A stretch of DNA of 33,711 nucleotides, taken from positions 1 to 33,711 of the IMG/VR virus record IMGVR_UViG_3300007609_000924, one strand, 5' to 3'. Positions 1 to 33,711 of the stretch are shown here, in pieces. This stretch comes from a virus. How positions within the stretch are numbered: the first letter of the stretch is position 1; the number at the start of each line of letters is the position of its first letter. Under the pieces are notes generated by a model, which ran no database searches, was not told the origin of the DNA, and saw nothing but the letters and a program-made list of their open reading frames with translations. A program made the position numbers and the translations under genes.

Positions 1-426
1 AAATTCTGGGGATTCGGCAAGACTATTTACACAGAATTACTTTCAATAATATCTGATCCAGATTACGGCGATATTACAGATTTAATGTCAGGACGTGATA
101 TTGATGTTGAATTCACGCCAGCAGAAGCAGCAGGTCAATATCCTAAAACTGCAATTCGCGTTAAACCAAATGTAACTCCGGCAACAGAAGAAAAAGATGT
201 CGCACAAAAAATTACATCTCAGCCAAAGATAACTGATATATTTCCTGAGCCAACATATGAAGAATTAGAAAATGCTCTCAAAGAATGGATGAACCCATCA
301 GATAGTGACGATGCTGATGTTAATACTAATACATCAGATACGAATACAGTTGAAACATCTGCTACTACATCGCAGGAAAAGAAAACAGATGTTGCAGACG
401 CATTCAATGATTTATTCAATAATTAA
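1..426 (+). CDS. gp32-like ssDNA-binding protein, C-terminal part
   Basis: The frame is open from base 1, so the true start lies outside the window; the ATG at 85 is probably internal. The visible part begins KFWGFGKT and continues through an LLSIISDPDYGDITDLMSGRDI segment (residues about 13-33), which resembles the end of the core domain of T4-type gp32 proteins in marine myophages. The rest is a low-complexity acidic Thr/Ser/Asp linker ending in DAFNDLFNN, like the acidic protein-interaction tail of phage SSBs. uvsX follows after 12 bases, which fits a recombination/replication operon. The family call is from remembered resemblance and context; the OB-fold itself is not visible. Confidence 0.68.
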   Translation, partial: KFWGFGKTIYTELLSIISDPDYGDITDLMSGRDIDVEFTPAEAAGQYPKTAIRVKPNVTPATEEKDVAQKITSQPKITDIFPEPTYEELENALKEWMNPSDSDDADVNTNTSDTNTVETSATTSQEKKTDVADAFNDLFNN

Positions 427-438
427 ATAACATAATAT

Positions 439-1593
439 ATGGCAAAGAAAACAAAAACTAAGGATGAACTAACCGATGACTTAGCAGTAACATTGGCTGA
501 CAGTATTAATAAACAATTTAAAGGCCAAAATTATAAGACTGCTTTCTTTTTGGCTGGTGATGACGATGCCCCGACCAATGTACATGAATGGATTAGTTCT
601 GGATGTTCAATGTTGGATTTAGCTATATCAAATAGACCACGTGGTGGATTTCCAGTAGGTCGGATAACTGAAATAACTGGGTTAGAAGCATCTGGTAAAT
701 CTTTATTAGCAGCACATACACTGGCAGAAACGCAGAAAAAAGGCGGATTGGCAGTTTATATAGATACAGAGTCAGCAACTAGCTCTGAATTTTTAACTGC
801 AATTGGTGTTGATATTAAAAAGATGTTATATGTTCCATTAGAAACTATAGAAGAAATATTTGAAACAATTGAAACTATAGTTGAAAATGTACGTAAATCA
901 GACAAAGATAGATTAGTTACAATAGTCGTCGACTCAGTTATGGGGGCATCTACAAAAATCGAAATGTCAGCAGAATATGATAAAGATGGATATGCAACAA
1001 GTAAATCTATTATTCTTTCAAAAGCTATGCGAAAAGTTACTAATTGGATAGCACGAGAAAGAATATGTTTAATTTTTACAAATCAACTTAGAACTAAACT
1101 AGGAGTATCATTTGGAGATCCATGGACTACATCAGGCGGCAAAGCTCTGCCATTTCATTCATCTGTCAGGCTGAGATTAAAATCAATCGGACAAATAAAA
1201 GTGAAAGATTCGGTAGTTGGAATAAAAACTCGCGTTACTGTAGTTAAAAATAGAATGGGGCCTCCGTTACGGTCAATTGACTATGATATATATTTTGATT
1301 CAGGAATTGATAATTATGGCGGCTGGCTAAAAATCATGAAAGATTTTAAGATGGTTACACAGGCAGGAGCTTGGTATACATATGAAGATATCGACACCAA
1401 TACAGGAGAAATACTAGATACAGTTAAATTTCAATCAAAGGATTTCCTGGATAAAGTTGTATCGAATCCAGAAATGGAACAGCGTCTATATGATAGAATT
1501 TGTGAATCATATATATTCAAATATCAAGTAGGAGTAGATGGAGGAATTGATGATGTAATTATTGACGATGAAATGGTTAACGAAGAAGGCTAA
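439..1593 (+). CDS. uvsX: UvsX/RecA-like recombinase
   Basis: 384 aa ATP-dependent strand-exchange protein for homologous recombination and recombination-dependent replication. Walker A is GLEASGKS at residues 81-88, followed by YIDTES (107-112). Walker B is TIVVDSVMG with D165, and a RecA-like FTNQLR segment lies near residue 213. The length matches T4 UvsX (about 390 aa). It lies between a gp32-like SSB and a FEN-type nuclease, partners in phage recombination. The stop overlaps the next start by one base (TAATG), so translation is probably coupled. The start at 439 is the first ATG after the upstream stop and leaves the short basic N-terminus usual for UvsX. Confidence 0.93.
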   Translation: MAKKTKTKDELTDDLAVTLADSINKQFKGQNYKTAFFLAGDDDAPTNVHEWISSGCSMLDLAISNRPRGGFPVGRITEITGLEASGKSLLAAHTLAETQKKGGLAVYIDTESATSSEFLTAIGVDIKKMLYVPLETIEEIFETIETIVENVRKSDKDRLVTIVVDSVMGASTKIEMSAEYDKDGYATSKSIILSKAMRKVTNWIARERICLIFTNQLRTKLGVSFGDPWTTSGGKALPFHSSVRLRLKSIGQIKVKDSVVGIKTRVTVVKNRMGPPLRSIDYDIYFDSGIDNYGGWLKIMKDFKMVTQAGAWYTYEDIDTNTGEILDTVKFQSKDFLDKVVSNPEMEQRLYDRICESYIFKYQVGVDGGIDDVIIDDEMVNEEG

Positions 1594-2651
1594 TGCAGAA
1601 TAAATTTCAGCGCCTATTCAATGAGTTACAGAAAGAAAAAGAATTAGGTCCGTCGGAAGTTAATGATAACATATTAATTTTTGACGGACTTAACGCTTTC
1701 ATCAGAGCTTTTGGAGCTACCCCTGCAACTAATGAAGATGGCGAACATATCGGAGGAATCACAGGATTCTTATTTTCAATTGGAAAAGTTGTTAGAGATC
1801 TAAAACCTAGCAGATGTATAATTGTATTTGATGGCAGAGGTGGATCTAAACGCAGAAAAACTATTTATAAAGATTATAAAGCAAATAGAGCTAATAAGAC
1901 AAGATTGCGTAGACATGATCATCAAACGTTTGCTAGTATAGAAGATGAACAAGAAGCAATGCGACATCAGTTTAGTCGGTTAGTTTCATATTTAGATTGT
2001 TTACCAATTACATTTCTGGCAATCGATGGAATTGAAGCAGATGACACTATAACTTATATTACTGAGTACTATAAAGATGTTGCTAAACGAATGACCATTG
2101 TTAGTACAGACAGAGATTTCTATCAACTCATATCAGAACAAACACAGGTGTGGAGTCCTATCAAAAAACGATTATACACTACAGATACTGTTATAGACGA
2201 ATTTGGGGTTCATCCTAATAATTATGTGCTATATCGTTCGTTTACAGGAGATAAGAGCGACAATATTCCTGGCGTATCTGGTATAGGTCCAAAGACATTG
2301 CAAAAACTAATACCGGAGTTATCCGATGCCACAGAATTCACCCTGGATGATTTGGTTGAAAAATCTGAGACGTTGTTAACAGAAAATAAAAAATATCAAA
2401 AGATTCTGGACAGCCATGACATTCTAGACAAGAATATACGTTTAATGAATTTGAAATTGTTAGACATATCTGCAACACACGCTTCAAACATCAGAAACAT
2501 TGTGGATTCTCCAATTCCAGGATTAAACAAACCAGAATTTCGAAGATTGTTCATGGAAGATAAAATGTGGACTACTATGAAGAATCTGCCAGATTGGTTG
2601 AATAACACGTGGTTATCATTATACGCTTTTGCACAACAAACACATAAATAA
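1593..2651 (+). CDS. FEN-family 5'-3' exonuclease / RNase H
   Basis: 352 aa flap nuclease of the T4 RNase H/T5 exonuclease family, expected to remove RNA primers and 5' flaps from Okazaki fragments. Visible metal-binding blocks are LIFDGLNAF (D31), IIVFDGRGGSKRRK (D80), IEADD (148-151), STDRDF (171-176) and GDKSDNIPG (219-227), the last running into a helix-hairpin-helix GVSGIGPKTL. The arch region holds basic residues (KANRANKTRLRR). It starts on the A of the uvsX stop and ends in the same TAATG arrangement with the next gene. All FEN catalytic acidic clusters appear present, so an active enzyme is likely. Confidence 0.92.
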   Translation: MQNKFQRLFNELQKEKELGPSEVNDNILIFDGLNAFIRAFGATPATNEDGEHIGGITGFLFSIGKVVRDLKPSRCIIVFDGRGGSKRRKTIYKDYKANRANKTRLRRHDHQTFASIEDEQEAMRHQFSRLVSYLDCLPITFLAIDGIEADDTITYITEYYKDVAKRMTIVSTDRDFYQLISEQTQVWSPIKKRLYTTDTVIDEFGVHPNNYVLYRSFTGDKSDNIPGVSGIGPKTLQKLIPELSDATEFTLDDLVEKSETLLTENKKYQKILDSHDILDKNIRLMNLKLLDISATHASNIRNIVDSPIPGLNKPEFRRLFMEDKMWTTMKNLPDWLNNTWLSLYAFAQQTHK

Positions 2652-3151
2652 TGAAAATACTTATAGATCAAAAAGAAATAGACCAATTGGTACAGTCTAT
2701 TGCCAAACGCATACAAATAGAATGGGATGAAACAACTGACAAAGTATTCATTTGTTTGTTAAACGGAGGATACATGTTTTTCTCAGATCTAGTAAAATGT
2801 TTACCTGATAACATTGAATGTGATTTTATGCGAGTTAAATCATATCACAATAAAAAACAAGGCGACGTACAGATTACTAAAGATTTAGAAATTCCAGTTA
2901 AAGGTAAAGATGTATACATTGTAGATGATATATATGACTCTGGGAACACGATCGGCGCAGTTACCGAGTATCTTCATGTTAAACACCCTAACTCAATCAG
3001 CATAGTAACACTAATTACCAGAGAATCGTCTCCAATACCGACAATACCTAGTTATCATGGAAAAACTATTGGAGAAGAATGGTTGGTTGGCTATGGCATG
3101 GATAACAGTAAAGGATATATGAGAAACACTACGGATATTTATGCAATTTAA
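2651..3151 (+). CDS. hypoxanthine/guanine phosphoribosyltransferase-like
   Basis: 166 aa type I phosphoribosyltransferase. The PRPP-binding signature is VYIVDDIYDSGNT (residues 88-100), preceded by LLNGG (36-40), the dipeptide-loop region of HPRT enzymes, and a K-S-Y-H flexible-loop segment (63-66). Length and order of motifs fit Hpt (purine base plus PRPP to nucleoside monophosphate). In a phage this suggests purine salvage, but a role in handling the 7-deazaguanine base made by the downstream FolE/QueD/QueE set is possible and unproven. Coupled to the nuclease gene by TAATG. Confidence 0.83.
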   Translation: MKILIDQKEIDQLVQSIAKRIQIEWDETTDKVFICLLNGGYMFFSDLVKCLPDNIECDFMRVKSYHNKKQGDVQITKDLEIPVKGKDVYIVDDIYDSGNTIGAVTEYLHVKHPNSISIVTLITRESSPIPTIPSYHGKTIGEEWLVGYGMDNSKGYMRNTTDIYAI

Positions 3152-3152
3152 T

Positions 3153-3181
3153 TTGGGTACGCGTATAAATTTCAATATTAT
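3153..3181 (+). promoter_or_regulatory. candidate promoter (TTG-20-TATTAT)
   Basis: TTG at 3153-3155 and TATTAT at 3176-3181 are 20 nt apart, equal to a 17 bp -35/-10 spacer. A TTTCAA segment sits just before the -10, as at other members of this set. It lies in the 35 bp gap before the helicase gene; the start codon follows within 6 bases, so a transcript from here would have almost no leader. Confidence 0.45.
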
Positions 3182-3186
3182 AATAT

Positions 3187-4548
3187 ATGACGAATAATGA
3201 CAAATTAAATGAATACGGAAAAACATTTCAAATAAAAGCGATCGCTGCAATGTTTGTAGATAGATCATTTCTACAACAGATTGCTGATATAATCAGACCA
3301 GACTACTTTGACTCAGAATCAAATATTTGGATACTTGAGGTAGTGCTAAGCCATTTTGCACAATATAAATCACCCCCAACTAAAGATGTACTCAAAGTTC
3401 GAATAACAGATATAACAGACGATGTTTTAAAAACTGCTATATTAGAACATCTCAAAGACATATTCCGTTATATGGAGTCATCAGATCTGGATTTTGTTAA
3501 ACAAGAAATATTAAAATTCTGTAAAAATCAAGAGATTAAGCATGCAATACAAGATTCTGTACAACTTTTACAAAACGGCAATTATGATCAAATAAAAGAA
3601 AAAATTGACGCTGCAATGAAAGCAGGAGCTGATACTGATATCGGCCATGAGTACAAAAAATCAGTGATATCTCGTTACAATGAAGCGTCTAGAAATACAG
3701 TACCATCAGGGTGGGATGTTGTTGACGATTTAATGGACGGAGGATTAGCAGATGGAGAATTAGGAGTAGTAATGGCACCTGCAGGAATTGGGAAATCATG
3801 GCTCTTAATTAATATAGGAGCAAACGCACTTAAACGAGGTAAAAATGTAATCCATTATACTTTAGAATTAAATCAAGACTATGTAGGTCAGCGGTATGAT
3901 TCTGTAATTACCGGAATAGGAGCTCAAAATCTGAAACATCATATTAGTGAAATTGAAGATAAAGTAGAATCAATTCCTGGTGAATTAATTATTAAATATT
4001 TTCCTACTAAATCAGTTGGAATTATGGGGTTAAAAGCTCATATCGAAAAAACTATAATATTAGGTGCGAAACCAGATCTTGTAATTGTAGATTATGCCGA
4101 TCTTCTAAAAGTTAATAATAAAAAAGACAAACACGAAGCATTGGAAGACTTATATGAAGAACTTCGAGGTATGGCTGGAGAATATGGACTACCAGTTTGG
4201 ACCGCTTCTCAAGCTGGCAGATCTGCACTCGAAGAAGATATTATCGAAGCCGATAAAATTGCATCGTCATATGGAAAGGTGATGGTAGCTGATTTTTTAA
4301 TGTCATTGGCTCGTAAAGTTGAGGATAAGCTATCTGGTACGGGTAGGGGACATGTTATAAAAAATCGATTTGGACCTGATGGAATTACACTTCCTAGTAA
4401 AATTAACACAAATAACGGACAATTTCAATTTTTTGAACCGCAGACATCACAAGGAAAACAGACGTCAAAACAAATGAAAACTGGAGAGACATTAGTTAAG
4501 AAAAATCTTGCGCAAAAGTTTCAAGATTTAGGAGGATCATTGGGTTAG
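3187..4548 (+). CDS. gp41: replicative DNA helicase (gp41/DnaB family)
   Basis: 453 aa hexameric 5'-3' helicase of the DnaB/T4 gp41 class. The N-terminal part (about 1-150) is helical, as expected for the DnaB N-domain. The RecA-like motor has Walker A APAGIGKS (197-204), the H1a-like HYTLELNQ (223-230) and Walker B VIVDYADLL (299-307), then TASQAGRS and a C-terminal VKNRFGPDG-type arginine-finger region. No primase domain is fused and no primase gene is recognised in the window. A terminator-like hairpin follows the stop, closing the uvsX-helicase unit. Confidence 0.92.
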   Translation: MTNNDKLNEYGKTFQIKAIAAMFVDRSFLQQIADIIRPDYFDSESNIWILEVVLSHFAQYKSPPTKDVLKVRITDITDDVLKTAILEHLKDIFRYMESSDLDFVKQEILKFCKNQEIKHAIQDSVQLLQNGNYDQIKEKIDAAMKAGADTDIGHEYKKSVISRYNEASRNTVPSGWDVVDDLMDGGLADGELGVVMAPAGIGKSWLLINIGANALKRGKNVIHYTLELNQDYVGQRYDSVITGIGAQNLKHHISEIEDKVESIPGELIIKYFPTKSVGIMGLKAHIEKTIILGAKPDLVIVDYADLLKVNNKKDKHEALEDLYEELRGMAGEYGLPVWTASQAGRSALEEDIIEADKIASSYGKVMVADFLMSLARKVEDKLSGTGRGHVIKNRFGPDGITLPSKINTNNGQFQFFEPQTSQGKQTSKQMKTGETLVKKNLAQKFQDLGGSLG

Positions 4549-4569
4549 CGTTATATTTATATTAAACTT

Positions 4570-4598
4570 AAAGGGCCGGGTAATACCGATCCTTTTTT
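4570..4598 (+). terminator. Rho-independent terminator after helicase
   Basis: AAAGG (4570-4574) pairs with CCTTT (4591-4595) and CGG (4577-4579) with CCG (4586-4588), with one G-T pair and one mismatch between; the loop is GTAATA and a run of six T follows at 4593-4598. It lies in the 87 bp gap between the helicase and ribonucleotide reductase genes. Confidence 0.66.
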
Positions 4599-4635
4599 CA
4601 TCTATAAACAAAAAATAAATTTATTAAAAAGAAAC

Positions 4636-6492
4636 ATGGACATTTCAACTAAAATTTTATCAGACATTACAGTGTATATGAAATATGCAAAGTATTTACC
4701 CGAATTAAGTCGCCGGGAAACGTGGGAAGAGTTAGTAACTCGTAACAAAAATATGCACATTAAAAAATATCCAAAATTAACAGATGAAATCAATGATGTA
4801 TATAAATTAGTATATGATAAAAAAATTCTTCCATCAATGCGTAGTTTACAATTTGGCGGTAAACCAATTGAAATTTCGCCAAATCGGGTGTATAATTGTG
4901 CATATTTGCCAATTGACGACTATCGAGCATTCGGAGAGACTATGTTTTTATTATTAGGTGGTACGGGAGTAGGTTATTCTGTACAACAACATCATGTAGA
5001 AAAATTACCAGATATAATAAAACCAAATCTAAATAGAACGAGACGGTTCTTGATTGCAGACTCAATCGAAGGATGGGCAGACGCAGTAAAAGCTCTAATT
5101 AAGAGTTATTTTACTGGAACATCAAAACTCAAATTTGATTTTTCGGATATTAGAGCAAAAGGTGCTAGACTAATTACATCAGGTGGCAAAGCTCCAGGAC
5201 CACAACCTTTAAAGGAATGTTTAATTAAGATACAAGGTATTTTAGATTCTAAGGATAATGGAGACAAATTATCTCCAATTGAAGTTCACGACATTGTATG
5301 TCATATAGCAGATGCAGTACTAGCAGGAGGTATTAGACGAGCTGCTCTAATTTCCCTATTCAGTGCAGACGATGAAGATATGATTTCTTGTAAGTCTGGT
5401 AATTGGTGGGAAATTAACCCACAAAGAGGAAGAGCAAATAATTCTGCAGTATTGATGAGACATAAGATTACTAGAGAATTCTTTATGGATTTATGGAAAC
5501 GAATTGAACTATCAAATGCTGGTGAACCAGGAACATATCTAACAAATGATAAAGATTGGGGAACCAACCCTTGTTGTGAAATCGCGTTACGTCCATTTCA
5601 ATTTTGTAATTTATGTGAAGTAAATGCATCGGATATCAAATCACAAGAAGATTTCGAACATAGAGTCCGCGCAGCTGCATTTATAGGTACCTTACAAGCA
5701 GGATATACTGACTTCCATTATCTTAGGCCCATATGGAAAAGAACCACGGAAAAAGATGCTTTAATCGGGGTATCTATGACAGGCATCGGGTCTGGAACTG
5801 TATTAAAATATGACATGACATCAGCAGCTGAAGTTGTTAAACAAGAAAATGCCCGGGTTGCTAAATTAATTGGTATTAATAAGTCTGCTCGTACAACTAC
5901 TGTGAAACCAGCTGGAACGACATCGTTGGCATTAGGTACAAGTTCAGGAATACATGCATGGCATAATGATTACTATATTAGAAGAATTCGCGTAGGAAAA
6001 AATGAAGCAATTTATACATATTTATCAATTAATCACCCAGAGTTAATTGAAGATGAATATTTTAGACCACATGATACTGCAGTAATTTCAATACCACAAA
6101 AAGCACCAGCTGGTGCGATTATGAGAACCGAAACACCAATTGAATTGTTAGAGCGTATAAAGAAAGTGCACTTAGAATGGGTTAAGCCGGGACATCTCGA
6201 TGGAAATAATACTCATAACGTTTCGGCAACTATATCATTAAAACCAGATGAGTGGGATATTGCATCAGAATGGATGTGGGAGAATAGAAATCATTATAAT
6301 GGGTTATCAGTATTACCATATAACGGCGGAACATATATCCAAGCTCCATTCGAAGACTGTACGGAAGAACAATATAATGAGATGATGAAATCATTGAATT
6401 CTATAGATTTATCGAAAGTAATTGAATTAGACGACAATACCGACTTATCCGGTGAGTTAGCCTGCGCAGGAAATGCATGTGAAATTGTTTAA
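4636..6492 (+). CDS. nrdJ: adenosylcobalamin-dependent class II ribonucleotide reductase
   Basis: 618 aa monomeric-type class II RNR (ribonucleoside-triphosphate reductase, RTPR-like), reducing ribonucleotides to deoxyribonucleotides with B12 as radical source. Key residues align in spacing with Lactobacillus RTPR: C88 (in VYNCAYLP) and C324 as the active-site redox pair, NPCCE at 311-315 with radical Cys C313 and E315, and C-terminal C610 and C615 in CAGNAC, the pair that relays electrons from thioredoxin. PAGTTSLALGTSSGIH (near 424-440) is typical of the RNR barrel. It is shorter than the roughly 740 aa bacterial enzyme. A phage thioredoxin gene lies at 10599. The reaction would depend on host cobalamin. 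Confidence 0.92.
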   Translation: MDISTKILSDITVYMKYAKYLPELSRRETWEELVTRNKNMHIKKYPKLTDEINDVYKLVYDKKILPSMRSLQFGGKPIEISPNRVYNCAYLPIDDYRAFGETMFLLLGGTGVGYSVQQHHVEKLPDIIKPNLNRTRRFLIADSIEGWADAVKALIKSYFTGTSKLKFDFSDIRAKGARLITSGGKAPGPQPLKECLIKIQGILDSKDNGDKLSPIEVHDIVCHIADAVLAGGIRRAALISLFSADDEDMISCKSGNWWEINPQRGRANNSAVLMRHKITREFFMDLWKRIELSNAGEPGTYLTNDKDWGTNPCCEIALRPFQFCNLCEVNASDIKSQEDFEHRVRAAAFIGTLQAGYTDFHYLRPIWKRTTEKDALIGVSMTGIGSGTVLKYDMTSAAEVVKQENARVAKLIGINKSARTTTVKPAGTTSLALGTSSGIHAWHNDYYIRRIRVGKNEAIYTYLSINHPELIEDEYFRPHDTAVISIPQKAPAGAIMRTETPIELLERIKKVHLEWVKPGHLDGNNTHNVSATISLKPDEWDIASEWMWENRNHYNGLSVLPYNGGTYIQAPFEDCTEEQYNEMMKSLNSIDLSKVIELDDNTDLSGELACAGNACEIV

Positions 6493-6509
6493 ATACCAAT
6501 GAAATAATT

Positions 6510-6537
6510 TTGGATTATAATAATAATTTCATATTAT
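6510..6537 (+). promoter_or_regulatory. candidate promoter (TTGGAT-19-TATTAT)
   Basis: TTG at 6510-6512 and TATTAT at 6532-6537, 19 nt apart, with TTTCA immediately before the -10. It sits in the 80 bp gap between nrdJ and the Hc1-like gene and belongs to the recurring TTGG set. Confidence 0.48.
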
Positions 6538-6572
6538 ATATATAATATTTTTATTAACAAAAACAAATAAAT

Positions 6573-6740
6573 ATGAACAAACAAGAGTTATTTGATCAGA
6601 TGTCTGAATTTTGGAATTCATTTGTATCTGAACACCATGGTACAACAAAAAAATCTCAACAACAAGCTCGAAAGGCAGTTGGAGAATTAAAAAAACTAAT
6701 TACACCTTACCGGAAAGCATCTGTAGAAGAAAGCAAGTAA
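6573..6740 (+). CDS. small basic protein, Hc1 histone-like candidate
   Basis: 55 aa ORF, ATG at 6573 in an A-rich context (AAATAAATATG), stop at 6738-6740 immediately followed by the next ATG. The sequence is helical, with a basic C-terminal half containing SQQQARKAVGELKKL and YRKASVEESK. That pattern (ARKA.GELKKL....RKASVE) is what I recall of the short histone H1-like Hc1 proteins common in Bacteroidota. If correct, it would be a DNA-binding protein acquired from, or mimicking, the host. The match is from memory over about 25 residues, so the family is tentative; that it is a real gene is better supported, by the tight spacing. Confidence 0.55.
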   Translation: MNKQELFDQMSEFWNSFVSEHHGTTKKSQQQARKAVGELKKLITPYRKASVEESK

Positions 6741-6962
6741 ATGATACGGAATTTGGGAACAGATTGGATTTATCAACAGTATGTGAAGGAGTTTGGAAAC
6801 AAGCTCCTTCCTTCTGATTTTTATTATGACAAAGAAGGCCGAAGAGTAATGACTTCAACATATCATATACGAAGAGGGTCATGCTGTGGTAACGGATGTA
6901 TGAATTGTCCGTATGAGCCTGCACATGAAAAGGGCAATACTACACTGAATGATATTTATTAA
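6741..6962 (+). CDS. DUF5522-like Cys-rich small protein
   Basis: 73 aa. The central block GSCCGNGCMNCPYEP (residues about 46-60) is the signature of the DUF5522/oxidoreductase-like small proteins (GNxCxxCPY), which probably bind a metal through the four cysteines. The N-terminal half (DWIYQQYVKEFGNKL, DFYYDKEGRRVMT) has no motif I can assign. The gene starts directly on the base after the Hc1-like stop. Function is unknown in this family; it could be a redox or Fe-S related accessory of the upstream reductase, which is a guess from position only. Confidence 0.72.
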   Translation: MIRNLGTDWIYQQYVKEFGNKLLPSDFYYDKEGRRVMTSTYHIRRGSCCGNGCMNCPYEPAHEKGNTTLNDIY

Positions 6963-6973
6963 TAAAATAAATA

Positions 6974-7756
6974 ATGATATTAGAAGGCATACGATATGAA
7001 GATAACGAAATAATATTTGATTTTTCGGAAGATAATCCGGATGATATTATTCCATTAAAACTTCAGAAATATAATAAGAAATTTGTAAGCATGAACAACA
7101 TACCAACGTATTATGCTTATCGAATTAATCCGGTATATAAAGGATCTATACAAAGTGATCCTAGAATTTCAACGATTCGGGATGCAATCAAAAATGTTAA
7201 TATAAATCAAGGCGATTTTACTCAGCTGATAACAAAAGCATTTATAAATTTCGATCAAAATATAGTCAATATATCATCATATGACTTAATAGTATTACCA
7301 CAATCATCATCGCCACTATTGACTCAAGTTGTCAACTCATTGGGCAGAAAATACGGTACAGCTGTAGAAGTAATTGACTCTGCATTTGTAAAAAATAAGA
7401 TAACTGATATTACAGTTGATCCTCAGATCATTCAGCAAATTCGCACAAAACATGGCGACAAAAAGGCTAATTATATCGCAAATCGATATGAAAAATTAAT
7501 AAAATCTGCAGAAGTAAACGGGGAATTTAAAATGAAGAAAATTCCTACATCAATGGGGTTCCGTCGTGGCATTACCAATTTTCTTCATATTAATAATAAT
7601 CGAGAAGATGCCATATTTAAACAAGTATATGGAGGAAATGTTTTAATAATTGATGATATTATTACTAGTGGTACAACTATGGTTGAAATGGCCCGACTGT
7701 TAGAAGACTTAGGAGCAAATGAAGTTAATGCATTTGGTATACTAGGATTACGATAA
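6974..7756 (+). CDS. phosphoribosyltransferase-domain protein
   Basis: 260 aa with a C-terminal type I PRTase domain: VLIIDDIITSGTTM (residues 223-236) is the PRPP-binding loop, followed by ARLLEDLGANEVNAFGILG, typical of ComF/PRTase folds. An upstream YDLIVLPQSSSPLLTQVV segment matches the first strand and loop of the fold. The N-terminal 80 residues are not recognised and may select the substrate. It is unlike the HPRT-type protein at 2651, so the window encodes two different PRTases. Substrate unknown. A candidate promoter follows at 7771. Confidence 0.78.
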   Translation: MILEGIRYEDNEIIFDFSEDNPDDIIPLKLQKYNKKFVSMNNIPTYYAYRINPVYKGSIQSDPRISTIRDAIKNVNINQGDFTQLITKAFINFDQNIVNISSYDLIVLPQSSSPLLTQVVNSLGRKYGTAVEVIDSAFVKNKITDITVDPQIIQQIRTKHGDKKANYIANRYEKLIKSAEVNGEFKMKKIPTSMGFRRGITNFLHINNNREDAIFKQVYGGNVLIIDDIITSGTTMVEMARLLEDLGANEVNAFGILGLR

Positions 7757-7770
7757 TATCTAAACTTTAT

Positions 7771-7799
7771 TTGGAAAATAATTAAAAAATTCATATAAT
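7771..7799 (+). promoter_or_regulatory. candidate promoter (TTGGAA-20-TATAAT)
   Basis: TTG at 7771-7773 and a perfect TATAAT at 7794-7799, exactly 20 nt apart, in a 49 bp gap. It is among the best members of the set and precedes the SLOG gene, whose ATG is 7 bp downstream. Confidence 0.55.
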
Positions 7800-7805
7800 T
7801 AATAT

Positions 7806-8150
7806 ATGAAAGTTGCAGTAATCGGAAGTAGAACATTTAAAGATACACAGTTATTAGAATCTATATTAACTGAATATAAAACTAAAATTACATGTATTAT
7901 ATCCGGCGGCGCCAATGGAGCAGATCAATTAGCTGAAGCATGGGCAAATAATAACGATATTGTTACTATGATATTTAAACCAGACTGGAAAATGCATGGT
8001 AGAGCAGCGGGAGTAATTCGAAATCAAGACATCATACAAAATTGTGACATATGTATTGCATTTTGGGATGGTACATCAAAAGGTACTTCTAATTCTATTT
8101 CCTTGTGTAAAAAATATAATAAACCGGTTACAATTATTAATTTTAAATAA
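7806..8150 (+). CDS. SLOG/DUF2493 nucleotide-binding protein
   Basis: 114 aa Rossmann-like protein. The N-terminus MKVAVIGSRTF and the IISGGANGADQLAEAWA block (about 36-50) are the two nucleotide-binding loops of the DUF2493 (YspA) branch of the SLOG superfamily. A later DICIAFWDGTSKGTSNSI (about 80-97) is the third conserved block, and the C-terminal strand is KPVTIINF. Members are thought to sense or process nucleotide-derived ligands, but no reaction is established. A second, more divergent SLOG-like protein is at 23742. Confidence 0.84.
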   Translation: MKVAVIGSRTFKDTQLLESILTEYKTKITCIISGGANGADQLAEAWANNNDIVTMIFKPDWKMHGRAAGVIRNQDIIQNCDICIAFWDGTSKGTSNSISLCKKYNKPVTIINFK

Positions 8151-8154
8151 AATT

Positions 8155-8184
8155 TTGAAAATAAATTAATATATTTTATATTAA
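8155..8184 (+). promoter_or_regulatory. candidate promoter before folE
   Basis: TTG at 8155-8157 and TATTAA at 8179-8184, 21 nt apart, in a very AT-rich 50 bp gap. It is weaker than the other members because the -10 is imperfect. It would drive folE-queD and the following genes. Confidence 0.35.
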
Positions 8185-8200
8185 TAATATAATAAGTTAC

Positions 8201-8902
8201 ATGACAGACAAACAACGAAAAAACTTAGAGATAGTTAACGCTGGGTTTGCCAATGGCATATCAACCCAGCTGGCAAATAAACAAGCTATATTCGGTGCAG
8301 ATGCTAGATTAACCACAGAAGAAAAACAATCTATTATTGACGACGCTGCATTTCATTATGGAGAATTTCTTCGAGCATTAGGAGTAGAGTGGGAACAAGA
8401 TCCAAACTCAGACAATACGCCTCGCAGAGTTGCTAAAGCATATGTTAATGATTTATGGCGCGGTCGTTATGAGCCAATGTCAGATATTACTTCGTTTCCG
8501 AGTGACGGATATGATGGTATTGTGTTCGAAGGAGGAATTCCATTAACATCAATGTGTAGCCATCATCATCAAACCGTCGAGGGATTGTGCCACATTGCAT
8601 ATATTCCAGCAGAAAAAGGAAATGTAGTTGGGCTAAGTAAATTGAATCGCGTTGTTGAACATTTCGGCCGAAGAGGTGCAATACAAGAACAATTAACAGT
8701 TGCAATTCAACATGCTGTCAATGAACTTATTTCAGACAATAAAGGAGTTGCTGTAATGATCGAAGCAACACACAATTGTGTATCTTGTAGAGGTGTTAAG
8801 CACCGTGGAGCTTCAATGAAAACTGCAAAATTATCCGGGGCATTCTTAGACGATGGTAATGCTCGATCAGAATTTTATCAATTTATCAAAGGTTATAATT
8901 AA
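8201..8902 (+). CDS. folE: GTP cyclohydrolase I (FolE)
   Basis: 233 aa. It converts GTP to 7,8-dihydroneopterin triphosphate, the first step of folate and 7-deazaguanine synthesis. Zinc ligands are C119 and H122 in SMCSHHHQTVEG and C193 in HNCVSCRGVKHRG; YIPAEKGNVVGLSKLNRVV (134-152) and RRGAIQEQLT are family blocks. Its position directly before queD and close to queE points to deazaguanine rather than folate metabolism. The first 40 residues are an extra extension without motif. The ATG at 8201 lies in an AAGTTACATG context shared with other starts here. Confidence 0.95.
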   Translation: MTDKQRKNLEIVNAGFANGISTQLANKQAIFGADARLTTEEKQSIIDDAAFHYGEFLRALGVEWEQDPNSDNTPRRVAKAYVNDLWRGRYEPMSDITSFPSDGYDGIVFEGGIPLTSMCSHHHQTVEGLCHIAYIPAEKGNVVGLSKLNRVVEHFGRRGAIQEQLTVAIQHAVNELISDNKGVAVMIEATHNCVSCRGVKHRGASMKTAKLSGAFLDDGNARSEFYQFIKGYN

Positions 8903-8903
8903 T

Positions 8904-9368
8904 ATGGCAAAATTTACATCAACAAAACTATTTGACGGTTACTCTACATGTTTCCGACAATGGCGCGCAGATGGCACACATTGCAAATATCTACATGGCT
9001 ACGCGGTATCATTTAGAGTATGGTTTGCGGGAGAATTAGATCACAGAAACTGGATATTTGACTTCGGTGGAATGAAACGTGCGAAAACAAAAATTCACGG
9101 TATGGCCCCAAAAGACTATTTTACATATCTTTTAGATCATACAACAGTTGTAGCAGAAGATGATCCACATTTACCACAATTCAAGCAAATGGATCAAGAT
9201 GGTATTATTCAACTTAGAATCCTCCCAGCTGTAGGATGTGAAAGGTTTGCGGAGTATTTATTTAATACAATAAATAATTTCTTAAAAGAAGAAACAAATG
9301 GCAGAGTTAAAGCGATTAAAGTAGAAGTATACGAACACGACCGTAATTCAGCAAGTTATGAAGAATAA
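8904..9368 (+). CDS. queD: 6-carboxytetrahydropterin synthase (QueD-like)
   Basis: 154 aa T-fold enzyme, expected to turn dihydroneopterin triphosphate into 6-carboxy-tetrahydropterin. HCKYLHGY (residues 26-33) holds the catalytic Cys C27; DHTTVVAEDDPH carries the Asp-His of the catalytic relay; GCERFAEYLF and VEVYEHDR are the C-terminal blocks. The usual HGH zinc pair reads HGY and the N-terminal His position reads STC (C16), so zinc binding is altered; I recall similar sequences in cyanophages. An in-frame start at 8853 exists, but 8904, one base after folE, gives the normal family N-terminus. Confidence 0.85.
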   Translation: MAKFTSTKLFDGYSTCFRQWRADGTHCKYLHGYAVSFRVWFAGELDHRNWIFDFGGMKRAKTKIHGMAPKDYFTYLLDHTTVVAEDDPHLPQFKQMDQDGIIQLRILPAVGCERFAEYLFNTINNFLKEETNGRVKAIKVEVYEHDRNSASYEE

Positions 9369-9378
9369 TGAAATATAT

Positions 9379-9735
9379 ATGTCACTGTATGATTATCTAG
9401 GTAAATCATCTAGAGACAGTGGACTAGGCAAAGAAGTGACTAAAACTGCAATAGAACAAGGTATTAAGATTAAATATAGATTATTACCAGCTGAGTCTCA
9501 AACACCTGAATATAAATATGTACACACATATCCAATATCATTTTTAAATGAATATTTTTCTAATAATACCGAACTAGCAAACAATACATTGTTACGAGTT
9601 AATGCATTGAAGCCATTAATGGATAGAATCAATGCATTAGAAGAAAAAATTAATCAGCTAATGCAAAATTATCATTATGATACCAATAATTATAATCGAA
9701 ATAATGAATCAGACATTGATGAACTGCCATTCTAA
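9379..9735 (+). CDS. uncharacterised phage protein
   Basis: 118 aa from ATG 9379 (MSLYDYLGKSSRDSGLG); an in-frame ATG at 9358 inside queD would add seven residues and lies in the AAGTTATG context, so the start is undecided. I favour 9379 because MSLYDYLGK looks like a natural N-terminus. The middle is mixed, the C-terminal part has a short coiled-coil-like segment (PLMDRINALEEKINQLMQ) and an Asn/Tyr-rich tail ending DELPF. No catalytic motif seen. It lies between queD and queE, so a link to base modification is conceivable but unsupported. Confidence 0.7.
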   Translation: MSLYDYLGKSSRDSGLGKEVTKTAIEQGIKIKYRLLPAESQTPEYKYVHTYPISFLNEYFSNNTELANNTLLRVNALKPLMDRINALEEKINQLMQNYHYDTNNYNRNNESDIDELPF

Positions 9736-9766
9736 ATACGAAATAAATAATTACTAAAATATAAAT

Positions 9767-10537
9767 ATGAACAAATTGTTAGATTATAATAAAACTTTGC
9801 CTGTTGTTGAAGTATATCCATGTGTACAATCAGAAGGTAGTCGACAAGGTATGCCTACAATTGCAATTCGCACTACAGGGTGCACACATCGGTGTTATTT
9901 TGGCGAAGGGGGCTGGTGCGATTCATGGTACACGAGTATTCATCCAGAAAAAGGCACATTTACATTCAATGATATAATCAAAATATATAATGACAATCCG
10001 CATATAAAAGAAATGATGTTAACTGGTGGATCTCCTACTATGCATTCAGGGTTAGTAAATGAGTTAGTTAACTTTGCATCTGAACGAGGCATAGTGGTAA
10101 CAATAGAAACAGAAGGAAGTCATTTTATTGAAACAGATATACCAATTGACTTAATTTCATTATCTCCGAAATTTTCAAATACTATACCAAAATTAGGAGT
10201 AGCAACCCCTGCAGGTAAAGAAACAACCCAACGGATGATAGATCAACACAATAAATTCAGATTAAATCATACGACAATAAAACAAATGATTGAATATCAC
10301 CATGATTATCATTATAAACCTGTTTGGGATGGGACTGAATATAATCTTAAAGAAATTGAAGAATTTAGAGTATTACATAACATACCGAAGTCAAAAACAT
10401 GGATTATGCCAGCTGGGGATCGTAGAGAAGAATTAATTAAAATATATCCAAAAACAATTGAAATGTGCACTAAACACGGATATAATTTTACCGGACGTGA
10501 ACATATAATGGCATATAACACAGAAAGAGGAGTTTAA
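9767..10537 (+). CDS. queE: 7-carboxy-7-deazaguanine synthase (QueE), radical SAM
   Basis: 256 aa. It converts 6-carboxy-tetrahydropterin to 7-carboxy-7-deazaguanine (CDG) with S-adenosylmethionine and a 4Fe-4S cluster. Family marks are VEVYPCVQSEGSRQGMP near the N-terminus, the cluster cysteines C39, C43 and C51 in CTHRCYFGEGGWCDSW, and MLTGGSPTMH (about 85-94), the SAM-binding GGxP block. The Cys spacing is CX3CX7C instead of the usual CX3CX2C; insertions at this place are known in some QueE proteins. With folE and queD it completes the route to CDG. Confidence 0.92.
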   Translation: MNKLLDYNKTLPVVEVYPCVQSEGSRQGMPTIAIRTTGCTHRCYFGEGGWCDSWYTSIHPEKGTFTFNDIIKIYNDNPHIKEMMLTGGSPTMHSGLVNELVNFASERGIVVTIETEGSHFIETDIPIDLISLSPKFSNTIPKLGVATPAGKETTQRMIDQHNKFRLNHTTIKQMIEYHHDYHYKPVWDGTEYNLKEIEEFRVLHNIPKSKTWIMPAGDRREELIKIYPKTIEMCTKHGYNFTGREHIMAYNTERGV

Positions 10538-10539
10538 TT

Positions 10540-10602
10540 ATGAATTGGATATCAACGACTACATTTGGTGAATATCAAATTAATTATGAGATTACAAGAT
10601 GA
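10540..10602 (+). CDS. possible 20-residue leader peptide
   Basis: ATG at 10540 with a good Shine-Dalgarno-like GAGGAG (10527-10532) eight bases upstream, formed by the last codons of queE. The peptide MNWISTTTFGEYQINYEITR ends in a TGA that overlaps the thioredoxin ATG (ATGA at 10599-10602). The coupling geometry suggests it may be translated to hand ribosomes to thioredoxin. No homology recognised; it could be chance. Confidence 0.3.
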   Translation: MNWISTTTFGEYQINYEITR

Positions 10603-10847
10603 AACAATTTTTATATTTTAGTGCCACGTGGTGTGGTCCGTGCAAACAATATAAGTCGGTAATATTACAATTACAATCGCAAGTTAAATTTATACATTAC
10701 GATGTTAATCAATATCCAGACAAAGTAGAACAGTATGGAATACGCAATGTTCCTACTATGGTTCTAATTGTAAATGGACAAGAAAAAATTAGATTCACCG
10801 GAGTAAAATCTGCAGATGAATTATTACAAATATATAATAGTTATTAA
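10599..10847 (+). CDS. thioredoxin
   Basis: 82 aa minimal thioredoxin. FSATWCGPCKQYK carries the redox pair C12/C15 (WCGPC), RNVPTMVLIV the cis-proline loop, and IRFTGVKSADEL the final strand and helix. It is shorter than E. coli TrxA (108 aa), lacking the first strand and helix, as in many phage thioredoxins. The likely client is the RNR at 4636, whose C-terminal C610/C615 pair needs a thiol donor. The gene starts within the end of a possible 20-aa leader ORF. Confidence 0.9.
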   Translation: MKQFLYFSATWCGPCKQYKSVILQLQSQVKFIHYDVNQYPDKVEQYGIRNVPTMVLIVNGQEKIRFTGVKSADELLQIYNSY

Positions 10848-10865
10848 TTTAAAAAACAAAAAGTT

Positions 10866-11165
10866 ATGAACATGACCCCATATGGAGATTTAGTTCTTTT
10901 AAAAGAACGCGAACAAGTTAAAAAATCAAGCACGATTATCATGTTGCCAGATGCTGATGGCGATTATGTGTATGCAGATGTAATAAAAGTAGGCCCAGGA
11001 TTATATACACATAATGGAGTAAAAATTCCAATGATAGTTAAACCTGGAGACTCTGTAATGCTTCACAAAAGCAATGCAGGAGATCAAAAGAAAATTGTAT
11101 TAGAAGAAACAGAATATTTATTAATTCGCGAATCTGAATTATTAATGACATCGGAATCTGTATAA
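10866..11165 (+). CDS. GroES-like co-chaperonin
   Basis: 99 aa Cpn10-fold protein: MTPYGDLVLLKERE at the N-terminus, YADVIKVGPGLYTHNGVKIPMIVKPGDSV in the middle, and ETEYLLIRESELL at the end match GroES strand order. The mobile loop (about 20-35, KKSSTIIMLPDADGD) is present. Phages such as T4 (gp31) encode their own co-chaperonin so that the host GroEL folds the capsid protein. It starts in the AAAAAGTTATG context and is followed after one base by a membrane protein gene. Confidence 0.86.
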   Translation: MNMTPYGDLVLLKEREQVKKSSTIIMLPDADGDYVYADVIKVGPGLYTHNGVKIPMIVKPGDSVMLHKSNAGDQKKIVLEETEYLLIRESELLMTSESV

Positions 11166-11166
11166 T

Positions 11167-11406
11167 ATGTGGATAGAACTACTCGGTTGGGTTAGCACGG
11201 TGCTGGTTTTATTTGGATTTATATTAAATTCATCACAAAGATTAGTACCTGCTATAATTGCTTGGATAATTGGAGACACGGGCTGGATTATATATGATAT
11301 TTTTATAACTAATTATAGTCATATGTTTCTTAGTTTTATTATAATAACAATCAATATATACGGAATATACAATGTATCAAAACATCGCATACCACAAAAA
11401 GACTAA
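11167..11406 (+). CDS. small membrane protein, three predicted TM segments
   Basis: 79 aa, almost entirely hydrophobic. Segments at about 5-20 (LLGWVSTVLVLFGFIL), 27-46 (VPAIIAWIIGDTGWIIYDIF) and 51-68 (MFLSFIIITINIYGIYNV) could span the membrane, with a basic C-terminus. The GWV...N...W.IGD.GW.IYD...N pattern resembles small PnuC/YgjV-type proteins, but I cannot assign a substrate. The last 35 bases overlap the start of the polymerase gene in another frame. Confidence 0.66.
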   Translation: MWIELLGWVSTVLVLFGFILNSSQRLVPAIIAWIIGDTGWIIYDIFITNYSHMFLSFIIITINIYGIYNVSKHRIPQKD

Positions 11407-13126
11407 TACAATTCATTTATGGGATGATGAAATTGGATATAAAAAATACAATTTTAAGCCATATGGTTATCTACCTGATGAGTCAGGTCAATACAAAACA
11501 TTGGACGGTATAAAGCTGAAACGTGTCAATGGCAACATTAAAAATGATCCAAACTCATATGAATCAGATCTAAATGAAGAAATGAGAACACTGATCGATG
11601 TATATTATGAATCGGATTTAGCATCAAATTCACATCGAGAATTATTTTTTGATATTGAAACTGCTAAAGACGAAAATGGATATTCTACACCAGACGATGT
11701 TCGCACAGAAATAAATGCAATTGCTTATTATGATAAACAACAAAATGATCGGCGAGTATTACTTCTAGACTCTAATAATGTTTTAAATCATGATACATAT
11801 CAAGGCGATGGATATAAAATCGAAGTATTCGATACAGAACAATCACTATTAACAAGGTTTTTAAACATATGGTCAAATATAGCTCCAACAATAGTAACAG
11901 GATGGAATAGTGACGGGTATGATATTCCATATTTAATAAATAGGTGTAAGCGAGTATTAGGTAAACAGTCAATTGACTCATTGTCTCCGGTAGGAATTGT
12001 AGAGTGGAACAAACACAAGGGGCAATATAAAATTTACGGAGTTTCTAGTTTAGACTACATTAAATTATATAAGAATTTTACGTATAGTGAATTGCCAAAT
12101 TACCGATTAGATACAGTCGCAAAAACTGAATTGGGCCGAGGAAAAGTAGAATATAACGGAGATTTAGATGAATTGTTCCGAGAAGATATTCACAAATTTG
12201 CATGGTACAACATGACTGATGTGGATTTGGTTGCTGATTTAGATGAAAAATTACAATTATTGAATTTGGCTCGAACTATATGTCATAAAGGCCACGTACC
12301 ATATGAAGATGTATATTACGCATCTAAATATCTAGATGGAGCGGCAATCGTAGATTTAAAACGTAACGGATACGTTGCTCCCAATAAACAATTTAGATTC
12401 ATAGAAGATGAAACGCCACAGGATGCATTAGCCGGAGCATATGTTATGCCACCGGTACCAGGGTTATATAAATGGATATATGATTTAGACTTAACATCAT
12501 TATATCCTAGTATTATCATGAGTTTGAATATTTCACCGGAAACTAAAGTAGGAGTAGTTCGAAATTGGAATCAAGAACAAATGTTAAGTAAAGACCCATT
12601 TGATGTTGCAGTTAGCGACGGTAATACATCAATCGATGTGAAAGATTTTAAGAAATGGCTTCGTGAAACAAAGTCTACCGTAGCTAGCAATGGAGCTATA
12701 TATTCTACCAAGAAAAAAGGTTTTCTGCCTGCTATTTTGGAAAAATGGTTTGATGAACGAGTTGAATTTAAGAACAAGCGTGATGAATACGAAGTAGGGT
12801 CAGAACAATACAAATTTTATGATGCCATGCAGCTCACACAGAAAGTGTTGCTTAATTCATTTTACGGAGTATTAGGACTCAAAACATTCCGGTTTCATGA
12901 TCTTGACAATGCAGGTGCTATCACCGCAACAGGACAGAGCATTATTAAATTCTCATCAAAAGTAATTAATAAATACTATGAAAAAGAAATAACAGAACGA
13001 GATCGATTGCACGAAATACATCTTGAAGATGGTACAGTTAAAAAATATAAAGGCTGGGATGACGTAAAAACGCAACGTGGTATCGTTAAAGTTTGTAATT
13101 TAAAGGAAACCGATGAAATTATTTAG
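11372..13126 (+). CDS. gp43A: family B DNA polymerase, N-terminal part (exonuclease, motifs A and B)
   Basis: 584 aa. The start MYQNI...TIHLWDDE matches the N-terminus of T4 gp43, so the 35-bp overlap with the previous gene is real. Exo I is FFDIETA (92-98), Exo II TGWNSDGYDIPYL, Exo III YNMTDVDLVADL; palm motif A is DLTSLYPSI with D373 and motif B KVLLNSFYG (491-499). The protein stops before motif C. The last 40 or so residues (LHEIHLEDG...KTQRGIVKVCNLKETDEII) are not expected in a gp43 at this place: T4 has about 57 residues from motif B to motif C, whereas 85 follow motif B here. They resemble the second half of a Hint/intein domain. The remainder of the enzyme is encoded at 14088. Confidence 0.93.
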   Translation: MYQNIAYHKKTNTIHLWDDEIGYKKYNFKPYGYLPDESGQYKTLDGIKLKRVNGNIKNDPNSYESDLNEEMRTLIDVYYESDLASNSHRELFFDIETAKDENGYSTPDDVRTEINAIAYYDKQQNDRRVLLLDSNNVLNHDTYQGDGYKIEVFDTEQSLLTRFLNIWSNIAPTIVTGWNSDGYDIPYLINRCKRVLGKQSIDSLSPVGIVEWNKHKGQYKIYGVSSLDYIKLYKNFTYSELPNYRLDTVAKTELGRGKVEYNGDLDELFREDIHKFAWYNMTDVDLVADLDEKLQLLNLARTICHKGHVPYEDVYYASKYLDGAAIVDLKRNGYVAPNKQFRFIEDETPQDALAGAYVMPPVPGLYKWIYDLDLTSLYPSIIMSLNISPETKVGVVRNWNQEQMLSKDPFDVAVSDGNTSIDVKDFKKWLRETKSTVASNGAIYSTKKKGFLPAILEKWFDERVEFKNKRDEYEVGSEQYKFYDAMQLTQKVLLNSFYGVLGLKTFRFHDLDNAGAITATGQSIIKFSSKVINKYYEKEITERDRLHEIHLEDGTVKKYKGWDDVKTQRGIVKVCNLKETDEII

Positions 13127-13127
13127 T

Positions 13128-13155
13128 GTATCTGTATAGTTTCAGTATCCGTATA
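13128..13155 (+). repeat. short direct repeat in the endonuclease leader
   Basis: GTATCTGTATA at 13128-13138 and GTATCCGTATA at 13145-13155, ten of eleven bases identical with a 17-base period, right after the gp43A stop. Purpose unknown; it could be a protein-binding site or a chance of the AT-rich leader. Confidence 0.4.
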
Positions 13156-13170
13156 TATATTTATATTAAA
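13156..13170 (+). promoter_or_regulatory. candidate late-type promoter motif before endonuclease gene
   Basis: TATATTTATATTAAA, identical over 15 bases to 4552-4566 and related to motifs at 14947, 24144, 30964 and 33115. An AAAAGGA Shine-Dalgarno-like sequence follows at 13168-13174, so this mobile gene seems to carry its own start signals. Confidence 0.38.
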
Positions 13171-13178
13171 AGGACATT

Positions 13179-13997
13179 ATGGATAAAGTAGAATGTTTAA
13201 TATGTAATAAAAAATTCAAACGAATTACAACAACACATTTACGCCATGTGCATGGAATATCATATGATGAATATTTTAAATTATTTCCGGATGCAATTAT
13301 AGAAACGCCTGCAATAACTCAAAAAAGAAAACAAACATTAGAAAATATGATTTTGAGATACGGGGTTGATACAGGAACACAAAAATGGAATGAATATATT
13401 TCAAAGCAAGCTGAGACAAATACATACGAATATAAAAGAAAAAAATATGGGTGGACTAAAGATGAATTTAATGAATACAATAAATCGAGAAGTCATAGTG
13501 GCTCATCAAACGGAAATTATGGCCGGGGCTTTTATAAAATTTGGGTAGAAAAATATGGAAAGGAGGTTGCAGATAAAAAGTTAAACGAGTTTAAAGAAAA
13601 AATATCGATTGCTAACACAGGCCGATCAGTTAATTTTTCAAAACAAGCATTGCAAAACATGCGAGAAGGGGCAATTGAACGTGTTAAAAGACAAGGCGGA
13701 CTGTTCATTTCATATAATCCAAATTCAATACCAATCATCGAAGAATATGGAAAACTTCGCGGATATAACTTCCAACACGCTGAAAATGGCGGAGAATATA
13801 ATGTTTGTGGTTATTTTGTCGATGGATATGATAAAGAAAAAAATGTTGTAATTGAATATGATGAAAAACATCATTTTACTAAAAATGGAGTATTAAAAGA
13901 CCGAGATGTTATACGGCAACAAGATATAATGAATGAGTTAAGTTGTAAATTCATTCGTATAAATTATAAAGGAGAAATAACAGAATATGAAAATTAA
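13179..13997 (+). CDS. free-standing homing endonuclease, EDxHD (Vsr-like) type
   Basis: 272 aa inserted between the two parts of the polymerase gene. N-terminus: a C2H2-like finger (C6, C9, H20, H23/H25 in CLICNKKFKRITTTHLRHVH) followed by GISYDEYFKLFPDA, common in phage homing nucleases. Middle: a KISIANTGRS NUMOD-like DNA-binding segment (141-150). C-terminus: the nuclease core GYFVDGYD...VVIEYDEKHHF (211-233) and KDRDVIRQQDI (240-250), matching the EDxHD family related to very-short-patch repair nucleases, described in genes fractured around split inteins. It has an AAAAGGA leader, unlike most neighbours. Its end overlaps a 34-codon ORF that leads into gp43B. Confidence 0.87.
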   Translation: MDKVECLICNKKFKRITTTHLRHVHGISYDEYFKLFPDAIIETPAITQKRKQTLENMILRYGVDTGTQKWNEYISKQAETNTYEYKRKKYGWTKDEFNEYNKSRSHSGSSNGNYGRGFYKIWVEKYGKEVADKKLNEFKEKISIANTGRSVNFSKQALQNMREGAIERVKRQGGLFISYNPNSIPIIEEYGKLRGYNFQHAENGGEYNVCGYFVDGYDKEKNVVIEYDEKHHFTKNGVLKDRDVIRQQDIMNELSCKFIRINYKGEITEYEN

Positions 13998-14091
13998 AAA
14001 AATTATAAAAGGGAATGTCGGTGTGGATACGAGTCACTTTATCAATGCAACAGGTGGTAAAGCAGAGTACTCGTTTTACACCGACACGTGA
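13987..14091 (+). other. 34-codon ORF carrying the first half of polymerase motif C
   Basis: ATG at 13987 overlaps the endonuclease end by 11 bases; the TGA at 14089-14091 overlaps the gp43B GTG (GTGA). It reads MKIKKIIKGNVGVDTSHF..., then AEYSFYTDT. The final YTDT is the start of the family B motif C (YTDTDS), whose TDS is in another frame in gp43B. Relative to an intact ACACGGATTCG, five extra bases (TGACG or an equivalent register) separate the halves. MKIKKIIK resembles the beginning of split-intein C fragments, but the expected terminal HN is absent. It may be a translated coupling peptide, a remnant, or part of an RNA element. Confidence 0.55.
14016..14086 (+). repeat. inverted repeat/hairpin just upstream of gp43B start
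   Basis: TGTCGGTGT (14016-14024) pairs with ACACCGACA (14078-14086), then after a 4/3-base internal loop ACGAGT (14029-14034) pairs with ACTCGT (14069-14074): 15 base pairs, G+C-rich for this genome, enclosing 34 bases. The 3' arm is the sequence encoding YTDT of motif C, and the GTG start of gp43B begins two bases after it. It could mask the start, be part of a ribozyme, or be a scar of the insertion. Confidence 0.8.
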
Positions 14092-14930
14092 CGGATTCGA
14101 CATTTGTTTCTAGTTTACCACTCATAGAAAAACGGCATCCGGGATTTGATGAAACAGATGAACAATTCATGATTGACAAAACTAATGATATTGCATCTGA
14201 AATACAAAGCCACGTTAATGCAATGTATGATCAGTATGCTGTGGTATTTCATAACACTGCCACACATCGCTGGCAAATTAAACAAGAATATGTTGCAAAG
14301 TCAGGTTTATGGATAGCTAAGAAGCGGTATGCGCAGTGGGTTATATTTAAAGAAGGAAAGCCAACCAATAAACTAGATATAAAAGGATTAGACGTAGTTA
14401 GGTCAAGTTTTCCGGCTGATTTTAAAAAGATTATGACTGAAACTTTATGGATGATACTCAAACAAGTAGACAAACAAACTACGTCTGATTTAATTTTAAA
14501 GTTCAAAGATAACATTCATGATTCTGATATATTAAATGTAATGAAGAATACCGGAGTAAAAGAAATAAGCAAATATACAAAAAACCGCAATCCGTTTACT
14601 GGTTATATAACAGGTACGCCAATTCATGTAAAATCTGCAATTAATTTTAATGATTTAATTAATAAATTTAATATACGAAACTGCACCACAATAACAAATG
14701 GCGAAAAAATTAAATGGGCATATTTGAAAAATAACCCATATGGATTCGACACGATGGCTTTACGAGGACACGAAGACCCCACAGAGATAATAGAATTTGT
14801 TGAAACATATATAGATCGAGACAAAATCTTCGATCGGGAACTAAGAGGCAAATTAGATGACTTTTATTCGGCAATGAACTGGGGAATATTACCACAAAAC
14901 AACAATATGGGAAAATTCTTTAAATTTTAA
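14088..14930 (+). CDS. gp43B: family B DNA polymerase, C-terminal part (motif C, thumb)
   Basis: 280 aa from a GTG start; the frame is closed upstream at 14058-14060, and the first in-frame ATG would delete motif C. It begins MTDSTFVSSLP, so it retains TDS of motif C but lacks the preceding Asp. KSGLWIAKKRYAQWV (about 70-84) is the KKRY DNA-binding motif. The C-terminal half is the thumb region, and the tail MGKFFKF resembles a clamp-binding peptide like the gp43 C-terminus. Together with gp43A it adds up to 864 aa, near T4 gp43 (898). In some Aeromonas T4-like phages gene 43 is split into two cistrons that form a working enzyme. Confidence 0.88.
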   Translation: MTDSTFVSSLPLIEKRHPGFDETDEQFMIDKTNDIASEIQSHVNAMYDQYAVVFHNTATHRWQIKQEYVAKSGLWIAKKRYAQWVIFKEGKPTNKLDIKGLDVVRSSFPADFKKIMTETLWMILKQVDKQTTSDLILKFKDNIHDSDILNVMKNTGVKEISKYTKNRNPFTGYITGTPIHVKSAINFNDLINKFNIRNCTTITNGEKIKWAYLKNNPYGFDTMALRGHEDPTEIIEFVETYIDRDKIFDRELRGKLDDFYSAMNWGILPQNNNMGKFFKF

Positions 14931-14946
14931 CATTAAAAGTTACTTG

Positions 14947-14967
14947 TATATATTTATTATAAATAAT
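14947..14967 (+). promoter_or_regulatory. candidate late-type promoter motif
   Basis: TATATATTTATTATAAATAAT at 14947-14967 includes TATAAATA (14958-14965), the T4 late promoter sequence. It lies in the 61 bp gap before the gene at 14992. Confidence 0.45.
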
Positions 14968-14991
14968 TTGTTTAAATAAAGAAAATCTTAA

Positions 14992-15408
14992 ATGAAAAAC
15001 ATTAAAATGAAAGAATTGCTAGCAGAAAATATGAGAAGATTCGGTACCAAGAATCTGATGCCACTACATGAATCTGCACTAAGCGATGACGATATTCTTG
15101 ACATTATCTTAACATACACCAAAGATCCAGACGATGCCCAAGCAGCTCTAGAATCATATCGAGAAACTGGAAATTTTGGTGATGACACAATTGAATCCAA
15201 TGTGACTCAAGATCCAAGGTGGACTTCTGATACTGATAAACGCAATGAATCTGTAACTATTACCAGAGCATTATTCGAGGATTTAGTAGCAACGATTTCA
15301 AACCTTCCTATAACTGAAGTTGAAAAAATGAGTGATATGGAAAAAGAAAACATACTTTTAGATTTTTCAGACGATACCAAGCTAAAGAAGAGTAAGTTTT
15401 ATCGATAG
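14992..15408 (+). CDS. uncharacterised phage protein, MRRFGTKNL N-terminus
   Basis: 138 aa. The N-terminus MKNIKMKELLAENMRRFGTKNLMP is an amphipathic basic segment that I have seen at the start of various marine phage proteins; the function is not known. Next come an acidic DDDILDIILTYTKDPDDAQAALESY helix (about 38-62), a polar linker, and a helical end with a basic KLKKSKFYR tail. No enzyme motif, no membrane segment. It is flanked by a late-type motif upstream and a strong terminator downstream, so it is probably transcribed alone and perhaps late. Confidence 0.72.
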   Translation: MKNIKMKELLAENMRRFGTKNLMPLHESALSDDDILDIILTYTKDPDDAQAALESYRETGNFGDDTIESNVTQDPRWTSDTDKRNESVTITRALFEDLVATISNLPITEVEKMSDMEKENILLDFSDDTKLKKSKFYR

Positions 15409-15503
15409 AGTAGAAAAAATCGAGCAATTATAAATAAATAAAAAAATAGAGCCCGATCGGCAAAGTTTAAAAAAGGTATTAATAATTATTTTATTATATA
15501 TCC

Positions 15504-15533
15504 AAAAATGCTAACATATGTTAGCATTTTTTT
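15504..15533 (+). terminator. strong palindromic terminator
   Basis: AAAAATGCTAACAT (15504-15517) is followed directly by its reverse complement ATGTTAGCATTTTT (15518-15531), a perfect 28-base palindrome, with a T run of seven at 15527-15533. It lies in the 181 bp gap 15409-15589, which otherwise holds only the promoter below. Confidence 0.8.
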
Positions 15534-15543
15534 ACTGTTTAAT

Positions 15544-15578
15544 TTGGATGTATCTGTATTATTTATTATAATAAATAA
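15544..15578 (+). promoter_or_regulatory. candidate promoter (TTGGAT-20-TATAAT) with AT palindrome
   Basis: TTG at 15544-15546, then 20 nt, then perfect TATAAT at 15567-15572. The -10 lies inside the AT-palindromic TTATTTATTATAATAAATAA (15559-15578), so both promoter-like signatures of this window coincide here. It starts 10 bases after the terminator and drives the small genes from 15590. Confidence 0.55.
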
Positions 15579-15589
15579 AAAATAAAGTT

Positions 15590-15862
15590 ATGCCAAGTTT
15601 TGAAGTATACGACAACGTTTATCTAGAGACAGATATACATGTTGATGAGTTTTTAAATGAATGTAGCGAAGATGACATTAAAGAAATTATTCAATATCTT
15701 ATAGATAATAACATTATATCTGAAGATAGGAAAACGGATTTTGCAAATTTATCATTTGATGAGGAACAACTACATAAAAATCTTGATAAAATAAAAAATA
15801 ATTATCATTTTTTATCAAATGAAGATGAAGAAACAATTAAACGAATAGCAAATAAATTATAA
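15590..15862 (+). CDS. uncharacterised small acidic protein
   Basis: 90 aa, strongly acidic and probably all helical apart from an initial strand (SFEVYDNVYLETDIHVDEFL). Blocks of charge such as CSEDDIKEIIQYLIDNNIISED and NEDEETIKRIANKL suggest paired helices. No motif recognised. The ATG is in an AATAAAGTTATG context used by several genes here. It is one base from the next gene, so the two are likely co-translated. Similar small acidic phage proteins sometimes mimic DNA or bind host enzymes, but nothing here proves that. Confidence 0.7.
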   Translation: MPSFEVYDNVYLETDIHVDEFLNECSEDDIKEIIQYLIDNNIISEDRKTDFANLSFDEEQLHKNLDKIKNNYHFLSNEDEETIKRIANKL

Positions 15863-15863
15863 T

Positions 15864-16301
15864 ATGTACGGAAAAAGGCAATGGCGTGGCTTAGAAGTCG
15901 AAGGCCGGTATGCAGATATCATGACTTTCTTTGTTAGAGAATTAATTGATGATAAATTATCAGTAAAATCATTTAATGAATATCCACATTATTATTTTAC
16001 TATTGAATATATGAAGAAAATTTCTACAAATAATCAATATATTAATATTATCAGAGAAATATTAGATACAACCAATTGTGCCGTTACAATTGAAGCCAAT
16101 ACAGCCACTTTAAAGAACATTCCTGTGGATCTTGTTAATAGATGTCATATTATATATCGAATAGCAGACGATGCAGTACAAGTGCTAAAAGACACCGATA
16201 CGATATCAATTGACGCCGGGTGGTATCGAGTAGCACAAATAACCAAATGTAACATGATGCATATTAACCCAGATAATTATAAATTTGATGAAGAATTATA
16301 A
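15864..16301 (+). CDS. uncharacterised phage protein
   Basis: 145 aa, mixed alpha/beta. It begins MYGKRQWRGLEVEGRYADIMTFFVREL; the GLEVEGRY..I.TFFVR pattern is a distinctive conserved-looking block that I cannot name. The middle has NCAVTIEANTATLKNIPVDLVNRCHIIYRI and the end DTDTISIDAGWYRVAQITKCNMMHINPDNY. No catalytic motif or membrane segment. The last 14 bases overlap the next gene. Part of a three-gene unit (15590, 15864, 16288) without recognisable roles. Confidence 0.7.
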   Translation: MYGKRQWRGLEVEGRYADIMTFFVRELIDDKLSVKSFNEYPHYYFTIEYMKKISTNNQYINIIREILDTTNCAVTIEANTATLKNIPVDLVNRCHIIYRIADDAVQVLKDTDTISIDAGWYRVAQITKCNMMHINPDNYKFDEEL

Positions 16302-16503
16302 TTTTTCAAAAAGTAATAACAGCCAAGTTCAACAAAAAGCCGAACAACTATTTTTAGATTTTTATACAGTTGAATTAGAGGATATGACGCATCTAGATAA
16401 AGATGCTGCAATAGAATGTGCATTAATAGCAGTTAACGAAATTATTGCAATAACCCGATCTTCTTTTTGGTACCGTGTTCGAGAAGCATTAAACAAAATG
16501 TAA
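16288..16503 (+). CDS. uncharacterised small helical protein
   Basis: 71 aa from ATG 16288 (a TTG three bases earlier is in frame but unneeded). It overlaps the previous gene by 14 bases. Sequence is polar at the start (MKNYNFSKSNNSQVQQKAEQLF) and helical after (EDMTHLDKDAAIECALIAVNEIIAI), ending SSFWYRVREALNKM. No motif assigned. The compact overlap and normal composition argue that it is a real gene. Confidence 0.6.
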   Translation: MKNYNFSKSNNSQVQQKAEQLFLDFYTVELEDMTHLDKDAAIECALIAVNEIIAITRSSFWYRVREALNKM

Positions 16504-16534
16504 ATATAAATTTAAATGAATAATATTATAACAA

Positions 16535-16879
16535 ATGAAATATTCAGTAGTAGTAACATTTAGTATGGAAGGATTTCATAATTGGCCAGAAGCTAAAGAT
16601 GTATTTCCCGAAGTAGCATTCCTGTCAGATAGACATAGACATCAATTTGGATTTCGTTGTTATGCAAAAGTATCTCACACTGACAGAGACGAAGAATTTA
16701 TCTTAATGCAACGAAGATTAAAAAAACAACTCAGAACTAATTTTGGTGGTAATATACTTGAATTTGGCAGAATGAGTTGTGAAGACATTGGAGAATGGTT
16801 GCTAGAAAACAATGACAATTTATATCGGGTAGAAGTATTCGAAGATTGGGAAAATGGCGCAATCATTGAACGAGATTAG
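16535..16879 (+). CDS. QueD-like T-fold candidate with His triad
   Basis: 114 aa, usually annotated only as hypothetical. It starts VVVTFSMEGFHNWPEA (H15), then LSDRHRHQFGFRCYAKV (H34 and H36), EFILMQRRLKKQL, GRMSCEDIGEWLL (a PTxExxAxxL-like helix) and VEVFEDWENGAII. This order (FxxxFH, HxH, helix, Cys-Glu helix, VxVxExxxxxA) parallels QueD/6-pyruvoyl-tetrahydropterin synthase and supplies the zinc His triad, but lacks the KCxxLHGH catalytic Cys. It sits just upstream of the glycosyltransferase-DpdA pair. The T-fold assignment is my inference; the enzyme activity is unknown. Confidence 0.68.
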   Translation: MKYSVVVTFSMEGFHNWPEAKDVFPEVAFLSDRHRHQFGFRCYAKVSHTDRDEEFILMQRRLKKQLRTNFGGNILEFGRMSCEDIGEWLLENNDNLYRVEVFEDWENGAIIERD

Positions 16880-16880
16880 G

Positions 16881-16909
16881 TTGGATAAAAATTATTATTT
16901 TCTTATAAT
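16881..16909 (+). promoter_or_regulatory. candidate promoter (TTGGAT-20-TATAAT)
   Basis: TTG at 16881-16883, 20 nt, perfect TATAAT at 16904-16909, with ATTTTC before the -10. It is in the 35 bp gap before the glycosyltransferase-dpdA-clamp block; the ATG follows six bases after the -10. Confidence 0.52.
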
Positions 16910-16914
16910 AAGTT

Positions 16915-18117
16915 ATGACAAATAAAGACATTAGAACAGTATGGTATTTTTCGCTAGAACCACTCAAAGCCAGATACACATATCAATTATCAAAAGAGTG
17001 GATGCCGGCAACATTTGCCCCATATGAGAAAGCTAATAAACTAAAATTTGTTGATGTTCCAGGAGAATTTGATCCAGATCAGCAAATTAAAGTAGGCGCA
17101 GTATTAGATGCAGTCGGTCGAGGTAAGTTTGCTATGAGTCAATGTAGCAATTTCTTGGACATGTTGAATAACGATTTAGTTAAAGACGGAGATGTGTTAT
17201 TTCTGCAAGACTATTGGCATCCTGGTATTGAATCTATATTATATGCATTAGACTTATATGGTATCAATGTTAAAATATATGCAATGCTCCACGCACAATC
17301 AGTAGATGAATATGATTTCACATGGCCCATGCGAAATTGGATGCGAGGCTTTGAATTAGGTTTAGATCAGAGAATGGCTGGTATATTTGTCGGTTCGACA
17401 ATTCATAAAGAACAATTAAGAGCAGCAGGATTTAAAGCCCCAATTCATGTAGTTTCATTGCCATTACATAAAGAGTTAACTAAGCAGAAGTTACCTGGGT
17501 ATAAAGAGCATTCGCTACGAAAAGAAAATTATGTAGTATATTCAAGTCGTCTAGACAAAGAAAAGAATCCATTCTTCATGATAGAAGTTGCAGAACAATT
17601 CTTAGATGAAAATGAATTATGGGAATGGCACGTAACAACATCCGGTCAGAGTTTTAAATCAATGTTGCCGGGAGCTATAGAGGCATTAGAAACACTGGCT
17701 AAAAAACAACCTAGATTCAAATTATTAAATAATTTAACGAAAGAACAATATTATAATGAATTAGCATTAGCGAAAATTCAATTTAATAGTTCATTGCAGG
17801 ACTATGTGTCATGGACAGTGTTAGAGTCAACTACATTTGGCTGTGAATTAGTATTTCCAGACTTCAGATCATTTCCAGAATTTATTCCTCAGAATAAATT
17901 ATATAAACCATTCAATGTCAAATCAGCATTACATACTTTAAATAATGTTAAAACTACAAACAGATCTGGCATTTATTATAATTTTCCTGACATATCAGAT
18001 TTAGGTAGACGAATGGAAGCATATATTATTTCCAATGACATTACGCAAGAGTTAAATGTATGGCATGAGTCTGCATATTGTACGCATTTATTAAATACAC
18101 AAGGAATACATGAATAA
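16915..18117 (+). CDS. GT-B glycosyltransferase-like protein
   Basis: 400 aa. N-terminal half with VWYFSLEPLKARYTYQLSKEW and GDVLFLQDYWHPGIESILYALDLYG, then YAMLHAQSVDEYDFTWPMRNW and IFVGSTIHKEQLRAAGF; the C-terminal half opens with VVYSSRLDKEKNPFFMIEVAEQF, the typical GT4 linker, and later has SLQDYVSWTVLESTTFGCELVFPD, where the E of VLES is in the family acidic position. It overlaps the DpdA-like gene by eight bases, unlike the other glycosyltransferases that cluster after 24 kb. A role in decorating DNA is therefore possible; glycosylation of another target is equally open. Confidence 0.72.
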   Translation: MTNKDIRTVWYFSLEPLKARYTYQLSKEWMPATFAPYEKANKLKFVDVPGEFDPDQQIKVGAVLDAVGRGKFAMSQCSNFLDMLNNDLVKDGDVLFLQDYWHPGIESILYALDLYGINVKIYAMLHAQSVDEYDFTWPMRNWMRGFELGLDQRMAGIFVGSTIHKEQLRAAGFKAPIHVVSLPLHKELTKQKLPGYKEHSLRKENYVVYSSRLDKEKNPFFMIEVAEQFLDENELWEWHVTTSGQSFKSMLPGAIEALETLAKKQPRFKLLNNLTKEQYYNELALAKIQFNSSLQDYVSWTVLESTTFGCELVFPDFRSFPEFIPQNKLYKPFNVKSALHTLNNVKTTNRSGIYYNFPDISDLGRRMEAYIISNDITQELNVWHESAYCTHLLNTQGIHE

Positions 18118-19366
18118 AAAAGACTTTTTATACATTCCATCATTGTCAGCTGGTTCTATGGTGTCAGCTTTCAAGAAAAATACTAAATTTTCAGATGGAA
18201 CTACAATGCGATTTTTCTCAAAAGAATATCCAGAACAATGGCGCCATCCATATTTCCTAGTAACCGCCGGCCATCATTATAAGAAAATGGATTTCCGTCA
18301 ACAGTTAGGATTAGATGACGGTACATTTGTATTCGGAGACTCTGGTGGATTCCAAATTGCAACTGGTGCACTAAAATGGGATGGGACTATCAGAGAAAAG
18401 ATATTTCATTGGTTAGAAGCTAATAGTGACGTAGCAGCTAATTTAGATATACCGCCTCGAGTAACATTTGAAAATCGATTCAATGATGCAATGGATATAT
18501 CATTTGATAATTTTAAATGGTTTGAAAAACATCAATCAGGTAAAACTAAATTTCTCAACGTAATACAAGGAACATTTAATGAAGAATATTCTACTTGGTA
18601 TCATAAATTCAAAGATTTTGATTTTAACGGCTGGTGTATAGGCGGTCCTAAGAAATTAGTAGATTTCATGTATGTGATTGCACTCATGCTGCAAGAAAGA
18701 GAATTCGAAAAGAACCATGTACAATACATACATTTATTGGGCATTTCAAAGATATCTGATTTCTTTATTCTAGGAACTATACAGCATTTATTAAACGGAT
18801 TAACTGGTGGTAGAGTGCAGCTTATGTCAGATTCGTCTTCTCCGGGCCAATATCCAGTATTTGGTACATATTTGCATTCAAGTAATTACAAGACACAGAC
18901 ATTTACGGAATTATATTTTCCTAAAAATGCAGAGTATCGCCGAAAAACTCATATCAAACAAGGTAAAGAAGGAATTGTTGATATCGATAAAACTAAACAT
19001 GTTGCGTGTAGTATTGAATGTCCAGCATGTAATGATTTTACATATGAATACCTAGGAGGCCAGACGTCAACTGGTTTAGACAGATATTCACAAGAAGGTA
19101 TGCCTAGAATGGTAGTTCATAACGTGCACATATACTGTGAAATGGTTAAGGATATCAATAAATTAACCGAGCACCATGTAGAGTTACTAGAAACAGTATT
19201 ACCGAAAAATCTTTACGATGTTATATTATCATTGCATGAAATGTTTGCATCGCCGGATGACGCAATGAAAGTATATTCAACATATAAAAAGACTTATAAG
19301 AAATTCGGCGGCGATTCAATATCAACTACCGATGCAAATAAATTCAACGAATTCTTTAAATTTTAA
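18110..19366 (+). CDS. dpdA: DpdA-like DNA deazaguanine transglycosylase (TGT family)
   Basis: 418 aa, related to tRNA-guanine transglycosylase. FGDSGGFQ (75-82) has the TGT active-site Asp (D77), NVIQGT (150-155) and CIGGP (176-180) are substrate-binding loops, LMSDSSS (238-244) gives D241 at the nucleophile-region position, and C300, C304 and C307 (ACSIECPACNDF) with a later NVHIYC His form the zinc site. Phage and bacterial DpdA enzymes swap guanine for 7-deazaguanine bases in DNA and protect it from restriction. FolE, QueD and QueE are encoded 8-10 kb upstream, which favours a DNA-modifying role over tRNA. Confidence 0.85.
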   Translation: MNKKDFLYIPSLSAGSMVSAFKKNTKFSDGTTMRFFSKEYPEQWRHPYFLVTAGHHYKKMDFRQQLGLDDGTFVFGDSGGFQIATGALKWDGTIREKIFHWLEANSDVAANLDIPPRVTFENRFNDAMDISFDNFKWFEKHQSGKTKFLNVIQGTFNEEYSTWYHKFKDFDFNGWCIGGPKKLVDFMYVIALMLQEREFEKNHVQYIHLLGISKISDFFILGTIQHLLNGLTGGRVQLMSDSSSPGQYPVFGTYLHSSNYKTQTFTELYFPKNAEYRRKTHIKQGKEGIVDIDKTKHVACSIECPACNDFTYEYLGGQTSTGLDRYSQEGMPRMVVHNVHIYCEMVKDINKLTEHHVELLETVLPKNLYDVILSLHEMFASPDDAMKVYSTYKKTYKKFGGDSISTTDANKFNEFFKF

Positions 19367-19377
19367 ATAGAAATAAC

Positions 19378-20085
19378 ATGCAAAAAACAAATTTATTAAA
19401 TTTTATTAACCGATATTACTTAGGAGGGAACTGCGAATCAGTAAAATTGGATATGACCAATGATAGTATTCATTGTGAATTAATCGACGAAGATCAAACT
19501 GTAGTTGGGAAATTAAATTGGAAAACATCACCATTTTCAAGCGGAGAAATTGGAATTAATCATACTGGCGGGTTAATAAAAATGTTGTCAGCAGTTGGAG
19601 ATGACATTGATATTAAAATTCAAGAGTCGCAAGGCAAAAATTATGCAATGGAGATAAAAGAAGGCTCTACTAAATTAACATTTATGTTAGCAGATACATC
19701 GGTTATTCCAAATGTGCCTACTATTAACCAAGAGCCTCCATATGAAGTAGAAATTCCAATTGATTCGGATTTTACTAATAAATTTATCAAAGCAAAAAAT
19801 GCATTACCAGATTCAAGAAATTTTGCAGTACAAGTTAAAAATGGTGTGATAAAGTTTATTATTAATTATAGCACGATTAATTCTGATAATGTAACATTTG
19901 AAGTAGGCAAATCAACTAATGATTTAGACACAATTTGTTTCTCTGCGGATAAACTAAAAGAAGTACTAATTGCAAATAAAGGAGCAATTGGTAAAATGCA
20001 CATTTCATCACAAGGTTTAGCAAGAATTGAATTTACAGATTCTGAATTCGATGCAACATATTGGTTGGTTCAATTACAAAATTAA
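19378..20085 (+). CDS. gp45: sliding clamp (gp45/PCNA-like)
   Basis: 235 aa, close to T4 gp45 (228 aa). Alternating beta strands throughout, with clamp-like features: an N-terminal NLLNFINRYYLGGNCESVKL, LTFMLADTSVIPNVPTI (the interdomain-connector region, about 98-114) and a C-terminal SSQGLARIEFTDSEFDATYWLVQL. Two similar halves of about 110 residues are suggested, as in gp45. It precedes dUTPase and the clamp loader, in the gp45-gp44-gp62 order of T4-like phages. Identification rests on length, fold pattern and context, since clamps are weakly conserved. Confidence 0.8.
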   Translation: MQKTNLLNFINRYYLGGNCESVKLDMTNDSIHCELIDEDQTVVGKLNWKTSPFSSGEIGINHTGGLIKMLSAVGDDIDIKIQESQGKNYAMEIKEGSTKLTFMLADTSVIPNVPTINQEPPYEVEIPIDSDFTNKFIKAKNALPDSRNFAVQVKNGVIKFIINYSTINSDNVTFEVGKSTNDLDTICFSADKLKEVLIANKGAIGKMHISSQGLARIEFTDSEFDATYWLVQLQN

Positions 20086-20088
20086 AAT

Positions 20089-20520
20089 ATGCAAATACAA
20101 GTTATAAATTCATCAATATACGACTTACCTAGATATGAAACAATTAGATCTGCTGGAGTCGATGTACGATGTTCTGAAAAATGGGATACTGAGATTCCAC
20201 CAGGTGGAACTGCATTGGTTGGTACTGGATTAGCTGTATCAATACCATCAGGATATGAAATACAGGTACGGCCTAGAAGTGGTCTTGCACTTAAATATGG
20301 CGTAACTGTATTAAATAGTCCAGGTACGATTGACGCAGATTATCGCGGTGAAATTAAAGTAATATTAATTAATCATGGTAAAGACATATTCACAATCAAA
20401 CCCGGAGATCGAATAGGACAATTGGTATTAAATAAAGTAGAACAAATCGAATGGATGCCTGTGTCTGAGCTAGATAGTACTAGAAGAGGCAAAGGCGGAT
20501 TCGGATCAACAGGAAAATAA
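20089..20520 (+). CDS. dut: dUTPase (deoxyuridine triphosphatase)
   Basis: 143 aa trimeric-type dUTPase; it hydrolyses dUTP to dUMP and pyrophosphate, keeping uracil out of DNA. Motif 1 [10 protein letters not shown] (about 21-30), motif 2 [14 protein letters not shown] (61-74), motif 3 [17 protein letters not shown] (75-91), motif 4 [12 protein letters not shown] and motif 5 [11 protein letters not shown] (131-141) are all present, so it should be active. It begins four bases after the clamp stop and its own stop overlaps the clamp-loader start (TAATG). Confidence 0.95.
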
Positions 20521-21449
20521 TGATAGACAAAACAAAAGAACATGATTTATGGGTAGAAGCATTTCGTCCTTCTACATTAGACGGATATATAGGCAACGAA
20601 CATGTAATAGATAAAGCAAAACTTTGGATTGAATCGGGAGAATTACCACATTTATTATTTCACGGTCCAGCTGGAACCGGTAAAACAACGTTAGCAAAGA
20701 TATTAGCAAACTCTGTTGATTCACAAATCATGTATATTAATGCATCGGATGAAAATTCAGTAGATATAGTTAGAGATAAAATAAAAAGATTTGCTAGTAG
20801 CGTAGGATTTAATCGATGGAAAATAATCATATTAGATGAGTTTGATTATATGACCCCCAATGCAATGGCAACACTTCGTAACTTAATGGAAACATATAGT
20901 AAATCAGCAAGATTTATTTTAACTTGTAACTATATAGAAAAGGTTATTGATCCAATACAAAGTAGATGTCAGGTATTTGGTATCACACCACCTAATAAAA
21001 CAGATGTTGCTAAACGACTAGTAACAGTGTTAGAACAAAAAAATATTGAATATGATATAAAAGATGTAGCATCCATCATCAATGCATCATATCCAGATGT
21101 TCGGAGAGCAATTAATTCAGCTCAAAGTCATGTAGTAAAAGGTAAACTAATATTAGATAAAAGTAGTATTATCCAATCAAATTACATGACTAAGATATTA
21201 GAAATATTAAAGAATTTAAAAGATAAAAAATTAGCATTCACTGAAATACGACAAATAATAGCGAATAGTAAAGTCAAAGATTTTACTGCATTATTTACAT
21301 TTTTATATGACAATCTAGATGAATTTGCTGTCGGTCATATAGGCCCTGTTATATTAATAATCGCCGAATGTCAATATACAGACGTCCATGTAGTCGATAA
21401 AGAAATTAATGCAATGTCAATGTTTGTTAAATTAATAAATGAATTGTAA
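20520..21449 (+). CDS. gp44: clamp loader large subunit (gp44/RFC-like AAA+)
   Basis: 309 aa AAA+ ATPase loading the sliding clamp. WVEAFRPSTLDGYIGNE is the RFC box near the N-terminus; Walker A is GPAGTGKT (49-56), Walker B ILDEFDY (104-110), sensor 1 TCNY (135-138), and the SRC arginine-finger motif IQSRCQVF (146-153). PDVRRAINSAQ (about 195-205) is sensor 2. Length equals T4 gp44 (319 aa). It would act with the gp62-like subunit at 21729 and the clamp at 19378. Confidence 0.94.
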   Translation: MIDKTKEHDLWVEAFRPSTLDGYIGNEHVIDKAKLWIESGELPHLLFHGPAGTGKTTLAKILANSVDSQIMYINASDENSVDIVRDKIKRFASSVGFNRWKIIILDEFDYMTPNAMATLRNLMETYSKSARFILTCNYIEKVIDPIQSRCQVFGITPPNKTDVAKRLVTVLEQKNIEYDIKDVASIINASYPDVRRAINSAQSHVVKGKLILDKSSIIQSNYMTKILEILKNLKDKKLAFTEIRQIIANSKVKDFTALFTFLYDNLDEFAVGHIGPVILIIAECQYTDVHVVDKEINAMSMFVKLINEL

Positions 21450-21451
21450 TT

Positions 21452-21706
21452 ATGGGTAAAGAATTTAATATGGGCAAAAAGTTTAAACAAGATGCAATGA
21501 ACTCAGCAACGCCCAGTGATTTACAAACTATATCATGTCCAGAATGTGGTAGTATTTACTTTCGACAAGTATTAATTATTAATAAAATATCTAAATTTAT
21601 AACCGGAGAATCTGCAGATCAATTAATGCCAGTCCCATCTTTTCGGTGTGACGATTGCGGACATGTTCCGGAAGAATTTCGACCAGTAAAGCCTAAATCA
21701 AAATAA
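21452..21706 (+). CDS. small zinc-ribbon protein
   Basis: 84 aa with two CxxC knuckles: SCPECGSIYF (Cys about 28 and 31) and RCDDCGHVPEEF (about 67 and 70), separated by about 35 residues including a MPVPS segment. This is a classical zinc-ribbon layout. The start at 21452 is two bases after the clamp loader stop; a second in-frame ATG (21470) would shorten it by six residues. It lies between the two clamp-loader subunits and may bind DNA or protein in the replisome; that is inference from context only. Confidence 0.76.
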   Translation: MGKEFNMGKKFKQDAMNSATPSDLQTISCPECGSIYFRQVLIINKISKFITGESADQLMPVPSFRCDDCGHVPEEFRPVKPKSK

Positions 21707-21728
21707 TAATATCAAATAATATAATAAT

Positions 21729-22178
21729 ATGAAAAAAAAATCTTCAGGAGCATCGATATTTGACTTTATTAATGGCGTTACTAGCAAGAAAAAAGAATGG
21801 ACTAGTTGGTCTAGCAGTGACCAGAAAAGATTTGCCCCATATATTTTTAACAGATGGCTTTCGATGAGAATGGAATTAACTGAATTTGTAAATGATTTAC
21901 AAAAATATACAATTGGTCAATTGCGACCTTCGGAAACATATCGATTATATCACGACTTTTTACCGTCACACAAAGGTTTTGCAAAATATATCAAAGGCAA
22001 AAAACAAGATAAATACACAAAAGAGCTGATAGACCAAGTAGCTGAACATTATCAAGTATCAAAACAAGAAGCAATAGAATATATCGATTTGATGGATTTG
22101 CATAGTTGTGATGTGTTAATATCAAAATATGGATATACTGACAAAGAAAAGAAAACTATATTAAAAGGAATACAATGA
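21729..22178 (+). CDS. probable clamp loader small subunit (gp62-like)
   Basis: 149 aa, helical. WSSSDQKRFAPYIFNRWLSMRMELTEFVNDLQ (about 29-60) has the layout of the T4 gp62 segment in which a short helix is followed by an asparagine-containing RALS-type helix; HKGFAKYIKGKKQDKYTKELIDQVAEHYQVSKQEAIEYIDLM matches the gp62 pattern KR.GKWAK...IK.LA.RYQV...DAI. It follows gp44 and a zinc ribbon, the position expected for gene 62. It is shorter than T4 gp62 (187 aa). Family assignment is by pattern and synteny. Confidence 0.68.
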   Translation: MKKKSSGASIFDFINGVTSKKKEWTSWSSSDQKRFAPYIFNRWLSMRMELTEFVNDLQKYTIGQLRPSETYRLYHDFLPSHKGFAKYIKGKKQDKYTKELIDQVAEHYQVSKQEAIEYIDLMDLHSCDVLISKYGYTDKEKKTILKGIQ

Positions 22179-22420
22179 GCGACACAATAAACACACAATC
22201 ACATTATCAAGGCCCATATTCTTTATATAAATTTGCTGAAGATTTTAAACTCAATAGTTATGAATTTGACATTATAAAGCGAATTGTGAGATGTCGGCAT
22301 AAAGGATCATTTGAAGATGATTTAAATAAAACCAAAGATTTAATTAATATATATCTTACTGAAACATACGACATGCATACCGAGTTGAACCAGACTAATA
22401 AATCTCATAAATCTAAATAA
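22175..22420 (+). CDS. small protein, DUF3310-like candidate
   Basis: 81 aa, overlapping the previous gene by four bases (ATGA) with an AAAAGGA Shine-Dalgarno-like leader. HYQGPYSLYKFAEDFKLNSYEFDIIKRIVRCRHKGSFEDDLNKTKDLINIYL resembles the DUF3310 pattern (HY....E.I..F....GN..KYI.R...K....DL.KA..Y). These short proteins are common in phage nucleotide-metabolism regions. The family resemblance is weak, but the gene is well supported by its coupling and by the terminator that follows. Confidence 0.62.
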   Translation: MSDTINTQSHYQGPYSLYKFAEDFKLNSYEFDIIKRIVRCRHKGSFEDDLNKTKDLINIYLTETYDMHTELNQTNKSHKSK

Positions 22421-22449
22421 TTTATTATAATACCAGTACATTGGCTTTG

Positions 22450-22478
22450 AATGATAACATTATCGTTATCATTTTTTA
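22450..22478 (+). terminator. terminator after clamp-loader operon
   Basis: AATGATAAC (22450-22458) and GTTATCATT (22465-22473) form a 9-bp stem with loop ATTATC, followed by T-rich sequence. An outer ATTGGC (22440-22445)/GCCAAT (22482-22487) pair could extend the structure. Confidence 0.74.
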
Positions 22479-22486
22479 TTGGCCAA

Positions 22487-22515
22487 TTGGATAATATAAA
22501 CTATTTTATTATATT
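22487..22515 (+). promoter_or_regulatory. candidate promoter (TTGGAT-20-TATATT)
   Basis: TTG at 22487-22489, 20 nt, TATATT at 22510-22515 (a TATAAT also follows at 22514-22519). It directly follows the terminator and precedes the nuclease gene. Confidence 0.48.
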
Positions 22516-22521
22516 ATAATC

Positions 22522-23475
22522 ATGAAAGAAGGATATATAAACCCAATATACAAATTATCAACTATCGATCCGGATACCGTACCACGCCGTATATCATATT
22601 CACAGTGGTCAATGTATGAAAAGTGTCCTAAACAATATGAATTATCATATATAAAAAAGTTAGCTCCATATACCCATAATATAAATACAGTGTTCGGAAC
22701 GGCATTTCATGAAACATTGCAAGAATATTTAACTGTAATGTATACTGATTCTGTAAAAGCAGCTGATTCTATAGAATTAAATAAATTACTTTTAAAAAAC
22801 ATGCAAACTGAATATAAATCATGTTTTGAAGAAAATGATAATATACATTTTTCTACTCCTGCAGAATTAGAAGAATATTGTGAAGATGGTATAATGATTT
22901 TAGATTGGTTCAAAAAAAGAAGGAGGCAATATTTTTCTAGCAAAGACATTGAATTAGTAGGAATTGAGCTGCAGCTATGTACCCCAGCATCAGAATTAAA
23001 CAGTTCAGTTTATTGGTTTGGATTTATTGATATTGTATTACGAGATAAACGAGACAATACTATAATAATAATTGACATAAAAACTTCTAGAAATGGCTGG
23101 AATAAATATCAAAAAGCAGACAAATTAAAAGCAGCTCAATTAATTGCATATAAAAATTATTATTCAAACCAATATGGAATACCGCGTGATAATATCAATA
23201 TTGAATTTTTTGTAGTTAAACGTAAATTGCAAGAAGAATCAATGTTCCCACAAAAACGTATACAAGAGATAAGACCAGCGTCGGGTAAAATTACACAAAA
23301 GCGTGTTCAAAAACAAATAGACAAATTTATTGAAAGATGTTTTGATGAATCTGGAAATCGTATCGAAGATATAGAATATCTTCCAATTGCCGGAAAGGGA
23401 ATGAAAAATTGCAAATATTGTTTTGCAAAAGATCGATACGATTTATGTCCAAAAGAAAACCGTATACGAGAATAA
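22522..23475 (+). CDS. PD-(D/E)XK nuclease, Cas4/RecB-like with Fe-S cysteines
   Basis: 317 aa. SYSQWSMYEKCPKQYEL (25-41) is the usual N-terminus of RecB/AddB-type nucleases, with FGTAFHETLQEYL (58-70; H63). Catalytic core: WFGFIDIVLR (D170) and IIIIDIKTSR (D185, K187), then KAAQLIAYKNYY (the QhxxY motif). One Cys near the N-terminus (C35) and three at the end (C297, C300, C309 in NCKYCFAKDRYDLCP) fit the 4Fe-4S staple of Cas4/AddB proteins. It probably trims or resects DNA ends during recombination. It lies after a terminator, so it is transcribed separately from the clamp-loader genes. Confidence 0.9.
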   Translation: MKEGYINPIYKLSTIDPDTVPRRISYSQWSMYEKCPKQYELSYIKKLAPYTHNINTVFGTAFHETLQEYLTVMYTDSVKAADSIELNKLLLKNMQTEYKSCFEENDNIHFSTPAELEEYCEDGIMILDWFKKRRRQYFSSKDIELVGIELQLCTPASELNSSVYWFGFIDIVLRDKRDNTIIIIDIKTSRNGWNKYQKADKLKAAQLIAYKNYYSNQYGIPRDNINIEFFVVKRKLQEESMFPQKRIQEIRPASGKITQKRVQKQIDKFIERCFDESGNRIEDIEYLPIAGKGMKNCKYCFAKDRYDLCPKENRIRE

Positions 23476-23514
23476 TAGTATCTATAAATTTTACGAGTAT
23501 TTAATAAATATATT

Positions 23515-23745
23515 ATGGAAAATATAAAATCATTGAATAAACATCAACATAAACATTGTTATGTATATACATTTTTACAAAAACATAAATATGGGCCTCA
23601 CCACGAACAAATACCATATAATTTATTAACTGATATATCAGGCCATTCAAATATACAAAATAAAAAATGGCTAGAACAAGGGTTAAGAATGGCATACGGA
23701 TATCTGCCTAAATCAGTAAAATTTCAATATGACAAATATAAATGA
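23515..23745 (+). CDS. uncharacterised small basic protein
   Basis: 76 aa, rich in His and Lys (NKHQHKHCYVYTFLQKHKYGPHHEQIPYNLL). The second half reads GHSNIQNKKWLEQGLRMAYGYLPKSVKFQYDKYK. No motif named. It overlaps the following SLOG-like gene by four bases (ATGA), so it is probably translated. Possible nucleic-acid binding from its charge; nothing more can be said. Confidence 0.6.
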   Translation: MENIKSLNKHQHKHCYVYTFLQKHKYGPHHEQIPYNLLTDISGHSNIQNKKWLEQGLRMAYGYLPKSVKFQYDKYK

Positions 23746-24143
23746 AAATAGGACTTATAGGAAATACCAATTGGCAAAATAAAAGAAAGATACGGGATAT
23801 ATTATTTGAATTAAAACGTAGATTCGGGGATGATTTAATTGTAGTCGGCGGCGGCGGTAAGGAAGGTGCAAATTACATGATAAAAAAATTTGCATTGGAA
23901 TTTAATATAACATATCAAGAATATAATCCATCTTTTTCTGGAAAGAATTTATATTCAATGATGCCAGAATCATATTATGGAAAAAAATATCATTTTAGTC
24001 AATTACATCACAGAATGAAATTGCTCGTTAAGAACTGCGATCGAGTTATGATTATAACTAACGAAACAAAATTAGATCCAGTTTTAAAGACTGCTTATAA
24101 TGAATCAAAAAAATGTAAAATTCCGATCGTTTTATTAGGATAA
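23742..24143 (+). CDS. divergent SLOG/DUF2493-like protein
   Basis: 133 aa. MKIGLIGNTNWQNK, VVGGGGKEGANYMIKKFALEFN (about 37-58) and RVMIITNETKLDPVLKTAYNESKKCKIPIVLL have the three blocks of the SLOG Rossmann fold: first strand-loop, GG(A/N)GA-type nucleotide loop, and the final NxTxG-like/strand region. The middle insertion ESYYGKKYHFSQLHHRMKLLVKNC is not typical of DUF2493. Compared with the protein at 7806 it is a separate lineage. Ligand unknown. Confidence 0.66.
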   Translation: MKIGLIGNTNWQNKRKIRDILFELKRRFGDDLIVVGGGGKEGANYMIKKFALEFNITYQEYNPSFSGKNLYSMMPESYYGKKYHFSQLHHRMKLLVKNCDRVMIITNETKLDPVLKTAYNESKKCKIPIVLLG

Positions 24144-24159
24144 AATATTTATAATAAAG
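24144..24159 (+). promoter_or_regulatory. candidate late-type promoter motif
   Basis: AATATTTATAATAAAG, containing TATAAT (24150-24155) and the TATTTAT core shared with 30964. It lies in the 32 bp gap before the first gene of the glycosyltransferase module. No TTG is found 20 nt upstream. Confidence 0.38.
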
Positions 24160-24175
24160 TTATAAAACATAGTTT

Positions 24176-25642
24176 ATGTCAAAGTTACAAAAAATATCAA
24201 AGAAAAAGAAAATCTTATTACTCTCAGATGATCTGCGACTTCCTAGTGGAATTGGAACTATAAGCAAAGAAATTGTATTAAATACAGTTAGTCATTATGA
24301 TTGGATTCAATTGGGAGCTGCACAAGAACACCCGGAAAAAGGTAAAGGTGTTGATTTATCTCAACAAATACAAAAAGAAACGGGTATCGTAGATGCCGAT
24401 GTTAAAATTGTACCGTGGAGTGGGTATGGTGATCGTAATATTTTAATGTCATTATTAAATGCAGAAAAACCAGACGCCATTATGCATTTCACAGATCCAA
24501 GATATTGGACGTGGTTATATGCATTGGAGCATGAAATAAAAACAACGTATAATATTCCGATTATATATTATTCAATATGGGATGATTTGCCGTATCCCAT
24601 GTGGAACGCGCCATATTATGCAAGTTGTGATTTAATTATGGGAATTAGCAAACAATCTGATAATATACATCGAGAAGTACTTCAACAAAATGGTTATTCG
24701 GTATTTGATGCTGACAGTGAGTCGCCCAGGACATTAAAGTGTAATGAAACGATAACCGGGTTCGTCCCACATGGATTAAATCATAACATGTTTAAGCCGA
24801 TAGATAAAAATGATGAATTATACCAAAAAATGTATAATGATATCAAAGTGAAACACGATGTAGATTTCATAGTTTTATGGAATAATCGAAATATAAGAAG
24901 GAAACAACCGGGAGATGTAATTTTAGCATTCAATGAATTTAGAAAAAGATTATCAGCTGAAGATCAAAAGCGAGTAGCATTGTTAATGCACACGACAATT
25001 GTAGATCCAAATGGTACGGATTTAAGGGCCGTTTATGAAGCAGTTGCCCCTGAATGTAAAATTATATTTTCTGAACATAAATTACCAATAGCAGAACTTA
25101 ATGCATTATATAATGTAGCAGATGTTGTTGTTAACATTGCTAGCAATGAAGGATGGGGTCTAAGTTCAACCGAGGCAATGTTAGCAGGCAGACCAATTAT
25201 TAATAATGTTACTGGCGGATTACAAGACCAATGCGGCTTCACAGACGAAAATGGAAAGTGGATTCAATTTGACGGTACATTTACTAGCAATCACACAAGA
25301 AAATATTCATTACATGGAAGATGGGTTCAGCCAGTATTCCCGTCAAATAGATCATTACAAGGATCACCACAGACGCCATATATATTTGACGATCGATGCA
25401 AATTCGAAGATGTTGCCCGAGCAATCTACACATGGTGGAACACTACAGCTGAATTACGAACCAAATTTGGTTTAGAAGGCCGAGAATTCTGCCTGAAACA
25501 TGATTTAACTGCCGAAAAAATGGGTAAAAAGATGATCAAATTAATCGATCAATTATTTGAATATAAACCAAATGTAGCAACACCGTATACGATAGAAAAT
25601 ATTGAATCAACAAGTTACAAAAATATAGGAATAACACAATGA
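24176..25642 (+). CDS. GT4-type glycosyltransferase
   Basis: 488 aa GT-B fold enzyme. N-terminal KILLLSDDLRLPSGIGTISKEIV is the acceptor-side glycine loop; the donor domain has FIVLWNNRNIRRKQPGDVILAF, the KIIFSEHKLPIAELNALYNVADVVVN linker, and the EX7E motif E325-E333 in NEGWGLSSTEAMLAGRPII, then GGLQDQCGF. About 100 residues after the core form a longer C-terminal domain. The gene overlaps the next glycosyltransferase by four bases (ATGA). The acceptor is unknown: host surface glycan, virion protein or modified DNA base are options. Confidence 0.88.
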   Translation: MSKLQKISKKKKILLLSDDLRLPSGIGTISKEIVLNTVSHYDWIQLGAAQEHPEKGKGVDLSQQIQKETGIVDADVKIVPWSGYGDRNILMSLLNAEKPDAIMHFTDPRYWTWLYALEHEIKTTYNIPIIYYSIWDDLPYPMWNAPYYASCDLIMGISKQSDNIHREVLQQNGYSVFDADSESPRTLKCNETITGFVPHGLNHNMFKPIDKNDELYQKMYNDIKVKHDVDFIVLWNNRNIRRKQPGDVILAFNEFRKRLSAEDQKRVALLMHTTIVDPNGTDLRAVYEAVAPECKIIFSEHKLPIAELNALYNVADVVVNIASNEGWGLSSTEAMLAGRPIINNVTGGLQDQCGFTDENGKWIQFDGTFTSNHTRKYSLHGRWVQPVFPSNRSLQGSPQTPYIFDDRCKFEDVARAIYTWWNTTAELRTKFGLEGREFCLKHDLTAEKMGKKMIKLIDQLFEYKPNVATPYTIENIESTSYKNIGITQ

Positions 25643-26910
25643 GAAATGTAATTATAGCATCGCCATTAGCAACACAGAGTGGTTACGGACACCATGCTCG
25701 AGAATTCATAACAAATGCCATGGAACTCATGGCTGATGATTGGGACATTAAATTGATATCGATGCCATGGGGGTCAACACCATTTACATACCCAATACCA
25801 TTACATTGGCAACCTAAAATGATAGGGCTCCCATTAAAAGAACAGCCGGATATATGGGTACAAATAACAGTGCCCAATGAATTTCAGGCAGTTGGAAAAT
25901 ATAATATTGGTGTTACTGCTGGCACTGAAGGGGATGAATGTCCAGCTGAATGGATTGAAAGCATAAATAAAATGCAACTGATAATCGTTCCTAGCAATTT
26001 TACCAAAAATGTATTTGAATCAACTGCTAAAAAACATGGGTTGACGTTGCAATGCAAAATACAAGTTATTTCAGAATATTTCCGAAAAGAAGTATATAAT
26101 AATAAAGATATAGAAAAATCAGTACCAGAATTAGACGATATTCAAGAATCATTTTGTTTTCTGGCAGTCGGACATTGGTTAACTGGCCAATTGGGGGAAG
26201 ATCGAAAAAATTTATCAGGATTGATCTATACGTTCTTTGATACCTATAAAAATAAATCAAATACACCTGCATTAATTTTAAAAACATCAGGCGCTACATA
26301 CAGTGTAACAGATAAATGGGAAATAAAACGTCGTATAACACAAATACAGCAGCTATTTAAGCATGTTAAGCTCCCTAGGGTATATCTTTTACATGGAGAT
26401 TTAACAGACAGCCAAATGAATGCGTTATACAATCACAACAAAGTCAAAGCCATGGTTTCATTTCTCAAAGCAGAAGGATTTGGAAGACCATTATTAGAAT
26501 TTGCAACTACAGGCAAACCAATCATGGCTCCATATTATTCAGGACCAACTGACTTTTTAAATGAAGAATTTATATGCAAATTACCTGGAGGATTAACGCC
26601 GATTCATAAATCAGCACAAAATCAATTTTTAATTGATGGTGCGAAATGGTTTACTGTTGACTACAAATATGCCGGTAAAATGTTTAAAGAAATACAAAAA
26701 AATTATAAAAAGTGGTTAACTATAGGTAAACGTCAAAGATATCATGTTAACACTAACTTCACAAAAGAAGCAATTCAAAAACAATACGAATTGGTATTTA
26801 AACAAATTGTAGTTGACACCAATTCGATACCGCATCAAATGGAATTGAAACTTCCGAAACTAGATCTACCTAAATTAAGTTTACCAAAATTAGAAAAGGT
26901 TGGAAAATAA
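25639..26910 (+). CDS. GT4-type glycosyltransferase with LPKL-repeat tail
   Basis: 423 aa. ASPLATQSGYGHHAREF (9-25) is the N-terminal loop; NIGVTAGTEGDECPAEWIESI and IIVPSNFTKNVFEST match GT-B N-domains; the donor domain has PRVYLLHGDLTDSQMNALYN and the EX7E motif E279-E287 in AEGFGRPLLEFATTGKPIM. The last 25 residues contain LPKL three times (KLPKLDLPKLSLPKLEK), an unusual periodic tail. Start is the ATGA overlap with the upstream enzyme; an AGGA element lies eight bases before. The two adjacent enzymes probably act in one pathway. Confidence 0.86.
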   Translation: MRNVIIASPLATQSGYGHHAREFITNAMELMADDWDIKLISMPWGSTPFTYPIPLHWQPKMIGLPLKEQPDIWVQITVPNEFQAVGKYNIGVTAGTEGDECPAEWIESINKMQLIIVPSNFTKNVFESTAKKHGLTLQCKIQVISEYFRKEVYNNKDIEKSVPELDDIQESFCFLAVGHWLTGQLGEDRKNLSGLIYTFFDTYKNKSNTPALILKTSGATYSVTDKWEIKRRITQIQQLFKHVKLPRVYLLHGDLTDSQMNALYNHNKVKAMVSFLKAEGFGRPLLEFATTGKPIMAPYYSGPTDFLNEEFICKLPGGLTPIHKSAQNQFLIDGAKWFTVDYKYAGKMFKEIQKNYKKWLTIGKRQRYHVNTNFTKEAIQKQYELVFKQIVVDTNSIPHQMELKLPKLDLPKLSLPKLEKVGK

Positions 26911-26928
26911 CACATATTTTTATATTAT
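26900..26928 (+). promoter_or_regulatory. candidate promoter (TTGGAA-20-TATTAT)
   Basis: TTG at 26900-26902 (in the last codons of the upstream gene), 20 nt, TATTAT at 26923-26928 running on into TATAAT. It precedes the small genes at 26949 and 27201 and the GT2/sulfotransferase group. Confidence 0.5.
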
Positions 26929-26948
26929 AATAAGTATAAAATAAAGGT

Positions 26949-27194
26949 ATGACAGAAAATGAAATTAAATTATTAGGGTTTGAAAAACAAGAAGATAATG
27001 ATGGAGTTACCCCATTCCATTACTATACATATAAAATAGCAAATGGTTTTGAATTTATTTCATGTGCTAATGATGAGGTAAATGAAGGTGAATGGTATGT
27101 TGATTTTTTTGATTCAGACCCAACCATCCGATTCATCCAATTTTCAGAAGTACAGACATTAATTAATATGTTAGAAAAACGTGTAATAAAATAA
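26949..27194 (+). CDS. uncharacterised small acidic protein
   Basis: 81 aa. MTENEIKLLGFEKQEDNDG..PFHYYTYKIANGFEFISCANDEVNEGEWYVDFFDSDPTIRFIQFSEVQTLINMLEKRVIK. The alternating pattern suggests a beta-rich core with a closing helix (SEVQTLINMLEK). Such small proteins are frequent in Bacteroidota prophages and phages, but I cannot name this one. It has an ATAAAGG leader five bases before the ATG and is separated from the next gene by six bases. Confidence 0.68.
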   Translation: MTENEIKLLGFEKQEDNDGVTPFHYYTYKIANGFEFISCANDEVNEGEWYVDFFDSDPTIRFIQFSEVQTLINMLEKRVIK

Positions 27195-27200
27195 AAAGTT

Positions 27201-27332
27201 ATGGAAACATTTAGCACAACCCCACCACCAAAAAGTATAACATTAGGTGATATGTTAGAGTTTTGGACTCAGCGAGGTTCATTCAACGTTGAATTGTACC
27301 GCAGAATATCACAGATGAAAACTAGCAAATAG
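27201..27332 (+). CDS. short 43-residue protein
   Basis: ATG at 27201 in the AAAAAGTTATG context; stop TAG at 27330-27332 abuts the next gene's ATG at 27333. The peptide METFSTTPPPKSITLGDMLEFW continues TQRGSFNVELYRRISQMKTSK. A Pro-rich start is followed by one amphipathic helix. No homolog known to me. The start context and exact junction with the next gene support translation. Confidence 0.55.
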   Translation: METFSTTPPPKSITLGDMLEFWTQRGSFNVELYRRISQMKTSK

Positions 27333-27968
27333 ATGAAGATATCCTATGGTATAACGGTGTGTGATGAGCATGAGGAAATTCTGGTATTGTTGGAGTTTTT
27401 GAAAAAAAATATAGATAATGAGGATGAAATTGTTGTGGTTTATGATCAAAATAGAGTTACTGGAGAGGTAATGATGGTGTTGGAGGAAAATTCCGAACAT
27501 ATTTCATATTATCCATTTGATTTCCAACAAAACTTTCTAGAAAACAAAAACTACTTAAATGCCAAATGTACTGGTGATTATATATTTCAATTAGATAGTG
27601 ATGAAACACCTTCCTTGCCCCTAATAATACATTTAAAACAAATATTAGAGGAAAACAGCGTTGATTTGTTAATCACTCCCCGTAAAAATATTGTTAAAGG
27701 TTTAACCCAAGAACATATTCAAAAATGGGGGTGGCAAGTAAATGAACACGGTTGGGTGAATTTTCCGGATGCCCAAAAACGCATCTACAAAAACGATCCT
27801 AAAATACAATGGACAGGCCATCAGGTTCATGGAATGGTAACAGGATATGAAACGTATGCTGCTTTACCTATGGCGGAGGATTGGTGTATTATCCATAATA
27901 AGAAAATACAACGTCAAGAGGCACAAAATGATAGGTACGATAAAATAGAAAAAGGACAATTAAAATGA
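27333..27968 (+). CDS. GT2-family glycosyltransferase-like protein
   Basis: 211 aa GT-A fold. MKISYGITVCDEHEEILVLLEFL is the first strand and helix, DEIVVVYDQN the second strand, and YIFQLDSDETPS (84-95) carries the DXD-like metal site (D88, D90). WGWQVNEHGWVNFPDAQKRIYKN and WTGHQVHGMV follow. It lacks a transmembrane tail. The first 170 bases use GAG, GTG and TTG codons far more than the A-ending codons of neighbours, which suggests recent acquisition from a different genome. No Shine-Dalgarno visible. Confidence 0.8.
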   Translation: MKISYGITVCDEHEEILVLLEFLKKNIDNEDEIVVVYDQNRVTGEVMMVLEENSEHISYYPFDFQQNFLENKNYLNAKCTGDYIFQLDSDETPSLPLIIHLKQILEENSVDLLITPRKNIVKGLTQEHIQKWGWQVNEHGWVNFPDAQKRIYKNDPKIQWTGHQVHGMVTGYETYAALPMAEDWCIIHNKKIQRQEAQNDRYDKIEKGQLK

Positions 27969-28004
27969 TAAACAAGAAAGACAAAACGAAATGTATAGTA
28001 AGTT

Positions 28005-28532
28005 ATGAAAAAAATTTATATTACGGGTTGCGCTAAAACAGGAACAACTCTAGTTAGAAGATTATTTAATGCTTTTGAATTAAAAGTATATAATTTTAAA
28101 GAAATTTCTTTAAAAAATTTTTTAGATTCTGATTTTAATGTAGGCAAAAGAACTCATGATACTATATTTTCAAATTCGTTATCCCCATCCCAGATTCAAA
28201 GTCAGTTAAAATTAATAAAAAATATAAATGTTATAAATGTAACAAGAAATAAAGAAGATGTATTAAAATCTGATGGGGGCTGGGTAAAAGAATCTAGATA
28301 TAATAGTTGTTTAGATCAAGCTAAAAAATATTCTTCATATATTAATTATACTATAAAATATGAAAATTTGTTACTCGACCCAAATCTAATCCAAGAAGAA
28401 ATAGCAGATAAATTAAATTTAAAAATACTTTATAAATGGGACACATATCCTTCATTTATTAATTTAGAAGAAGAAAATCAATCCACTCTTAAAGGAATCT
28501 ATAAATTAAGATCTATAGGAGAACCTAAATAA
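28005..28532 (+). CDS. sulfotransferase-like protein
   Basis: 175 aa. The N-terminus KIYITGCAKTGTTLVRRLF (3-21) is the 5'-phosphosulfate-binding P-loop of PAPS-dependent sulfotransferases (KTGTT); INVTRNKEDVLKS (77-89) matches the 3'-phosphate-binding block with R81 and S89; KYENLLLDPNLIQEEIADKLNL is the usual downstream helix pair. It is shorter than cellular enzymes (250-350 aa), but the core is complete. Located among glycosyltransferases it could sulfate a sugar. The gene is more AT-rich than its surroundings. An AGTAAGTTATG context precedes the start. Confidence 0.72.
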   Translation: MKKIYITGCAKTGTTLVRRLFNAFELKVYNFKEISLKNFLDSDFNVGKRTHDTIFSNSLSPSQIQSQLKLIKNINVINVTRNKEDVLKSDGGWVKESRYNSCLDQAKKYSSYINYTIKYENLLLDPNLIQEEIADKLNLKILYKWDTYPSFINLEEENQSTLKGIYKLRSIGEPK

Positions 28533-28550
28533 ATTTTATACTAAAACAAA

Positions 28551-29267
28551 ATGGAAAAACTACTTTGTATCATACCTGCTTATAACACAGAAAAATACAT
28601 AGAAGGAACAATAGAGTCAGTATTACAACAAGAAAATGTTAATTTACATTTATGTATTATAGACGACTGTTCTACTGATAATACTTTTAATGTTATAGAC
28701 AAATATACCAGTTATGAAAATGTCACTATATTACAAAATGAGATAAACCGCGGAACATATTATTCGCAAAATAGAGGATTAGAATTACTTAAAAGTGGTT
28801 CATACACTCACTTTACAATACATGGATCTGACGATATATCAGTAATTAATAGATACCGTATCATGTTAGATATGTTTGATAATAATGTTTATTTTGTTCC
28901 AACTGTTTATATGAGATTAGATGAACGGTATTTTACTAGTAATAATATAAATTACGAAATGGGATTATTACATAATGGATTGGGTAATGGCATTGGTGTT
29001 TACCGTACGGAGATTTTTAATAATATTGGATATTATGATAATTCTAGATTCGGCGCTGATACAGATTATTATTTTAGAGCAACCGGTTGGTGTAAATTGC
29101 ATAAAAAAAACTATAATGTATGTAATGAAATTCTATATATAGCACGAGAAAGAAGTGATAGGTTAGCAAAAACTCATACGGATCGAAGTGCATATATTCA
29201 AAAAATTAATAATGATATAAATGATATGACTCACAGTAAAAACTTTTATAGAAATAAATTTAAATAG
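28551..29267 (+). CDS. GT2-family glycosyltransferase
   Basis: 238 aa. Textbook GT2 N-terminus: LLCIIPAYNTEKYIEGTIESVL, then LCIIDDCSTDNTF (34-46) with DDCSTD, NRGTYYSQNRGLELL, and the metal-binding HGSDD (91-95; D94, D95). Later GNGIGVYRTEIFNNIGYYDNSRFGADTDYYFRA fits the acceptor side (ADTDY with acidic catalytic-base candidates). No membrane anchor. It is followed after one base by a broken ORF resembling another glycosyltransferase start. Confidence 0.9.
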   Translation: MEKLLCIIPAYNTEKYIEGTIESVLQQENVNLHLCIIDDCSTDNTFNVIDKYTSYENVTILQNEINRGTYYSQNRGLELLKSGSYTHFTIHGSDDISVINRYRIMLDMFDNNVYFVPTVYMRLDERYFTSNNINYEMGLLHNGLGNGIGVYRTEIFNNIGYYDNSRFGADTDYYFRATGWCKLHKKNYNVCNEILYIARERSDRLAKTHTDRSAYIQKINNDINDMTHSKNFYRNKFK

Positions 29268-29268
29268 A

Positions 29269-29358
29269 ATGTCTAAACTAGTAGTATATACCGCTTTATT
29301 TACATCTGACATAGAATATGTCTACGGAACATTACCGGAATATGAAAATAATATATAG
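29269..29358 (+). pseudogene. truncated glycosyltransferase start, fragment 1
   Basis: 29 codons from an ATG one base after the previous stop: MSKLVVYTALFTSDIEYVYG then TLPEYENNI and TAG. KLVVYTALF.......LPEY resembles the N-terminal strand of the DUF616/TOD1-type glycosyltransferases, one of which (complete) lies at 29494. The absence of a following domain in any frame suggests a gene destroyed by deletion. Confidence 0.5.
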
Positions 29359-29482
29359 AATATCAGACGCTGGGTATAAAAAAATAAAACCAGACTACAT
29401 AAACAATGAAACATGTTTAAAAAATGACACGTGGAATCCGACAGTATGTGAAATATTAGACTGTCTTAAATGTATTATTTAG
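29342..29482 (+). pseudogene. truncated glycosyltransferase start, fragment 2
   Basis: 46 codons in another frame, overlapping fragment 1 by 17 bases: MKIIYRISDAGYKKIKPDYI, then NNETCLKNDTWNPTVCEILD and a short tail. The start MKIIYRISD.GY.K.KP.YI....CL is what I recall as the N-terminus of phage and bacterial glycosyltransferases of several hundred residues. The LKNDTWNPTVCEI part instead recalls the TDN..LKSDTW segment of DUF616-like proteins, so the ORF may be a chimera. Probably nonfunctional. Confidence 0.5.
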
Positions 29483-29493
29483 TAAAGTTAATA

Positions 29494-30180
29494 ATGAATA
29501 TAATAAATAAAATAACTATAGTCACTGCAGCGTACATTGGAAATGAGCGCGATAATGTTATATTATCTCCACAAAATACATACGATAATGTAGAATACAT
29601 CGTATATACAAATGATCCAACATTAAATGTACATCCATGGAAAACTATAGTAGATACGTCAATTGACGGAATGAGAATGTCAGCCAGGCATAAAAAAACA
29701 CAACTAGCAAAACTTCATCCTGATTCTACGTATTATATGTGGATAGATTCATATTTTAGAATAAACTCAGATCCTAATGAATTAATAAAAAAATATCTAG
29801 CAAATCATGACATTGTAGTATTACCACATCCAGAACGAAATAATATTATCGAAGAAGCTAATGTATTGTTACAATGGCAGCTAGAACAATCCAATGGCAT
29901 TCAAAAACAAATTGAATTCTATTATAAAGAACAGTACGTTCCTACATCATTATATGAAACAGGTATAATGATTCAACGAAATACCAGAAAAATTCGACAT
30001 ATGCAAGATTTATGGTGGACTCAATTACAGGATTATTGTATCCGAGATCAAATAAGTTTTCCATATGTTACATGGAAATTAGGAATTGGTATTAATACGT
30101 TCCCTGGTACTCATAGTACATCTGAATTACGAAAACAAAATAAACCGTGGTTGCCAATGTGGTATGAAGTTATAAAATAG
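29494..30180 (+). CDS. DUF616/TOD1-like glycosyltransferase
   Basis: 228 aa from ATG 29494 (an in-frame ATG at 29470 would add eight residues that overlap fragment 2). KITIVTAAYIGNERDN is the first strand; VEYIVYTNDPTLNVHPWKTIV, RMSARHKKTQLAKLHPDSTYYMWIDS (the WID motif with its Asp), NHDIVVLPHPERNNIIEEANVLL and DLWWTQLQDYCIRDQISFPYVTW follow in the order characteristic of the DUF616 family (TOD1/MUCI70 type): RHxK, WIDxxxxI, HPxRxxxxxEA, WW.....S/CxRDQxSF. Expected to be a glycosyltransferase with an unknown acceptor. Confidence 0.8.
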   Translation: MNIINKITIVTAAYIGNERDNVILSPQNTYDNVEYIVYTNDPTLNVHPWKTIVDTSIDGMRMSARHKKTQLAKLHPDSTYYMWIDSYFRINSDPNELIKKYLANHDIVVLPHPERNNIIEEANVLLQWQLEQSNGIQKQIEFYYKEQYVPTSLYETGIMIQRNTRKIRHMQDLWWTQLQDYCIRDQISFPYVTWKLGIGINTFPGTHSTSELRKQNKPWLPMWYEVIK

Positions 30181-30188
30181 AAAATAAT

Positions 30189-30944
30189 ATGATATCAGTA
30201 ATAATACCAACATATAAAAGCCCAGATATGCTTGATTTATGTTTACAGTCAGCAATACAAGGACAACAACACAAAAATCAAATAATAGTTGTGGTTGACG
30301 GGTTCTATGACCTAAATAAAGAGGTATTAGACCGATGGAAAGATTCAATTGATATATTGAACCTAGAAACAAATCAAGGCTTGTGCCGGGGAACTAATCT
30401 AGGTGTATACAATGCGAAGCATGAAAAGATACTAATAGTCAACGATGATAACGTGTTTCCTAGATTTTGGGATACCACATTGCTAGACGATTGGCAAACA
30501 GGATCAGTAATCAGCCCAAATCAAATTGAACCAACCCCAAGCATGTTTTCACAATTTATAATAGAAGACCTAGGACGTGATGCTAAAACATTTGATTTAG
30601 AAAAGTTTTGGTTGTTTGATTATCATTATGCTTCAGGTGATAAAACAGAAGAATGTGGATCAACACTGCCGATCTTCATGAGTAAAATAGACTATCTTCG
30701 TTTAGGAGGATGGGATGAAAACTATGAACTCGGAATGGTAGCGGATTGGGATTTCTTTTTGAAATGTCAATTATCCGGCCTCAAAATGATTCGCACATGG
30801 AATTGCCACTTCTATCACTTTGCATCTGCATCCACCAACGGAGAAGCTCGGCAACAAGCAGAACAACGAGGACATTCATATGCTCGGTATAAATGGGGTA
30901 TACATATAAAACACGACCTAAATAGCAATCTAAAATATATTTAA
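30189..30944 (+). CDS. GT2-family glycosyltransferase
   Basis: 251 aa. ISVIIPTYKSPDMLDLCLQSAI and QIIVVVDGF are the first strands; LETNQGLCRGTNLGVYNAKHEKILIVNDDNVF (59-90) contains the NxGxxxxxNxG loop and the DXD-like NDD (85-87). GGWDENYELGMVADWDFFLK (about 174-193) is the acceptor-side ED/DWDF motif. RTWNCHFYHFASAS gives the late His. Complete and probably active. It is the last gene of the glycosyltransferase module; the lysis cassette follows after a 56 bp gap. Confidence 0.9.
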   Translation: MISVIIPTYKSPDMLDLCLQSAIQGQQHKNQIIVVVDGFYDLNKEVLDRWKDSIDILNLETNQGLCRGTNLGVYNAKHEKILIVNDDNVFPRFWDTTLLDDWQTGSVISPNQIEPTPSMFSQFIIEDLGRDAKTFDLEKFWLFDYHYASGDKTEECGSTLPIFMSKIDYLRLGGWDENYELGMVADWDFFLKCQLSGLKMIRTWNCHFYHFASASTNGEARQQAEQRGHSYARYKWGIHIKHDLNSNLKYI

Positions 30945-30963
30945 TAGTTTTCTGTTATAGCTC

Positions 30964-30983
30964 AATATTTATAGATAAATAAT
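30964..30983 (+). promoter_or_regulatory. candidate late-type promoter motif before lysis genes
   Basis: AATATTTATAGATAAATAAT: an AT palindrome (TATTTAT-AG-ATAAATA) 17 bases before the start of the holin-like gene. It shares its core with 14947, 15559 and 33115. Confidence 0.45.
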
Positions 30984-31000
30984 CTATAAGAAAGCGAAAT

Positions 31001-31294
31001 ATGAAATTTTTCAAAGACATCCTCAAGGAAACTGACAAAATTACAAATGAGAATAAATTTTCACAGGGCCGAGTATATCTTTTAGTTGCAATCATTGCAT
31101 ATTATTTAACTTTAGGCATACTGGTAGTGGCTGGGATGCAAAAAAGTAATGACATAGATCTAAGTAAATTCCGAATCGTAGTGGATGCTCTAGAATTTGC
31201 ATTAGTATTATTTGGCGGATATGTTTTAGGAGGCAAAATTGTTGATATATTTAAAATTATACGGCCTACTAATAACCAAAAATTAAATCAGTAA
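31001..31294 (+). CDS. holin-like small membrane protein
   Basis: 97 aa with a charged N-terminus (MKFFKDILKETDKITNENKFSQGR), two hydrophobic segments (about 25-45, VYLLVAIIAYYLTLGILVVAG; and 63-82, ALEFALVLFGGYVLGGKIVDIF) and a polar C-terminus. The gene is five bases upstream of the endolysin, the normal place for a holin or a lysis regulator. No family named. Two holin-like genes flank the endolysin, so one may be the antiholin. Confidence 0.62.
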   Translation: MKFFKDILKETDKITNENKFSQGRVYLLVAIIAYYLTLGILVVAGMQKSNDIDLSKFRIVVDALEFALVLFGGYVLGGKIVDIFKIIRPTNNQKLNQ

Positions 31295-31299
31295 TATAA

Positions 31300-32253
31300 A
31301 TGTTTTTAAAATTAGGAAGCAAAGGTAATAACGTTGTATTACTTCAAGAATTTTTAAATATTGGAGTCGATGGAATTTTCGGCCGGGTAACAGAAACTGC
31401 AGTTAAATCTTGGCAATCTGATAATCGGCTAATTGCTGACGGAATTGTTGGTCCATTAACATGGTCTGCTATGAAAATAGATGAATTAGCAACCACAGAT
31501 ATATATGAAACAAATTATGTAACAGATAATGGTGTTGAGATAGAAGAATACTTTTTGCCTAAATCTGAATATATAACTGGTCCAACAACTAAAGAATATC
31601 TTTTTTTACATCATACCGCGGGTTGGCATAATCCGTATAATGTTGTTGATAGTTGGGGTCGTGACCGTAGAGGAAGGGTTGCAACTGAATTTGTGTTAGG
31701 TGGGCAATCTATTAAAGGCACTGACTCTGATCATGATGGTAAATTATTACAGTGTATACCAGAAGGCGGGTATGGTTGGCATTTAGGTCGCAATGGGTCT
31801 AGATATATGCATACCCATTCAGTAGGTATTGAAGTAAATAACTTTGGGTACTTAACAAAGGGTGGGTATAAAAAGAAAACGTCGTCTGGCAAACGAATAT
31901 GGGTAGATAAACTGCCAAATGCATATTATACATATGCAGGTACCGAAGTCCACGAATCACAAATAGTAACATTATCTGAACCATTCAGAGGATACAAATA
32001 TTGGCATCGTTACTCTGATGAACAAATTGAAACACTACGTAAATTTATTCTTTATATTGCCGATCGAGATAATATTGATATTAGACAAGGATTAGTACGA
32101 GAAGTTAAAAAGAATGGTGCCAAAGGGTTCGAATTTAACAAAGATGCGTATTATGGTAAAATTAAAGGAATGTGGACTCATACAAATACTCGAAAAGATA
32201 AATTTGACATGTTTCCGCAACCGGAATTATTAAATATGTTAACTGAATTATGA
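31300..32253 (+). CDS. endolysin: PG-binding domain plus amidase_2
   Basis: 317 aa. Residues 5-58 (LGSKGNNVVLLQEFL...GVDGIFG...AVKSWQ...DGIVGPLTW) are a PG_binding_1 domain. From about 98, YLFLHHTAGWH (H104 zinc ligand), RGRVATEFVLGG, GYGWHLG and HSVGIEVNNFG form the N-acetylmuramoyl-L-alanine amidase (Amidase_2/PGRP) core, which cleaves the bond between MurNAc and L-alanine. A long C-terminal segment may add cell-wall binding. No signal peptide, so export should depend on the holin. Its stop overlaps the downstream holin by four bases (ATGA). Confidence 0.92.
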   Translation: MFLKLGSKGNNVVLLQEFLNIGVDGIFGRVTETAVKSWQSDNRLIADGIVGPLTWSAMKIDELATTDIYETNYVTDNGVEIEEYFLPKSEYITGPTTKEYLFLHHTAGWHNPYNVVDSWGRDRRGRVATEFVLGGQSIKGTDSDHDGKLLQCIPEGGYGWHLGRNGSRYMHTHSVGIEVNNFGYLTKGGYKKKTSSGKRIWVDKLPNAYYTYAGTEVHESQIVTLSEPFRGYKYWHRYSDEQIETLRKFILYIADRDNIDIRQGLVREVKKNGAKGFEFNKDAYYGKIKGMWTHTNTRKDKFDMFPQPELLNMLTEL

Positions 32254-32729
32254 AAAAAATGAAATTAACGCCAATTTGGAATATATTATTAAATATAAAA
32301 ATGCATAAATTAGAAATTATATTGGGATCAATTGTATCTGGAATAACATTTATATGTACATATTTCTGGAATATAACTTTAGAAAATCACGAACAATTTA
32401 TAGGGTTATTGGCGGTAATTTTATTAGACGGGATATTTGGAATTATAGCCGGCACTAAAAATGAAGGATTCCAAACACGTAAAGCAATTAAAATTTTAAG
32501 AACTACATTTATTTGGATAACTATATTGTCGGTATTATTGTCAATCGAAAAAGGATTTGCAGGAATGTCATGGTTAAGTGAAACAATTACAATTCCATTT
32601 ATTATATTACAATTAATTTCAGCATTAAAAAATGCTTCGATGGCAGGTTATATTAAATCAGATGAACTTAATCATATATTAGACCAAATTGATATTCATA
32701 AAGGATCTAGAAAAATAAAGCACAAGTAA
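32250..32729 (+). CDS. phage holin
   Basis: 159 aa. Predicted membrane segments at about 23-43 (IILGSIVSGITFICTYFW), 50-68 (FIGLLAVILLDGIFGIIAGT), 87-101 (TFIWITILSVLLSI) and 111-127 (ITIPFIILQLISAL). The LLAVILLDGIFGIIAGTKN...TRKAIKILR block is the hallmark of the phage holin_4/toxin-secretion holin family (LD...G...K......S), and the C-terminus is charged (IDIHKGSRKIKHK). Coupled to the endolysin by ATGA. It opens the inner membrane to release the endolysin. Confidence 0.85.
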   Translation: MKKMKLTPIWNILLNIKMHKLEIILGSIVSGITFICTYFWNITLENHEQFIGLLAVILLDGIFGIIAGTKNEGFQTRKAIKILRTTFIWITILSVLLSIEKGFAGMSWLSETITIPFIILQLISALKNASMAGYIKSDELNHILDQIDIHKGSRKIKHK

Positions 32730-32765
32730 TTTTTATATTTGTATAATATTTTATATATTAAATAT

Positions 32766-33113
32766 ATGAATTACAAATTATTAATTTTTTCTGCACTTTT
32801 ATTTATATTGGGACAATCATTAGTATGGATACAAACCAACGGCCCGTTGGTATGGCCATCTATTAAAACATATAAATGGGCGTTGTTATTGTTGGGAATG
32901 CCCATCACAGCATTATTTATGCATGCAACTAAGCTAGCTGTTGGCGGATTTGACGGAGAATTTTGGCCGGCTCGATTCGTTTCATTCGTTTCCGGCATCA
33001 TTATATTTTCTATATTCACGTGGCTATTCAAAGGCGAAGGAATCACCATGAAAACTATGATATCATTGGCATTATCAGTTATTATAATATTTATACAATT
33101 GTTTTGGAAGTAA
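32766..33113 (+). CDS. small four-TM membrane protein
   Basis: 115 aa from ATG 32766; a TTG at 32739 is in frame but in the AT-rich gap and not needed. Hydrophobic segments at about 4-22 (KLLIFSALLFILGQSLVWI), 37-55 (WALLLLGMPITALFMHATK), 69-88 (ARFVSFVSGIIIFSIFTWLF) and 95-113 (MKTMISLALSVIIIFIQLFW). The layout LGQ.LVW.QTN...VW......W...L.G.P...LF...TK...GFDG.FWP.RF is one I recall from other marine phages, without known role. Next to the lysis genes, it may help lysis or exclusion. Confidence 0.7.
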   Translation: MNYKLLIFSALLFILGQSLVWIQTNGPLVWPSIKTYKWALLLLGMPITALFMHATKLAVGGFDGEFWPARFVSFVSGIIIFSIFTWLFKGEGITMKTMISLALSVIIIFIQLFWK

Positions 33114-33114
33114 T

Positions 33115-33134
33115 TATATTTATTAATAAATAAT
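33115..33134 (+). promoter_or_regulatory. candidate late-type promoter motif
   Basis: TATATTTATTAATAAATAAT directly after the previous stop, an AT palindrome (TATTTATTAATAAATA) like those at 14947 and 30964, 22 bases before the next start. Confidence 0.42.
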
Positions 33135-33156
33135 AACAAAATATATAAATAGGCCA

Positions 33157-33711
33157 ATGAAAGGTAAAAATACCAATATATCATTTTTCGATAGCGTGAT
33201 GCGACGATTAAATATACAGCCTACTACAGAAAAGCGTAAATTTTTTCGAGCATGGCAACAAGCTGAAAACACAAATGCAAAATATAATCCATTAGCTACA
33301 ACAATGGATATAAATGCATCGGGACAAACAGATTTTAACAGTGTAGGAGTAAAAAATTATCCAACTGAAGATGACGGTGTAGATGCTACCGTTAAAACAT
33401 TGCAATTAGATCGATATTATAAAGAATTAACAGATAAGTTAAAACGAGATGATATAACAGCAGAAGAGTTGGCTCAAACCACCGGCCCTATAGCAACATG
33501 GTCAGGGGGTAACGGCACGTATATAGCCAAGCGCCTGGGAATCAATACGAATTCAACTAATACTCAATCAACGCACAAAATAAGTACCAATTCCAAAACA
33601 ATATCCAATTGGAAACGAGTTAAAGAATATATTGCAAATAATTTTGCAGATCCGGTATTATTAGATAACAATCGAATTCGGTTCAAACATGAAACTTCAC
33701 TAATTGTTATT
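33157..33711 (+). CDS. partial gene, cell-wall/virion-associated candidate
   Basis: 185 codons, open at the window end; ATG at 33157. The N-terminal part has FFRAWQQAENTNAKYNPLATTM, ASGQTDFNSVGVKNYPTEDDGVDATVKTL and YYKEL; this AW.QAE......NPL.TT......FNSVGV.NY.....G..AT..TL pattern occurs in phage and bacterial lysozyme-like or virion proteins. The remainder (Thr/Asn/Ser-rich linker at about 128-148) leads to a second domain cut off by the window. Position after the lysis cassette and a late-type motif supports a virion or cell-wall role. Function is not proven. Confidence 0.7.
   Translation, partial: MKGKNTNISFFDSVMRRLNIQPTTEKRKFFRAWQQAENTNAKYNPLATTMDINASGQTDFNSVGVKNYPTEDDGVDATVKTLQLDRYYKELTDKLKRDDITAEELAQTTGPIATWSGGNGTYIAKRLGINTNSTNTQSTHKISTNSKTISNWKRVKEYIANNFADPVLLDNNRIRFKHETSLIVI

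Follow-up and report, generated by a model that had tools for sequence, protein, structure and literature searches.

Organization of the split polymerase locus

The window analysed here is a viral DNA of 33,711 nt (IMG/VR record IMGVR_UViG_3300007609_000924, in full), in which a DNA polymerase gene is spread over three open reading frames with a nuclease gene between them (Table 1). The polymerase belongs to the T4-type of family B, as indicated by its PolB exonuclease and polymerase domains and by motifs A, B and C in its relatives, and the AF2 model of an uninterrupted relative, L013, matches RB69 gp43 (E 1e-35). The gp43A product contains motif A (DLTSLYPSI, beginning at D373) and motif B (KVLLNSFYGV, at 491). 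Motif C is divided: YTDT closes a 34-codon ORF downstream of the nuclease gene (the head ORF), and TDS follows at the GTG start of gp43B in another frame, just as a sequence-only reading of this DNA had described. The DNA across this second break reads TAC ACC GAC ACG TGA CG GAT TCG, and the polymerase sequence picks up again at GAT TCG (14094). Alignment with 80 close relatives, all uninterrupted and the nearest 85% identical, bore out the five bases that the same reading had counted as extra to YTDTDS. GACACGTGACGGATTC occurs once in the window, against a chance expectation of 0 (≤2 mismatches allowed). Two features had gone undescribed, namely that the last 44 codons of gp43A and the first ~13 codons of the head ORF are cassette rather than polymerase sequence, and that a long RNA hairpin precedes the second break.

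Table 1. Features of the split polymerase locus, numbered by position in the window.
Feature	Position	Strand	Description and basis
gp43A	11372-13126	+	584 aa; read from window ORFs
gp43A, polymerase-derived part	11372-12991	+	Residues 1-540, ending ...NKYYEKEI; exonuclease, motif A D373, fingers/motif B; Pfam exo and DNA_pol_B, phrog_262
gp43A, tail	12992-13126	+	Residues 541-584, TERDRLHEIHLEDGTVKKYKGWDDVKTQRGIVKVCNLKETDEII, then stop; cassette-encoded, like middle blocks of an intein/Hint domain
Homing-endonuclease-like gene	13179-13997	+	EDxHD/Vsr-like C-terminal domain; family of 77 loci, domain and AF2 matches
Shine-Dalgarno-like AAAGGAG	13968-13974	+	5' of the head ORF; direct reading
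Head ORF	13987-14091	+	34 codons, whole MKIKKIIKGNVGVDTSHFINATGGKAEYSFYTDT, ending ...FYTDT-stop (TGA); cassette head MKIKKIIKGNVGVD..., then polymerase segment HFINATGGKAEYSFYTDT; ORF reading and relatives
RNA hairpin	14016-14086	+	Fold z, synonymous-recoding z, covariation over six phages
Hairpin 5' arm	14016-14028	+	TGTCGGTGTGGAT
Hairpin 3' arm	14074-14086	+	TTTTACACCGACA, motif C codons
Second break	14086-14093	+	ACG (last sense codon, candidate take-off), TGA stop, ACG 14091-14093 (candidate landing)
GTGA stop/start overlap	14088-14091	+	At the second break
gp43B	14088-14930	+	Remaining palm and thumb; GTG start, MTDSTFVSS...; DNA_pol_B and phrog_262

Judged by its substitutions relative to L013 (dN 0.088, dS 1.54), gp43B is as constrained as uninterrupted copies and is under strong purifying selection. 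No other polymerase gene was seen in the window, itself only a fragment.

A mobile cassette made the first split

A mobile cassette has split the polymerase gene where the helix preceding motif C ends, giving gp43A an intein-like tail and the downstream ORF a MKIKKI head. The nuclease between the halves varies by cassette, being EDxHD/Vsr-like, GIY-YIG-like or absent. The tail is missing from the 80 uninterrupted relatives; matching tails occur in L083, L162, L227, L287, L289 and LR756508, and a tail-profile search for further members returned only L162-type and L083-type assemblies. Intein_splicing (PF14890) matched the L227 and L287 tails (E 9e-4 and 6e-3, both below the curated cut-off) and gave no match for the window tail, while the tail profile aligned in the same register with two inteins in the PDB, those of Pab PolC (E 0.007) and TFIIB (E 0.009). 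In L083, L163 and L186, which share the first split and keep motif C intact, the head and gp43B form one chain with an intact DTDS, and the 34-codon ORF of the window matches the 5' end of these gp43B genes in position and layout.

This locus resembles the fractured genes that combine split inteins with EDxHD endonucleases (Dassa et al., 2009, cited in PMC12350094) in having an EDxHD/Vsr-like nuclease gene between the halves and intein-like sequence on both sides. Unlike them, the window keeps only the middle intein blocks: the tails begin after the N-terminal Cys/Ser block A and lack the block-B His, and the head lacks the C-terminal HN. No trans-splicing is therefore expected at the first split, and the active split intein suggested in the sequence-only reading is rejected.

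With regard to the nuclease, H200, E206, D215, E226 and H232 are invariant in 42 members of its family, whose domains include NUMOD3, DUF559 and REase_MTES_1575 (the latter two in 5–6 members). The AF2 model of its C-terminal domain resembles Vsr (Z 6.9) and I-Bth0305I (Z 6.8), scores tied with those of other PD-(D/E)XK nucleases. A polymerase in two pieces around such a nuclease is supported, and the enzyme that had been called an EDxHD homing endonuclease is better described as EDxHD/Vsr-like than as a proven EDxHD.

The second break recurs in distant phages

The same double break was found in four more phages, at the same codon and in the form ACG-TRA-N(2–3): ACG-TGA-CA-GATTC in L287, ACG-TGA-TG in L289, ACG-TAA-CC in L273, and ACG-TAA-ATG in L162 and its sibling assembly L269. 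A 42-nt version, with GCG in place of ACG, is present in L227, and an RCGT signature at the break is common to all six. The carriers are independent assemblies with distant polymerases. In the window, L287 and L273 the split by a homing endonuclease gene (HEG) is accompanied by a second small insert, which lies close to the beginning of the downstream ORF and opens with an in-phase stop. In 84,980 genomes of bacteria and archaea the break pattern gave three matches, and none of these lay in a polymerase frame; among viral contigs, the 6-nt pattern was found only in the L162 contig, L269 and one unrelated match, and the 5-nt pattern gave nine matches, six of them copies of one unrelated sequence.

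In all five short-gap members (the window, L287, L289, L273 and L162) the stop directly follows an ACG codon, and ACG is the threonine codon in 5/5 of these, compared with 27/190 uninterrupted copies. The codon before GAT is AYN in each, giving candidate take-off/landing pairs of ACG/ACG in the window and ACG/ACA, ACG/ACC, ACG/ATG and ACG/ATG elsewhere, a pattern consistent with re-pairing of a tRNA-Thr. No tRNA gene was detected in the window or in the five loci tested, and there is therefore no link to a phage tRNA-Thr.

In each of the six phages the hairpin extends exactly as far as the break, in the window to the A of ACG. The window hairpin has a fold z of -3.1, and its z against synonymous recoding is -5.2; over the six phages the recoding values are -5.2, -5.9, -5.5, -6.9, -3.9 and -6.2, far beyond expectation (combined P 2e-12). 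The signal was absent from three polymerases with the same first split and an intact motif C (z -1.9, 0.1 and 0.0). Within the 13-bp stem, five pairs show two-sided changes, and the covariation score was reached by 0/500 shuffles. A simple pairing count, with G-U allowed and the 5' arm alone recoded, was weak (P 0.002), because much of that pairing is already dictated by the protein sequence; when the whole head was recoded, the signal was far stronger than with this arm alone. The second break, carried by the same type of cassette as the first, is a composite of a hairpin with motif C as its 3' arm, ACG, an in-phase stop, 2–3 bases and GAY-TCN, and it is recurrent and under selection at the nucleic-acid level.

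How a polymerase may be produced across the break

A conserved hairpin and stop that recur in other viruses suggest that ribosomes jump or restart here to make the polymerase, and the recoding that had been proposed as a possible repair of motif C gains support from a break that is recurrent and RNA-structured in five or six phages. For the same reason, recoding or reinitiation is much likelier than an assembly error. Two forms of recoding are rejected: frameshifting, since GAC ACG TGA offers no slippery site and DTVTDS would result from a -1 shift, and readthrough of the stop, which would be out of frame in the window, L273, L287 and L289.

Our leading explanation, to which we give an even chance, is an arrangement like that of T4 gene 60, with the head and gp43B joined by a ribosome hop of 5–6 nt. 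Ribosomes on the head ORF would halt at ACG-TGA and, helped by the hairpin refolding behind them, skip 5 nt (6 in L162) and land on the Thr or Thr-like codon that precedes GAT. The product would be a single head-gp43B chain with YTDTDS intact, which would pair with gp43A to form the polymerase. We count in its favour the recurrence, the hairpin scores and their controls, the covariation, the uniform ACG and AYN codons, the single chain in L083, L163 and L186, the constraint on gp43B and the likeness to gene 60, together with two observations on start signals: no Shine-Dalgarno (SD) sequence precedes gp43B in any of the five short-gap members, and a restart in L273 cannot yield active enzyme because the gp43B frame offers no ATG, GTG or TTG upstream of the catalytic Asp. 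Counted against it are the landing codon ATG in L162 and L289, a poor partner for tRNA-Thr and a good start codon; the GTG overlapping the stop in the window and L287; the GCG of L227; heads of 21–34 codons, shorter than the 46 of gene 60; and the position of ACG in the P site, which would place most of the hairpin's 3' arm inside the ribosome. By analogy with T4 mobA/gene 60, the broken site may also shield the gene from the cassette's own nuclease; this would not be its sole use, because HEG-free members keep the break.

Termination-reinitiation, which we regard as less likely than the hop, would have the head ORF read to its stop and the ribosome restart at an overlapping or adjacent codon (GTG in the window and L287, GTG or ATG in L289, ATG in L162, ATT in L227). 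The polymerase would then have three chains, and its motif C beta-hairpin would be interrupted at the turn; the head peptide would carry the first Asp, and gp43B the catalytic one, close to its N-terminus. Stop and start overlap in four of the five short-gap members, ACN has changed to ATG in two lineages, and L227 has an SD-like GGGGAG within a hairpin, before ATT in the 42-nt insert, that suits a restart equally well. Moreover, in the AF2 model of uninterrupted L013 the break falls at a turn between strands 556–559 and 564–567, limits that are approximate at this moderate confidence (pLDDT 69). Apart from the start signals above, this reading is opposed by the fact that any ACG directly followed by TGA contains a GTG, and by the need for a peptide of 21–34 residues to supply a central palm strand at the active site.

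An improbable alternative is that the break is a scar of cutting at motif C, a conserved target of mobile elements, and is tolerated or decaying, with the hairpin a mutational by-product and gp43B poorly made or not made. Insertions do recur at this one codon, and the intein of LR756508 sits precisely at YTD|TDS, which shows that mobile elements are drawn to the site; however, in six phages the hairpin is under selection that goes beyond coding and has compensatory changes, gp43B is open and under strong purifying selection, and no substitute polymerase gene was seen in the fragment. Removal of the extra bases from the RNA, by splicing or by hairpin-guided cleavage and ligation, is very improbable: a structured element adjoins the break, but the insert is 5–6 nt, a group I or II intron would not fit into the HEG-free members, and such an intron is rejected since no Rfam intron family scored credibly in 11300–15000 (up to E 5). 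A sequencing or assembly error, conceivable in a metagenomic contig whose nearest relatives are uninterrupted, is scarcely credible and was rejected, as the same hairpin-tied break occurs in contigs of divergent phages that were assembled independently, among them two L162-type assemblies.

Comparison with known systems

In T4, the topoisomerase gene is split into gene 39 and gene 60 around mobA, and ribosomes bypass 50 nt (PMC5009743, PMC3014915, PMC11194080); in this HEG-split gene the take-off codon is followed by an in-phase stop, and there is a 5' stem-loop (PMC5009743, PMC11194080). In both loci a homing-endonuclease insertion has split the gene of an essential enzyme, and the downstream gene bears, near its start, a second small insert beginning with an in-phase stop directly behind a sense codon. 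Both also have a 5' stem-loop ahead of that codon, the candidate take-off codon in our locus, where the stem-loop is maintained at the RNA level. Our locus differs in that the enzyme is a DNA polymerase broken inside a catalytic motif, the gap is 5–6 nt (42 in L227) and take-off is at ACG rather than GGA, and the short gap has no take-off stem-loop holding the take-off and stop codons. The break, at which the hop is a candidate here, also recurs in several phages with different HEGs or none. Because of its 5-nt gap and a hairpin ending at the A of ACG, we do not file the window as a gene 60-type member.

A 2010 review considered gene 60 bypassing apparently unique (PMC3014915), and a 2016 review still names gene 60 and yeast mitochondria as the established cases and Streptomyces phages as candidates (PMC5009743). 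It is tempting, at a little less than an even chance, to see in these loci a second natural family of programmed bypassing, comprising at least five phage polymerases, spread by a gene-splitting cassette and having a minimal design (hairpin, ACG, stop, 5–6-nt hop) placed in an essential DNA polymerase, inside its catalytic motif. Several polymerases now show an architecture comparable to gene 60, accompanied by covariation and by natural controls in which the first split is the same, motif C is intact and the hairpin signal is missing. This opens to test whether elements for translational repair are a routine part of HEG cassettes, and what a hop minimally requires. If reinitiation were true, it would be equally surprising to find a replicative polymerase divided inside its catalytic motif. 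Either way, annotation pipelines will report three broken genes where a working enzyme is probably made.

Lastly, two other split polymerases bear on the locus. Aeromonas phages 25 and 44RR have a two-piece T4-type polymerase with a HEG between the pieces, and gp43A and gp43B of phage 25 co-purify and are active as two pieces (PMC2988022). The arrangement is not the same, as the sequence-only reading had supposed: 43A of phage 25 ends ...ASRGIKTDH, before motif B, which in the window lies in gp43A, and its 43B contains a group I intron, unlike the window. LR756508 shares the first split and has its gp43B intein between the same two codons as the window break, in the form of a complete cis-intein (S...HN) where the window has a hairpin-stop junction.

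Two recurrent lesions in the DNA polymerase gene

The T4-type family B polymerase of the window is encoded piecewise (see the table below). The sequence-only reading had placed motifs A and B in gp43A and had motif C (YTDTDS) divided between the 34-codon ORF and gp43B, in different frames, by five extra bases; the window sequence bears this out, and the extra bases are absent from uninterrupted relatives. Comparison with eighty close gp43B relatives taken from viral contigs, 79 of which read straight through ...YYEKEIGKDHFINATGxKAEYSFYTDTDSTF or an equivalent (L010 has the one-residue variant DTVS at motif C), distinguishes two lesions. The first lies between KEI (residue 540) and HFINATGG, where gp43A has gained a 44-residue tail, the nuclease gene intervenes, and the downstream ORF begins with a head, MKIKKIIKGNV. 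The second is the five-base insertion between YTDT and DS.

Features of the window and of compared viral contigs
Feature	Position	Description
gp43A	11372-13126	Exonuclease domain, motif A (D373), motif B
Nuclease gene	13179-13997	3' of gp43A
AAAGGAG	13968-13974	Shine-Dalgarno-like, upstream of 34-codon ORF
34-codon ORF	13987-14091	Overlaps nuclease gene end; C-terminus ...AEYSFYTDT, then TGA
gp43B	GTG at 14088	Restarts with TDSTF, different frame from 34-codon ORF
Window hairpin		TGTCGGTGTGGA / TTTACACCGACA plus upper stem
L287 hairpin		ATCGGTGTAGAC-TATAAT-GTCTACACCGAT
L162 hairpin		GTCGATGTAGAT / ATCTACATCGAC
L227 hairpin	5964-6002	Perfect, TTCTCCCCG...CGGGGAGAA
L083 cassette remnant	about 4756-4800 (region 4640-4860)	Upstream of present nuclease
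L083 gp43A, second interruption	3048-3740	Another HEG-like ORF, between fingers-region segments
LR756508.1 (L082) polymerase	1364-9288	Three insertions: intein-like block before SVYGIMGLP (motif B region), gp43A/gp43B split, cis-intein
QueD-like PTPS (window)	8853-9368
Radical SAM (window)	9767-10537	QueE-like by neighbourhood
TGT-family protein (window)	18110-19366
L160 (Synechococcus phage S-H34) polymerase	2944-5730	Split elsewhere; small ORF overlaps both halves

The first site is also split in LR756508, L083, L162, L227, L287 and L289, and three contigs that begin 3' of gp43A (L163, L186 and L273) carry a nuclease gene followed by a head. The heads are similar (MKIKKI, MIIKKI, MKIKNI, MKIIKIKK, MKTKKI, MIVKSI). 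Between the halves lie an EDxHD/Vsr-like nuclease (window, L083, L163, L186, L273), a NUMOD3/GIY-YIG-like gene (L287), other genes (LR756508, L162) or no nuclease gene (L289, L227). In the gp43B tree the window falls among 25 uninterrupted relatives (support 100/100), with the broken and split copies dispersed over the tree, which argues that the cassette is mobile, moving between lineages. L083 retains remnants of an L162-type head and of an older nuclease C-terminus, a fossil suggesting that a new cassette has displaced an earlier one.

The gp43A tails look like the latter half of an intein N-fragment: those of L227 (E 9e-4) and L287 (E 6e-3) are hit by PF14890 (Intein_splicing), weakly and under the curated cut-offs, and the two best PDB matches of a profile built from seven tails are inteins in the same register, with weak scores. 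The tail and head sequences lack block A, the block-B His and the C-terminal HN, so intein splicing is not expected, and an active split intein here is not supported. We infer a docking role for these relics. The pieces of the split polymerase of Aeromonas phage 25 co-purify and are active (PMC2988022), an analogy supporting the general workability of two-piece polymerases; that split site differs from the window's.

At motif C, L162 reads ACG-TAA-ATG-GATTC (L269 is a second assembly of this type) and L273 reads ACG-TAA-CC-GATTC. Scanning with a pattern derived from these two junctions brought up two further polymerases, L287 (ACG-TGA-CA-GATTC) and L289 (ACG-TGA-TG-GATTC). In L227 the codon is GCG, and the 42-nt insert after it contains a stop and a 9-bp hairpin; LR756508 has a full intein exactly at YTD|TDS. 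DTDS is whole and in frame in L083, L163 and L186, which are split at the first site.

An RNA hairpin at the motif C break

Each of the six broken copies carries an RNA hairpin that ends at the break; the codons of motif C supply the 3' arm, and the 5' arm lies in the head. The real heads are far more stable than synonymous versions drawn from the codon usage of the contig concerned (z -5.2 for the window, and -5.9, -5.5, -6.9, -3.9 and -6.2; combined P 2e-12); the three copies that are split at the first site but keep motif C intact gave z of -1.9, 0.1 and 0.0. This recoding test is the computational counterpart of an established approach, synonymous removal of the 5' stem-loop of T4 gene 60, which lowers bypassing (PMC11194080). 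Two-sided changes occur in 5 of 13 stem pairs, with a covariation score reached by 0/500 shuffles and by no slid version. In the motif C codons, silent differences between the window and the uninterrupted L013 favour pairing in the window (GAG TAC TCG TTT TAC ACC GAC versus GAA TAT GCA TTT TAT ACT GAC), Ser/Ala being the sole replacement. Across the 2.9 Mb of sequence retrieved, these elements alone place a near-perfect hairpin (free of mismatches, with no more than one G-U in 10 bp) immediately 5' of ACGTRA. On these results, the hairpin element is under selection at the nucleic-acid level, and likely as RNA, since it is retained whichever nuclease gene, if any, accompanies it.

Possible ribosome hopping or reinitiation

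T4 gene 60 offers the closest precedent: there a HEG split a topoisomerase gene, and ribosomes bypass a further insert that opens with an in-phase stop, aided by a 5' stem-loop and by the nascent peptide; this insert is proposed to guard against the nuclease (PMC5009743, PMC11194080, PMC3014915). In the open-access literature searched, no polymerase gene is reported to use bypassing. The suggestion that recoding restores motif C fits our data in the form of a ribosome hop, to which we give an even chance: the ribosome would leave ACG, pass the stop and land on an AYN codon before GAT, joining head and gp43B into one chain with intact YTDTDS, the same product that L083, L163 and L186 make directly. 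A hop would explain why the stop directly follows ACG, why this ACG is conserved (5/5 of the short-gap breaks versus 27/190 uninterrupted copies) and why the hairpin abuts the break. Termination followed by reinitiation at the overlapping GTG or ATG also fits, and would account for the ATG codons in L162 and L289 and for the Shine-Dalgarno-like GGGGAG inside the L227 hairpin, immediately 5' of ATT-GAT-ACA-GAT. But it would leave a three-chain polymerase and fails for L273, where the gp43B frame offers no start codon ahead of the catalytic Asp; a hop needs none there. We consider reinitiation less likely than a hop.

In an AF2 model of L013 (pLDDT 69), which resembles RB69 gp43 most closely, helix 511-540 ends where the first split falls, and the second split lies in the turn joining strands 556-559 and 564-567, so either cut would be sterically conceivable. 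The window gp43B is under purifying selection like that of uninterrupted copies (dN 0.088, dS 1.54 against L013; 0.068 and 1.19 between the uninterrupted L002 and L013), part of which may predate the break in the window lineage. The contigs compared are fragments, derived from metagenomes in the case of IMG/VR, and the evidence is sequence-based throughout.

Other observations

The QueD-like, QueE-like and TGT-family genes of the window are possibly a 7-deazaguanine DNA modification set; L289 also has a TGT-like gene near its polymerase. Annotation similar to that of the split cyanophage polymerase of S-H34 is found in MC09, MA01, MA10, ME01 and S-CREM2.

Follow-up and report, generated by a model that had tools for sequence, protein, structure and literature searches.

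How does a phage make a replicative DNA polymerase from a gene that is interrupted twice, and what is the extra sequence at the first break doing? These questions are raised by the window analysed here, the whole 33.7-kb contig (33,711 nucleotides) of a T4-like phage. Its gp43A ORF (11372-13126; on the plus strand, like the other parts of the polymerase locus) encodes the N-terminal two thirds of a family B DNA polymerase and ends with ...NKYYEKEI, followed by TERDRLHEIHLEDGTVKKYKGWDDVKTQRGIVKVCNLKETDEII and a stop codon. gp43A proper (11372-12991), which reaches as far as the loop that follows motif B, comprises the exonuclease and the palm and fingers of the enzyme, a family B polymerase of the T4-like type, and matches Pfam DNA_pol_B and DNA_pol_B_exo1. 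Residues 1-546 are 89% identical to the intact polymerase of L001 which, with L002 (87%), is the closest uninterrupted relative; both are tail-free and contiguous as ...NRYYERETGRDHFINATGKRAEYAFYTDTDS. Compared with these two, the window carries 44 more residues on gp43A (residues 541-584, encoded at 12992-13123 and followed by the stop TAG at 13124-13126), a nuclease gene, about 14 residues opening gp43B, and 5 nt within motif C. Elsewhere in the window, at 8201-10537 and 18110-19366, FolE-, QueD- and QueE-like genes and a tRNA-guanine-transglycosylase/DpdA-like gene were recognised by reading only, which suggests 7-deazaguanine modification of the phage DNA; no tRNA genes were found in the window.

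The gp43A tail and its partner on the next gene

The first-pass annotation had proposed that gp43A carries an extra C-terminal tail, and this tail is genuine: residues 541-584 have counterparts of the same pattern, in the same loop, in ten other gp43 lineages. That it might be an ordinary insertion of related polymerases is ruled out, since it is missing from 80 of the 80 closest polymerase relatives and from 134 of 134 distinct intact gp43 controls (the search for these controls demanded YxDTDS). Syn1-type polymerases seem to match up to residue 578, but this is a forced alignment and they have no insertion. The two ORFs that follow are as earlier described, one encoding a nuclease (13179-13997) and the other starting with MKIKKIIK (13987-14091). 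The latter opens gp43B with a head of roughly 16 residues, MKIKKIIKGNVGVDTS (13987-14034), which overlaps the end of the nuclease gene and is preceded by a putative SD, AAGGAG (13969-13974).

Tails of about 45 residues form a family found in 11 split gp43 lineages, the carriers besides the window being L088, L173, L178, L182, L239, L240/L344, L316, L330, L345 and the 484-kb phage LR756508. In all of them the insertion occupies one shared loop between motifs B and C, flanked by the helix that follows motif B and the strand of motif C; in uninterrupted relatives from the same subgroups this loop is short (e.g. KYNKELGTPDLDSNIYIDTDS). Each tail is paired with an 'MKIKKI' head carried by the following gene. 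Tails conform roughly to V.LE(D/N)G......N..V.V.RNG....IKA.EL.E.DD.I, and the pattern of the head, M.IK.I...V.VD, is conserved in ten lineages. L088 was reached via the nuclease search, and has counterparts of both tail and head as well as a homologous nuclease. A tblastn search of 50,697 phage records with the tail, or with tail plus head, gave no convincing match; the tail alignment is too variable for a degenerate scan of the collection. The gp43 of Vibrio phage PC-Liy1/PVA8, split by an HNH gene, was considered as a carrier and has no such tail.

Two of the carriers show additional interruptions. The polymerase gene of L088 (422-5837) is in three pieces: it is interrupted once after residue 528, by an HNH-type ORF, and again near motif C, by the half-Hint/endonuclease split. 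In the 484-kb phage (LR756508.1; L086, L368:3911-5785) the polymerase has, besides the half-Hint loop split, complete inteins at motifs B and C, the latter a cis intein, and the clamp loader (L368:7161-8501) also appears to hold an intein.

Profile comparisons and a predicted structure support a relationship of tail and head to the block-B half of the Hint (intein) fold. With hhalign, tail plus head or tail alone matched five intein block-B regions at 88-89% probability and a score of 34.8 (about 35), against 17.3 for the best of 300 column shuffles and 11.2 for the reversed profile. A PDB profile search with tail plus head placed the inteins 2lcj, 5o9j and 2cw7 as the top three, with weak E-values of 0.15-0.56; Pfam Intein_splicing matched the L316 and L240 members (E 0.0015 and 0.0053, both below the curated cut-off), and the tail profile matched block B of genuine inteins at unrelated loci (E 1.9e-4). 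For the L330 tail, AlphaFold2 run with nine sequences predicts a helix and four strands (pLDDT 75). Inteins take all of the first ten places in a Foldseek search with this model (prob 0.77-0.99, E-values 0.2-1.4), the PolB1 intein of the Aeromonas phage Aes123 among them, at an rmsd of 1.4-3.4 over about 42 columns; VIA-align gave a best Z of 5.6, weak if taken alone. Searched alone against PDB sequences and NCBIfam the tail had no intein match, the link being visible only with the tail-plus-head profile, which was built from sequences joined in silico, or in profile-profile comparison; single-sequence Hint matches are weak. Profile comparison and structure prediction alike agree with the first-pass annotation in pointing to inteins.

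Four lineages keep tail and head with no recognised nuclease separating them: L178, where a weakly glycosyltransferase-like ORF takes that place, L173, with three small ORFs, L316, with about 16 nt, and LR756508, with several unrelated ORFs. In four pairs the tails have pN below pS, values which are rough and indicative only, the sequences being short. This retention without a nuclease, together with pN below pS, argues for a role, the simplest being to keep gp43A and gp43B together; the 44-residue tail and the head of about 16 residues would most likely pair as a small beta domain that holds the chains without splicing. The alternative is that both pieces are inert leftovers of a decayed intein and that the chains assemble via the polymerase fold alone, as in Aeromonas phage 25, whose split 43A and 43B halves reportedly co-purify and show activity (PMC2988022); one-sided additions are, besides, common after nuclease insertion. 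We regard this as unlikely, though deserving of some weight, because the pattern is conserved in 11 lineages, because both pieces persist in the four lineages without a recognised nuclease, and because of the pN values, short and rough as those comparisons are.

The stop codon inside motif C

The 34-codon ORF at 13987-14091 stops within motif C, at YTDT*, and the polymerase resumes after 5 nt, two frames on, as DSTFV.... The motif reads TAC ACC GAC ACG TGA CG GAT TCG. The presumed take-off codon, ACG (14086-14088), is the Thr of YTDT and lies directly 5' of the stop TGA (14089-14091). The 5-nt insertion TGACG (14089-14093), which includes the stop and, overlapping it, the presumed landing codon ACG (14091-14093), is absent from L001 (ACTGACACAGATTCG). 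With the resuming GAT at 14094, the codon of the second catalytic Asp in motif C, begins gp43C (14094-14930, 278 codons; Pfam DNA_pol_B), which supplies the remainder of the polymerase and is 85% identical to L001. This part of the protein is under strong purifying selection, with a dN/dS of 0.057 between the window and L001 and of 0.06-0.15 in other pairs.

Motif C (YxDT|DS) is broken in eight lineages, the window and seven others, by an insert of 5, 6 or about 42 nt that carries a stop. The further 5-nt breaks are those of L239 (ACG TA ACT GAT), L240/L344 (ACC TA ACT GAT), L330 (ACT TG ACT GAT), L345 (ACC TG ATT GAT) and L182 (ACG TA ATG GAT), and L173 has a 6-nt break (ACG TAA ATG GAT). In L316 (3902-4012) a gap of about 42 nt lies between two GAT codons; a first stem-loop is followed there by a CTCCCCG/CGGGGAG stem-loop around the stop, and GGGGAG stands shortly before the landing codon. 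The stop is directly 3' of the take-off codon in the window and six lineages, and inside the gap in L316. The DNA pattern search itself demanded a stop; the window, L239, L240, L182, L173 and L316 were found independently of the pattern, and the pattern matches L333, L334, L342, L349-L352 and L354 proved to be non-polymerases. Since L088, L178, L253 and L275 have a split gp43 with tail and/or head and an intact motif C, the loop split and the motif C break are separable.

Directly before the break, an RNA stem pairs head codons (V-x-V-D) with motif C codons (Y-x-D). In the window its left arm, GTCGGTGTGGATACGAGT (14017-14034), lies within the head, and its right arm (14069-14085) consists of the motif C strand codons (...ACTCGTTTTACACCGAC). 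Folding z-scores are -3.85 for the window and -6.6, -8.2, -3.3, -3.9, -1.8 and -6.6 for other broken loci, the value of -1.8 belonging to the weak hairpin of L330, as compared with -1.3 to +0.7 for the four split loci with an intact motif C. Arms from the same lineage pair with a mean of -18.6 kcal/mol versus -13.2 for mismatched arms, and 2 of 5040 reassignments were as good. The two arms covary: across 8 lineages, in a test for which the arms were excised and joined by hand and for which seven broken lineages are a small sample, 93.8% of cells pair, both sides have changed in 5 of 12 pairs, and double-change cells number 8 versus 2.7 in shuffles (0 of 500 as high). Pairing is lost when the partner is slid. 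Heads of split but unbroken loci give duplexes of -3.1 to -6.6 kcal/mol, and the 134 intact genes average -5.4 with a best of -11.2, so that none equals the weakest broken locus (-11.6). Further, the variable head residue (G, H, D or N) tracks its paired motif C codon, so that selection acts on the RNA. An Rfam scan of 12800-14300 returned no known RNA family or intron.

We propose that the hairpin probably refolds behind the ribosome, and that peptidyl-tRNA-Thr hops from ACG over the stop to ACG. In the window a 5-nt hop (ACG-TG-ACG) would restore Y-T-D-T-D-S (GAC ACG|TGACG|GAT), and the same hop would restore the exact YxDTDS in the other 5-nt lineages; L173 would need 6 nt and L316 about 42. 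Take-off and landing codons are identical in the window (ACG/ACG), L330 (ACT/ACT) and L316 (GAT/GAT), and are synonymous Thr codons in L239 and L240. With regard to a nascent-peptide signal of the gene 60 type, the MKIKKI... peptide of the head is conserved, but in unbroken loci too. The landing codon is Thr in only four of the seven short-gap lineages, being ATG in L182 and L173 and ATT in L345, so that re-pairing would be poor in these three; ATG also permits reinitiation.

Termination and reinitiation would be another way to produce gp43C. The 34-codon ORF would then end at YTDT and translation restart at the overlapping GTG (14088), giving a gp43C that begins fMet-T-D-S and a motif C shared by two chains, with the hairpin coupling the ORFs. 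Stop and start do overlap in the window (GTGA), which makes reinitiation possible there, and in L182 (TAATG); they are adjacent in L173 (TAAATG), and a TTG overlaps the stop in L330. However, no ATG, GTG or TTG restart is available in L239 and L240/L344 (GTA ACT GAT; CTA ACT GAT) or in L345 (CTG ATT GAT), which have the same hairpin, stop and spacing, and a restart would put the chain break between the two Asp of the metal-binding turn. We find reinitiation rather improbable, and keep GTG 14088 as a simple alternative start only as a rival to the hop, because sister lineages have no start codon at that place.

Other forms of recoding, by a -1 or +2 frameshift or by stop readthrough, would yield DT(xx)DS or DT(x)DS, that is, a motif C with one or two extra residues. 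The change of frame permits such a frameshift in all 5-nt lineages, while the 6-nt allele of L173 would require readthrough of the stop. There is no slippery sequence, DTDS is contiguous in all intact relatives (in a control search that demanded YxDTDS), and an upstream refolding hairpin favours forward movement (PMC5009743), all of which makes these schemes improbable in our judgement.

Missing splicing residues and the intervening nuclease

The first-pass annotation had noted that block A and the terminal HN are not visible in the window, and both are absent in every member of the family. Block A with its N-terminal Cys/Ser/Thr is missing throughout, the tail starting right after the extein helix, and no head has HN before a Cys/Ser/Thr (that of the window runs ...VGVDTS|HFINATG). 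The TxxH histidine of block B, present in A4 and L361, occurs in no tail, and no conserved Cys/Ser/Thr nucleophile was found at either junction in A3/A5. Block-B homology without block A, TxxH and HN points to a domesticated half-Hint, which is probably a non-covalent, non-splicing joiner; without these elements the tail, if it does anything, would act as a binding surface and not as a splicing enzyme. Of the earlier suggestion that the tail is a decayed or atypical split-intein fragment, the relation of tail and MKIKKI head to Hint therefore holds (hhalign, Pfam, Foldseek), and a splicing-competent split intein does not. 'Decayed' is also not quite apt, as the tail is kept in many lineages, including the four that lack a recognised nuclease.

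It is very doubtful that tail and head are an atypical yet active split intein that ligates gp43A to gp43B. Hint homology, the presence of nuclease relatives inside true split inteins, and the existence of an intein that can do without the usual N3 histidine (PMC10189870) would be compatible with activity, but the splicing elements listed above are missing, the two pieces total about 60 residues, and they are inserted in a surface or variable loop, not in a conserved motif.

The gene between the halves (13179-13997; putative SD AAGGA, 13170-13174) encodes a homing-endonuclease-like protein of 272 aa, 51-52% identical to the nuclease found at the same place in L239/L240. It has no Pfam or NCBIfam nuclease match. 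A short segment, residues 50-105, is 52% identical to a 'putative VSR endonuclease' of Aeromonas phages, and identity to nucleases inside split inteins is 34-38%. In L361 (YGD|TDS) and L363 (DTD|S), relatives of the window nuclease lie within complete split inteins whose insertion point is exactly motif C, and in Aeromonas phages an annotated VSR endonuclease accompanies a complete split intein at DTD|S. Together with the cis intein of LR756508, these cases make motif C appear a recurrent insertion site, in which case the 5-nt insertion would, as we guess, destroy the target of the nuclease. The motif C insertion would then probably also shield the gene from the nuclease, in line with what has been proposed for T4 gene 60 and mobA.

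Several further observations concern these elements. The inteins at PolB motif C in L361, L362, L360 and L363 (YGD|TDS, DTD|S) are complete, of the Ser type and accompanied by a nuclease related to that of the window, and are likely cousins of the ancestral full element. L330 (9940-10404) has a different, unannotated nuclease-like ORF between tail and head, with the same tail, head, hairpin and hop site. Also, the motif C Asp codon (window 14017-14093 and its broken relatives) is GAC in the seven short-gap broken loci and mostly GAT in intact relatives; in these loci the target stretch has undergone synonymous recoding in addition to being interrupted.

A broken pseudogene or a sequencing or assembly error, which could be suspected because the window allele was observed once, in a single metagenomic contig, is scarcely credible given like breaks in seven other lineages, several of them present in two to five independent assemblies, the low dN/dS of gp43C, and the 174,750-bp contig of L239, whose only PolB is the split one.

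Significance and relation to known systems

We read the locus as a mobile cassette that would break the replicative DNA polymerase gene of a T4-like phage at two places, with a homing-endonuclease gene in the motif B-C loop flanked by two pieces of a catalytically dead half-Hint. That the two breaks make one cassette, combining a half-Hint joiner, a hairpin-driven hop and protection from the nuclease, seems to us somewhat probable. The fuller statement is that of a recurrent cassette of T4-like polymerases, in which a non-splicing half-Hint joins the chains in trans and a hairpin-driven hop of 5-6 nt restores DTDS and shields the gene from its own endonuclease; we would give it an even chance. 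We infer the hop, the non-covalent association of the chains, and both the nuclease target and its protection.

To our knowledge, efficient natural translational bypassing in bacteria and phages rests on one example, T4 gene 60. One review hopes for cases in other T4-related phages (PMC3014915), and another states that counterparts have long been presumed, perhaps over shorter distances (PMC5009743). If our reading is correct, the cassette supplies about eight independent cases with a short gap, all in a single essential gene, and the natural variation of stem, stop, take-off and landing codons makes the rules of hopping directly testable. It would also be a case of a Hint domain of which only the non-catalytic half is left and is kept, probably as a trans-association tag; such a half may represent an intermediate stage in the fate of inteins and may be of use as a tool.

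The closest parallel is T4 39/mobA/60 with its 50-nt bypass (PMC3014915, PMC5009743). There, as in the window, a homing endonuclease gene splits a replication gene and a second, short insert lies downstream, with a stop right after the take-off codon, a preceding 5' stem-loop and proposed protection from the nuclease. In gene 60 the take-off and landing codons match, the nuclease split is upstream (PMC5009743, PMC3014915), the 5' stem-loop is regarded as a 'motor' that refolds behind the ribosome (PMC5009743), and the insert that is skipped is seen as a protection against a nuclease (PMC3014915, PMC5009743). The window family differs in having a gap of 5-6 nt instead of 50 (about 42 in L316, which is closer to gene 60 than the 5-nt cases), a Thr instead of a Gly codon, a catalytic motif of DNA polymerase as the site, another nuclease family and half-Hint flanks, the hop being deduced here from sequence. 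Hops of +5 and +6 are named in the title of a 1987 study cited in this literature (PMC5009743, PMC3014915).

Among Aeromonas phages, the fractured gp43 of Aes123, Aes144 and Aes508, with its VSR-type endonuclease and an intein of known structure (PDB 9hth), shares with the window the same polymerase, an endonuclease between the halves, Hint flanks and a related nuclease segment. Its intein, however, is complete (Ser1, TADH, HN) and sits at DTD|S, whereas the window keeps only the block-B half, in an upstream loop and without catalytic residues. In Aeh1 nrdA/mobE and in gp43A/B of phage 25 (PMC2988022) two chains must likewise assemble into one enzyme, but in the window the flanks are a recurring, recognisable half-Hint and motif C has a second interruption. 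The byp elements of Magnusiomyces mitochondria (PMC5009743) are, like the insert of the window, short and presumed to be skipped in translation; they are read by mitochondrial ribosomes and occur in many genes with little dependence on context, while in the window family a single site of a single phage gene is concerned, and it has a hairpin of its own.
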